A DNA stretch of 64,000 bases from Hexactinellida sp. DTS-2022. Its lineage: Eukaryota; Porifera; Hexactinellida. Of this stretch, positions 1 to 64,000 are shown piece after piece; within the stretch, counting starts at the first letter, position 1; each line of letters begins with the position of its first letter. Below the pieces are notes generated by a model. The model was not told the DNA's origin, searched no databases, and saw only the letters and a program-made list of their open reading frames with translations. Location of the stretch: assembly GCA_028753945.1 (NCBI GenBank), contig JAPNXP010000007.1:3720001-3784000 (forward strand). Reading direction: 5' to 3'. Both the position numbers and the translations under genes were made by a program.

Positions 1-60
1 TCAGTCGGTTTTTAGAAAATCCACTCGATTCCACCGTTCAGTCAATTCCACTAAAATTTA

Positions 61-209
61 GTAATTCCACTAGATTCCACTAGATTCCACTGGATTCCAC
101 TAGATTCCACCATTCAGTCACCCTAGATTCCACTAGATTCCACTAGATTCCACTAGATTCCACTAGATTCCACTGGATTCCACTAGATTCCACTAGATTC
201 CACTATTCA
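61..209. repeat. Decamer tandem repeat (AGATTCCACT)n
   Basis: Tandem array of the 10-mer AGATTCCACT with a few TGG variants. It is broken by a CATTCAGTCA segment that recurs near both ends of the array. The same words continue more loosely to base 20. No coding potential. Confidence 0.9.
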
Positions 210-489
210 GTCAGCCCCGTGACGGACAATATATATAGTTTGCACACAGTTTTGACTCTTTTCCATAGTTATTTTCAGAGATATGACCTATTTGTTTATC
301 GATCGATTGGATTTCACCGTTTCCAACAATTGTCCGTGGTTTATTCTCCAATATTCGAAAGACTGGAGTCAACATAACTTTTTTCATGTTTGGTCAGACA
401 AAAATAATCAACAATTGATCAAAAAAAATAGTTTAAAAGTGAAAATTTGAAACCTTATGGCCTATAATCCCAATCGAGGGTAGGTTTTC

Positions 490-726
490 TTCTCCATTTT
501 CTTTCTCAGACACCCGGGGTGCTAGAATCAAAATTTACGTCTCAAAATCCTCGCAATACCCGACTTCCTATCCGTCAATAATACATTTCGTGACCCTAAC
601 ACGCACCGTTTTCAAAATGATCCATATATGGGCATGTAATGTGCCCATTTTTGATGACGCAGCAAATTTCCTCTCCTAAAGTATAGACGCTAGAGTTTAG
701 GTCTAACTATCTAATCACATCAATAT
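490..726 (-). repeat. Interspersed repeat R3, left part
   Basis: Matches, in reverse orientation, the repeat at about 27,100-27,480; shared words include CCATATATGGGCATG and CACATCAATAT. The copy is interrupted at 727 by the LTR element and resumes at about 3158-3280. No coding capacity seen. Confidence 0.6.
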
Positions 727-879
727 TGTGGTATTAACTTGAGCTTGGAATGTAGCTAGGTTTAATAGTGAAGAAATACAAATTAAGAATGCGTTAACTA
801 AACTAATCTAAACTAACGTACTATGCTAGTACCTACACTTATCGTTATGGTCTACTACTAAGTATTAACTATCATGACA
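727..879 (-). repeat. 3' LTR of the retrotransposon
   Basis: 153 bp, no difference seen from 3001-3153. It is the 3' LTR because coding is on - and the purine tract borders it. Confidence 0.92.
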
Positions 880-898
880 TCACTCCCCTCTACCAACG

Positions 899-2977
899 TC
901 ACCAAACCTTAGGGTTGCCGAAGAAATCCGTCTTCTTACGTACTCTTGTAGATCTCCTAAATCCGGGCGTTGGGATCACTACTACTGCGCGTGATTCGAC
1001 CTCGTCCCTCTCGTCGGTATGCGATTGTTCTGTGTCGGTTACATCCTGGGCCACACCTGACGGTTCCTCCTGGCCATCTGGGGTAGGGATCACTGGGTCG
1101 CCAAGTATCTGCTCCGGCGCTAGGGACTCTGGTGAGCCATGAGGGATAACCTTACAGTTGTTCATGTGGACCCACACATGCTTGCCAGTCTCTCTCGTGA
1201 TCTTTACGTTCGGATGGCTAACTTCGATAACGTCGTAGGGTCCCTTGTACATCGGATCCAGGCCATCCTCCCTGGTAAAATGCTTAAGCAGGACTCTCTG
1301 TCCTCGTGACATAATCGTAGGACTGGTTGCGGCATTGGTCTCGTAGTGGTTCTTCATCTGTTCCTGGGCCTTGCCTATGTTAACCTCCGCCTTCACTTCT
1401 AATTCGATTGTTGGGGAGACCCGTAGAGGCCGATGGCGCACTGTTCTAGGGTCTATCAGCGTGATAGTGTGTTCTGCTGTGGCTATTCCGTGAGGTTTCT
1501 TGGGGTTCTCGGCGAATACTCTTTGATACTTATCGAGGATCTTAATTAATGCAGAGCGTTCGTCTGGTGGGAGGCTGGGGTTAACGTCGAAAGCTCCTGG
1601 TTGCGCCTGTGTAACATCCGTGTGTTGTTGTAACACGTTAGCTCTGCTCAGTATGTCCCCTCCTCTCGCGCCGACTGCGGAATCTTTCCAATGATCGCCT
1701 AGTTTCACTCTCAATCCTTCCCAATCGAAGGTAGTACCTCCGAACTGTGCCAAAAGGCCCCGTCCAAGTATCACCGTTTTTTCTTCCGTGTCCAAAATGT
1801 CCAGTCTGTACTCTACTACTTGGTTATCTCCAATATCGATTGAAACGCTTGCCCTTCCGCACACTGTTATGGGGATGTGACCCACTCCAAATACTCTAGT
1901 ACTAATGGGGTGATAAGCCAGGCCTAGTCTCTGAGCTGTTACCCGGTCCACTACGGATGGGTCGGCGCCTGTGTCAAGCATTGCGTTTATCTTCTTACCA
2001 TTGATCCTGACTGGCAACATTACTGAAGTCTCCACTGTACTAACAGAAGATGCTGAGGTTTGGAAAATATCTCGCTGTGAGTCCCTCCCTCGACATCCGC
2101 GGATGTCGTGGCCCTTCCTACCGCACTTGGGGCAGCATCTCTCGGGGCATTCAGCCATAAAATGGCGTGTTGAGTCGCATATAAAGCAACGCGAATCTGA
2201 GCTTACTCTAGTAGTGTACCTCCTCGAGCTACCTCTGAAGGGGCCCCTCCTCCTGTAGCTAGCCCTCCGAGGATCCTGCTTCACTGTATTCACTGCGGGT
2301 CTCTCATCTTCGGCGTCAGGTGTCGCCACTTCTTCTCTTGCAACTCTCTTGGGGCTTCCCTGGTGGGCTTGTTCGTCGTCTAGCTTCATCAGAGCAATGC
2401 GGCTCAAATCTCTGTAGCCATAATCTAGGGAGATTCTCTTGTCCACTAAGGCAGTCGACACCCTGATGAGAAACGCGCGCGCTTCCTTGGTTTCTACGTT
2501 TTCTCTTTCGTCCAACCACAAGTGCAAGGCAGGCTGGATGTTCTCTGGCAACTGCGATACCAATATACTACACACCATCCTGAGTGGTGCCGTAGCTACG
2601 GTGGCCGAGTTCTTAAGACGATAGAAAAAATCGTCAATACTTTCTCCTACCTGCTAATCAGAACGACACAGGTCTTTGAGGGCTCGATGCGTATCCTTGG
2701 GGGGGTCGAGGTTCGCTATCAAAGTTTCGAACGCTGGGGTGAGGGTCTCAGCAGCCTGATTCTCTGTGACTATTTCAACTACTAACTCCCTCTCAGCTAG
2801 GCTCCGACAGATACATACGAGAGTAGTTGTAATGCACGCTGTACACCTCCCTCCGTAGCGATCATGCTTGCAGTAGCTGCCTGGAATAGTGGCCTCCATT
2901 TCTCGATTCTCTCTTCCTTTCTGAGTTCTGGGATAATGAGCCTTTCTGAGTTCTGGGATAATGAGCCTTTCTGCCAT
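899..2977 (-). pseudogene. Gag-protease-integrase tail polyprotein
   Basis: One reading frame from ATG at 2977 to the stop at 899, interrupted by an in-frame TAG at 2654-2656. Part 1 (107 codons) is the N-terminal Gag. After the TAG the frame continues with Gag-like sequence (DDFFYRL, LPENIQPAL), so this looks like an inactivating stop in capsid rather than a gag/pol border. Counting from the ATG at 2578: basic region about 105-122, two CCHC zinc knuckles at 131-144 and 149-162, aspartic protease with LDTGADPSVV at 201-210, and the pre-RT linker near 350-393. At about residue 394 (near base 1400) the frame jumps directly to the integrase C-terminal region (MSRGQRVLLKHF, MYKGPYDV) and ends in a basic RRSTRVRKK tail. 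The missing part is roughly the whole RT-RNaseH-integrase core, removed in frame. Confidence 0.85.
2920..2969. repeat. 25-bp tandem duplication in gag 5' end
   Basis: Two adjacent exact 25-bp units (2920-2944, 2945-2969) just inside the first Gag codons. 25 is not a multiple of 3, so the duplication changes the frame upstream of the Gag body. Confidence 0.85.
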
Positions 2978-2984
2978 GAGGAGA

Positions 2985-2998
2985 CTTAATTTGTATTT
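2985..2998 (-). promoter_or_regulatory. Candidate primer-binding site, self-priming type
   Basis: On the - strand AAATACAAATTAAG starts 2 nt after the 5' LTR. It is the exact reverse complement of a 14-nt segment inside the LTR (3048-3061 in the 5' LTR). No TGG-initiated tRNA-complementary site is seen at this place. Tf1/sushi-type Ty3 elements prime from their own transcript in this way. Inference from complementarity only. Confidence 0.5.
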
Positions 2999-3000
2999 AA

Positions 3001-3153
3001 TGTGGTATTAACTTGAGCTTGGAATGTAGCTAGGTTTAATAGTGAAGAAATACAAATTAAGAATGCGTTAACTAAACTAATCTAAACTAACGTACTATGC
3101 TAGTACCTACACTTATCGTTATGGTCTACTACTAAGTATTAACTATCATGACA
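3001..3153 (-). repeat. 5' LTR of the retrotransposon
   Basis: 153 bp, TG...CA, no difference seen from 727-879. Followed by ATAT, the presumed target duplication. Confidence 0.92.
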
Positions 3154-4124
3154 ATATCCCATTACAAACTCATTGGAAGAACAAATGAGACCATTATCCA
3201 AATGGCTACAATTCTATAAATTCACATGCCCATATATGAAGGATTCATAATTCATTTCAGTGATGTGACCATAAGATTGAAATTATAAAAAAAATAGCTA
3301 GAGCTTAGCTTTGGCTAAAAGTCAGAGCTTATGATTAGGTTTATCTGAACCCCAAATATGAAGAATAATTTGAGCAACTACAACTATGAAATTGATCGAA
3401 GCCTTTGTTTTAATTGAAGTATTGAGATATTTTTAGAATTACGTTTTTGAGCTTCATAGGGGGTAACATAGTTTCAATTAGTATGAATTCATAATCAATT
3501 TATCTTAATAACATTAGTAATGCCTATACAACTAGTTTAGAGTATAATGAAATTTGTTAGATAGCTCACTAATCAATTCAGATATCTGCCTGGGGTTTAT
3601 ATTTTTATTTTACCAAATTTGCCTGAAATACCATGGATTTATCCTCTAATCCAACTTTAAACAAGCACCGACGGGTGTAAAATTTTGAAATTTAAGATTC
3701 GTAGTGGTCAATCAGTTCAAAAACACTATAAGAATATGTGCGAAAATTTTCAGAACTCTAAGTACTCTATTGTAGTCTCCGGGATCAACCCCGTCTACGT
3801 CACTATGGTCAACAATAATATTCTGAGAAAGAGGCTTGCTAAGTTTATTATTATTATTATTTCCGAAACTTTGGGGATTTTATCCCCATTAGTTTTCGGG
3901 TATTGGTTAAAATGGATCATTGATATGACTAGAAAGTTAGGTGAGCGATAACGTAAGGAAAGGGATGTATAATTTTCGTTAATTTTCCGTTATATTCCAC
4001 AGTATTTAAATACAAGCGGCATAACATTTGAAAAGGTATTTGCCATGAATACAAGCGAGGGCCGCAGGCCCGAGTGCAAGTTGTAAGAACGCGCGTAGCG
4101 CGGACGTGCAGCTTGTATATATAC
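3154..4124. other. Gene-free stretch
   Basis: The first ~130 bp complete the R3 copy split by the LTR element. The rest is AT-rich with only short open frames that show no motif. I see no gene. Confidence 0.6.
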
Positions 4125-4965
4125 CCCAGCAATTATATACGTTTTATGGACGAAAATAGTAAGTTGTAACTCAGATACTACTAGTTAGGGAATTTTACCT
4201 CAAATTATAGGTAAACCTTGAAAAAAATTGTTACCAAACAATTTCTACACTAGAGTCTTCTTCTTCTGGACCCCAATAAACATAGAAAAAAAGTTGCAAG
4301 CCCAAACCCGTGAGGAATTTTTTTTACACGGGTTGCAGTTTCTGATTTTCCATAGTAAATCGCCGACATTTCTCGAGCAAACTTTCTCAAATCAGCTCCA
4401 ATCAACTTATTATCACCATATTGGTACTCTGCGTTAAATTTCCAGCAATATGATATATCACATGTCCATAATTGGAAGAATTTTTCCATAGCAACGCTGG
4501 CATGTCTTAGGAATGTGTAAAAATCCCATTATCAAATTGTGTTCCCACTTAATCAAGTGACCCCTCTTTCGACTCCATTCAGCTACCTGAGTAAAATTAT
4601 ACACATACCGACACTCTAAAACGTGATTTTTTAAAATTATTCGAGATTTTCGAGATTAACTGTAAATCACGAATAATTTACAAAATTTATTATAAAGTAG
4701 TAAGAAAATGAATTTATGTTATTTGAATTTTTTTTCATTTACCATAAATTGTTACCGTTACCATTAAATGGCGTCTAAACAGCTTAACCACAAATCTCAG
4801 ATTCTCAAAACTGGTTATAATGGACTCGCAATGGTTGATTACCCCATATACAACCCTAATAAGACTAATAGGAGGCATGGTTTATCCTATAATGTAATTT
4901 AGAAACTGCCTTTCTATTTTTTCGGCCTTCTTGGTGACATACACGGCCGTATATTAAGTAGGCAA
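4125..4965 (+). mobile_element. Degenerate half of a P-type non-autonomous element
   Basis: Shares long stretches with 36,790-37,249 and 54,935-55,382, including the terminal CACGGCCGTATATTAAGTAGG. Only the right half and right terminal inverted repeat are recognisable; the left end is lost. Confidence 0.6.
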
Positions 4966-4988
4966 GTAATCAGAGCATCTATAGAGAT

Positions 4989-5174
4989 CAGGGGTGGATC
5001 TAGCCACTCAAATTTGGTGGGGTGCAAATTTTGGATGAGTTTTTTTTCATTAAATATTCTCAGCCAAGTGTTCAACAAAATAGGACTTAAATTCTAAATA
5101 GAATGAAATTTTCTAATAGGATAAAATTTGGGGGGTGCGCACGCCCCCGCACCTCCCTTCTAGATCCACCCCTG
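4989..5174. mobile_element. hAT-type MITE, 186 bp
   Basis: Ends CAGGGGTGGATCTAG / CTAGATCCACCCCTG. Exact 8-bp TSD ATAGAGAT at 4981-4988 and 5175-5182. Non-coding. Confidence 0.93.
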
Positions 5175-5294
5175 ATAGAGATGTTCTATAGTGAATTTTC
5201 AGTTTCCTATAACGAACACCGTTATTTTGAAGTCTCTATTATGAACACAATTTTAGGTCTCTTGAATGTTCATAATAAAAATAACCTGTTTATA

Positions 5295-5450
5295 CAGTGG
5301 ATCCCCGATATAAGAACATCGTCTTGATCTGCATATAGTGTTCTTATAACCGGCATAAATTGTAAGGGTATATGGAAACCCTTTTCCAATATAATGTTCT
5401 TATATCCAGTAAGTTCTTATAATCAGTGTTCTTATTTCCGGTATCTACTG
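5295..5450. mobile_element. Tc1/pogo-type MITE, 156 bp
   Basis: CAGTGGATCCCCGATATAAG at one end, CCGGTATCTACTG at the other, with TA on both sides. Same family as 6029-6356 and 39585-39757 (shared GTTCTTATAACCGG words). Confidence 0.88.
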
Positions 5451-5549
5451 TATCAGTAATTGCATCAATTAATATTATTTTTTGACACTAGGAACTTTTT
5501 TTACTTTAATTAATTTATAGCATTAATAAAACTGTGATAGCTTTCCGAT

Positions 5550-6025
5550 ATGCCTCTATCTAAGCAAAAAGTGAATACATCTCCTCTCTGGAAGAAATGG
5601 GATAAGGATGCTCAGAAATATGGATTACGTCACACAATATATTCCATTAATGGCGACGAATATATTGGTGAGTGGAATGATAATAAAAAAGATGGGAGAG
5701 GTTCTTTGTCTTTCAATCGAGGGCATTCTATTTATAAAGGTGACTGGAAGAATGACCTCCGTCATGGGCATGGTACCTTGAGCATATTTAACCGAGATAC
5801 GAATGACTTTCTAAAGGAGTATTCTGGAGGTTGGAAGTTCGATATGAGACATGGGTATGGCACAAGGTATTTCGGAGAAAATGAATACTATGAAGGCGAA
5901 TGGTATGCAAATATGAGGTGTGGATGGGGTCGGATGTTTTATAATGACGGAAACGTATATGAAGGAGAATGGTTGGATGATCTAAGAAGTGGCGAGGGGA
6001 TGCTTAGATTACCCAATAAAAATAG
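5550..6025 (+). CDS. MORN3: MORN3, exon 1
   Basis: MORN-repeat-containing protein 3, a small protein of sperm and ciliated cells. The N-terminal SPLWKKWDKDAQKYGLR and the whole repeat register fit animal MORN3. MORN repeats begin near residues 38, 62, 91, 114 and 137 (YIGEWNDN, YKGDWKND, YSGGWKFD, YEGEWYAN, YEGEWLDD). The ATG at 5550 is preceded in frame by TGA and TAG, which fixes the start. The exon ends AAT AG at 6025 before a GTACAT donor. Joined to exon 2 the coding length is 711 nt (236 residues), close to the roughly 240 residues usual for this family. The exon is intact. The donor is overlapped by a transposon insertion (see 6029-6356). Confidence 0.93.
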
Positions 6026-6028
6026 GTA

Positions 6029-6356
6029 CATATGATGCCGGTTATAAGAACTTCGCAGCGAACTGCATACATAGGCGTCGGACCCACCCGGCCACCCGGC
6101 ATGGGCCGGGTGGCCCAAAGGGGCTACCCGGCCGTGAATGTAGCGGCTCCGGAGTTGATTGGGCCGGCCCCGGAGCCTTTGGGCCGGCCCCGGAGCCTTC
6201 GGGCCGGGCGGGCCCATTTCCGACGCCTATGACTGCATATAATGTTTCTTATAAATGACATGCTCTTATAACCGGCATAAATTATATAGGGTATATGGCA
6301 ACCGATTTCCTGTAGAATGTTCTTAGAACCGGTGTTCTTATATCCGATATCTACTG
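6029..6356. mobile_element. Tc1/pogo-type MITE at the MORN3 donor
   Basis: Flanked by TA (6027-6028 and 6357-6358), with ends resembling 5295-5450 (ATGCCGGTTATAAGAAC; CCGATATCTACTG). A 162-bp GC-rich element (6070-6231) plus its 8-bp TSD is nested inside. Without that it is about 158 bp, as its relatives are. The left TA is part of the exon 1 splice donor. Confidence 0.88.
6070..6231. mobile_element. GC-rich hAT-type MITE, nested
   Basis: Ends CATAGGCGTCGGA / TCCGACGCCTATG. Exact 8-bp TSD ACTGCATA at 6062-6069 and 6232-6239. Internally rich in GGGCCGGCCC words, strongly unlike the surrounding AT-rich DNA. Confidence 0.92.
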
Positions 6357-6884
6357 TATATTTTGTGTAGTATTACTTTCTGGGACTAGTTCTTGCGTTC
6401 TGGGTATCCTAATATTCTTATAATAAGTGCCAACTATCATATAGTATAGTGGCCCCAGATCTAATCTTACTGAGTGGTATAATATTATTCACAGATTTGC
6501 CAATCGATGGAATTTGTTCGTGGTTTACTATAGGAAATAAAATATAATGTTCGAATCGATTTCCCCACTAATCAGGGTAGTACAACAACTACAGGAAATC
6601 TGGTTCGAACTTGTTTCCAACTGATAACGATAGCAACAAAGTCTTCTTCTATTGGATATTAACCTAGATTCGTTGTGAGTTCCACCAATCTCTTACAGTT
6701 ATACAGGGCCGGATCACCCAATAGGCTAAGTAGGCTGCATCCAAGGGGCCCGTGGGTTCTGGCGGCCCCATAAAATCTGCTCGTTAATTAATACATTTTT
6801 GCTCTATCAAAGCGTAATTCTGTAATTCTGGCCAACTAATAAGTAATGACATTATAAATTACAATCTATATATTAATAGCACGA

Positions 6885-7130
6885 TTGTTGTTGTTTGTAT
6901 CATGTTTGTGTATTTGTTTGTCCAGAATTAATATGAATTATGACAAGCTCTAGAAATTTGAAACTTGTATGCAGGAGTAATTTTACACGATGACAACGAT
7001 ATGTTAGTTTTATAAACGAAATAACGGGATTATGACGTCATAAAGCAAATATTTGGGAATGACTCTTCAGTTTTTAGCCGATTCGCCCACAATTTTAGAT
7101 AGCAAGACAACATGAGAAAAGACACACGTA
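6885..7130 (+). repeat. Repeat R1, 5' portion
   Basis: Closely matches 58,585-58,850, and in reverse 36,590-36,785 and about 13,320-13,470. Shared words: TTTGTCCAGAATTAA, CGAAATAACGGGATTATGAC, CCCACAATTTTA. Class uncertain. Confidence 0.55.
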
Positions 7131-7442
7131 TACCGATTTATGGGTTATGACGTCGCGTGGGAATTAATTATTATCATTATTAGAATTATCGTTTAATTCA
7201 CTCCACATATTGAGGTTTGGTGATTAACTGCCTACTCCACCTGCATGATTTCTGTTTAGTTAGTTCTATTAGTGATGTATTAATAGTTTACAGATATTCA
7301 TAAGTTTAGATATTTATTCTGTTTTCCATCTCACCTCACGGTGGCTAAGGCGAAACAACCGTTAATTGCATTACGAGTGTGTACCACGAACAAACAAAGT
7401 CGCAAAGCGACTTTTGTGAGAGATTGATCATTCGCGAACGAG

Positions 7443-8080
7443 TCCGAATTGCTTGTATTATTAAAACTCGATTGTTGTGCTTTTTGTGAGTTTGTCCGGA
7501 TTGTATTAAAGTGATGGGGGAATGGAAACTGCATTTATAATTGAGATCGACTAACCCACAAATGTGATAAAAGGTTAACATGTATGCTGATTCCGAATTT
7601 CGCATTCACAAATTTCTAACATGAATATCCTTTTTGTTGTTGTTTACATAAATAGGTAAACAAATTAATTAAAATTCAAAATCCGCCCAGAAGTTAACTT
7701 TCAACGGGTATTATAAGTAAACAAATTATAAGAATTGAAAATGCTGAAAGGGATGTACGTATATATGTATGACAAAATTTATTAAGTATGTAATTGATTA
7801 ATCAATTGTTTAATGAGGAGAAAGGACGCATAGCGGCCGTTAACTTGAGGTGCTTAGCAGGGGCGGTCGCAGGATCTGGCCAGCCCGGGGCAAAAGAGCA
7901 GCTTTTAGTATAAATCCGGGGCATGCTCCATGTAATTATACTACCAAATGGGCTGGAATCCGGGGCAAAATATTTTAACCCGGGGCATTTGCCCCGGATG
8001 CCCCCTCCTAGGACCGCCACTGGTGCTTAGTACCGAACTGTCGCAAAGAGCGACATAGACCGAAGCTCGTCCACTTAAAT
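7443..8080 (+). repeat. Repeat R1, second type, in the MORN3 intron
   Basis: Matches 34,742-35,440 over its length: ACTCGATTGTTGTGCTTTTT, GTTTGTCCGGATT, CATAGCGGCCGTTAAC, then CGCAAAGAGCGAC and ACCGAAG. Interrupted by a hAT MITE at 7858-8022. Ends in GC-rich short palindromes. Class uncertain; a non-autonomous Helitron is one possibility. Confidence 0.6.
7858..8022. mobile_element. hAT-type MITE, 165 bp
   Basis: CAGGGGCGGTCGCAGG ... CCTAGGACCGCCACTG. Exact 8-bp TSD GTGCTTAG at 7850-7857 and 8023-8030. Confidence 0.94.
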
Positions 8081-8269
8081 AGAGTTATTTTCGTTGAAGT
8101 GGGTAGGGAGACCTAATTCTACCAAGCCTATGATCCCAGAGACGCATGATCCGTCCATGCAGTTATATACACTAACTTAGCTGTTATATTGCGCTTATAT
8201 AATTCTGGTGAGCGAAGACCACGAGAAATTGCCTACATTGTGTAGTGACACATACGAACTCATAATAGA

Positions 8270-8578
8270 CACTTTTCCTTGGGCGAGTATTACACAACGT
8301 TGCATAAGGTGTTGGCTCATAGCGCTCAATTGATTCAAGAATATAATGGAGAGAGAGGTCTGACATCGTTGTCAGAAAAAGGTTTAGAGGCTTGGCACAA
8401 GACCATTCAACGTTATCGCGAACAATTGGCTAGAACATTCTCCTTTGAAGTTAATATAAAAGATATCTTTATTCGTCTTACTTCTCTGTCAGATTACTTC
8501 TCATTACCAAATAAAACGAATTCTCTAGGTCAATTTTTCATGTTTTTCATTAACTATATTAAACCAATATATAAGTGA
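8270..8578 (+). pseudogene. RAG1/Transib-like transposase, C-terminal fragment
   Basis: Open frame of 99 codons with LHKVLAHSAQLI, then LSEKGLEAWHKTIQRYRE and ARTFSFEVNIKDIF. It aligns by eye with the C-terminal part of the copy at 38408-39807 (LHKLLSHSEELL, FSEEGSEPCNKLI, ARKTSFEDNIIDIF). In RAG1 the third catalytic acidic residue sits in the corresponding SEGNE block; here it is SEKGLE. A PWASI motif just upstream is one frame away, so a small indel is present. Only the end of the gene is here, in the MORN3 intron on the same strand as MORN3. No function expected. Confidence 0.65.
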
Positions 8579-8871
8579 TATTATTAGTTTTTATTCTGTT
8601 TGGGACGAAATTTCCATGTACGAGATTTCCGCGATTCTAATTCAAGTTTATAATTATATTATTTTAATTTTTAACATATACTAGCGCGCTACGCTTGCTC
8701 GTTGATTTTTGATATATTCATTTTTCCGAATTTTAAATACTTATTGTCATTTGTCTGAATTTGTATACCTCAATATTAGCAGAATACGGCAACTGCCAAG
8801 TTGAGAATTAGATCACTTTAATGTGTGTATGATATTTACTGTAGACAAAAAATTAGTTATATTCTAAAATA

Positions 8872-9020
8872 CAGTGAACTCCCGTTATAACGAAGTCTGG
8901 TTTAACGAAATATTCGCTTATGACGAAATGGATATTTTCCCCCAGAGAATATTACGAATATTGTCAAGTAACGAAGCAATTTACAGGTCCCAAGCACTTC
9001 TTTATAACGAGAGTTGACTG
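8872..9020. mobile_element. Tc1/pogo-type MITE, 149 bp
   Basis: CAGTGAACTCCCGTTATAAC ... TATAACGAGAGTTGACTG, flanked by TA (8870-8871, 9021-9022). Confidence 0.88.
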
Positions 9021-9319
9021 TATCGCATTCTTCTATAATATCAAAGATTCAATTACTAAACCATTATTTTTTTAACTATAGCGTATTTTTGTTTTCATAT
9101 GATAAAGTACAACAAAGTATTCACTATCACATGCCTTTGGTTTATTACCACTGGCTATTAATTAAATCATATAGAACCACCGTATAGGTTTTCACATATG
9201 CACTATGGAGAATATCAAAAATTATTTTTTTGCCGTTTTCAACGAGGTCCAAAATTGTACTTTTCTTCGATATTCCCACTGTTAATTTAGTTGTACTTTA
9301 GTTTTGTTTATTCTAATAG

Positions 9320-9554
9320 ATATGATGGAAAATGGTCAATGGATATGAAAAATGGAGATGGAAAGTTTTTTTATTTGGACAAAGGACATCTCTATACTGG
9401 ATGGTGGTTAAACAATGTACCGAAATGTGGAACTTTTGAAGATTTTGTGGATACTAAATCTTCTGAACCGATCTCTTACCAATTTCCTACTTGCGATTTA
9501 ATTTCTCCCGGAGATGTTGTATCTGACGCAAAAATATTACTTTTGAATCTTTAG
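9320..9554 (+). CDS. MORN3: MORN3, exon 2 (last)
   Basis: Acceptor TTCTAATAG ends at 9319. Phase fits exactly: AG from exon 1 plus A gives Arg, then YDGKWSMD. Two further MORN units (YDGKWSMD, YTGWWLNN), then the family's KCGTFEDF motif, the proline-rich segment (SYQFPTCDL) and a short tail; stop TAG at 9552-9554. The intron is 3.29 kb and consists mostly of transposon sequence. Confidence 0.92.
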
Positions 9555-10979
9555 TTTTAAAGATCTTGTTTACATATATTCAATTAAATTACTAAGTTTG
9601 ATTTTGGATGTATATTATACTCAATTATTAATTACCAAATTTACTCGAATTGTAGCCTAGGCGATTATTGATTCTAACCCCCCAAGGGGCTTTATTCGGG
9701 ATAGGAATTTATTTAAGGTGCGATTATTGATTTTGAGTCGCCCGAAGGGGAGTTATTATTTGAATTGAGCTACTATTTGATATTTGAGGAAATATTTAAA
9801 TATAATTAACTCCCTTTAAGTGCTGAGGTCATAGGCGTAGAGTTATTAATTTTTTAACCAAAAGCTGACGCGGCACTCGAAATTTTACAATAATTCTCTG
9901 ATTTTATCTATATTTTATATTCATAGTAGTAAGCATTTAAATAGCATTTAGTATTACCGTTATTTATTTTATCTTTAGATTATATACTATCTTTAGATTA
10001 TATATTATTTGATCTAAATTGTTATTTATTTGTCAAATTAGCATTGTTTTCTATTGATCAAGATTTGGAATCTTGGAAGAATAGATTGTTATTAGAAATT
10101 TGGTCGTTATTCTGTGTCTACTATAAACTACTACTAGACGGGATCTTTGGACTTGATTAAATGTGAGCTGTACACTATTTTTTTATAAAAAATAGTAATC
10201 AAATAGTGAATTTAACTATTTAGATTAGTCCAGTAAATTAATTAAAAACATAAAAAATATTATTAACCGTAGACTGCCGGAGAGATTTTCAAGAAAATAG
10301 AAAACCCTGTAGTTCTTTGTATATAATATTTAGAACCTAGAAATTTGAAATCACACAAGACCACAATAGTAAATAAACTTAATAGAATTTTTAATAAGAT
10401 TTTCTCAAGGATTTTGACAAAAAGTGATGACACATACATTGTCTTTAAATCGATATTACGCCGTTGACATGTAAGTAATCCTTTCTTTCTAAATTTGAAC
10501 AATCACGACTATCTTGTTAGTCATCATATCTCAAAATTTGACCAAATCCTCCTCAGTAAACGAAAGTTACATCATTTTAAAAAAATCGACTAATCTGTTT
10601 ATGATCAACCATGGATTACGAAAAATACACATATTTTAGTTATAACTATCACAACTCTATATTAGCGAAACCAAATATCCTAAATAGTTAATATTTAGTC
10701 TAATATCGTCTTACGGGTATTTCCACGGTTAAATTTTAACATTTCTAAAATACGAAAACAAGTGGCAAGCAAGTGGAGCTGGACACGAATATGCTACGTC
10801 ATCATAACAATTTCTGAAATTTTTGATTTTTTTAATAAAATCGATACAGTGTCCAAAACAATGTCTAAATCCGAAATTTCACGAAATTTGAATAATTTGA
10901 TCTACCTATTCTCCACCTGACACAACGTGTATCAGTTAGGCAGTCTACAGTTAAATGTAGTAATTAAGCAGTGCCCGTT
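9555..10979. other. MORN3 3' flank, gene-free
   Basis: AT-rich sequence with two similar segments at about 9660-9770 (GCGATTATTGATT...CCC..AAGGGG, twice). No coding, no recognisable element ends. Confidence 0.55.
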
Positions 10980-11480
10980 CTGGTCCAAATATCCCACTAG
11001 GTCCAAATATCCCGTCCAGGTCCAAATATCCCGTTCAGGTCCATGTGCCTTGTTCAAGCATTTACTCCCGTTTATGTTCACAAAACCTGCTAGATCCAAA
11101 TATGTCGTTCAGGTGCAAATATCCCGTCCAAGTACATGTGCCTTTTCAAGCATTTACTCCCTTTTATGTTCATTAATCCTGCTAGGTTCAAATATCCCGT
11201 TCAGGTCCAAATATCCCATTCAGGTCTAAATATCCCGTCCAGGTCCAAATATCCCTCATGTCCAAATATCCCGCCAGGTCTAAATATCCCGTTCAAGTCC
11301 TTTAGTCCCGTCCAGGTCCAAATATCCCGTTCAGGTCTATGTGTCTTGTTCAAGCATTTACTCCCGTTTATGTTCATTAATCCTGCTAGGTCCAAATATC
11401 CCGTTCAGGTCCAAATATCCCAACAGGTCCAAATATCCCGTTCAACTCCATTCGTCCCGTTCAGCTCCATGTGCCTTGTT
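10980..11480. repeat. Minisatellite, ~18-19 bp unit
   Basis: Array built on AGGTCCAAATATCCCGTTC. A longer unit (ATGTGCC/TTGTTCAAGCATTTACTCCC/TTTATGTTCA...CCTGCTAGG) interrupts it about every 130-190 bp, giving a higher-order periodicity. Confidence 0.88.
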
Positions 11481-11536
11481 TAAAAAAATACCTTGCTGTT
11501 AGAAAGTCTATTTATATATATATATATATTTACACT

Positions 11537-12731
11537 CAGGGCCGTCGAGAGCGCGAGCGGGCCCCGGGTCAAAATTTTGGGTTCGGGCCCCCTCTGATAT
11601 TTTTTTCCGTTATCGTGAAGTGAATAAACTAAACGCAAACTATCGCATTCGTATTATATATATTTTAATTATTAAATAAATTAAATCCTATTTACTCATA
11701 TTTTTAGGAATTTTCAAATAACCTTTAGCTATATAGCTATAGAGTTTATGATATACAATTTATTTTGGCACCAGATTTATGTTAATAAGAGGACATCACA
11801 GTTTGTGACTTATTGTTCTAAACAGTGAAAGAAACAAAAAGGTTGTTAGCCAGGTTATCATCCAGGCGTGCGCGACGCGCCTCTAGCAGGCCCGTAGCAC
11901 GCCAACATTTATTGGTGCGGCACAGTGACGTAACCATATTTATTATAGACATACATGAATCTTTTCTTCTTTATACGCGCTTAGACTCTATGTTTTTAGT
12001 TACTCCACTAAGGGAAATTCATAAATTCAATAATACTAATAAAATTTTATAGTATTTATTGAAGAGTAGCAAGAGTTGCTACTTGGAAAAGAATCTAATG
12101 GTTACAAATACGATATTATAATAATGGTTACGAACAGTTTGGCGGTGGCAGCAGCACGCAGTTGTGTTTACCAATACCATTATGCCGCTCCTATAGTTGT
12201 CGGTGACTTAAATATGTTCCCGAATATTTGTGTGGTCACTAAAATTATTGGTGCGGCCATGGCCGCACCTGCCGCACCTGCTCCTACGGCCCTGTCTAGG
12301 CGCTTAATTTTGAAAGAAAAATTTTTAGGTGCTCGAAAATCGAGAGGTGCTACCATAGCGTTATACAAATTGAGTATTTTAGGCGCTTGTGAGCGAGCTC
12401 AAACTTAATCTAGGCGCGGAGAAAGATTTTCCTGGGTAAAAGCCTGTGTTAGCCTATTTACGCGTGGCTGTCGTTTGGATCGGATCCCGTACCTGAGTTA
12501 GTTATGGAAAATTATATAACTGTTACAAAGTAAGTCAAGACCGGGTTTCTAGGAAGGATTAAATAACCAAGGTATTACTCTACCCAGCGATGTCTGTATT
12601 TACCTTGACTTGTCTACCTAATAGAGCCTATAAAGCCCATGTATACCTTCACAGACAGAATTTCTCGGGCCCCCTCGGGCCCCGGGCCCCGGGGTAATTA
12701 ACCCGCCTACCCCCCCCTCTCGACGGCCCTG
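11537..12731. mobile_element. hAT-type non-autonomous element, 1.2 kb
   Basis: Ends CAGGGCCGTCGAGAG / CTCTCGACGGCCCTG. Exact 8-bp TSD TTTACACT at 11529-11536 and 12732-12739. The termini are GC-rich (GGGCCCCCTCGGGCCCC near the right end), the middle is AT-rich. No transposase motif inside. Confidence 0.93.
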
Positions 12732-12739
12732 TTTACACT

Positions 12740-13790
12740 AGCCCTTCGATCCCAGGTCGCTTTGTGACGGATTGGTGCTACGCACTTCAAGTTAACGGCC
12801 GCTATGCGGCCTTGTTCCTCACTAACCTAGTAAGTAATAATTTTATTATTTATTGGTTTATTATTTTTGAACTGAGACTGTTCTGGCACCAATGATTAGT
12901 TACTTCAACTTATGTTTAAACACTCTAAAGTCTAGAAATATTACAGTGAAACTGATGGATAGAAAAAATTCAGTTTCAATTGATATTGAAAGTGAAAGTT
13001 GGGTCAAATCTATTTATACCTTTAACCCCAAGTCACTTGGGAGTTTTACGTATTAAAATTTAGTAAGATCAATTTGTATTGTAACTTTAGTATTCTAATT
13101 AGAGAATGTTCTATAATTTTTATGGTACAGTAATTAGTTAGTTAATTATTTCATTAATACCTTCTTAAGATTATTTATTTCGGGTAACTTTTGTATGTTA
13201 CGATTTTAGGATGGAGAATTTCTGGAATTATTATTGAGTTAATTTATATAAATTTGACATTATTTCTTAAGTTTAATTAGATCGGTAACTTTGGTATTTT
13301 TGCTATTTTAGCTTAGCCCACGACGATATTTATATTCGGAGTATATGGAAATATCCAGTGTCCTGGAAATGTTTGTTTGGACTCCTGAATACAAATTTTC
13401 AGCTTTATAGGACTCGTAGTCTTTCAAATTAATTCTGGACAAACACACAAACAAACAAACTTACAACAATTGAGCTTTCAATATACGAGCCCTTCGGTCT
13501 CGGTGGTTTTGCGACTGTTCGGCGCTTCACACCTCAATTGACGACCGCTGCGCGGCCTTACTACGCCTTGAAACTAATCATTTATATTTATACATCTCTG
13601 TCAGAAGTCCTGCACCCCGGAAAATTAGAGGATCCCACCTGAATTTGAGCGTGCCCCTCTTGAGGAATTTGAGCGTGCCCCTCAATTTTTTTTCTAAAAA
13701 AATTGGAAAATTTACTAACCTCCAGGGCATCTTGTGACAATAATGTTTGGAGGCGCATATTTATAGTTAGCTTCATTACTTTAACATAAC
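12740..13790. other. Gene-free stretch with R1 fragments
   Basis: R1-like pieces near 12,740-12,825 and 13,440-13,565 (GCCCTTCGGTCTCGGT, GGCCGC..GCGGCC palindromes). A 19-bp sequence GAATTTGAGCGTGCCCCTC occurs twice near 13,635-13,683. No gene. Confidence 0.55.
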
Positions 13791-13799
13791 ATCAGAGAT

Positions 13800-14400
13800 A
13801 TGACCTGTTCAAACAGGAAGATACCACTTCGGCTCTCGACCCATGCTTAACTACAGGGGGTATCTGACGGAATTCGCCTCCAAAGACCATTACTTTGCCA
13901 CCAAAGGGGAGATCACAGGAACAAATATCCCTCAAAGTGCGATCAACACCCTCAGCTCAGCTACATGCTTATTTGACATGCACGCTTCATCCCATACAAA
14001 AAGTTCTGTACGCATAATTACCTGTGCCAAAGAACCCTCTTCGAAATGTTGCATACAGATAACTCATTGATTACAATGGGAACTTTCAACCTAGAGTGGA
14101 CAGTGCGCCCCCCTGAGAGTAGGTGAGCGGCTATGCTACTGCTAGCTAGCTCAAGGGCAATTTGACTCTGCGTGCGAACTTGAGCCAATAGTGTAATATA
14201 AAGATTGTACTCTGTTCCAAGGGACCATCTACAAAGAAGATCTTGGGATACTGCTCAGAATCATTACCGCTGCCATTATAGAGGTAAACACACTAAGCTG
14301 ATCAGAGTTAAGAGAAGGAACTTCATGAACAGCTATGGCTAGTTGCTCATCAAGGTTAAAATCCAATTCTCTCTGAATAATAAGAACCTCATCGTAGAGA
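13800..14400 (-). pseudogene. Helitron PIF1-like helicase fragment
   Basis: Read on -, fragments in shifting frames give FFVDGP (degenerate Walker A region), then ALELASSSIAAHLLSGGRT and HSRLKVPI, then WDEA and VFGGEF-like pieces. This is the order typical of the helicase domain of Helitron Rep-helicase proteins. Several frameshifts and stops. The element ends were not found. Confidence 0.6.
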
Positions 14401-14519
14401 CTTCTTTTTCAATAAGTACTTAGAAACGTGAGAATAATATAAAAACACTCATCAAAATTACAAGTTTCCTCGAATTGCAAAAACCAGAAACATTTTGAAC
14501 ATGTAATACACATCGTGGC

Positions 14520-15205
14520 CTTTGACTGTGAAGTTGGCTTAGTATTCGACCAGACTCACTTCAGTCAAATATTTGACTGACTTCTAGTTATCAGATTTGA
14601 TTAAATTTAGTGTCATTCGAAAGAGGAGATACGGAGGTGTTCCTTGATTTGATTTATTTTCAAAATCTTTAACTATGAGTTGGTTATTTTCATCATACAA
14701 AGCCGCACTGGTATCTCATCAAAATTCACTATCTCTAAATTTAATTACATTTCTGAAAAATTGGCATTATACTTTTGAGAGAAGGAAGTTTATGTGATTA
14801 AAATATTATTTCAAAATTCCCAAGAATTTTGGGGTTATAAACATTCAAACCTGAAGTTGGGAAAATTAGTGGAAGTCGAAATTAGGAAAGTCAACTTAGT
14901 AGGAATAGTTCAAAGTGTCAATTCCTATCCAATATCAAACTGAATCTTGTTTATTTTGGTATCATTCGTTAGAGGAGACACGGAAGTATACCTCAATGTT
15001 ATCAGATTCTCGAATATTCCCTAAATAACAGACAAATCAGTCTTTAGAAAATGGCGTAAATCTCTGTTTTTATGTTGTTCTCTTTCAAACTTTGAACTCA
15101 ATTTTCCGAGTTCAAATATAAGCAGAATCGATTCAAACTTTACAGATACTTTCTCTGATATATTATAATTCATTCCCCCGAAAAAAAAGAGGGGTCGCTA
15201 GAAAT
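14520..15205 (+). repeat. Repeat R2, uninterrupted copy
   Basis: About 690 bp. Its parts match, in reverse orientation and order, 20131-20338, 33,258-33,296 (itself flipped by the inversion) and 41,216-41,590. It therefore shows R2 without the insertions present in the second copy. Key words: TTTTGGTATCATTCGTTAGA, GAGACACGGA, TGAAGTTGGCTTAGTATTCG. Confidence 0.75.
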
Positions 15206-17541
15206 TTCTTTCAGAATTTTATTAATTTCTTGGACAGCAATAGCTAATTAATTAAATATTCAATATTCATACTTTAGTTAGCTCAAGTATACACAAGTAT
15301 GCACCTATAGCCCTAAATTGTAATTTACCACAAGTCTAATTTGCGTCACACAATCGTTAGTTCCACTTACAAATTTAGCTGTTGCGCATTTAGGCTATTC
15401 TTAGATTATTGCTTGTACTTGAAGTGGAGAAATTATTATTATGATGTAAGAATCCTGGTGAGGGATGCTTCGAACGAAGTTAAGCCTTTAGTAAGTCCTC
15501 CTAGTTGGGAGGAACAATTTCACGTGAGTTATAGTCTTACAAACTTAACTATTCAGAGCAGAGCATCATTGGTAACTTCCACAATCCTTAAGGAGGTAAG
15601 TTTAAGTGTAACTGCGTGTTCTGATTTATTTTCGTCATTCGATAACTTAGATTTAAGAAAACTTGAATTGAATGTAGTTGACAATAAACTTCTTATTATG
15701 TGGGCATCTTCTGCATCCGACCAAGCTGTATATGACCGGTTAAAGATAGATTCTCATAATACAAATCTTAGTTCTCTGAATAGTGAAGGTCACGACGTGT
15801 ATTATATGTGCAATACAACTGAATGTCAGTTATGGGTAGACAGTGCTATGTTTTACGGATCAATTGTCCACAAAATGTTTCTGTTTTTTTACAATTCGAG
15901 GAAATGTACTATTTTGATGAGTGATCTGATTATATAACCACGATTGTTAGTAGTTATTGTAAAAGCTTTGTAGAATGTACTCCTTTATTGGTTTTGTGGT
16001 TGTCTCAATTACAGCTTGAATGTAGTTTCTTATATCAAATGTTTGGTAAGAAATATGTGTTTTTAAGTGGAGATGACTTGAGTCTTTTTATTACTTGGGT
16101 AAAGGTGTTAAGAGATGAGTACAATGCTAATGGTGTTAAGTGCTTAGAATGTAAGTGTACTGATTTAGTGTTAGAGTTGAAAGTGAATTTAGTGAACTTC
16201 CACTTCCTCGATCTCACGATGTGCCTAATATTAAAACTGACAACTTTGAAACACAAATGGTGATAGAAAGTTCTGAGATTGAAGTTCTAAGTAATACGAG
16301 TAGTGACTGGGGAGTTTTATCTCGAACTGGGTGGGTGGGATAATATTTGTATTGCCAATTCTACTGGTGAAACTTCATTGGTTGGTAATTGGACTAATGT
16401 TTTTGCTGAAAATTTTAAAGATTTAGCCCCGATGTTTGTTTTGAAGTTTGTAAATTATTGGTTGAAGAAACCTGATAGTCGCAAGGTTTATAGTCCTTTC
16501 TTCAGAGCTAGAGCGTATTGTAAATTTGAAAGTTGTCAATCTTATTTCTTATATATTGATGATGCACTAAATCTGTTCGATTATGACACACTTGTCAAGA
16601 TTTACTCAGAAGGATGTTTGTCGCTTCAATACACAGATGGGCAGAGTGCATTTAGTCGCCATCTATCTTGCAGTGAGCGTAGTAAAATGGGAGAATTATT
16701 TGTGAATAATTCGGTTAGTAAAATTTATAATAAACAATTTAATAATTCAAGTATTCATGGTCTCTGTTTTGGTAATTTTACTTCTCTTAAATCACAAGAT
16801 TGTTTGCGGAAAGCCAAAGCCGAATTAAAATCTACGGAGCGGTTTTCTAATTTATATATGGAAGATGTAGCAGCAACCCAGCAGTATTTCCGTTATCTAC
16901 TTCCTAATTCCTGATCTCCCTACCATGCTATGTTCAGTTTTTCGACAGGATCCTTTAATTAATCATATGTATTCTTATAAGCAGCTGGAAATTCTAAAAC
17001 TAATGAAAAGTTAAGATATTGTCTTGAATTTAGATGCGACTGGTTCTCTTATTTCTAGACCCCCTTCCTGTTCTAAGAAAATATATTACTATGCCCTTAC
17101 AATACAACACCCGTAGTTTTCCACCAGTCCCATCCCATTAGCTGAAATGATAAGTAGCGATCATAGCACCGCTGAGATCTCACACTTCCTGAATAAATGG
17201 TGTTTGAGTATAAAATTATTTTACACAATGGAGTAAAAAATTAAGAAAGTTGAGATAGATTTTAGTTGGGCTATGATGCACAGTACATGTTTAGCGTTTA
17301 ACAAATTTACTGTTTTTCATTATCTCGAAAATTGTTGGGAATTTATAGCTAATAATGAGAACTTAGGTGATAATATTATAACAGTCCTCCATCTCTGCTC
17401 GGCTCATATCATGCACATAATTAGTTATAATTTAAATAAGAAATTCAAATTAGAAAAGCTTTAAAAAGAATAATATTGCATGTATTTGGTCGTATGGTTA
17501 ATTGTAAACAAATGGATGAAATTAATCAACTTTTCGGGTTA

Positions 17542-17880
17542 CATTCAAACCTCCAAGATCCGGACAGCTCCTTCAACCGGGCAACATTTTTGTATAAGTT
17601 CAAAATTAAGTCGCCTTTTTTTGGTTATTACAGTCGAAATCGTGTTTTTCCTTGGGTAAAGTTATACCAAGTTTCGACTCCTTGGGTAAAGTTATACCAA
17701 GTTTCGATGATCGGAGGATGCGCACACGCTGGAGTCCCCCTCGACAATAGTTTGGAGACATCAGACGATAAACACTAGTTGATTATGAAATAAATTTTAT
17801 GTATATTTCCGAGATCCGGGAAAATTCTAATATCCGGGCACCCTCCGGACGAGGCTGCCCGGATAGGGGAGGTTCGACTG
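17542..17880. mobile_element. Tc1/pogo-type MITE, 339 bp
   Basis: CATTCAAACCTCCAAGATCC ... GGGGAGGTTCGACTG, flanked by TA (17540-17541, 17881-17882). It interrupts the decayed transposase. A 30-bp direct repeat (TTGGGTAAAGTTATACCAAG) lies inside. Confidence 0.85.
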
Positions 17881-18343
17881 TACTTTGTTATATTTGTGTA
17901 GTAAGAAGCAAACTAGTGTTTATTGCACTAAATTAAACAACTAGAAGAATGTATTAAGGCGAAGATTAATGTTAGTAATGATGAGACTGAAATTAAGAGT
18001 AATGCTATAACTTACAGAGAGAAATCCCATTTTGGCAGACATTTTGAATTGATTTATCGTAATACTTTAGTCTCAATAAGTGAATTCGAAAATAATTCGC
18101 AACTTGACCCTAGTGTATCTTATAATACACAGATAGTTGAATTTCTTCTCACGTACGTATTGTATGCCATTATTACCGTTGTGGAGTGGGATAATTTTAT
18201 GTACAGTTAATTTGTCAGAGAATGCAACAGATATTATTGCGATTGATGAGAATTGGTTCAGAATTGTTAAACACAGCATGTTTAATTCAGATACCGGGAT
18301 GCGAGCTGCTGATTTCATTAGAACAGTTTATAATACTATAGAT

Positions 18344-18675
18344 CAGGGGTTCCCAAACTGGGGTCCCGGGTCGCTTTGGGGTCGGCGAGGCACTTTTTGT
18401 AGGACCGCGAGATATAATTACGCAAAACAATTTTTATAGTGAGATATTATGCAAATTTGTATCAATAATCATTTCTTGTAAGCAAAAATGTTAGTTTAAT
18501 TTATAGTATAACCATAGTTTCGCTTTTTTCTGTCATAATTTAGTAGTATATTCCAAAGTATTTAAATTATAAGCTTATCAAAAATTTTATAATATTTCAT
18601 GGGGGACCGCAAGACGTTCCCAAATTATTATGGCGACAAAAATGCCATTCTTTTCAAAAAGTTTGGGAACCACTG
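18344..18675. mobile_element. hAT-type MITE, 332 bp
   Basis: CAGGGGTTCCCAAACT ... AGTTTGGGAACCACTG. 8-bp TSD CTATAGAT / CTATAGAC (one mismatch) at 18336-18343 and 18676-18683. Inserted in the decayed transposase near its C-terminus. Confidence 0.92.
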
Positions 18676-19413
18676 CTATAGACGATAAGATCGCGGGGTT
18701 TAAATTTGCTTTTACCCCACTGGCTCATAGAGTGTTTAAAGTTAAGAAGAGATAACGCGTGGAGAATGAAGAGGAGTGGTCTAGATGTAAGAAGAGTAAA
18801 TTTAGTTATTCTAAACCAACTGCTGATAAAGTTAGTGCGATATTTGAAAATTTCAGGTCTAGTAAAGTTTTAATGTGGAAAATTTAAGTACATGTTCAAC
18901 AAATAGGCAGGTAGCTGCTATTTGTGAAGAAAATCCAGTCGATATTCCTAAACTTTGTGATGCTATTTTGTAGGGCTGAAACGAACTTCCGGCCGGCCGG
19001 CCGGCCGTACGCGATGGCCTGACTAAACCATTGGTGATCGAGATTTCAAATTTGGACAGGAGATATAGAATTTCCTGGAGATGATCGCCTCGAAGCCCAA
19101 TTTCTCAATTTCGATTTTGTTCGTCAGTTATATCGAAATTTGTATTCTGGTCCAGTGACTCTTTAATAATTCGAATTAGTTATTCAAAATATAGAGGTTG
19201 TATTCTCCTAAGGATGTTCTTTCTATATATCAATTAAAATGGTTAGGTTGCTAATCAATTCTACGTTTTATTAACGGTTTTTTTATGTAAATCAGCCATC
19301 TTCTCCATATTGTAATTACTCTATACTGAGTCTATAGTATACTGAATACTATAGAACATATAACATAAGCCTACTATCTGCTAGATAATGACTGTTATTG
19401 ATTGGTTTCTAAG

Positions 19414-19673
19414 CAGGGCCGTAGCCACCAAAATCAAAGTGGTCAGGTTAACTTGACCAACCTGACCGAGTAGTCAGGATAATCTGACCAACCTGACCGA
19501 GTGGTCAGGTTAATCTGGCCAACCTGATCGAGTGGCCCCGATATTGGGAAAATTCAACCAATATTGGGAAATTCAACAACCGATATTGGGAAAATTCAAC
19601 CATATTGGGAAATTCAACAACCAAAAGTGGTCAGGTTGAAACCTGACCAACCTGACCAGTGGCTACGGCCCTG
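19414..19673. mobile_element. MITE, 260 bp, CAGGGCCGTAGCC ends
   Basis: Ends CAGGGCCGTAGCCACC and AGTGGCTACGGCCCTG. Direct CTAAG on both sides (19409-19413, 19674-19678). The interior is tandem units of GGTCAGGTTAA..CTGACCAACC and of GATATTGGGAAA. Ends look hAT-like, though only 5 bp are duplicated. Confidence 0.8.
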
Positions 19674-20130
19674 CTAAGTGAATATGTGTTTCATACAAGT
19701 GCAATGAAAACACTTGGAAGTTGGAGCATTTTACAAGTTGATGATGAATTCTATTTTTCAAAATAGTAACGTAAATACTACACGTATTCCTAATTTCTAT
19801 TAGTAATAATTTAATTAATCTTTAATTAATTTAAAGATTTCAAGTGTTCACAATTCAAACATTAATTAATTAATTACACTAAGATGAAATGTAATTTGAA
19901 TATTGAAATTCTAGTTAAATTAAACATTGGGGAAGTGCAATCAGAAGGAGCACACTCCCATCCCGTCTGTGAGGGTTTTTAAAAAACTGTGTTGGTGCTG
20001 TAATAAACATCTATATTTATCAATTGCTTCTTTACACTTACACAAATAAATGAAGTTTGGCTAAACAAAAATAATGAAGAAATCGAAATTGAAACCTATT
20101 GGAGAAATTATAAAATTCTTAATGAAATGA

Positions 20131-20338
20131 CTAGCGACCCCTGTTTTTTTTAGGGGGATTGAATTATAACATATCAGAGAAACTGATCCTATTTATCTCG
20201 GAAAATTGAGCTCAAAGTTTGAACTGAGAAAACAGAGATTTATGCCATTTTTAATTAAACACTTATTCGTCTGTTATATAGGGAATATTCGAGAATATAA
20301 TGGAATTGAGGTAAACCTCCGTGTCTCTTCTAACGATT
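20131..20338 (-). repeat. Repeat R2, second copy, first part
   Basis: Reverse-orientation match to 14,960-15,205. It stops at the CGATT that precedes the RAG1-like element. The rest of this copy lies at 33,258-33,296 and 41,216-41,590. Confidence 0.75.
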
Positions 20339-21008
20339 CACAGTGGCTTAACACGTGGAAATAGGAAAATATTTGTGGTTATCAAAATGCTCCTAAATGG
20401 TATTAAATTAAATTTAGATAGTATACTAACGATCATATGAAATTTCAATTGATTTGAACACAAACTACGCCTATAAATATACTTATGAATTGTATCAAAT
20501 TATAGTTCTATTTGTCATTTTGAGAATTCTAAAAATACTACATATTTCATATCACTCTGAATTACAAGGTGTAATAAATCGTGGTTATTTTGTATTCAAA
20601 TATATACAAAACGAGTATGCTAAATATATATTTCTATACTGATTTACTGTTACACTGATGCATTTATATTTTAACAGGGGATAAAAGCTCTATTTACAAA
20701 AATGTACAACATTTTTTATATTAAAATCTCAGGTATGCGGAAAAAAAAGTACATCAAAGATCAACGAGAAATTTTGATAGGTTATAGATTAATGTTGTAA
20801 GATTAATTAAGGAAATCTTAGCTTCCGAAACAGTGCGCTACTTCTAAAATGTTATTGAATTCCATTGTCAATTTATGTTGCTAAGGAAATTCCAATTATT
20901 GTTATTTGTTGTTATGTAACAATATACGTTTCGGAATATGCAAGTGGCATGTTGTTTCTATCTACAAATTATAATATATACACGTGTATGTAAGAATATA
21001 AAGAATAA

Positions 21009-21163
21009 CAGGGGCGTGCTGGGGTTGGGGGGCCCATGCGGGATTCCATTCAGAAAGTAATCGCAGTGGGGGCCTGCGGTCCCACAAGGGGGGCCCTAAG
21101 ACGGCTCCCAAAGGGGGGCCCGAGCGGGAATCCCGCATCGATTGTATGGCCAGCACGCCCCTG
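21009..21163. mobile_element. hAT-type MITE, 155 bp
   Basis: CAGGGGCGTGCTGG ... CCAGCACGCCCCTG. Exact 8-bp TSD AAGAATAA at 21001-21008 and 21164-21171. Inserted inside the 5' half of the RAG1-like transposon. Confidence 0.94.
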
Positions 21164-21439
21164 AAGAATAAGGAAGATTTCAATAATTATAACAACGAAT
21201 TACGTATTTATATCCTCCTCTATGGCTGACAGCTCAATTACTATCCCCCAAACCAGGCTTGGTTTTGCAAGAATCCTGAAAGAAATTGACAACAATATTT
21301 CTCAAACGATTGGAAAATTGGAGGAATATTTTTAATTAGACCTTGCTAAGTGAGATAGTATACACATAATCCTATCTAGGGTTCGGGATACCATCAGAGA
21401 CTCTAAAAAATCTATTGACTCACTGGGTGGAGAATGGTG

Positions 21440-22023
21440 GAACTCTGCTGTCTTTCTATAGCCAGATTTGAAGAAGAGGCGTTTATCTTGCGATGCTGAA
21501 ATACAAAATTCTTCAGTGCATCATAGGAAGAGTATTGACAACCTTTCATTTAAACAACAGCGATCACGTCTATCAGATGTGTTAGACTCCATCAGAGTAC
21601 TCGCTGAACTTGAAAACATTTCAGAAATCAAGATTGCTGTTAGTTTCTAATGAGTATGATTCCAGACAAGTAGGTTAATTATAACTGACAATTTTTTGGG
21701 GATTTTGATAAAGTAGTCAAGAAAGATGTTGATGATGTTGATGTTGATAAGTCATTGTTCCTTCTTGATATGCTGGAAATAGGCAAGAGGAAATATAATA
21801 CGCTGCGTCAACATCTATCTAGTTATATTCAATTTCCTGCTTATCAGAAGCTTGTCGATAGGAGAAACAGTATCATTTACGTTCTTCAATAAAGCTATAT
21901 CCTAATGTTTCAGAACTAACTGGTGTATGTGTATCCTACGCCCAATATGTAGGCATACATTTACTAGTCTCGTCCATTAGTAGAGGATTTCCCGCTTGTT
22001 ATCAAATAGTAGATGGTTTAGAT
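21440..22023 (+). pseudogene. RAG1/Transib-like transposase, N-terminal half
   Basis: Fragmented + strand frames: LSFKQQRSRLSDVLDSIRVL (21,545-21,600), then LFLLDMLEIGKRKYNTLRQ (21,755-21,810) and PAYQKLVDRRNS, then YAQYVGIHLLVSS and FPACYQIVDG running into the hAT insertion. The last codons continue in frame with FDGSGSHAIYNH read on - from 39807. This junction carries the DG motif that corresponds to the first catalytic Asp of RAG1 (D600). Several stops and shifts; inactive. The N-terminal assignment rests mainly on this join and on the flanking termini. Confidence 0.6.
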
Positions 22024-24004
22024 CAGCGGTTCTTAACCTTTTTTATGTTATTTCCCCTTTTGACCAGTTCACTCTACTTGATTTCCCCCTTCATTTGGAT
22101 AAGGAAAAAAGTAGCAGTGAACATTCAGTTTATTAGCTGTTTGCAGCATTGTTAGCAAACAATAATGCAATAGTTAGTATGATAATGAACAAATTATCAA
22201 TAATAATTTCATTACTAGGAGGTTAGAATCAATGGGATGGCTGAAACTGGTTCTTTTCCACGAACTCATCCATATTAGGGGAAGTAATAGAGATCGCGCA
22301 ACGCATGTCGTATTCCACTTCTAACTTGTTTCGTGCTTTAGACTTGATTGTAAGCATAGATAAAAAACTAGACTCACACAGATACGTTGAGGAAAATAAA
22401 GTGGGAGTTTCAAAGCATTCACACTCAGGGTAGGCTCCTCGCATATTAATCCAGAAGTCCTCGAAGTCTTGAACACGAAACTCATCCTTTGTAGAGGAGT
22501 CGTGTGTGAGCTCCACGAACTCGTTTTGAAGTTCGTCAGGGACATCATCCTGCAGACACATGAATGGATTCCTCGCCAAACTCATTGCAATGCACGCAGT
22601 GTCGATGCAAGGGAAATAACGTTTGAACTCATCACCCAAATGTTCAAGGTGATCAATTATTTCTTCCTTCACCTGTCACTGATGTCGTCCTCACCATGCA
22701 GGTCGCTAAAAGATGCAAGATACCCATTTCTCATTCCTTTTCCCCAAAGTTGGAGTTTTGCCATGAAGGCAATGATGGCATGAGTATGAACGATTACGTT
22801 GCTTCCTCGCCCCTGCATTTTCTTGTTCAGTTCATTCAAGGCTTCAAAGATGTCGGCAAGATAAGCCAGCCTTGATTCGAAACCTTCATTGTTGAAGGCA
22901 GACAACATGTCCACCTTGTCTGCAGTAGCTAAGAATATAACTTTACTTCATCCCGCAGTTCGAAGACTCGAGCAAGCATGTTTCCTTTGGAAAGCCAACG
23001 AACCTGTGTATGGAATAAAAGAGCAGTGTGATCGGCGTCCATGTCCTCGCAGAGCGAGCGGAAGATACGAGTTTGAGGGCTGATCCTTTCACGTTTTTCA
23101 CGATATTTATGATAACAACCAAGTTCTCGTGAAGGTTTTTTGGAATTGTTTTCGAAACGAGAGCTTCTCTGTGGATCATGCAGTGCGTCCCTTCCACAGC
23201 AGGATTCTTATGCTTCACGAGAGCACCATCATTACATACCCCTGCAAGTTGCGGCAAAAAAGAAAGTCCTGCTCGATTCCTTGAGAGGTAATGTAGCGGC
23301 AGAAAACAAGTAGTTGTGCAATGTTGGCCACATCCGTTGATTCGTCCAGCTGAAGGGCAAAGAATGGAGACGACAATATTTTTGATACTACTTGTCCTTT
23401 GATGTTGTCAGACATTTCTTCGATTCTGTTCTTGATGGTGTCGTTTGACAGGGATATCTGCTTCATCTTTTTCGATTATTCCTATCCTAGTACAAGCGTC
23501 ACGCTCTTCAGAATGCACGGTTTCACGAGGATTTCACCAATTGTGTGTGCCTTCTTTGTTCTGGCAACCTGAAGAGCGATGAAATATGACGCATGCACGA
23601 TGTTCTTCTTGGTTTGCTGATAAGTCCTAGTTGCGCCCAACTTCAATCTTTTCAAGCCGGATAAATTGCACTCAAAGAAGCTACGGTCCCTATCTTTCAT
23701 TTGTGGATGAGTATTTATCATATGCTGTTTCAGTTGAAAAGGTTTCATGGTGCTGTTCGAGAAGGTTTTAAAGCACATGACGCATTGAGGGATTTGAACA
23801 CCGTCCTTGACAACATAACTGAACCCATAGTCCAAATAACTATCATGGTAGAACCTTCTCATTTGCGACATCTGACAGATGACTTGAACAATATATGTAT
23901 CTGAGTAGGATAATTCATTGATAACGACCATGAATTATGAATATTTAAAGAGTAATTCATTTTTTGATTTTTATCAATTTAGATACAATTATTTAAATTT
24001 TCCT
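22024..24004 (-). mobile_element. hAT transposon (ZBED5/SCAND3-like), main part
   Basis: Starts CAGCGGTTCTTAACC, preceded by GTTTAGAT (22016-22023). Its other end is 39808-39890, which ends (on -) GGTTAAGAACTACTG followed by GTTTCGAT: an 8-bp TSD with one mismatch. The split is at the left inversion breakpoint, about 24,004. Inserted in the RAG1-like transposase gene. The whole element would be about 2.07 kb. Confidence 0.75.
22229..23931 (-). pseudogene. hAT transposase, ZBED5/SCAND3 type
   Basis: Reads from about 23904 down to the stop at 22229. N-terminal BED-type zinc finger (PQCVMCFKTFSNSTMKPFQL with the downstream HMINTH), then KKAHTIGEILVKP, then FFALQLDESTDVANIAQLLV (catalytic block), VCNDGAL, NPAVEGTHCMIHREAL, and the C-terminal dimerisation part ending with ARNKLEVEYDMRCAISITSP. 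Disabling lesions: TAG and TAA two codons apart near 23,475; a deletion between LFCRNLQ and GVCNDG near 23,250; and further frame changes near 22,950 and 22,675. The family is the hAT lineage that gave rise to vertebrate ZBED5, SCAND3 and FAM200 genes. Confidence 0.85.
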
Positions 24005-26374
24005 TTAAGCGGTTAACTTTCATTGGACTTAACATTAAAGATTTTCCAAATATGAATTATAACATCTAGAAATTCATGAGTCTGAGTTACAATAGCAGCA
24101 CCCTGAATTTGTTTATTTAGCCTCAAGGTAGCGTTTGTCGATTCGCTAAACACGTCCAACGCAAGATTAACATTTTGCCTCTCTAAATTGGTAGGCCAGC
24201 AAACCTTTGCGGTCAATTTATATGCTTGCTTCAAGGTGGAAGAGTGCTCAAGTCTGTATTGATTCCTAATATCTTCAAAGGATGCTCTGGATACAGCAGC
24301 TGGTAAATTAAAGTTAATAGTATCTTCAAAAGAAGGAAAAATAAAACAATCATGTTGGTTAAGCCAATTGTTACGAATACATTTAATGATGTGGACAAAA
24401 TCAAAAATGAGGAATAAAGGACGATTGGGGTCACAAGGATGGGGAACTGATCGTTCAATTACATGCTTGTGCGAGAATAATTTGAATAAATTTTGATTTA
24501 GCGGTAAGTTGTCTGAACATAATACCACAACATTGAGGTTGCACTTTTCAATATCAGCTATGACAGTCGTCACTATCTCAAAGACTTCTTTAGCATCCGT
24601 AGAGGCAAGTGGATATAGACGAACTATTTCACTCCATTTATCGAAAAGGCTAGTCACCATGAAAGCAAGTACAGTTTTTGCCGCTACTTCTACATTCGAA
24701 CTGGATGAGCCATAAATCTTTCCTCCTTTATAGCTAAAGTTAGACTGTACATAAACCTCATCGATGTTTAATACGAGCTGACGCTGTTGTTTTGTAAACT
24801 TCTCCGTTGATTTAATTAGAAATTCTCTAAAATCATATTCCAAACCAGAATTTGAAGTAAGATTTCGTAATGTACTTTGATGTGGAAGTGTAAGACATTG
24901 AGAAGTTTGAAGAAAACTATAACAAGCAGGAGAAATAAATTGGGCCTTTAAAGCAAGTGTAAGAGTAATCACATTGTATCTGTATCTTTGCTTGGGAAGC
25001 GAGATATTTTCGAGTTGGCATAATATAAATTGGAGACGAGGGATTGCTAATAATGTATCAGGTTCATTATTAAGATAAAACTTATCAATTGAAGATTGAA
25101 GAATAACAATAGCTTGTTTGATTTCTTTTTGGGAAGAATTTTAATGGTAGCTCGAAATATCTTTGATATATGAATCAATTTCACGAATGTCTTTAACGTG
25201 TTGCGGAGATAAAGCCACCTGAACATCTTTATAAAATCCTAAAGGAACGAATTTTATAAATGTGTTATAAATTTCTAACTTACGAAGGGGTAAATTAGAG
25301 TGTCAACAAAAATGGATTTTGGGCTGCAACAAAAAGTACAGTGGTTTCGGCTAGTAAGGGATTCCGAACATATTAGGCCGAATATTTTCTATATAAATTA
25401 TTTGTAGATATATATTTTAATGTAGTAAGTATTTCCGGGTACATAGAAACCAATTTATAATCTATGTATAGCATATAAACTAACCCTTTGCGCAGAGACT
25501 TGAATCTATAAGGATATATGATTCAACGTTAAGAAGTGATCCACAAAGCCGAGGTTTAAATATACTCAAAGTTGTATCAGAGGGATACCATAAGAACAAA
25601 TTCTCTGGTAGTGTATAGTTTGAAATTTTAAGTTTAAATTCTTCAAAAGTCGATACAGCGAATCTTTCAAGTTCAAGTTCATAATCAAGCTTGCTATCTG
25701 TAATCCACTTGATAAAAGAAATATATTTAAATAAAATATTGAGTTCTTATGTATGTGTATATTAAAAATATGCAGTGTATATAATTCAGTTCTACAAGGA
25801 CTGTAGGAAGATGCGTTTAGGATACAGCTCAGAAATCTGCTCTAATATGCATGAACAACAATATTTATACGAAATTTCATGCAGTTCATGCAAATCGCAA
25901 AACTGGTAATTTGCAATTTGTATTATTAACGCAACCTACGACTTCTCATGACTGTGACGTCATGGGTAAAATCAATACCTTTTACGATGTCAATTCAATT
26001 AGTATATCAGTTCCTTTACCTTACTGTATAGTATATGAAAAATAACTAACATCATTGATTTCATTCTTAAACTTGCCTATATTCAATGAAAACATATATA
26101 GCGTTGCTATGTAATATAAGCCATATATATATCTAGTAGAAAATCATGATAACATGAAACACTTTGTTTTTACTTCATAACTCGTCAAATCAATATGATT
26201 CAACTTGCGTGGACGAGAAAATCACCAATATTATCTAAATTTATATTATTATTAGGAATTCAAAAATTTAGGTCAATTTTTCGATGGAATTTCCCTATTT
26301 TTGAGAAATGTAGCCATACAACTTTGCGAAATTAGAAAAAAGTATGGAAACGCTCTGAACGTTATTTAGATATA

Positions 26375-26854
26375 CACTACCCGGACAAAAGTATTCGACC
26401 ACCCAACATTTTCCCATTGAAAATAGTACTATACTAGGTTGAACAATGAAAGATTGTGTTTTCAAATTACATGACATATTGATATTTCGATAACAAATTC
26501 GTATTCTGCGCATTCGAATTAACAATTGTAGAAGCTTTCAATTAAATCCCTTTTCTATTCGGTTAAAAATTATCATCCTGTGACAATATATACCACTTTT
26601 CCCAAATTGCCACTATGGGAGAGATGGGAACAGGTGGCACATGTTGCCATTTGATGATAATTTCAGCTAAATTAATATGTTATCAATTTGAAAGAATCTA
26701 AAATGGGTAATTAGCATGCGTAGAATACGAATCTGAAATCAAAATAGCAGTATGTCATAATGTTTTAATACATTGAACAATATTATTAGACCTACTATAG
26801 TACTATTTTCAATGGGAAAATGTTCGGTGGTCGGATACTTTTGTCCGGGTACTG
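26375..26854. mobile_element. Tc1-type MITE, 480 bp
   Basis: Long inverted termini (CACTACCCGGACAAAAGTAT / TTTTGTCCGGGTACTG) flanked by TA (26373-26374, 26855-26856). In the intron of the BD transposase. Confidence 0.9.
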
Positions 26855-27099
26855 TATATATAAACTACATCTCCCCGAAATTTCAAGTTGATACGATAAA
26901 TAATCACGGAGTTCTCTAGCTTTTTCCACAGCCGGTATTAGAAAATATTTATGTGGAGAAGAGGGTTTAGAAGGACACAATAGTGGCACAAACCTTCAAT
27001 ACTTCTGACAGATAATGGTTTGAAGATAATTGAAGCAGTTCATATTCCTCGAAAACGATTACTGATAGTGTTAGCAAGTTAGAGCTAAGCACTTGCACT

Positions 27100-27480
27100 A
27101 CTCTGAAATTCATGATCGATGGTTTGTGATGGTCACATGACACCTCCATATATGGGCATGGGCTTCTTAACATGGTGACTATTTGGATAATACTCCAATT
27201 TGTTATTCCAATGATATATGCATGATATATTGATGTGAATAATCGATTAGAGCTAAGCTCTGCTTTCTCTAGTTTATGAGATTCAAAATTGCTGAATCAT
27301 CAAAATGTGGCACATATCCATGCCCATATATGGTCATTTGAAAAAACGGGGCGTCTGAGGGTCACAAAATGTATTAGGGACTCATAGGAAGTCGTGTATT
27401 GCGAGCCTTTTTCACTAGTACATTTTAATTCTTGGTGCACGGGAGTCTGAAAAATGTATTCAGAGGGGGTGTGTTAGAAA
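27100..27480 (+). repeat. Repeat R3, uninterrupted copy
   Basis: Reverse-orientation counterpart of 490-726 plus 3158-3280. It shows the unfilled version of the site where the LTR element sits (ATATATTGATGTG near 27,225-27,237). Confidence 0.65.
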
Positions 27481-28452
27481 TTGGACCCCAAGGATAGATA
27501 ATGTGCCCTGACTTTGCGAATTTTCTCTTTCTATATGGTTTTTTTTTCAATTTTGGTGTTTTTACCACAGACTAACAAATGAGCCAGGTTTATTCAAGGA
27601 AAATCACCAAAAATAATGTCAGTTACAGCAAACAATCCATCTGAAAGTGCTGAATCACTGAAAAAGTACACTCAGCAACCCAAATATCGTACTTATAGAG
27701 GTCAAATTAGTAGAGATATTGTACGTTTGACCTTTGCATATCCTTGGGGGCTTAATCAAGCGTCTATAGAAGAAATATTTATTTTTGTGATTTTGTAGCC
27801 ATTGGCAAAATAGTACCCTTAGGTAGCGTTAATTAACTGCATGAAATTTTGGTATTTGATTGATTAAGATTTTAGTTACTCAATATAAATATTAAATACC
27901 TGATGAAAGAACCATTGCTCTTTCTTATCAAGATCCAATCGCTGAGTGATGGCGTCATTTAACCTTGAATAAGTAGGGAATTCAAATATACGGGGAATAG
28001 AAACAGGTAGGTAGGCTGGCCGTCTGGAAACAGTTTTCACTGAACCATCAGGTTGCGGTATATCGACGGTCAAAAGTAAATCTTCTTCTCTGAAATGTTT
28101 AATGCAGACATAAATTGTTCGTAATTCAGAAACATCCTCACGACATATCTGCCTCAACCACAATTTAGCTAGATCGGCATCTTTTGGCAATGCGAAGAGT
28201 GTAGGCATTCTCCGATCCAGGATAAATACTTTTACAATTTGGCATCGTGAATTAAGCTAAGTATAAGTAGTATATCCAACTGAGTAAAATGAAATTAGTG
28301 TTAGGTCAAGAATAATTTAAAAATCATGAGCCGTGAACTACGTAATATAAGGACCGGAATCAACAATAAAAAAATGGACCATGGATGAAACAGAAGTGCA
28401 TTGGATATTTTTGTATAATACATTCAGTTAGGAACTTTACAGGTGAAATATA

Positions 28453-28926
28453 CCCTCCCCTACCAAAAGTATTCGTACACCCAAAATTTCCTATGGAAAT
28501 ACTACTATATAACTCTAATATTTATCGCTAATTTATACAAATTCTATGAGATGTCGCCACTTAGTATTCAGAATCGTATTCTACGCCACCGAATTGACCA
28601 TTGTTGAAGCTTTCAACTCAATTACATATTTATAAGTTTGAAAATTATCATCCGGTGTCACCATGTACCACTTCTTCCATTTGTCCCCATGGTACAAGAT
28701 GGGAATAAGTGGTACATGGTGGCATAGGATGATAATTTTCAACCTAATCAGTAGCTAATAGAGTTCAAAGCTTCTTTAATTATTTCGAATGCGTAGATTA
28801 CGAATATGAAATCTAAATTGCAATATTCCATGTATTTAGTGTACAATAAACATTATTATTGACACACTATATTACTATTTTCTATGGGTATGCTTGTGGA
28901 GTATGAATACTTTTGGTAGGGGAGTG
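28453..28926. mobile_element. Tc1-type MITE, 474 bp
   Basis: CCCTCCCCTACCAAAAGTAT ... ATACTTTTGGTAGGGGAGTG, flanked by TA. Nearly the same sequence and the same 474-bp length as 55918-56391. Inserted just inside the left terminus of element A. Confidence 0.92.
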
Positions 28927-29556
28927 TACTATATTTAGCTGAATTTAACTAAACGAGAAATATGCATCATGATCATATCATAGAGGTCCATTCATTGTAA
29001 ATATAACGTATTAATACGTATGTGAGAAAAACCGTACAGAATGCAGAATATGTGAAAACACTACATAAACATTAATGTTTAAATTTCTTTATTTTCCAGA
29101 TATCTTTCTTTGCAGATGTTATTTCAGAGTTTATATTGCGAACCTTTAAGGCTAATATACAATTAGTGCATGTAGTTAGTATCTTCCTTATGATATTCCA
29201 TCCAGAATTACTACAACCATCACAGTTATTCCTCCAATGCTCGCTATACCCATCAACCAATACGTATTCAGCTAAATGAATTAACACTTTTCTTGAAGGT
29301 GAGGAGTAGAATTGTTTCTTCAAAGATTCGTTTTCATCAAGTTTGGTAAATATTTTCCACAATACAATAATTGACTCAATTACAATATCTGAAGGCCATT
29401 TCAGAGAACCACGATCGATATATCTTACAAGGTCATATTTTGTAGTTTCTGAAATTTCAATATCTTTGTTCTCAGTTAGTTTTTGAACACAATGATGGCA
29501 GTTTGTGGTTTTAAGATAGGAATATACAGCGTAACCACCAATAAACACAATAGATT

Positions 29557-30067
29557 ATAAGGGGGAAATCAATTTAGACAAAATTAATAATAATAATAAA
29601 ACCAAAATAAAATAATACCTCCTAACATTGATCCACTGGTGGCCAAGAAGCAGTTATCGCCAGACAGCTAATAATTTGTAATTTCAAGGCTACTTTATTC
29701 CTCAGAGGCGGATCCAGGGGGGGGGCCAGGGGGCCTGGGCCCCCCCTTCGAAACTGAAATTGATTGAAATTTAGGCTGAAATTGTCAAAATAATTAAGAA
29801 ACTTCAGCCTCAAGTTTGAATTATGGCTCCTTATAAAGAAATTAGCGTTTAAAATTACTTCTGAGTGTATATAACTCAAAAAAATCAGGGGGGTTACCCC
29901 CCAGAACCCCTTAAAAATTGCTCGCTACGCTCGCATTATTTCTTGGGCCCCCCCTTTTCAACATGTCTGGATCTGCCACTGTTCCTTATACTACAAATGA
30001 AGGGGGAAATCGAATAGAGTGAAATGGCCAAAAGGGGAAATGACATTAAAAAGGTTAAGAACCACTG
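29557..30067. mobile_element. hAT terminal fragment in P-like A
   Basis: The right ~200 bp (excluding the inner MITE) match the reverse complement of 22024-22228, ending GGTTAAGAACCACTG at 30067. The left end is not a normal terminus. Imperfect flank similarity (AATAGAT / TCTAGAT) suggests a degraded TSD. Confidence 0.6.
29703..29981. mobile_element. hAT-like MITE, 279 bp
   Basis: CAGAGGCGGATCCAG ... CTGGATCTGCCACTG. Direct TTCCT on both sides (29698-29702, 29982-29986). Poly-G and poly-C near the ends. Confidence 0.78.
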
Positions 30068-33001
30068 GTCTAGATCATGAATAACATCAATATATTGATC
30101 ATAGGATATGTGATTGGGTTCATCTGCTGTTGGGGAAAATGTGTTGATAAATTGCTTAAGGGTAAGTTCACTTTTGCATTGTTGTAATGAAAATAACTTA
30201 GAATATTCGACAGGTTTAAGCGCCGTTCACTCTCTAAAATTTGAGAATATGTGATGTGATATTGAGCACCACTCATCATCCGATATAGTCCAAATTGATG
30301 CTCAATAGGATCATTCTGGAGTCGAGAGCTAAGAACATACTCAAATCCACAATTCTGAATGAGATGTGCAATTATTAATGGGAAAGTAATACAAGAATGG
30401 CGAACACTAATGAAATTTTGTGCACTAAGTTTCCCACCCTTTCCAATAGTAGAACTCCACCGCTTAAGCCAATTCGAAACTAAATCAAGAAAAACAAAAC
30501 GCCAATCTTTGTCAGTAAGAGGTCTAGAATACTCGTCATTCAAGCGCACATGCTTAAAAGGTGTATTTATGTTGAAGATCTTCCAAATTTTACTTAATAC
30601 ATCAACAAAGTATGAAGTGTCATTTATAGAATCCGGATGTAAATCATTTTGAATTTTAAGAGCTGCACAAGTTGACTCGTTGAATACACGAAGTGCTAAA
30701 TTAACGTTCTGACGTTCTAAACTAGTGGGCCAACATACCTTAGAACTTAGCCGGTGAGCTTGCTTCATAGTAGAATGTTGTTCACTCTTGTACAATTTTC
30801 GTATATCATTAAACTTTGCCTCATTCAGTTTAGTAGTAGAATTAGGGATTGAAGGAAAGAGTTGCATATCTGGATATGAAAACGTAAGATCATAATCCTT
30901 CAAGTTTAACCAATTGTTTCTTATCAATTTGATAATGTGAACAAAATCAAACAAGATAGAAAGCTTTCTCTCTGGACAAGTTGGATGTTGAACAGCAGGA
31001 AGTAATGTCTTTTGATCAGAAGAAAACAATTTAAATAAACGTACATTCAGGGGATAATTATCTGTAACGAGAACTTCAACAAATAAATCACACTTTTCTA
31101 TATCGTTGATTACAGAACTGACCATTGGGTATAATTCCTCAGCAGTAGAAAAGTTTGATGGGAGCAACCGTACAACTTGTGACCATTTTTTGGATAGACT
31201 AGAAATCATTATGGCAAAAACTTTTTTAGTTGGAGAAGTTGGATCAGTATCACCAATAACCTTTCCACCTAAACAATTAACAAATTTAAATTTGCTTAAA
31301 AGTGCACAAGTATGTACTGCAAGTGAAACAACAGTATTTACCTTGATAAGAAATTGCTGGTGAAACGTGGATTTCGTCCATATTGAGAATAACATGTCGG
31401 TCCCTCTCACAAAAATCAGCAGTTAACTTTTTAAGCAGATGTAAATATTCGGTATCCAATCCTATACATGAGGATAGAACTCGAATTTACTTTGTTGTTG
31501 GAAGAATAAGACAATCCAACGATTGAAAAAAACGATAGCAAGCGGGTGATATCAAATGTGCTTTTAAGGCAATGGCCTAGAAGGAAATAAGAGGTAAACA
31601 ATAAAGCACTACACGAGGTTAGAAAATTATAATCTCACCTGGGTAACTACGTTATATCTCCGTCTTTTTTCTGAAACTAGCGAGGTTTTCAAGTTGGCAT
31701 ATAACGAACTGGAGGAAGGGTAATAAAGGTGTCCTGTGTTGCAGCTCACAGAGCTCAGTTCTGTATCTTCTAAAATTGGTATAGACGACTGTAATTTAAT
31801 GGCTGCTTCTTTGATATTTACCAGAACAAGGATTGAATCAAATATCTCAGGGTTTGGCTCGAAATTTGAAATATCATCAATAATGGATTCGATCTGTCGT
31901 AGGTCTGATATTCGCTTAAGATACAAGGGCACTTGGTGTTGGCAACTAACGGCTGAAACCATTAAATCTGAATTGATTGTTAACGTAGATTGGATGTTAA
32001 CGGATTGGTCAAGGAGTTTCAGCTGTAAGATTTGCAAGGTGTTACTAAAGGAGTACCACACTATCCAATCTGGGCTTAGACGTAAATCAGGCAACTTAGT
32101 TCTAAGTTCCTCAAAAGAATCCAGAGCGAATCGTAATTTATCTTGTTGGTCTTGAACAATGCTATCATGAAGACCTTGAGCAAAATATTTTTCTTCCTTA
32201 GATTCTCGACTAAAACGCTTTGATGTCTGAGCAGTTGAAGTAAATGAGATGGAAAACCATGGGAAATAACTGGTACAGCGTTAGGACTGTATGTTGGTCT
32301 AATGCGTGGTGTTTCAGTGTAGGTACCATCAGCTTGGAGAACCCTGTCAACTCTTATAATGTCTTCCTCTCTAAAGTGGTTTATACAAATAAATGTGTTG
32401 TTCTCTGATAGGTCACCAGCTATATCTCTATGGAGAGCTCGAATCCATTGATTCTTCAATTCAGGTGGGCCTTTCGGCAATCTGAAAACAGTAGCACTGG
32501 GGTGACCTCTGTAATTCGTCTTGCAGCCAAATACAGAACACATGTTAGGCATTACGTATAGGGTTTAGACTTTAGACTAACAAATATCAGTGAAAGATAT
32601 AAAAAGTATTAAAAAAGTCTAAATAAACTAAATAAGGACGAAGATTCGAGTACTAGCTGAACAACATATTAATCGGTAATGGCTATTAAATGATAATTGT
32701 TTAGAAAATCTCCCGAGAAATCTCAAATTCATACTGTAACGATGATTTGAAAATTAATAAAATATATAGTAAAATATAATTTTTAAGTTTATGGGTCATT
32801 AATAATATCTTACATAATTACATTTAAAATGCATTCCTAACCAATTCTAAAAGTTAAATTCAGCTAAATATAGTATACTTAACCTGTAAAGTTCCTAACT
32901 GAATGTGTTATACAAAAATATCCAATGCACTTCTGTTTCATCCATGGTCCATTTTTTAATTGTTGATTCCAGTCCTAATATGACGTAGTTCACGCATGAG
33001 C

Positions 33002-33222
33002 ATAAATAGTACGAAAGCGATATACAACTATCGAATAATCAAATCTTGAACTAAATAAATTTAATTGCAGTATTTATACATCAAAGTATATTTATTTATT
33101 GTGGTTATTTAAAATTGAGTTTCTTTCATTACATGTTGTGGTTGCATAAATACTACCATCTACTTGTAATCCAGTCATAGCTAATTATAGCCAGTTGTAA
33201 GTCCTGTATTACGAAGTTCCCG
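33002..33222 (-). mobile_element. P-superfamily element BD, outer 5' terminus
   Basis: Continuation of BD beyond the A insertion. Its last 27 bases (33196-33222, ending GAAGTTCCCG) are identical to 41182-41208. The flanking AGTAGGG (33223-33229) is the reverse complement of the CCCTACT found after 41208. This is what a 7-bp TSD looks like when one side has been inverted. Confidence 0.78.
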
Positions 33223-34173
33223 AGTAGGGTTAGTTTTCAAAGTTCCCGAGTAGGGTTAGTTTTCAAACTGAATCTAATTTATTTTGGTATCATTCGCACC
33301 GAATATTCCCATTTTGCCTACTAATCGGAAATCAGTGTCATTTCGCCTACTCATTCTTCAAATGAGATTTGTTGTTTTTTAGCAAGTATTTTAAGGTATC
33401 TCAATTTTGTTATTGATAGGTGTAGTACAACAACAAATAACATACTGCCCAAATATATAAACAGTAAGTTTGAGAGTGATAATTATCTATTTATGGAGTA
33501 TATTTCTACCAATCGAGGAGCTCGTGCTCTTGTTTATGAAGGCTACAAATATCAAATTAATAGACGAGGGTTAGATGGTCGGATTTTCTGGAGATGCTCC
33601 AAATCCCGAACTTGTAGCGGAACACTTACAACGCTCAATGGGGAAATCATTTCTAACAGAGCTAATCAACACAGCCACCCAGCTGATGATTCAGAAATAT
33701 CCGCCTGTAAAACACTCGAGACGATAAAAACTACTGTTAGGGAAAGTATTGACCCTGTACCAAGTATCTATCAAAGGAATATGATTGAAATATCAGCTCG
33801 TCATGATCGTGATGCAATAGCAGCTCATTTTCCTAGCTTTCCTACAATAAAATCTGCATTGTACAGGATACGAAGGCAACGACTTCCCCCTCTCCCACAA
33901 TCCAGGAGTGAAGTTCATTTCCATGGTGAATGGGCTAGAACATACAATGGGTCGCAATTCTTAATTGCAGAAGGCGGTGACGAGGATAAAATTGTCATTT
34001 ACAACAACAGACAATATAAGGTATTTATCCGAGGTTGAAAGAATTTACATGGATGGTACATTTCAAACATGTCCCAGCATATTCTATCAAATTTTCACTA
34101 TACACGCATTGAAAAGTGGTAAGCAGTTCCCTTTGGTGTATCGTCTTATCCCAGGAAAGTCACGAAGTATATA

Positions 34174-34357
34174 CAGGTAAACCTCCCAAAGCGGCACCTC
34201 CGAGTAGCGGCAACCTCCGAGAAGCGGCACAAAATCATTCTCCCGATGGGTGGCGCCTTGGGAGTTTTACCTTACGAGCAACCTCCCAAAGCGGCAACCT
34301 CCGAGAAGCGGCACAGAGTCATTCTCCCGATGGGTGCCGCTTTGGGAGGTTTACCTG
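34174..34357. mobile_element. Tc1/pogo-type MITE, 184 bp
   Basis: CAGGTAAACCTCCCAAAGCG ... CGCTTTGGGAGGTTTACCTG, flanked by TA. The interior is an imperfect duplication of one ~85-bp unit. It interrupts the MULE gene. Confidence 0.92.
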
Positions 34358-34741
34358 TACTTAAAAGACCTGGAGCTTCTTATCTTAAAGGCTAGACAAC
34401 TTGGCTTTAACATAAATCCAAATGAAATTTTAACTGACTTCGAGATTGCTATTATTCAGGCAATTCAGTTAGTATTCCCATCTACAACTGTAAAAGGTTG
34501 TTACTTTCACTTCACCCAGGCATGGCCTACTTAATATACGGCCGTGTATGTCACCGATAAGGCCAAAAAAATAGAAGGCCAGTTTATAAATTTCATTCTA
34601 GGATAAACTATGCCTCCTATTGATATTATTTGGGTTGTATATGGGGTAATCAACCATTGCGAGTCCATTAGAACCACTTTTGAGAATCTGAGATTTGTGG
34701 TTAAGCTGTTTAGGCGCCATTTAATGATGACACAACAAATC

Positions 34742-35440
34742 TATATTATTAAATCTCGATTGTTGTGTGGTGTGTTTGTCCGGATTATATTAAAGTGATG
34801 GGGGAATAGAAACCGCAATTAATATTGGGATATAAACTAACTTTCAAATGTTATAATAGGTAAACAAATGTTATAATAGGTAAATTAGTAGGCTGAACAC
34901 GAATTTCGCGTTTATAAATTTCTCATATTAATATTTGTTGTTGTTGTTTACACAAAATAGGTAAACAAATTAATGAAAATTCAAAATCAACCTAGAAGTT
35001 AGCTTCTAACGGATATTATAGGTAAACAAGTATGCTGATTTCGAATTTCGCGTTTAAAAATTTATAATACGAATGAATATTTGTTGTTGTTATTGACACA
35101 AAATAGGTAAACAAATTAATGAAATTCAAAATCAACCTAGGAGTTAGATTTCAACGGGTATTTAGGTAAACAAGTATGCTGATTTCGAATTTCGCATTTA
35201 TAAATATATAATATGAATATTTGTTGTTGTTGTTGACACAAAATAGGTAAACAAATTATTGAAATTCAAAATCAACCTAGAAGTTAGCTTTCAACGGGTA
35301 TTATAAGTATATAATTATGACAAATATTTACTATGTAATCATTTGTTTGTGAGGAGTAAGGCCGCGTAGCGGCCGTTAACATGAGGTGCATAGAAACGAT
35401 CTGTCGCAAAGCGACCGAGACCGAAGGGCTCGTATACTAT
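34742..35440 (+). repeat. Repeat R1 copy inside N1
   Basis: Matches 7443-8080. Contains about four imperfect tandem units of ~110-140 bp (GGTAAACAAATTAATGAAA..., AGGTAAACAAGTATGCTGAT). Ends with TCGCAAAGCGACC and GACCGAAGGGCTCG. The adjoining 35,443-35,545 matches the interior of N2, so R1 sequences interrupt N1. Confidence 0.6.
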
Positions 35441-35971
35441 ATATACAATTCTAGTCTAAAAGAACTACGAGAAAATGAAGATATTTTGCTAATATGCTGA
35501 GTATACATATCCGAATATATAATGAAAATTAATATATACGAGCCCTTCGGTCTCGGTCGCTTCGCGACCTTTGTTCGTTCGTGTTAGGCACTACGAGATG
35601 CAATTAACGGCCGCTTCGCGGCCTTTCCCTCCTCTAAAAGACAGTAATATTAATAATAAATAAGTTAACCTGTGGCTAGTATATTACACACACTACTTAA
35701 CGCGCGCTTAAATTCATTCTGGGTTGTGATTCGTTAATGTAATCTGTTTGGGAAATGATGTGATAATTATGTATGTTATTCTCATTACTTATTAGTTATT
35801 AATTATTAGTTAATAATATATGATATTGGCTCAATAATTATCAATTAAGGTAGCTCATTTCAGCTCCATTAAATGGTTAGCTTGTTAGCTCAAATAAATT
35901 GAAACCCGTGGCTGATAAATTATACGAAATTATTTATTTCAGTATATTATATTGCATATTAATTTACTTAG

Positions 35972-36076
35972 CCTGGATTTAATCTCTGCATAATAATGGT
36001 TTAAAGATGAGAATAAGACCGCTTCGCGGTCTTATTCTCACCATTAAACCATTATTATGCAGAGGTTAAATCCAGG
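35972..36076. repeat. 105-bp near-perfect palindrome
   Basis: Two ~50-bp arms around a loop of about 5 nt (GACCGCTTCGCGGTC at the centre), with only a few mismatches seen. Lies in the core of N1. Confidence 0.92.
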
Positions 36077-38407
36077 GTTGTAAAATATTTGATTTAATTG
36101 ATAGTAATAATAAACATATCAATCTCATAATTAGACAGATCCTAAATCCTTGATGAATCAACTACTTAATTAATTTCATAATTTCAGTATAGGTTATAAA
36201 TTACGTAATTCCATTAATTGTCTTATTAATAGGGAGCCAATATAGGTGTAATAAATAAACAATGCATCAGAGAAGTTAACTACTCGAGTGCATTCTTGTT
36301 AACCAAACAAATCAGATCACCCACATAGTGCTAAAAATAATATGATACATTTGAACTAATAACTTTCGTTAATCACTCTTACTTGAATTGTTTGCAATAG
36401 AACACAATCTAAAATCGATTTTGCACTTTGCTATACCTGTGTTGGTACGATACACTATTTATGGTTGATTAGTGCAGGGACTAATTAATTAACTGTGTCA
36501 CAATCAGAAGAAAAATGGGAATTCGTGAACTGCTATCAGGTGTAGAAATTTAGTGTACTTCTAATGCTTTGAATTTTCTACAGATCGGAGCAAAATTGGG
36601 AAGCTAGTACAAAATATCTGTTTTTCGCAACTGTGACGTCATAATCCCGTTATTTTGTTTCAAAAACCAATAGATCGTTGTCGCAGTACAAAATTACCCC
36701 TGTATACAAATTTTCAGCTTTCTGGGACTCGTAGTCTTTCCAACTAATTACGGACAAACATCCAAACACACACACAACAATTCCTCTTTTAATATATAGA
36801 TAAACCAGCACTTATATACGTTTTATGGACGAAAATAGTAAGTTGTAACTCGGATAATACTTGTATTTTAGCATGTGGTTGCTTAATAATTTTTCGAATT
36901 TTTAGAATGTCGCCATTTTGTGATTTAGTAGCCTTGGAGTGCTAAATATATCCCCATTTAGTATTCCTGTTATAAAATTATTAGAAGGTAGGAAGAAATG
37001 AAATTTATGATATTAAAAAAAAAATCATTTTACCATAAATTGTTACCGTCACCATTAAATGGCGCCTAAACGGCTTAACCACAAATCTGAAATTCTCAAA
37101 AGTTGTTCCATTGGACTCGCAATGGTTGATTACCACATATATAATAACAATAAGAGGCATAGTTTAGCTTAGAATGAAATTTATAAACTGGCCTTCTATT
37201 TTTTTGGCCTTCTCGGTGACATACACGGCCGTATATTAAGTAGGCCATGACCCAGGCAATAAATAGAAAGATAATACGATGGGCCTTCAAACGCTCTACA
37301 AACAAGATGCTGTAATGAATCAATTCATTCGAAAAACAGCAGCATTAGCATTCATTCCTCCAGATCTAGTCTTCTTTGGCTGGAATATGGTTAAAACCAT
37401 GGCACCTATTCGTCCAGAGATACATGAATTCATGAATTATTTTGAAGATACTTGGTTGGTAGGCCAGTTTCCACCCGTTTTGTGGAATGTATTAACCAAG
37501 ACGCACACAACCCAAGGACAAATAATCATGTAGAGGGATGGCATAATAAACTTAAAAGAATAGCTCGAAAGGCTCACCCTAATATTTACGAAATCGTAAC
37601 GATTTTCAAACAAGAGCAAGCGTTTACGGAAGTCAGTATTGCACAATTGGCATCCGGTGCTACACTGACAAAGAGAGCAAACAAGAGTGTTCAAAAAGAT
37701 AATAGAATTCAAAAACTTAAAGAAGATTTCGTGGCAAACCTGATCACTATGGGTGAATATCTACAGGGACTTTCATTACTAACTATATTTTAAACTCCGA
37801 TTTTTCTCAAATATTTACATTTACTTTAATTACACTTATAATACTACATATAATTATTCTTATAATATACAATATACGTACTATAATAGTTGAATCCTAA
37901 TTAAACAAGCAGATTATATTCAGTATTAATTAATGAAACCTGGTTAATTACACGTACATATTTTAATTACACGTACATATTGCGATATAACAAATCTCAT
38001 TTGAAGAATGAGTAGGCGAAATGGCACTATTTTCAAATTAGTAGGCAAAATGGGAGTAGGCGAAACAGGAGTAGGAAAAATGGGAATAATTCATTCGCAC
38101 AGTGGCTTAATTTGGCATTTGGTAAGGGACAGGTATGTGGGTTAATTTTACCGTATATAATGTATTATTTGGCTATAGGTTATCGAACATTAGGAATCGA
38201 TTGAGATAATTAGACCTCTTAAGTCTTGCGGTTTTGGAATTATGACGTAATCATAATTTTCCCAAATTTAGAAAGCAAGAAAAAATTTCTCAATTTTTAT
38301 TATTTTTAGCATAAAATTTATTTAACAATAAGAGAATGTACTAGACTATCTATAGATACTCTATTGTGTTGTTTGAGTCGTATTTGCTACAACACTTGGC
38401 AGACCTT

Positions 38408-39807
38408 CTAGTGTGACCCCTTCGCCGCATCTCTCACCCTCAATTTTGAGCGAAATTCTAATAAAACTGGATCACTTTCACAAGCTAGCCTACAAAGATG
38501 TCAATAATGTTATCTTCGAAGGATGTCTTTCTTGCTAGATGTTCTCTGTATTCTGTAATTAATTTATTACAAGGCTCTGAACCTTCTTCAGAGAAACATT
38601 TAAAACCATACCCACAATTAACTTCCCTTAACAATTCTTCGGAGTGTGACAATAATTTGTGCAATGTGGGAGTGATGTTTGCCCATGGAATGATTCAAGG
38701 ATTAAGAGATAGGTACCTTTACAAAGTTTTCCAAGTTCATTGGTATTGATCTTTCTACCACTGTTGAAGATTCTCATAATTGCAGATAATTGTGTATTAA
38801 GTTTTGAGAGTGCTTCTTTGTGCTGTTGCTCAACTAATTAAGATAGACACTCAATCAACTGGGACTCGCTAGAAAAAGCTTTTCGTGCAACGCTACCAGT
38901 TGACGTCGTTCCACCTGAAGGATCCGGTAGGTCTATTTTTAATCCGATCCTTTCAAGTACCACGTTGCGCACAAAGTGCATCGATTGGTGGATAGCTGGG
39001 GATGTAGCCGCCCATTTTAATATACCACTGTTCAAATGGTATACTAGTAAATTAAACCACATGAAAATACACGTATAAAAGTGTATAGGAGAAGACGGTG
39101 TGATATTGATGGTTGAAACAGGTTCGGGAGTTAAATTGAATCGATCATTGGATGGAAGAGAGAAAAATGATTCGATATCTTCCAGTTCTCCAAAAATTTC
39201 TATCGCATCAGAAATATGCCTGTTAATGGGGAATCCTTGCAGTATTAATTGTGGATCCTTAAGCTCTTTGTGAGTTGCTGTGCATAGTTGACAGCTTGCT
39301 CCCCCTGCCCCTGAAAGTATTGCAGCAATTTCCCCATCGAACATTGATCTAGTAAAGTCTACAGCTACATGACCCATTCCAGGTATCTCAAATCCTTCAT
39401 TCTTCAATTTGTCAGTGTCAGGGTTTATTATGTCAGTCATAAATTGTCTGATATTTGACTCATTTTCTTTAGCAGCGCACAAAAGATTGACCGTTGACAA
39501 AATGGAGAGTTAGGGGTGTTTTGCCACTAGAAGACATTATGGAAATGGATTTGAAGCAAAAATACCAATGATTTGGTTGAAGTACAGTGGATGCCGGTTA
39601 TAAGGACATCGTCGGGAACTGCACTTAAGGTGCTTATAACCGGCATGTTCTTACAACTGACATAAATTATACAGGTATATGGCAACCGTTTTCCAACATA
39701 GTGTGCTTATATCCGATATGTTCTTATAACCGGTGTGCTTATATCCGACATCTACTGTATTTGTATTTTGTGGTTGTAGATAGCATGACTTCCTGATCCA
39801 TCGAAAC
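38408..39807 (-). pseudogene. RAG1/Transib-like transposase, catalytic and C-terminal half
   Basis: Read on - from 39807: FDGSGSHAIYNHK (first-Asp block of the RAG1 family), interrupted by a MITE (39585-39757). The long frame 39500-38838 follows: VDFTRSMFDGEIAAILSGAG, CQLCTATHKEL (a CXXC zinc pair as in RAG1 CTLC), QGFPINRHISDAIEIFGE, SIPHFYTC-like centre, LVYHLNSG, and GLKIDLPDPSGGTTSTGSVA (the GTTN/GN..RR block of Transib). After a frame change come LHKLLSHSEELL, FSEEGSEPCNKLITEYREHL (third acidic residue, near 38,585) and ARKTSFEDNIIDIF. Stop at 38408-38410. Block order follows RAG1 core from D600 to E962. Several frameshifts make it inactive. No RAG2-like gene is seen. Confidence 0.78.
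39585..39757. mobile_element. Tc1/pogo-type MITE, 173 bp
   Basis: CAGTGGATGCCGGTTATAAG ... TCCGACATCTACTG, flanked by TA. Family of 5295-5450 and 6029-6356. Interrupts the RAG1-like gene. Confidence 0.9.
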
Positions 39808-39890
39808 CAGTAGTTCTTAACCTGGGGGAATTTATTTTTTTGGGAAAAGTAAATAACAATAATCAAACTTAAGAGATTCCTTTTCAAACC
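39808..39890 (-). mobile_element. hAT transposon, opposite end
   Basis: Begins (on +) CAGTAGTTCTTAACC, preceded by ATCGAAAC. On - this is ...GGTTAAGAACTACTG then GTTTCGAT, the partner of the GTTTAGAT before 22024. It meets the P-like half at about 39,886-39,893, the right inversion breakpoint. Confidence 0.7.
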
Positions 39891-41044
39891 CACTGATTAA
39901 TAATGATGAACGTTTTTCATTTCTTAGTAATGTTGTTCAATGGCTAGATACTTGGAAATTGCTACCTGGAAGGTTGGAAAGTTAACACCCCAAACTTTCT
40001 CTAGTTTCAGACATTCTTGTTTAGTACTTCCTCAAATAGTTAACTATCTTACAAGTGACACATGTGGTTTCGCTTATATTCTATCATCCCGTCAACAGAA
40101 CGATCCCCTTGAACACCGTTTTGGCGTTTATCGACAAATGTCAGGTGCTCAGTATAGTATATCTGTCCTCCAAATTCTTGAAAGTGAGCGCAGATTAAAG
40201 CTTTCTTCAATATTAAAGTTATTTCAGAAGGATACTTCTGGAGAAATGTCACTTAAAGACTTTATTAAGAAATTTACCTCGGAGGAAGAACCGGTTGAAA
40301 TAACTCCATTAGAAGATTTCTTGTCGCTGTTGGACAATTCTATTCCCCTTCCTGAAGTAGATGAAACTACTCTCCTAGCATTGGCATTTGTAACTAGATA
40401 CGCTGTCCATTCTACATTCTCTAAATACAAAGATAAGTGTGGGGAATGCTTTGCTAGTTTAACCAAACAGAGAGATATTCATTTTGAAAATCAAGATAGT
40501 GTGAATCTACTCATTCAAATAACAGATCGAGGATTAAAGCAGAGGCGTATACTCGGGATGGGGATTGCCCGGATTGGTAGGGCCATTTATGCTAACTTGC
40601 ATCATACTTAATAGAAGATGATGGCTCTTGACAAATTATTGGTAGGGCCATGGCCTCACCAACCCTACCGGAGCCTACGCCTATGTAAAGTATCCATCAA
40701 TGGAGGTTCTAGAATCGTGCATTCTCCTTTGGAAAATCTATACTGCAATTGAAGAGCAACCAATATTATTCAGCAAATTTATTTCATCAACCCCGCGAAA
40801 AATTCTTGTATCTCTCTCTACTATCAAAATAGAAGATACATCATCTTTGACAGAATTTTGGAGAAGTAATTGCGACTACTGTCTCAAGGTTAAATGGGAT
40901 CTATTGAAGAAAATACTTTGTACCATCTCTAATTGCATTCTGTCAAATAAAGTTCGCAACTTTAATTCACTCAAAGTACTCAAATCTTCAAAACGAACTT
41001 CTAATATTGAGGACAACAGGAAATTGAAGAAATTTCAATCTTAA
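39886..41044 (+). pseudogene. P-type THAP transposase BD, C-terminal third
   Basis: Begins PLINNDERFSFLSNVVQWLD, which follows the point where the - strand half (24013) stops. One frame shift near 39,945, then the long frame 39940-40611: FSSFRHSCLVLPQIVNYL, QQNDPLEHRFGVYRQMSGAQ (Glu of the DDE set) and ILESERRLKL. A 143-bp MITE (40541-40683) interrupts at DRGLK; translation resumes YPSMEVLESCILLWKIY and runs to the stop at 41,042-41,044. Element A keeps the same order (YIDRGSLKWPSDIVIESIIV), confirming the join across the MITE. Confidence 0.87.
40541..40683. mobile_element. MITE, 143 bp, AGRGGCGTATAC ends
   Basis: Same family and same length as 62808-62950 (reverse orientation). Ends AGAGGCGTATACTCGGG / GGAGCCTACGCCTA. 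Flanks share only TAAAG plus imperfect neighbours, so the TSD is degraded. Confidence 0.85.
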
Positions 41045-41215
41045 TTAATATAATTGTTTCAGTATGTGATTGAATACATATGTTATCTGTTTTAAGTGTC
41101 GGAGTTAATGATGAATACTCTTCTGTTTCAAAATTATCGTTATACAATGCCATCTACTTACCATCCATGGTCCAAAGTACTTGTAAGTCCTGTATTACGA
41201 AGTTCCCGCCCTACT

Positions 41216-41590
41216 CAATGGACTTTTCTAAATTATACTTCCACTCTTTTCCCCAACTTCAAGTTTGAGTGTTTACAAATCCAAATTTTTGGAATTTTAA
41301 ATAAAAATTAAATCACATAAACCTCCATCTCTCCAAAGTATGATTACAAATTTTCAAAATTGTAAACCAATTTTGAGATAGCGATTTTTGATGAAATTCC
41401 AACCCTACATTGTGTGATAAAAATAACTAACTGAAAGTTCATTTTTTTTTAAATAAATCATATTACAGTAAACCTCCGTATCTCGTATCTGGAATGATAT
41501 TAAATTTATTCAAATCTAACAACTAAAGTTAGTCAAATAACTGACTGAAGTGACCCTGGTCGAATACTAAGCCAACTTCACACTCATAAA
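41216..41590 (-). repeat. Repeat R2, second copy, last part
   Basis: Matches 14,520-14,890 in reverse (CCCCAACTTCAAGTTTGA, CTCCGTATCTCG, CGAATACTAAGCCAACTTCA). Confidence 0.72.
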
Positions 41591-43539
41591 AATTAGACAT
41601 TATTAAAGTTTGAAGGGCGATCCAAATGGTTCATTCTACGACAAATTTCAAATTGACTCGGGCGGCTTTCCAAAAATCCATCCAACACTCATGAGAGCGT
41701 GGATTCCAAGACAGGGTGAGAAGAGAATGGCAGCCTGAGACATAGGCCCCGAAACTCTCCAGCGCCAGGGTGATGTAACTTTTACATTTAAATGTGAAAG
41801 GTAAAAAAAACGATGCCTATGGTGGCTAAATATCAACTATGTTGGACGGGTATAATCGTATACATATGTACGTATATAAATCATCCAATGTTATTTAGAA
41901 AAACTCCTTTTGGAAATATATTTTTTATATGGGTCTATGTTCTATACAGGTATCATTAAAGAAAATGTCTAATAAGTATACCCACCTTGACCAGGAGGGG
42001 TATACCCTCCCTGGCTGTTTCCTCAGCCAGGTGGGATGAAACCCTCCCTGAAAAAAGGCTTTCGGCGCCTATGGCCTAGAAATGCTTTGAAAAGAAAATT
42101 AGGGAAAAATCAGGAAATTGCAAGACAATGAAAACCTTAGCAGGAGGATTCGGAAAGGTGAAGGAAGATCATTGGTAACTAAAATAACTGTAACTATTTT
42201 AATGTTTATTATGTCAATAATAAATAATAATTGAATAAAATAAAATTGAGTTCACTATTAATGAATTGTATCAAGAAATAAATCAATAATAGATAATATA
42301 GATACATTAGACTCGGCCTTCTTTCTTCTTTGTAGGCAAGTGTAATACAATTAAATCTTTCAATTATGATAATTCAACGGAATAAATTATAGTAGTAGAG
42401 TATAATTAGATAAACAATTAAATATTTAATAAACTAATCAGGAAAGTGGATAAATGTTTTATTTACCAGTGCCTCAAAATAACAGTCAAATTTATAATAG
42501 CACTTCCATGGTTTATAGTGTATCACATAGGCGTCTCAAAATACCACATCTAGTCGTAATGGCCTTTATTGACAAATAAAAGTTTGGTAGCACTCGACAC
42601 TGATCAACAGTAGCTGGTTCGGATGCTTTGAACACTAAATATTACTTGGCTTATATCACGACAGAGTCGTGGATATACTTGCCAACAACAACCATGTGAT
42701 ACCTACCGAGAATTCGTCCTTCGATGGTTGAGCTTGTGGTAGAACTTGATGCTGCATTCTGTACCCGGGGGGGGGGGGGGGCCAACATACAGCAAGATGG
42801 ATGGAAAAAAGGCATTTAGTGCCGGAACGTTTTGGCTTTCTGACGTGAAATCGACCGATTGCGTCGTATTTTCGTGTTCGTCAGTACAATATATTTAACC
42901 TTATGGTTAGATGCGTTAGCAACGATCTCTGCACCACACAAAAACCTCCGATTTCTCATGCTAGTAGAACAGTTCGAAAACGCCGTAGCAACTGTTGCAG
43001 AGAAGAAATGCGGGTAAACGTGTGGTACCTGAGTGATTGTCATGCTCGTCTTGTCCTTGTTTCAGCAACATCAGTGACCATGAAATAATCACGATCGAGA
43101 TCGCACTACTAAGTGATCCACAGCCAACAAGTCAAATGGTGCGTCGACTCGGGCGAGCCCTGAATTCGTTACTCTGCGTCTTCCTCGGGCTTCCTAAATG
43201 CTCATGTTAAGACTTGGGAGGCGGGAGAAGACTAAGACCGCACGTAATACTGCCCGTGAAAGTTGGCAACAGAGTTAAATGAAGTACTGACAAATACGAA
43301 GAACAACGCTAACAGTTATATTAGGTGAGGATTGCTAATCCAATCTAATCGAGAAAATTCTCGATTTCCGATTGCTTCTTTTTTTATCGATTGGATAGTT
43401 TCGATTTTTATCGATTTGATTATCGATTGAATTGCTTCGTTTTTTCGATTGTTTGTTTTTTAAATCTACATAATAAAAAGTTCCCTATGTTTTTGTAAGT
43501 CATAAACCTTGAAAAATGTATTTCAAACAAAGAATGTAA
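41591..43539. other. No confident gene; possible transposase scrap
   Basis: Mostly non-coding. About 42,790-43,200 is richer in GC and its + frames include LRFLMLVEQFENAVATVAEK, possibly a scrap of a transposase or of a transposon accessory protein. A run of 16 G lies at 42,765-42,780. No intact frame. Confidence 0.35.
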
Positions 43540-45856
43540 CCTAATACATAGCCTACTACGTATACATAAGGCCTATTCACTCATTAAAACCAGGGATAAC
43601 AGGAAGTCGAGTTTTCCATAAGTGTTATAATTTAAATAGAGTGATACTGATATCATATGAAGATAAGAATTGGAACCTGAGGTCATTCTGCTTTAGTGGC
43701 AAGCTATCTCGATCTCTGAGATGGATACCTTTCCAAGGGGTATTGACGTTAAATAATTTCCATACGCGACTAATTATTTCAATAAAGCTACCGGTCTGGG
43801 ATCTGCTAATTTGGTCCATACTCGATTGCTGGATATTAAGAGCAGCGAAGTTGGAACAATTGAAGATTCGCAGAGCTAGTTTAACATTCTGTCTTTCTAG
43901 AATAGATGGCCAACAAGCCTTGTAAGTTAGTATCGGTGCAAGTTTTGCAACAGACAGCTGTTCAGATTTATACTGTAGCCTCAAATCCTAAGTATATAAT
44001 GTAGTGAGTTATTTGTAATGTATTAAGTAATACAAAAATAGTCAAAGATTACCTGATAGGCTGCCTGCGACAATCTCATTGGATAGTTGGTGTGCAAGAT
44101 ATCTTCAAAGTGTGGGAAAATGTATGTACAGTTAAAGTCTTTTTGATTGAGCCAATTATTTCTAATGGTCTTTATAATATGCACAAAATCGAACATCAAG
44201 TAGAGCGATCGTTGGTCATTGTTTGGGTGTTGCACACGAGATAGAATTTCTTTGCTATTTCCAAGCAATTTGAAAAGGTTGACAAAATTGTCAGAGACAA
44301 TTACATCAACCAAAAGACCAAACTGTTCGACATTTTTAATAACTTGCACGGTAATAGGAAGTAGATCAGAAGCTTTCGGATTAACTAACGGGAGTAAACG
44401 TACAACAGAAGACCATTTCTTACATAAACTTGACACCATAAAACATAAAATAGTCTTGGCAGGTTCTATCCCACCAAAAGATTGGGAACTTTCGGCATAA
44501 CCATATATCCTTCCGCCTAATAAGAGATGTTTGGTTTAAAACAGGTCTTGTATACTTTTGTATGTTCCATAAACGAATATTTAACATAATGATATTACTG
44601 TATATATAGAGCATTCAACTAACCTTTATATGTGATATTAAATTTAATATGTATTTCATCCATATTTAGACAGAGATGACGTTCGAATTGATTGAAGTCA
44701 TTCGTTTCAGCTTTTAAAAATGTTAAAAACTCTGTGTCGAGACCAAAACTAGAGTATAAACGTCGTAATGATGACTCGTGCGGCAAGGAGATACAGTCCA
44801 TATTTCGTAGTTGTTTATAGCAAGCATGGGATGACAAATGAGACTTAAGTGAAAGAATCATTGTAATCATATTATAGCGCCGCCTAGGTTTTTTAACTAT
44901 CGAGTTCTCCAGTTGACCCAAAATAAAGTGCAATTGAGTTAACAGATCTGGAAAATTATGCGTACCTATAGTCAGTTAATAAAAAGTCAGATTCAAAGCA
45001 GTAAGTGTAGTTAATAATTAGTAGTTACCTGGCTCGTGTACTGTATCTTCAAGTAGTGTAATTGCTTGTTTTACAGATGATATGCTCTTTTGTACCTCTA
45101 AAGGACATTTGATTAGCTCTAATGAACCACCAAATTACAAAATGATTACTTTTACTTACCGATTAATACTCGGTCAACACTGTAATTTCTCAGTAGATCA
45201 ATCAAAGTACTGATTTGGCGAATGTCATTAATGATTGGAATATTAATGATTGGAATATTAAAATCAACTTGAGTTCCATGGTGGCAACATCTGACTTGTA
45301 GAGTATGATCAATTGCAAGATAATTTTGAAGTATAATCGGATGAGTGGATGTAAGGTTAACAAAATTCAATGCACTAGAATCAGGTTGCCAAATAATCCA
45401 TCCAGAGGGAACTTGTATATCAGATAATCTGATAATGAGTTCATCAAAACATCCTATTGCAAACTTTCTCTGTTCCGCTTCAAAACACTCACTACTTAAA
45501 TGTATTGCCTAAAGATAAATAGAACAGAAATTAAATTCAGTTAGCCATAAAAACGAAAATATTTTTCTCTACATACCTGAATCTGCAGCTCAGATTCCCT
45601 TCTATCCCTATCAAGGCGCTGTTGTTTTATAGAAGTATCATTAAAGTAAGTAGGACAGTTAGGAAGATATTTAGGTAATGCTCCTTTCTTCAATCTAACT
45701 TGAATTACTTCGAGTTTTATACATGCCATCAACGTCTAAATATGTTTGGGTATTGACTATGTCCTGGGGATCGAAATGCTTGGCACATAGGTAAACCTTT
45801 TTTAGTTGGTCAGCATCTGAAGTTAAACAATTTTTATAAATGCAAACTTTAAGGCA

Positions 45857-45950
45857 GTGGTTCTCAACCGGGGATATACGTGCCTTGGGGTACGCAGAGG
45901 TTCTCTAGGGGGTACGTACGCGAATATTATTTCTGTAATAAACTAGTAAG
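45857..45950. mobile_element. hAT MITE fragment
   Basis: CAGTGGTTCTCAACCGGGG start, typical of hAT termini; no matching right end. In intron 1 of transposase C. Confidence 0.55.
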
Positions 45951-45963
45951 TAATATTTATACG

Positions 45964-46088
45964 CAGTGGCGGCGCTAGCGCGGTACCACTGGTGGGGCAC
46001 AGCCTACCTTAGGTGGGGCAAACTAACATTAATTTATGCCTGTGCCCGACTCAGGTGGGGCATAGGCCCCACCCTCTCGCCTCCGCTG
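45964..46088. mobile_element. hAT-type MITE, 125 bp
   Basis: CAGTGGCGGCGCTAG ... GCCTCCGCTG. 8-bp TSD TTTATACG / TTTATACT (one mismatch). Confidence 0.88.
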
Positions 46089-46655
46089 TTTATACTTAAT
46101 AGTTATATATTACTCAATACTGTGTATTGTGTTAATAAATAAGGCATCAGATTATACAAAGGAGTACGTAGTATAAAAGATTGAGTACCACTTCCCTGAG
46201 GAATATCTACAAATTTATAGAAATGAATTTGTATATTGGTAAATAAATAACTTACCATCTCTGTGCAAAAAAAGTCTCCACTTCTGCTCAATGTCAGGAC
46301 AGTTAGACGGCATCTGGAAGACTGGTATACCACTGTGGTCATTGTAGTAACCAGTTTGACATCTGGGTGCAGAACAAGAATTTGGCATACTAGTACGTAA
46401 ATTGAGAAATAATTATAAGGAAATTAGTCAAAAGGTAGAAGAGACGAAATAAATGTACTGAGAAGAAGGAAAGTGAGAAATAAAACCAAAATCCTAGTAT
46501 AAGTAGGTACACAAGTAATATTATAACAGGAAATGGTTGTTATTGTTGTCTATAATTGTATAATTTTTATTATGGGTGAATAATAAAATCGCCTTCCTGT
46601 TATCCCTGGTCTTAGTGAGTGAATAGGCCTTATGTATAGTAGGCTATGCCTAATA

Positions 46656-49600
46656 CTATTCAATTTACAAAAAATTAATACAGTATAAATCATGAGGGTT
46701 TCATTAGGGGGTGGGGGTGGGGGGGGCATTTGCCCCTCCTTGGAGCCTAAGTGCCCCCCCCCCTGGATTTGAAAAAAATTGCTGATATTTGGAATAGGAA
46801 TTAATATGCCTTGAATCATTGTTCTCAATTGTTAAATGCAGATCAGAATAGCTACAGCCCAGTTATATCTAAAAAATTGTCAAGAATTGCTTATCCGAAC
46901 AGGTGGTCCATAGGTATTCAAGTTATCCAAACTCAGTGCAGCGTCGTGCAATATTTTCTAGTTTATTCAGACATCAAGCCTATATAGTTAACTTGAATTT
47001 AATATTATTTACAGGACCGCACTATCCCGCTACGGTGGTCATTTAAATGTTGACATAGTCCACAATTTAATTCGGTGAAAAAAAGTGAATCATGCATTAA
47101 TTTAACAATTCATAGAAATAGGCGTTTACAGGGCAGATATATCCCTAAATAGTTACAATTTACCTACAAGTATTTACCAGATAGGAGAAATTGATTAAAA
47201 TACAAAGAAGAATCGCTGGACATTAGTATTTATTATGACGTCACATATAATAAAAAGAAAATGCTTATACAGAGCTGAGCTTTGTAGAGTTCAGATTTTT
47301 TCCCATACTAAAAGCCCAGGATTACTTTCTAAAGGTCAATTTCAAAGCTTGGGGAAAAACTGACCTTTCTCAGTGCCTGAATACACATACTGAAAAACTG
47401 AACTCTACTAGAGCTGAGCTCTATACAAGTTATTTCTAATTAAAATATACACAAATTAAATTGATTTTTGCATTGCAAGGGTGGGGATGGCAACCGTTCT
47501 GAGTATACGGTTACAATTCGATTCCTCGCCACGGTTAACCGGTTACCCGCACATGCTACTCAACACATAAACTTATAGAACTTCGCTTATTCTACTGAAT
47601 AAGACACATCTTCAAAAAATATCAGACCATAAGTAGATTAGCTGACACATTTGGATATTTAGTTTTTATAGAAATAGTGTTGTTATTCAAATTTACTGAA
47701 AAGAAATGGATATAGGATTATTAATTTATTATATTCTAACAAAATTCGCATAATTTAATTTTTTTATACAAGAATTATTTAATTACACTCCTAGTTTTTT
47801 AACAGTCCGGTTAACTAACCAGTAAATCTGTAACCGCTAACTTATGTTATTAACGGCTAACCGCATCCAGCATTGTTGCTGTCAAAACTTCTACAAAGTT
47901 AGATTTAAAGTTTCGAGCCCCCATCAGGTTTAAGACTTTTTTAAAGTTAAATTAGAATGATTCTACTTGTGAAGTTTAGTTAGTAGGCTTTTAGTATTGA
48001 TATATCTACAATGGATTAAAGCAAACAAATTAAATATAGGATTTTGTTGGACTAAATTCTCTGTGGATATTAATGATAAATTTATTTAGTATTAATTAGT
48101 GATAATGTATACATATCTAAAAAATATCTTTAATCTCAGAGGTGGTGAAAGATAAACAAACTTCCTTTATTAAATGTTACTTAGGCACCTAACACCTTCA
48201 CAAATTGATCTTGAAGCCTTCAGGTGATAATGACTTAGTCAAAAAAAGATTTTTACAATTTGGGAATTCGATATTAACAAAGGACAATAGGACCTCAGTC
48301 AAAATGCGTTAGCCATATCACAACGGTGTCCCTAAAGATCAATTACAACTAGCGCTTCATAACTTGTGAGGTATGAGAAATTTTGAGTGGAAACCTTAAC
48401 TTCTTGGCGGGTGTGAAATCACATTTGAAAATCGGTCCAGTTTCTTTAATCAACTCGGAACATACATACAAATATTTATATACATAAATACATACGTACA
48501 TACTATCTACACACAGGTTTATGTTATAGATTTGGATACTATAGGCAAAACAATTAAGTGCTGAGTTTCGGCTTGATAGGTCGAATTATGCGGAAAATAT
48601 GTTTCATGACAAATTAGAAGTGGATAAAAGAAATCTCACCTTCCATAATAGGAAGTGGTTCATCTAACTCGTGCTATATTAGAGATACGTAAATGTACTA
48701 TCGATCGATGTGATGTAGCCAATTCTGCATCTTTTGGTGCAGAGCCTTTGTAAGTGCATTGGTCAGTGAGTTATAAAAATTCCCAAAAAAGTTCAAAAAT
48801 CTACAATTTGAAAACCTGGAATTTTCTGGATTACTGCAGTATTAGATAATTTTTCTCTCGCAAACCCAAGTATTTATAGCTATATATAGCAAAAAATCAG
48901 AATTTTCGACTCTCTTTCTACATTTATGCCATCAAATATAAGAAATTCGTGATAGATGTAACATTTCCATTTATGGATGTTGCGAAATTCCTTTTTCGAC
49001 GGAAACATCGAAATTTGTGAAGAAACAATTTTTTAACTTGTCAACTGAATTACTCACATCGGCCGATTTACTAATCATATTCAATATTTGGGACACTGCA
49101 TGCGAAAAGGTATTAACTAAAAGACGTTGTAGTGAATGGCTTTGAAGGGGTGTGAAATACTAGTGTTCGTACGAACGATGTTCTACTGTATTTGGCGTTG
49201 TTTATAGATTTTTCAACATGTACAGAAAAGCTGACTCATCAGCTATTATATTAATAATCAAACAAAAATAACTCTGAAATGCAATTGGAAAGGAAACTTG
49301 CAGCGTTACGTAAACGGAACGTTGATCCGGGACACATTTCTGAAATAGTTTAACGCGTATATAGTACTGGTGATGACATGACGGCATAATCTAAAATAAC
49401 TCAGTACAGAGAGCATTTTCTTATTGAGGCTCTAACAATAAGCCACAAGAAATATAGACATTATACAAATGGAATTTCAAATTTTATAATAAATTTAAAT
49501 AAATAATATTTTGTGTTATAGATGCACAAATAAAACAAAAACTGACATGAAATGGGACTCAAAAGTTCACTTTTAGGTTGAAATTTACAACTAATTATCA

Positions 49601-50591
49601 ATTATAAAATCTCGGATATTTGTTTGCTAGGTATTTGCGGTCATCAACCATGCTTCAGCCATCTTTAAACCTTCATCCACAAGTAAACAGTAAATTTGGA
49701 AGGGAAATTGTCCCCATAAAAGTAGCATAATGATATAATGTATCTATAAGTCCGCATCATTAGTGTACATATCCCATGAATTTTTCAGGTAAGTCTCAGT
49801 GGGGGTTCTAAAAATATAATCTAAGTGAATTTCAATGCCTCTCAAAAATGTGAAAATGTCATTACTGGAGATAATTACGCTCAAATACCATCTATACTCT
49901 TGACATTCAATGCGCTATAATATTTCCCAATGAAAAAACTTGGCTTATAGTCATTTTTAGAAAAAATATCAATAATCATGAAGGTAAAATAAAGTAATGT
50001 TAACAATCAAAATTTGTGCGAAATTTCATTTATAGTACATCAATTTAACAATGAGATTAAAAAGGAAATGCAAAAAACCTCATCAATATATTTTAAATAT
50101 TCGGAACAAGTAAAAGGTCCAATACAGTGGTTCTCAAACTTTAAATATTCAAGACATTACCCACCTAAAAATATTTTTCCATTAATTCCTCCCGTCTTTA
50201 AAATGAAATAATTTTAATATCAAATTATACTTGTGTATGGCCATTCATCGCATAATAACTAATGAGATACACACAACCATGTCAAATAATATTGCAAATA
50301 ATTGTTTAGACTAATCAGACCAGGATGGATAGCGAATTTTTAAATCTTAGTACATATTCTAAATTTAAACGAACATCTAGGTAAGTATATGTCCAATTCC
50401 TCCCCAAGGAAGTCCAAATTCCCCCCAATTGAGAACCAGTAGTCAAATAAAATAAGTTTTCTCGAAATACGATTGCAAAGACTACAAGTTTGCCAATTTC
50501 AGAGAACCCAACACAAATACAAATATTTATGTCACGGTTATTCATTCTAAATAAAGTGTATTTACAAAAAAAGAATCAATAAAGAAAATAT
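46656..50591. other. Long gene-free stretch
   Basis: AT-rich. Only notable items: poly-G and poly-C blocks near 46,710-46,765, and an inverted repeat at 47,267-47,430 with arms of ~31 bp (GAGCTGAGCT core). EIF2B4 ends at 50592 on the opposite strand. Confidence 0.6.
47267..47430. repeat. Inverted-repeat element, 164 bp
   Basis: Arms CTTATACAGAGCTGAGCTTT and, reversed, CTTGTATAGAGCTCAGCTCT, both followed by TAGAGTTCAG. Likely a small MITE; TSD unclear. Confidence 0.6.
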
Positions 50592-51084
50592 TTAGTCAAA
50601 GCGTTCTAGATATGTTTGAACCCTTATTATAACAGGAATTGATGTACAAGGAATAATTCCACTCTCTGTTACAACAAGATCAACTAATTCAGGAGGTGTA
50701 ATATCATACTTAAGGTTTAAAATTCTGAGTGTGATCATATCTTTACAAACTTCAAGTGGACCATGTAAACCATCAGGTAATCTTGAGACATCATCTGAAT
50801 CGCCGAGTTCATTATATACGAAAGAGTCGATTTGAACACGATCAATAAATTTATACGTTTCACAACAAACCATAACAGGTACATTATAAGTTTGTGCAAC
50901 GAGACAAATCATCGAGGTTCCAACATTAGCAAGGACAGAACCATTAGAGAATAACCCTTCCACACTTACCAATACTAAACTACAGTCCTTAATAGCAAAA
51001 GTGACAGCGCTTAATAACTGGTACGAACAGGAAATACCTTGAGCAGAGAGAATACGTGCACATTCTATGCCTCCTAAGTCTGGC
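50592..51084 (-). CDS. EIF2B4: EIF2B4 (eIF2B subunit delta), last exon
   Basis: C-terminal domain of the delta subunit of eIF2B, the cytosolic guanine-nucleotide exchange factor that recharges eIF2 for translation initiation and is inhibited by phosphorylated eIF2. The 3' acceptor TCCTTTATAG ends at 51085; the exon opens RPDLGGIECARIL. Diagnostic blocks follow: LFSNGSVLANVGTSMICLVA, YNVPVMVCCETYKFIDRVQ, FVYNELGDSDD, LKYDITPPELVDLVVTESG, IIPCTSIPVIIRV. It ends at a TAA (50592-50594), the normal family C-terminus plus a short LERFD tail. Intact, no stops. Upstream exons (higher coordinates) were not recognised here; they may lie beyond 64,000 or be short exons that I missed. Confidence 0.93.
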
Positions 51085-52043
51085 CTATAAAGGATACACA
51101 TGACAAATGTATAAATAATGAGTGTATTTTAACAATAATTCAAAATTGATGCAACAATACAAATGAGCAACACTTTAAGTATCATATGTGTCTTTATTAG
51201 ATATAAATTCACTCATATTGTCAAATTTGAAGAGCTAGTACAGATTACAATTGTTATTATAAAGCAAAATCACTTAATATTAATATATACCATTATTCGT
51301 TAACAACTAGGAGGGAATTAGTCAATTAAGATGAATGTTCAAAATTGGAGAAATTGAAAAACCGTCCGATATTTGGACACACTTTTTACTTTAGCTCAAA
51401 GTATATTTGGGCGACTTTGGGGGGGCGTAGAAATATTTTAAATCGAAGCTTAGATAAATAGACAATATAAAAAAGCAAACAATTCAGCTCGCAATTGTTT
51501 GCATTCCAAGATCGGACAGTTGGAATATTTGGCACAAGCAGGAAGTCATCAATAAATAGCCCGAAAGAAATTCCTAAAATAATCACATTGCAGTTCAGTT
51601 TGAAAACAAGTTAAAATCTATCAAATGATACAAAAGAATACACATATACGTATGTTTTCAATTACCAAAGAATGAAGCATAATTAAATATAGCAACATTG
51701 GCTAACAATCGATATTTGTGGTTTTCAGAATTCGAATTTTCAAATTTTATGCATAACTTTGAGACTTTGTGTAGGCATGATATATTTACCAGGCAAATGA
51801 CAATAACAATTTTCTATTGGTTCAACATTATAGAATCGAATGTACGCATTTAAATTATCATTTTGCTATGTCAAATATTTACCTATTACCCCATGGTTCC
51901 ACACTGTGGACTACTACCGTATATACTCTAATAGTAGCCCCTATTTGAATAATCGCAAAATTGACCGGAGCAACGGGTGCACCGTGCACCCGTTGCACCC
52001 GTGCCGCCGGCGCCCTAGGCGTTATTTCGAAAGGAAATATATA

Positions 52044-52364
52044 CACTCAAACCTCCCTTCTCCGGACACTGTGTTCCGGAGGCTGCCCGTAAGTAGGAAA
52101 TTGCCATGATCTTAGAAATACAATGGCTAGTACACATGGAATTTCGAAGTAACAAATTCATATTTTCTAAAATCATTCAAAATTTAAACTGATGTTTATA
52201 ACGGGTTGTGTATAATTTAAGAGATGGATATGTTGTATAATTTTGTCATTAAACTCCAATATTGAATAAATTAATACATAGTATTTAGTTTGGCTTGACA
52301 CCAAAAGGGTTCCCGGGTGAAGGTGGTCCCCGGATCTGGTCATCGGATGACGGAAGTTTGAGTG
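52044..52364. mobile_element. Tc1/pogo-type MITE, 321 bp
   Basis: CACTCAAACCTCCCTTCTCC ... CGGAAGTTTGAGTG, flanked by TA (52042-52043, 52365-52366). Confidence 0.82.
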
Positions 52365-52551
52365 TATTAACTTTTGTATCAACATAAGAGTAGTATTCGT
52401 GTATAACTAATCTCAAATTTTCCTACATGTGGTTTCTTATAATTATTGTTTAATTTAATGTCTCTGTACCTTTAACAAAATGTATCATCCAGGATGGATT
52501 TATCGAGATAACGCACCGTGTGGGAAAATGGCGTTTATGGGATAATAGGTA

Positions 52552-52736
52552 CAGTCGACTCCGCTTAATTGGGTCACATCGGGACCAAGTCATTTTGACC
52601 CGATTAAGCGGAGAAACCGATTAACCGAAAATATTTTAAGCCAAACTGTAATTCCGTCCCATAAATCCGGTGAAATTTTGACCCGATTAAGCGGAGAAAC
52701 CGATTAAGCGGTGTCCCGATTAAGCGGAGTCTACTG
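52552..52736. mobile_element. Tc1/pogo-type MITE, 185 bp
   Basis: CAGTCGACTCCGCTTAATTG ... GATTAAGCGGAGTCTACTG, flanked by TA. The subterminal CGATTAAGCGGAGA motif occurs several times. Confidence 0.92.
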
Positions 52737-53597
52737 TATTACGTTAAGGTACGCATAAAAGTTGCATTAGTATAGGTAGGAAATATTCTACGTAGAATCC
52801 AAAAATATTGTTAGTTTTTCTAACTCAACTAGAAATAAGTTAAAATGACATCATAATGTATTAATTTTTTGAATATTTTAATATGGGTCAATAATAAACA
52901 AATATTGATTACTATATATTTTATGCTAATTAGTAAAATAGATCATGTATCATCTGCGTAGTCTTCGGATAGGTTCGGTAAAGCCATGGCTCCACCAATA
53001 ATTTACACAGAATCAGTATTTTCTATTAAAAATAATCAAAATTGTCCCAAAAGGCCCTACCTATGATGACTAATAATCCATAATACCAATCTTTAACTCG
53101 AGGCAACACCCTATGTATGACACTGCAATAGCTGCTTTACCTTTGTTAACATTTTTTATGGAAACAAGAATGAAGTTAATATACCTAGGAGGCTATGCAA
53201 ATAATTCTGTAACTAAATAGTATGAATTGAAATACATATATTGATAGCTTCCCATAAGTGAATTATTGTATAATGTGTCTTGGACACAGTTTGTAGTACT
53301 TTATAAACCTTTGTAGCTTTGAAGATATTTTTTAGCAGTACAGGGTCGCTATTAGACAATATACGGACCAATTTCTATTAGAGTTTGTACAGATATAGTG
53401 ATACTTTTGTAGTTGGCAAAAAATTCACTAGTATAGTCAAATTTGAAGAGCTAGTATGGATTACAATAGCTATTATTCAAGCAAAATCAACTAATATTAT
53501 TTTGGTTACGGACATCCATTACTTTTAACAAGTTATCCTTATCTTTAAATCAGTTACTCTTACCATTACATTACCGTAACACAGTATCCGTTACTAC

Positions 53598-54094
53598 GTT
53601 AAACCGTGACCTACGTTATAATAAGGCCTGTTCATTAGTGTTAAATTTTGGACAATGAATGTCGGTTAAGTCCATTGATTCTTTTTACAATAAATGTTAT
53701 AGTTAGAGATAATTAACCAAGTAGTAATCCAGAGGAAGTAAAATATTACTAGGTTTAATACCAAGCACATTTGAAGTAAATTTATGTTGCAATAGTACAA
53801 AATATTAAAGAAAACATGAAAGTGAATATAAGTATTTAGCAAAGAAACATTTGAAAACAGTAAAAACTAATTGAGTTTAACTTTCTTTATTTTTCGAGTA
53901 ATTTCGACACGAACCGACTGCAAGGGTAGGTAGCAAGGTATTCATATTTTTCGTTCTGGGTAACAACTTGGTTAATTATCTCTTAGCTATAAGTAACATG
54001 TATTGTTAAAGAATCAATGGACTTAACCGACATCCATGGTCCAAAATTTAACACTAATGAACAGGCCTTATTATAACGTAGGTCACGGTTAAAC
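53598..54094. repeat. Long inverted-repeat element, ~500 bp
   Basis: Arms of ~130 bp (GTTAAACCGTGACCTACGTT; inner word GTCGGTTAAGTCCATTGATT) around a ~240-bp centre. It sits inside TTACCGTTAC-rich sequence at 53,510-54,260. Non-coding; MITE-like. Confidence 0.8.
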
Positions 54095-54602
54095 TTATTC
54101 TATTGCCGTTACAACTTATTTTAAAATGGGTTACCGTTACATTAAGGTAACTGTACTGAATAAAGGTAAACGGAAAAACTTAACAGGTTACTGTTACTGT
54201 AACGGGAGATATAAAGTAACGGTAACGAAGTGACGGAAGATTTAGTAACGGAGCACATCACTGACTCCCTCTCGTGTTGAACTAATTTTCAAAACCAAAG
54301 CAAGTCAGAAGTATGGAAAACCTTCAGACTCATCCGTGGAGATGAAATTAAAGAGCCTAATCTATGCGGCTGACTTCGTTGTAAATCGGTATTTACCAGT
54401 TCTCGAATTGCAGGCACTTCGCACATGCTACAACACCAAAAGAGCTGTAGTGTCTGCCCCTCGAGCACCGCCAATTAGATCAGTCATGAGCACGTTAAAA
54501 AGCAAAAGTTCAAGGCAACCAAAGAGGAATTAGAAGCTATCAAGGATTCTTAGCTGTACAGAGCTCTCTGCGGCTAAATTATTCCAATATAGTATATCCA
54601 AC

Positions 54603-55382
54603 CATGGCTTACTATATATACGGCTGTGTATGTTCCCGACTTGGCCTTCAAACAAGAAAGCCAGTTTTAAATTTCATTCAAAGCTAAACCATGGCTTCTA
54701 TTGTGGTTTATTGGATTGTATATGGGGTAATTAACCATTGTGAATCCATAGGAACCACTTTTGAGAATTTCAGATTTGTGGTTAAGCTATTTAGGCGCCA
54801 TTTAATGATGACACTACAAATATACAAAAATATACAATTCGAGTCTAAAGAACTACAAGAAAATGAAAATAATTTGCTAATATACTTAGAATACATTTTC
54901 CGAAAATATAATGAGAAGAAAATATATAAACCAGCAATTATATACGTTTTATGGACGAAAATAGTAAGTTGTAATTCGGATAATACTTGTATTTTAGCAT
55001 GTGGTTGCTTAATAATTTAAAAAAAATTAGAATGTCGCCATTTTGTGATTTAGTAGCCTTTGGGTATGAAATATATCCCTATTTTAGTATTGCTATTATA
55101 AAATTATTAGAAAGTAGGAAGTAACTGAAATTTATGATATTTGAATTTTTTTCATTTTACCAACATTGTTACCGTCATCATTAAATGTGCCTAAATAGCT
55201 TAACCACAAATCTGAGATTCTAAAAAGTGGTTCCAATGGATTCACAATGGTTGATTACCCCATATATAATCCAATAAACCACAATAGAAGGCATGGTTTA
55301 GCTTTGAATGAAATTTAAAACTGGCCTTCTTGTTTGAAGGCCAAGTCGGGAACATACACAGCCGTATATATAGTAAGCCATG
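54603..55382. mobile_element. P-type non-autonomous element N2, 780 bp
   Basis: ~200-bp terminal inverted repeats starting CATGGCTTACTATATATACG. Exact 7-bp TSD ATCCAAC at 54596-54602 and 55383-55389. No coding capacity. Confidence 0.94.
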
Positions 55383-55426
55383 ATCCAACTAGCGCGCTTC
55401 GTTTGATTGGTCGCTTCGTGGCAGAA

Positions 55427-55470
55427 TAAAACCATACACACCAACCGCTTCGCAGTTGATGTGTGGTTTA
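55427..55470. repeat. Hairpin ACCATACACACCAACCGC / GCAGTTGATGTGTGGT
   Basis: 44-bp imperfect palindrome with a CTTCG-type centre, like those in R1 and at 35972-36076. Confidence 0.65.
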
Positions 55471-55917
55471 TGTACTTCTAACAATGATTATAAACGTAAA
55501 TAGGCCTAAATAGTCAAATTTAACAATGTGAAATTTTAATGATTACGTCATCAGGGATAATGAGTAAGCAATTTGAGAATCAGATGTGACCATCGTTTCC
55601 GCATCATTAATGTACATGTTCTATTAAATTTTCAGAATATATATTATCTCTTAGAGGGCGCGAATTATGTGCGATTAAGTAAATGTTGAGGGTTCTCGAA
55701 ATGTGAGAATGACGTCATAACTTGTCCAGGTGTGAGAAATTTTTGGTGGAAACCTCAAATTGTTGGCGGATGTCAAAAGTTACCCCAATATGCCAAAAAT
55801 CACATTTGTAAACCGTGCACTTTCATCAATCAACTCGGAACATGCAAACTATTATATATACACACAGGTTTGTGTCTTAATAGTATAGATAATCATTTTA
55901 TCCAATATGTCACTATA

Positions 55918-56391
55918 CCCTCCCCTACCAAAAGTATTCGTACACCCAAAAATTTCCTATGGAAATAGTACTATATTACTCTAATATTTATCGCTAATGT
56001 ATACAAATTCTATGAGATGTCGCCACTTTGAATTCAGAATCGTATTCTAAGCCACCGAATTGACCATTGTAGAAGCTTTCAATTCAATTACATATATATT
56101 AGTTTGAAAATTATCATCCGGTGTCACCATGTACCACTTCTTCCATTTGTCCCCATGGTACAAGATGGGAATAAGTGGTACATGGTGGCATAGGATTATA
56201 ATTTTCAACCTAATCAGTAGCTAATAGAGTTCAAAGCTTCTTTATTATTTCGAATGCGTAGATTACGAATATGAAATCTAAATTGCAATATTCCATGTAT
56301 TTAGTGTACAATAAACATTATTATTGACACACTATATTACTATTTTCTATGGGAATGCTTATGGAGTACGAATACTTTTGGTAGGGCAGAG
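55918..56391. mobile_element. Tc1-type MITE, 474 bp, second copy
   Basis: Same family, orientation and length as 28453-28926. Flanked by TA (55916-55917, 56392-56393). Confidence 0.9.
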
Positions 56392-56719
56392 TATACATCA
56401 CTATATACATTATCAATACATATATAAATTCCTCATCGAAGGCAACGATTACTAGAATGTAGAATTATAAAATATGGGGCAATAAGAAAGGTAAAATCCA
56501 ACATAATATGGGATTTACTCGGGGCCCAAAGAAAGCAACTAAATTAGCACTATATTAAATATATCACTACTCAACAATAAAAAGACGATATAACTTTCTT
56601 TGAACAAGTTTTTATGGGAGACAAGCCCGGCGAACACTATCGGTCGTGGTTACTTTGGCGAGCTGTTATGGCCGATATAGACACTCTTTCAATTGCTTCA
56701 ATATCCTAATGTTCGCACT

Positions 56720-57860
56720 ACATCAAAGTACATGTGTACAAATTTTGGTGGTTTTATCAAAAAAATGAACAATTGTAAGGTTGTGCCGCTGCACTACTGA
56801 GGATATTTTAAAGGTTTTAAGTGAAGCCAATTTCCAGCCTCGTTGCGTAATATCGGACAATCACCAGTGCAGGGTTGTATCAACTCATTTTGAGTTGGCA
56901 AAACAACTCAGTTTTTGTCTACCAACTCATTCAAATTTCCTTCACCAACTCATTCATTTTGCTGTTACCAACTCATTCAACTCATTCAAGAAAATGAGTT
57001 GATTCTGCCAACTCATTTTTTATTAAACTAATTGTAACTAACGTATATCTTAAATCTTCAGTTTACTAATACATTTACAGCTGCGTAGGTCGGCTCTCAA
57101 AAGTGATCCGGCCAAATTTGGATCTCCCTACGCATTAATGTTACGACAAAGTGAAAGTAGTCTGGCCATGGTCGGAAGTAGCGTTGTATCAACTCATTTT
57201 GAGTTGGCAAAACAACTCATTTTTTGTCTACCATCTCATTCAACTCATTCATTTTGCTGTCACCAACTCATTCAACTCGTTCAAGAAAATGAGTTGATTC
57301 TGCCAACTCAAAATGAGTTGATACAACCCTTAACCAGTGTAATATTTCTGCTGTCAATAAGCTCACAAATTTTTTTACTATTGACAACAAAAACTATTAC
57401 ATGAGAAATCCTTTTACAGAACGAATAATTTATTTGGTGTTGATACCGTTCACCTCATAAAGAACGTTCGTAATCGTTTCTTTACAATCCCTAGAGTTGA
57501 GTTACCTGTCCGGGATTCATTGATACGTGTTCCAGATGGTCACGTACGTTGGTCTAGCCTCCACAAGGTGCATGATTATGATCTCTCATTGGGCTATCAC
57601 CTTGGTAAAGCTACTCGATTTGGAGAAATTCGCGTTAATTTCCTATAATAAGGTACCTCAAATTTGTTTGTAATTGATTTTGATAAACCTCGAATATACT
57701 GTTCGAATAACAATGATTCACTAGCTGCTTCATTAACCATGTCTGGAAAAGCCTTCCCTAATCAGTCCTTTAGCAGTTTAGCTCGTACAGATACCGTTGG
57801 GGAGTCTCATTTGGAAGCATACCCCTGTCATGGAACATGCTCAATGATGTGAACCTAATA
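56720..57860 (+). pseudogene. P/THAP-type transposase remnant E
   Basis: Frames on + in order: CTTEDILKVLSEANFQPRCV, ISDNHQC (catalytic-Asp region), then across MITE-like insertions NISAVNKLTNFFTIDNKNYY, FDTVHLIKNVRNRFF (57,445-57,490; the FD..H.IK.IRNN block of P/THAP transposases), LGYHLGKATRFGEIRVNF, and NNDSLAASLTMSGKAFPNQS. A different subfamily from A, BD and C. Many stops and shifts; no termini found. Confidence 0.65.
56871..57332. mobile_element. hAT-like MITE pair, GGGTTGTATCAACTC ends
   Basis: TSD ACCAGTGC / ACCAGTGT at 56863-56870 and 57333-57340 (one mismatch); removing the insert restores NHQCNISAVN. The interior has many CAACTCATT units. It contains a second, partial copy starting near 57,184 and ~160 bp of unrelated sequence (57,021-57,183). 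Confidence 0.75.
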
Positions 57861-58191
57861 TACTCAAGTCTGATACATTTAATAGTGAATCTCTCACAGT
57901 TTCAAATTCCTCTCTCTTTTTTCTGTTCAGTGTTTAATATACTTCCAAAGCTTCTCCTCTTAAACTCGCATCTAACATTGCTGCTTTCTTTTCTCCTCCC
58001 CATTCGTTTTCTATTGCACATATGTAAACATGTTCTAGAAGATTCTCAATATCACCATCCTCAAATTTATCCAAATGTACATTAGCTGCCATTTTTCTTT
58101 GTGCACTCTCTGCTACCAATATAACGTCTCTATAGCACCAACAATTATATCCCTCAATCTCGTGAATACAATACTTTTAAGTAATCTACTA

Positions 58192-58366
58192 CAGTTGAAA
58201 CCGGATATTTTTAACACCGGATATTTTTAACAATCGGATATATTTAACACATTTTCTTGTAAATAATTAATTATTGTTGTTGTTGTAAAATTGGGCATTT
58301 TTAACAATCGGATATTTATAACAAATTTTCGTCAAAAGAATGTGTTAAAAATATCCGGTTTCAACT
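58192..58366. mobile_element. Tc1/pogo-type MITE, 175 bp
   Basis: CAGTTGAAACCGGATATTTT ... AAAATATCCGGTTTCAACTG, flanked by TA. Very clean inverted termini; subterminal CGGATATTTTTAACA repeats. Confidence 0.95.
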
Positions 58367-58584
58367 GTATATAGAATTACAGATGTTCGACTGAATTTAC
58401 ATTTCTAAGTAACTACAGTGAATCTCGTTATACTAACGAGGTTCTACTAAGTCCACGTAAAATCCACAGGAATAATATAGAGCTGGACACAATATATACA
58501 TATTGTAATAGTGAATATTTCTTTAAATGTTAAGTAAGAAAACTTAGATTTTGAATAAATTAATGTGGCAAACATTTATATATT

Positions 58585-58850
58585 AAAAGCAATTGTTGTG
58601 CTTTTGTTTGTGTGTGTGTGTTTGTCCAGAATTAACAGGAGAGACCAGAAACTCTAGAGATCTTAAAATTTGCATGCCGGGGTAATTTTACAAGCTGACA
58701 ACGATTTATTGGTTTTCTAAACGAAATAACGGGATTATGACGTCATAAAGGCACATATCCGGGAATAAAGTTGTTTTCATCCGATTAGCCCACAATTTTA
58801 AATGAGAAGACAACATTAAGTGAGTCACACAAATACCGATTTATGGGAAT
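58585..58850 (+). repeat. Repeat R1, 5' portion, second copy
   Basis: Matches 6885-7130, including GGGATTATGACGTCATAAAG and TACCGATTTATGGG. Abuts the GC-richer MULE fragment. Confidence 0.6.
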
Positions 58851-59500
58851 CGCATCGCTTCGCGCTGGACTTGTCCCACATTCTAGTGTAGATAACCTCG
58901 GTCTTGTTGGGCATGAGCACGAATAGACTCGGCAAAAAGTGACCGTCCTTCATCAGGTCAGGACCTCCGCGCAGTGTGTGTATCACGTATACCTGCGTGA
59001 AGTGCCAAGGAGCTGTCTTGAAAGTTCCGTCAGCCAACCATACACTGGACAGCTGCAGCATCTCCAGGTTCCGCTGAGTTCCGAAGATGAGGATCCCTGA
59101 GACTCCGGACCCGGATCGTACAAGAGGAACTGCTCGCCTTTGGAGGACCGCTTGTACTCTCCCGGTAGAGTGAGCTGCTCCAGAGAGGCGGGTTGCACTG
59201 AGACTGTTTGAAGTCGACTCGCTGGCGCTGTATGGTACGCTTGAGGCTGTCCAGCTTTAGGAGTTGGGAGTTCAACAGCAGTGCCCTCGGTTCCGTCTGA
59301 AGACTATCGCCCACTATATGATTCGAGCTATGTTGGGAATCCCTCGCTTTCCCCTTCATGTCTACCTTCACTTCACAGCAACTCACAGCCTGCTCGTCTG
59401 GTGCATGGAGATGCTCATTCGTGCGCTTCACGATTTCCGTTCCTTGGGTATCTATGTCGCTTTACATTATCCTCTCCTTTCACAAAGCCAATGCGTGAGG
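58825..59500 (-). pseudogene. MULE transposase fragment
   Basis: On -: TNEHLHAPDEQAVSCCEVKV (FLYWCH tail), RTIQRQRV, SKGEQFLLYDPGPES, then SVWLADGTFKTAPWHFTQVY (first Asp), VIHTLRGG and LFVLMPNKTEVIYTRMW. Frameshifts near 59,060-59,200. Clearly GC-richer than its surroundings and unlike the AT-rich MULE at 33,300, so a separate lineage or a more recent arrival. Confidence 0.78.
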
Positions 59501-60089
59501 CCTCCTAATCTCCTCCACTGACACTGAAAGTGCAGGTATCAAAGAAGTTGGACAGTGGTCAGATGCGGTAGCTGTACCTTCAACTTACTAATAGGGTTTA
59601 TTCTTAATATTAATGTGTTAATTATTTCTTAGATTTAGTTATTTTAGTGTTTAATTATTCATAAGTTTACTTCATTATCTATAAATTATTATATAATCAT
59701 CACATAATTATCAATCGTTTCCCGATAACAGCATGTGTTAATTAATAAGTTATTGTATCAGGGAATAACCCGGAGTCGAATTTAGTAGCAGTAGTAACAA
59801 AATAATATAGAATACTGTAAGAATGTATCTCTAACCAATTCAAACTGGAAGGCTTCTACCGAATGAATTGCATTGTAGATTTTACTTTATAATAATTCAC
59901 GTCTCGTCATATGGTTGTGAGCACATACATATATCACACATTCAAATAAAAGGGCAGATCAAAGTAGCAATTTATATAGCGACAGTAGCCTTCATATTCT
60001 AGAACTGTATTCGTTAATGTAGAACTATTCTAGAACTGTATTCGTTAATGTAGAACTCGATGAGCTATCCTAAATAGCATATTGCTTGA

Positions 60090-61554
60090 TCTTGAGTACC
60101 GACTGCAGAAACAAGGAAAGTTAACGATACTAATTCGTACTCTAATGTATTCTTTATCGATGGACCTGGAGGGACTGGAAAAACGTTCCTTTATAACACG
60201 GTCCACGGTCCGTTCACAGGGTAATATAGCATTAGCCATGGCTTCAACCGGTATACCAGCACAGCTCTTACTGGGTGCTAGACTGTTCACTATAGGATGA
60301 AGGTCCCTATCCATTTGAATTAAATCTCTGTCTGCAGTATTTCCAAACAGAACGCCTTAGCTAAGTTAATTCAGCGCACCAGACTGTATCCTTCTGTGAG
60401 TTGGAGAAGGCACTGAGCCTGAGGATGAGAATCATATGATTCACGTGGACCACAAATTCATAGTAGGAGGTGGGTCAGTTTCTGACTTGATTGCTGCTAC
60501 TTACGACGATATTAAAGTAAAGTATAATAATCCAGATTATATTTCTCGCCGTAATTTGATGTGTCATAAGAATGATACCACCGATTTTATCAATCAATAC
60601 GTTATGTACCTGACATCAGGGGAAGCGAGCACGTTATTAAGCGCAGATTCGGTAGGTGAGGAGCAGGCGGCTATGTACCCCACTGAGTTCATAAATTATA
60701 TTACACCAAATGGTTTGCCTCCTCACCAACAGTGGCGGAACCAGGAGGGGGGCATGGCCCCACCTTTTTGAGGCTGCCCCCCCTATAATAACAATGTTGT
60801 ACAGTGTGCCCCCCCAAAGCTCCCCTACCTGAAAATCCTGGGCCCGCCTCTGCTCACCAACTGTGTCTTAAGGTTTACGCTTCCATTATTCCATTGCGAG
60901 TCTTGATCCGACTCAAGGAATGTGTAACGGCACTTGGTTAACTGTAAAAGCATTCCTCAATCGGATCATTGACGCTGAAATTGCTACAGATGTTCATAAG
61001 GGTAAACGGGTTTTTATTTCCCGCATTCCCATGACTCCATCTGACTCAGACTTTCCGTTTGTACTCAGAAGGAGGCAGTTCCCTATTCGTCCTGCTTTTT
61101 GTATTACCATTAACAAAAGGCAAGGACAGAGTTCAGAAAATGTGGGCATACTCCGAATGCTATTTTCAGCCATGGACAACTCTATGTTGCATTGAGTCGA
61201 GTTCAAAACCCTGCCGGCTTAAAATTTATGGTTTGTTGTGGCACCCCCTACTTATCCGGCGGAGTCTGGGTTAAGAATGTAGTATATCATGAGGTATTCC
61301 AGAATCATTTGGGTAATGCAGTGCACTCCACTCAGGATACATGTACCATGGATTTATCTCTTCCATGCTCTCCCCTTTCGCAGTCTGATTCCGAAGACCC
61401 GGTCTTTAGTCATGTGAAAAGGGTATTTGTAGCAGATGATTCTGAGCCACTCAGTAAGATACCTAAGCTAACTGAATTCAGTGATAATATCCTCAATCAT
61501 TTCCTGGATTCACAATCTACTCAGTCTCCCGTGAGTACTGTTTGCCTGATTTGA
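60090..61554 (+). pseudogene. Helitron PIF1-like helicase
   Basis: Walker A GPGGTGKT at 60162-60185 within FFIDGPGGTGKTFLYNT. Then, after a frame shift, GNIALAMASTGIPAQLLLGA and HYRMKVPI, then a deletion. The 60436 frame has YISRRNLMCHKNDTTDFIN, STLLSADSV, MYPTEFINYITPNGLPPH. A MITE (60730-60852) interrupts; the next frame has LCNGTWLTVKAF, VIDAEI-type text, RVFISRIPMTPSDSDFPFVL, RRRQFPIRPAFCITINKRQG, and finally SRVQNPAGLKFMV with VKNVVYHEVF. This is the helicase half of a Helitron Rep-helicase; no Rep domain or element ends were found. Confidence 0.82.
60730..60852. mobile_element. hAT-type MITE, 123 bp
   Basis: CAGTGGCGGAACC ... GGGCCCGCCTCTG. Exact 8-bp TSD CTCACCAA at 60722-60729 and 60853-60860. 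Interrupts the Helitron helicase between PNGLPPH and LCNGT. Confidence 0.94.
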
Positions 61555-61839
61555 TGTTTGATGGTGTTATCAGAGGCCCGGTACATACTATGTATATTAA
61601 TTTGCTCAACTGTTCCATAAATAACTTGACTCCCCTTATGCAAAGGAGGATTTCCAGTAGTATTGGGTTGTATGTTGAACCAATTTTTAGGACTAGAAAA
61701 TCATTATATCGCCCTCTTATTAATACTTTGATGCACTACTACTGTTCACTGGAAAGAGATTGGTAAATACATTTCACATTAACATTTCTTTAGTACCCAG
61801 GACCGAATTAACAGAGGTGGAGGCCCCTAACTCCTCCAC

Positions 61840-62130
61840 TACAATTGTCCTGTCACTGGAAAATTGGTCAAAAAAAATTGGTCCGGGAGACCAAAACTCC
61901 ATGGAAAACTGGTCCTAGGACCATATTTCCATGGAATTTTGGTCCCCCAGACCAATTTTTTCTGGTAAAATTGGTCCGGTGGACCAGTATTCCATGGAAA
62001 ATTGTCCTAGCCTAAAATTTTTGGCCTCACCATGGGACAAATATTCCATGGAAAATGGTCCTAGGACCAGTTTTCCATGGATTTTTGGTCTCGGATAAAT
62101 TTTTTCGGGGCCCAATTTTCCATTGACAGG
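61840..62130. repeat. Palindromic degenerate tandem repeat
   Basis: Repeated TCCATGGAAAA, GGTCCTAGGACC and ATTGGTC words in both orientations, period about 40-45 bp. Non-coding. Confidence 0.75.
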
Positions 62131-62807
62131 CTTATTAATAATTTTTTGGTCTCCATATGCAGTGGCGTAACGTGGTAAAGTGCCGCTGGGGGCAAGCATC
62201 AAAAACGCCGCGCCCCCCCCCCCCCCAACAGACAAAAAACATTAATTAGCTCATAAACAAACAAAAAATAAATATTTGCTTATATACTTATCCAGGAGAC
62301 AGTGTATTTTTAACTGAAGTAGTAATTTGATTGCATAAATTCACAAGATTAACCCAAATTACTTTTGTCCACGCTCGACCCGAAACGTGATATAATTTTA
62401 CACGATCGCCCTTAATTAAATAGAACCCTGAGTTAATGTATTCTGTAGTGATCCATTTTGTGATGAAATTATTCACTCATCCCAGCAGGGATTCAAAGTT
62501 AATGAATTATTTGATTTTTTTCGAGAAATAAACATCATTGATTTGAATGAACATAATTTCACTTTTATATATTGCTATTTGGGCAGTGAATATTGTTTAG
62601 AATATTACGTCAAATAACTACGAGTAAAATAGTTTTCGCCCACTTCAAATAGTTAAAATCAATATTAAATCAATTGATTTTGATTTTGATTTTATAAAAA
62701 GATCATTGTTTTTACAATCCCTGCATCTTAATCCAATTGAGCTATTAAAAAGTGCAGAAAACAGTAAGCTAATACAGTTTTCTGCCCCCCCGACAAAACG
62801 GATCACA
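62131..62807. other. Gene-free, one MITE start
   Basis: CAGTGGCGTAACGTGG near 62,160 resembles a hAT MITE start, with a C-run at 62,213-62,226, but no second end was found. The rest is AT-rich without coding. Confidence 0.5.
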
Positions 62808-62950
62808 TAGGCGTAGGCTCCGGTAGGGTTGGTGAGGCCATGGCCCTACCAATAATTTGTCAAGAGCCATCATCTTCTATTAAGTATGATGCAAGTTAGC
62901 ATAAATGGCCCTACCAATCCGGGCAAACCCCATCCCGAGTATACGCCCCT
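62808..62950. mobile_element. MITE, 143 bp
   Basis: Reverse-orientation relative of 40541-40683, same length. TSD GGATCACA / GGATCATA (one mismatch). Confidence 0.85.
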
Positions 62951-63281
62951 GGATCATATTGGCACTAGGCTCGGAGAAAGGTACTGGACATGTTACAAGT
63001 GTGTCCGTTCTATTTAAAGAACAGCCCTGAGGCATCGAGCTAATACTATAAGGCTTTTGGATAGTTTGCAGACAATTCAGAATCTAAATATTCAACAACA
63101 CCCTACCATCTTCAATGCGAATTCAATGCGTAAGTAAAGTATAATAATTATTATCCCAATTGATAATAATCTATTTTTAATGGACATTCTTAGATAATTT
63201 CACAAAGTTTCATTATTTTCAAATTTAGATAGTTTTTTTTTGTATTCCAATACCGACTACAATATAGTTACTTTTACTAGA

Positions 63282-63509
63282 ATGGATATAGATGTCCAAG
63301 AGTTGCATAATTTTAATGATGAGGGCCACGAATAAGATGAGGCCAACGACTACGACCACAATGAGCGCCACCCCGATAGCCACGAGCATGATGGACTCCA
63401 TTCGTATGGCCACGACCACGATGAGCGCCACCCCTATGGCGACTACCACAATAATCGCCCGCAAGGCCAAAGGCCTAGGCGCGTAAAGCTAGCGCCTTAT
63501 GCGCTATAA
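63282..63509 (+). pseudogene. His/Asp-rich open stretch with one stop
   Basis: From ATG at 63282 the frame gives MDIDVQELHNFNDEGHE, a TAA, then ~58 codons rich in His, Asp, Tyr and Arg with a repeated DHNERHP / DHDERHP unit, ending QGQRPRRVKLAPYAL. The nucleotide unit is duplicated (~57 bp), so this may be a tandem repeat that happens to be open. An acceptor-like TTTTCAAATTTAG precedes it at about 63,230. Not recognised as any family. Confidence 0.3.
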
Positions 63510-64000
63510 TTCATTAAAAAATGCCATTTGTTGCAATCAATTTTTTCTGGGGGGCAAGCCGACCAGACCCCAAAGGATAGCTCGCTACACTCGCTCCCCG
63601 CGCCCCACTTTAACCTCAGACTTGTAAAGCTTTGTGCCTATGCTTATGATGCAGCTGAAACGAGCTAACCTTACTAAATAAATACAAGAATTTTGCAATG
63701 ATATGCCTGTTTAATGTACAAGTATTAATTTAAAAAATCTGTCTACGTCAGGTTATACTACTATATCATAATCCATGTTAATTAACCACTGCATAGTGAC
63801 TATATTAAGCTCTACATTATTTCCGAAATTGCATACTTCATCAGTTTGGCTTCTATCAGTTTACTTCTATTGGTGAGGTATTAGCTTACGTCAATCGCAT
63901 AAGTATCATATTATTACTATCAAAGTAATTCAACTAATACTATCAATATCTTCTGCATAATAAATGACATATTGATGATGCAGCGAATTAATAATAATCA

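What the first reader, a model, noticed from the sequence alone, without database searches (positions are those of the whole stretch)
20131..41590. One ~15.9-kb inversion explains three split transposons
A RAG1-like element (20339-22023 on +; 38098-39807 on -), a hAT (22024-24004; 39808-39890) and a P-like element (24005-28331 plus 33002-33222; 39886-41208) are each in two halves of opposite orientation. Flipping about 24,004-39,890 makes each continuous. The hAT then has TSD GTTTAGAT/GTTTCGAT. The P-like element gets inverted 27-bp ends and an exact CCCTACT TSD. The RAG1-like element gets CACAGTGG...CCACTGTG ends with CGATT/CGAAT. The R2 copy around them becomes colinear with the intact copy at 14,520-15,205. 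Breakpoints lie inside the hAT and the P-like element.
Basis: seen in the sequence. Interest (0 to 1): 0.92.

Follow-up and report, generated by a model that had tools for sequence, protein, structure and literature searches.

The report
Small inversion through nested sponge transposons
In what appears to be a glass sponge genome, a 15.9-kilobase piece of DNA has flipped around inside a nest of jumping genes, cutting two of them in half; it is an unusually well-resolved example of an ordinary kind of rearrangement.

Summary
Flipping one segment makes a Transib (RAG1-like) element, a hAT, a P-like element and the surrounding repeat continuous. Other copies in the same genome support it: among 88 fetched loci, 18 P-like places cross the restored P joint, one hAT place crosses the restored hAT joint, and eight Transib places join the two opposite halves without the hAT. 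Only the window's own loci carry the present junctions. Both breaks lie at CTTAAG, present in hAT relative L039 and 13 of 18 P copies; nothing is lost and at most one base gained. "R2" is one of two ~0.7-kb inverted ends of a single host element; the "intact copy" at 14.5 kb is the other end. The genome is probably a glass sponge. Most likely mechanism: two breaks rejoined end to end at a 5-6-bp shared sequence. An assembly error cannot be excluded without reads. Ordinary mechanism, exceptionally clear case.

The parts
   Evidence: 26 of 41 listed genome matches fall into 13 convergent pairs, 10 of them 6.0-7.6 kb apart start to start
15231..20102 (+). interior of the host element, open frames without a Pfam match above cut-off (e.g. 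16291-16911)
20103..20336 (-). right terminal repeat of the host element, inner part
   Evidence: 76% to 14966-15230 in the opposite orientation, 80-85% to L085
20339..22023 (+). Transib-like element, first half; starts CACAGTGGCTTAA; preceded by target copy CGATT
22024..24006 (+). hAT element, larger part; target copy GTTTAGAT at 22016-22023
   Evidence: 93-100% to L039 over its aligned pieces
24003..24009 (.). left inversion junction, CTTTAAG (CTTAAG plus one T)
   Evidence: L039 reads CCTTAAG
24007..39870 (-). inverted segment, 15,864 bp
24007..28331 (-). P-like element A, part inside the inversion (with a ~500-bp palindromic repeat in it)
   Evidence: 18 places run across the restored joint; other copies reach at most 25646 (L051)
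28332..32994 (-). P-like element B nested in A (THAP and TNP-like domains); 7-bp target copies CATGAGC at 28325-28331 and 32995-33001
33002..33222 (-). P-like element A, outer end with 28-bp terminal repeat; next to AGTAGGG (reverse complement of CCCTACT)
33223..33299 (-). piece of the host element's right terminal repeat, with part of a 26-bp tandem duplication and one target copy TCATTCGCAC (33290-33299)
   Evidence: 33263-33296 matches the host repeat (94%), L085 and L063
33300..38090 (.). FLYWCH-encoding element with terminal inverted repeats; 10-bp target copies TCATTCGCAC at 33290 and 38091
38098..39807 (-). Transib-like element, second half, ending at 38098; target copy ATTCG (reverse complement CGAAT) at 38093-38097; 39800-39807 is the hAT target copy
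39808..39870 (-). hAT element, other end
39868..39873 (.). right inversion junction, CTTAAG
39871..41208 (+). P-like element A, part outside the inversion (holds a ~152-bp insert at 40534-40685); followed by CCCTACT (41209-41215)
41209..41588 (-). right terminal repeat of the host element, outer part
   Evidence: 80% to 14523-14903 in the opposite orientation; 79% to L085

Best explanation
A host DNA element with ~0.7-kb inverted ends received, in its right end, a Transib, then a FLYWCH element beside it, a P-like element A (later hit by P-like B) and, inside the Transib, a hAT. Two breaks then occurred, one in the hAT and one in P-like A, both at a CTTAAG or TTAAG sequence. The 15,864 bp between them were rejoined in the opposite orientation by end joining at that 5-6-bp shared sequence. 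The arrangement (a single inversion) is shown by comparison with other copies; the repair route is inferred.
For: The P joint restored by the flip is present in 18 other places, the hAT joint in 1, the Transib halves joined in 8; among 88 loci the present junctions occur only in the window's own. Restored 28-bp P ends with exact 7-bp target copies, Transib ends with 5-bp copies (1 mismatch), hAT 8-bp copies (1 mismatch). The host repeat becomes colinear, including its middle piece 33263-33296. L039 reads CCTTAAG at the hAT site; at the P site 13 of the 18 aligned copies read CTTAAG (L044-L053, L055, L061, L063) and 5 differ by one base (L054, L056-L058, L060). A shared run of 6 or more between random points of the two elements: 0.2%; of 5 or more: 0.65% of 200,000 draws.
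Against: No reads or second individual could be examined. Only one hAT place spans its joint, and it differs nearby (a 13-bp difference and one T). In the window's own hAT, once flipped, the site reads CTTTAAG, so CTTAAG itself is absent, and two more distant hAT ends read differently there (L087, L088); whether the shared sequence was 5 or 6 bp is open. hAT x P contains 4,407 six-base inverted matches, so a shared 6-mer is not itself proof of its use.
Confidence: 0.82

Rival explanations
1. Assembly error: the sequence was flipped by the assembler and the chromosome is in the ancestral order.
For: Reads not available; the region is rich in repeats.
Against: No N in the window, so no scaffold gap at the breaks; the breaks lie in two different elements and the 2-kb stretches around the junctions share only one 12-bp match, so no inverted repeat there would flip the path.
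Confidence: 0.08
2. Ectopic recombination between two copies of one element in opposite orientation.
For: It is a known route for transposon-linked inversions (Galileo in Drosophila, PMC2775673, abstract).
Against: The breaks are in two unrelated elements without inverted homology beyond 5-6 bp at the break and one 12-bp match nearby, and no chimeric copy of one element sits at both junctions.
Confidence: 0.02
3. Cut and re-ligation at TTAA by a TTAA-specific transposase (piggyBac type): elements once sitting at the two TTAA sites excised together, leaving four matching TTAA ends that were joined in the inverted order.
For: Both breaks centre on TTAA with no bases lost; the genome has piggyBac-type domains (57 matches). 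That piggyBac inserts at TTAA and excises cleanly is recalled; a passage in PMC11931979 names TTAA as its insertion site.
Against: None of the 18 P places spanning the site nor the one hAT place carries an insert there; no TTAA-flanked pair of inverted ends was found in the 12 piggyBac loci fetched, though ends beyond those 4-kb loci would be missed; TTAA is common here (638 in 64 kb).
Confidence: 0.07
4. The halves are separate truncated insertions that happen to lie opposite each other.
For: None found.
Against: Matched ends, matched target copies and 18 + 8 + 1 places with the halves joined.
Confidence: 0.01

Closest known systems
Galileo-mediated inversions of Drosophila buzzatii (PMC2775673, abstract and outline seen)
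   Same: An inversion whose two breakpoints lie in transposons; exchanged target site copies reveal it.
   Different: There, two copies of one element recombined and remain chimeric at both breaks; here, two unrelated elements were broken and no homology beyond a few bp was found.
Inversions by two breaks and end joining, some with staggered-break duplications, in Drosophila (listing with abstract starts; those papers not opened)
   Same: Two non-homologous breakpoints rejoined.
   Different: No inverted duplication beyond the shared 5-6 bp, nothing lost.
Transib / RAG1 superfamily elements
   Same: CACAGTG-type ends, 5-bp target copies, transposase of a sister copy closest to the Transib structure 6pqn (that 6pqn is HzTransib is recalled).
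   Different: Here only a passenger, broken up by a hAT and by the flip; no RAG2-like gene was searched for.

Membership tests
simple two-break inversion | one reverse complement restores all interrupted features | tested here: met
simple two-break inversion | uninverted order present in other copies | tested here: met
   18 P, 8 Transib, 1 hAT places
simple two-break inversion | uninverted order present in another individual or species at this locus | not testable with these tools
   one unnamed assembly held
ectopic recombination inversion | inverted homologous repeats at both breaks | tested here: not met
   one 12-bp match between the 2-kb stretches around the junctions
microhomology end joining | short shared sequence at both junctions | tested here: met
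   CTTAAG/TTAAG, 5-6 bp; chance 0.2-0.65%
piggyBac-type excision event | TTAA at both breaks | tested here: met
piggyBac-type excision event | element at the same TTAA in some copy | tested here: not met
   18 P places and 1 hAT place without insert
piggyBac-type excision event | piggyBac elements of this genome flanked by TTAA | tested here: inconclusive
   0 of 12 loci with recognisable TTAA ends, but loci are only about 4 kb
Transib | transposase closest to Transib among solved RAG1-type proteins | tested here: met
   L012 frame: 6pqn 4e-23, RAG1L 6b40 4e-11, vertebrate RAG1 3e-5; the Pfam RAG1 model matched below its cut-off (21.1 of 25 bits)
Transib | 5-bp target duplication and CAC-starting ends (recalled) | tested here: met
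   (one mismatch in this copy)
hAT | 8-bp target duplication and CAG-type short inverted ends (recalled) | tested here: met
   GTTTAGAT/GTTTCGAT, one mismatch
hAT | hAT transposase domain | not tested
   no frame of this copy was scanned for it
P superfamily | TNP-like transposase domains and THAP | tested here: met
   PF21787 in 24013-24972; THAP seen only in the nested element B
P superfamily | 8-bp target duplication (recalled for Drosophila P) | tested here: not met
   7 bp for both A (CCCTACT) and B (CATGAGC)

The most novel reading that the evidence does not exclude
A transposase that cuts cleanly at TTAA (piggyBac type) made the inversion by excising two elements at once, leaving matching TTAA ends that were ligated in the opposite order: a footprint-free inversion with no element left behind.
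Probability: 0.07. Interest if true: 0.6.

Novelty: new member of a known kind. Interest (0 to 1): 0.3.

Why it matters
The Aphrocallistes vastus genome paper (PMC10282587, section 2.2 read) calls 'what directs inversion breakpoints' a key unresolved issue and finds inversions relatively uncommon between two glass sponges. This is one event resolved to the base, readable only because the broken elements have many relatives. It shows that small inversions inside transposon nests can exist where gene-order comparison cannot see them, and the same reading (halves of opposite orientation, target copies exchanged) could be automated to count them.

Tried and rejected
Long inverted repeats at the junctions as the cause: one 12-bp match only. 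TTAA-ended piggyBac elements in the 12 fetched loci: none recognised with the rule used (16-bp ends with at least 13 matches, 1.5-4.2 kb apart). Pfam for four host-element frames: three without any match at E up to 1, one weak match far below cut-off; one frame (16291-16911) has 13 relatives, all unnamed and from ENA. Rfam: nothing in the window reached a gathering score. The upstream part of P copy L044 (L086, 3.2 kb) matches the window over only 72 bp, so that copy is interrupted or differs beyond 25,532 and could not serve as a full-length reference. Two further hAT-end copies (L087, L088) diverge upstream of the joint and do not help to decide the extra T. Literature for TTAA-type inversions: 4 papers held the terms; one was opened at passages and uses piggyBac only to place cassettes. 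Literature for Transib, RAG1-like and sponge together: one unrelated paper, by listing.

Full report
What was claimed. One ~15.9-kb inversion between about 24,004 and 39,890 explains why three transposons and a repeat are each split into halves of opposite orientation.

Where it lies. The window is contig C16:3,720,001-3,784,000 of a 112.4-Mb assembly in 18 contigs. A frame with an IF-2B domain at 50,592-51,101 is 79% identical over 99% of its length to Oopsacas minuta eIF2B-delta, the best of 32 hits by E-value; an unnamed ENA protein is 94% identical over 84%. The genome is therefore most likely a glass sponge; the species was not identified. The window has no N.

Observation. The P-like ends at 33,195-33,222 and 41,181-41,208 are the same 28 letters in the same orientation today; after the flip they are inverted and flanked by CCCTACT on both sides. 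The Transib ends CACAGTGGCTTAA at 20,339 and 38,098 are likewise in the same orientation today and become inverted, with CGATT and CGAAT beside them. The hAT ends get GTTTAGAT and GTTTCGAT.

Test against other copies. I fetched 30 loci for the P half at 39,891-40,290 (of 42 listed matches, 40 of 90 candidates having been scored), 29 for the Transib half (all 29 listed matches) and 5 for the hAT half (all 5 listed matches), besides others; 88 loci in all. The 12 P matches not fetched were weak (E 1e-11 or worse). Probes across each joint (a hit counts if one alignment covers probe positions 60 to 105) gave: restored P joint, 18 loci, all at different places; restored hAT joint, 2 loci at one place (L039 and L042 overlap); Transib halves joined without the hAT, 10 loci at 8 places (L002 and L010 overlap, as do L014 and L031). 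Present left junction: only L038, which is the window. Present right junction: only L043, which is the window. One-sided matches were 6, 6, 5, 21 and 28 loci respectively. The present Transib-hAT border was spanned only by L001 and L009, both the window, with 14 loci one-sided. This speaks against separate truncated insertions.

What this does not cover. No fetched P copy reaches beyond 25,646 (L051), so the outer part of the P-like element (25,647-28,331 and 33,002-33,222) is tied to the rest only by its matching 28-bp end and exact target copy. That P-like A continues across the nested P-like B rests on B's own ends and 7-bp target copies.

Two Transib copies do not show a clean empty site: L011 and L016 carry hAT-end letters at the same point. 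In L016 both hAT ends are present about 1 kb apart, so a shorter hAT may sit at the same site in another Transib copy. I did not follow this up.

Exact breaks. The P copies typically read CCGCTTAAGAGATT; of 18 aligned across the site, 13 have the full CTTAAG and 5 a one-base variant. The hAT copy L039 reads TTCCTTAAGTTTG. The window reads TTCCTTTAAGCGG on the left and CAAACTTAAGAGATT on the right. Both breaks therefore sit at CTTAAG or TTAAG, cut points inside it being equivalent; I set the flip to 24,007-39,870, 15,864 bp. No base is lost; one T is extra on the left, which may be older than the inversion. Two more distant hAT ends (L087, L088) read differently at the site, so they do not confirm CTTAAG in the hAT. 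Between random points of the two elements, a shared run of 6 or more occurs in 0.2% and of 5 or more in 0.65% of 200,000 draws, so the shared sequence is probably not an accident; but the two elements hold 4,407 six-base inverted matches, so such sites are plentiful, and CTTAAG itself is absent from the window's hAT because of the extra T.

The surroundings. Of 41 listed genome matches to 14,523-15,230 (40 of 171 candidates scored), 26 fall into 13 convergent pairs, 10 of them 6.0-7.6 kb apart start to start and three 10-16 kb apart; 15, the window's own among them, have no listed partner. It is best read as the terminal inverted repeat of an element whose frames have no Pfam match above cut-off. 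In the window, 14,523-15,230 is the left end and the broken copy at 20,103-41,588 the right end of the same element, as their orientation shows. After the flip the right end reads 20,103-20,336, then 33,296-33,263, then 41,210-41,586 in order. L063, another copy, shows 20,183-20,336, 33,296-33,265 and 41,418-41,549 in that same order, with the middle piece opposite to its present orientation.

Order of events. The FLYWCH element at 33,300-38,090 has the 10-bp target copies TCATTCGCAC at 33,290 and 38,091. These letters include the last three of the Transib end, so it came after the Transib. P-like B (28,332-32,994; CATGAGC copies) came after P-like A. The hAT came after the Transib. The inversion came after the hAT and P-like A. 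Its order relative to P-like B and the FLYWCH element, which lie wholly inside it, is not determined. P-like A is 96.6-98.5% identical to L044 and L045, so it is fairly young, but no rate is known.

What was broken. Of 18 P loci checked (L044-L061), 9 carry an open frame of 150 codons or more through the break, the longest 734 codons in L047. The window's copy, even flipped, has none there; it has a 2-bp deletion next to the break. So I cannot say that the inversion killed a working gene.

The RAG1-like element. The open frame of a sister copy (L012, 621 aa) matches the transposase 6pqn at 4e-23 (HzTransib, recalled), RAG1L 6b40 at 4e-11 and vertebrate RAG1 at 3e-5; the Pfam RAG1 model matches below its cut-off. 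It has 93 relatives at E up to 0.001 among the 7,993 candidates scored, several named from Oopsacas minuta. It is a Transib-type passenger. RAG-type inversion at its own ends is excluded, since the breaks are not there.

Mechanism. Shown: one inversion relative to the other copies that span the joints; breaks in two unrelated elements; a shared 5-6-bp sequence; no loss. Inferred: two double-strand breaks and end joining at the shared sequence. Disfavoured: recombination between inverted repeats, because only one 12-bp match is shared by the 2-kb stretches around the junctions. Open but unsupported: a TTAA-cutting transposase. Not excluded: assembly error.

Literature. The Aphrocallistes vastus paper (PMC10282587, section 2.2 read) says inversions are relatively uncommon between two glass sponges and asks what directs breakpoints; its main text does not hold the whole words Transib, hAT or piggyBac. 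The Oopsacas minuta paper (passages) gives DNA transposons as 15.44% of the genome and does not contain 'Transib'. The paper with the tulip hexactinellid (PMC10232365, passages) calls that genome considerably rearranged.

Noticed in passing
14523-15230 and 20103-41588: The two ends of one unclassified element, about 6.3 kb with the nest left out (by arithmetic), with ~0.7-kb terminal inverted repeats; 13 convergent pairs among 41 listed genome matches; one frame with 13 unnamed ENA relatives.
   Followed up: partly
33300-38090: FLYWCH-encoding element with inverted ends and an exact 10-bp target duplication that includes 3 bp of the Transib end.
   Followed up: partly
28332-32994: Second P-like element (THAP, TNP-like domains) nested in the first, with a 7-bp target duplication CATGAGC; both P-like elements here make 7-bp copies.
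   Followed up: partly
33214-33265: 26-bp tandem duplication that spans the P target copy and the outermost letters of the P end, perhaps a trace of repair at a P end.
   Followed up: no
40534-40685 and 62805-62951: ~150-bp insert in the P-like element, 98.6% identical to a second copy in the window.
   Followed up: no
26365-26864, 28448-28932, 55914-56395: ~500-bp near-palindromic repeats; the last two are 96% identical.
   Followed up: no
L016 1-3404 (also L011): Another Transib copy has hAT ends at the same insertion point, about 1 kb apart in L016: either the hAT moved with the Transib or it prefers this site.
   Followed up: no
724-3153: A 156-bp direct repeat, 99% identical, on both sides of a frame with aspartyl protease domains: looks like a short retroelement; only described.
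   Followed up: no
G000 contig C11: piggyBac-type domains occur in close mirror-image pairs, e.g. C11:10780310(-)/10785053(+) and 4928457(-)/4938567(+).
   Followed up: no
29982-30072: A 91-bp stretch inside P-like B is 88% like the hAT left end 22019-22106: probably another hAT end nested there.
   Followed up: no
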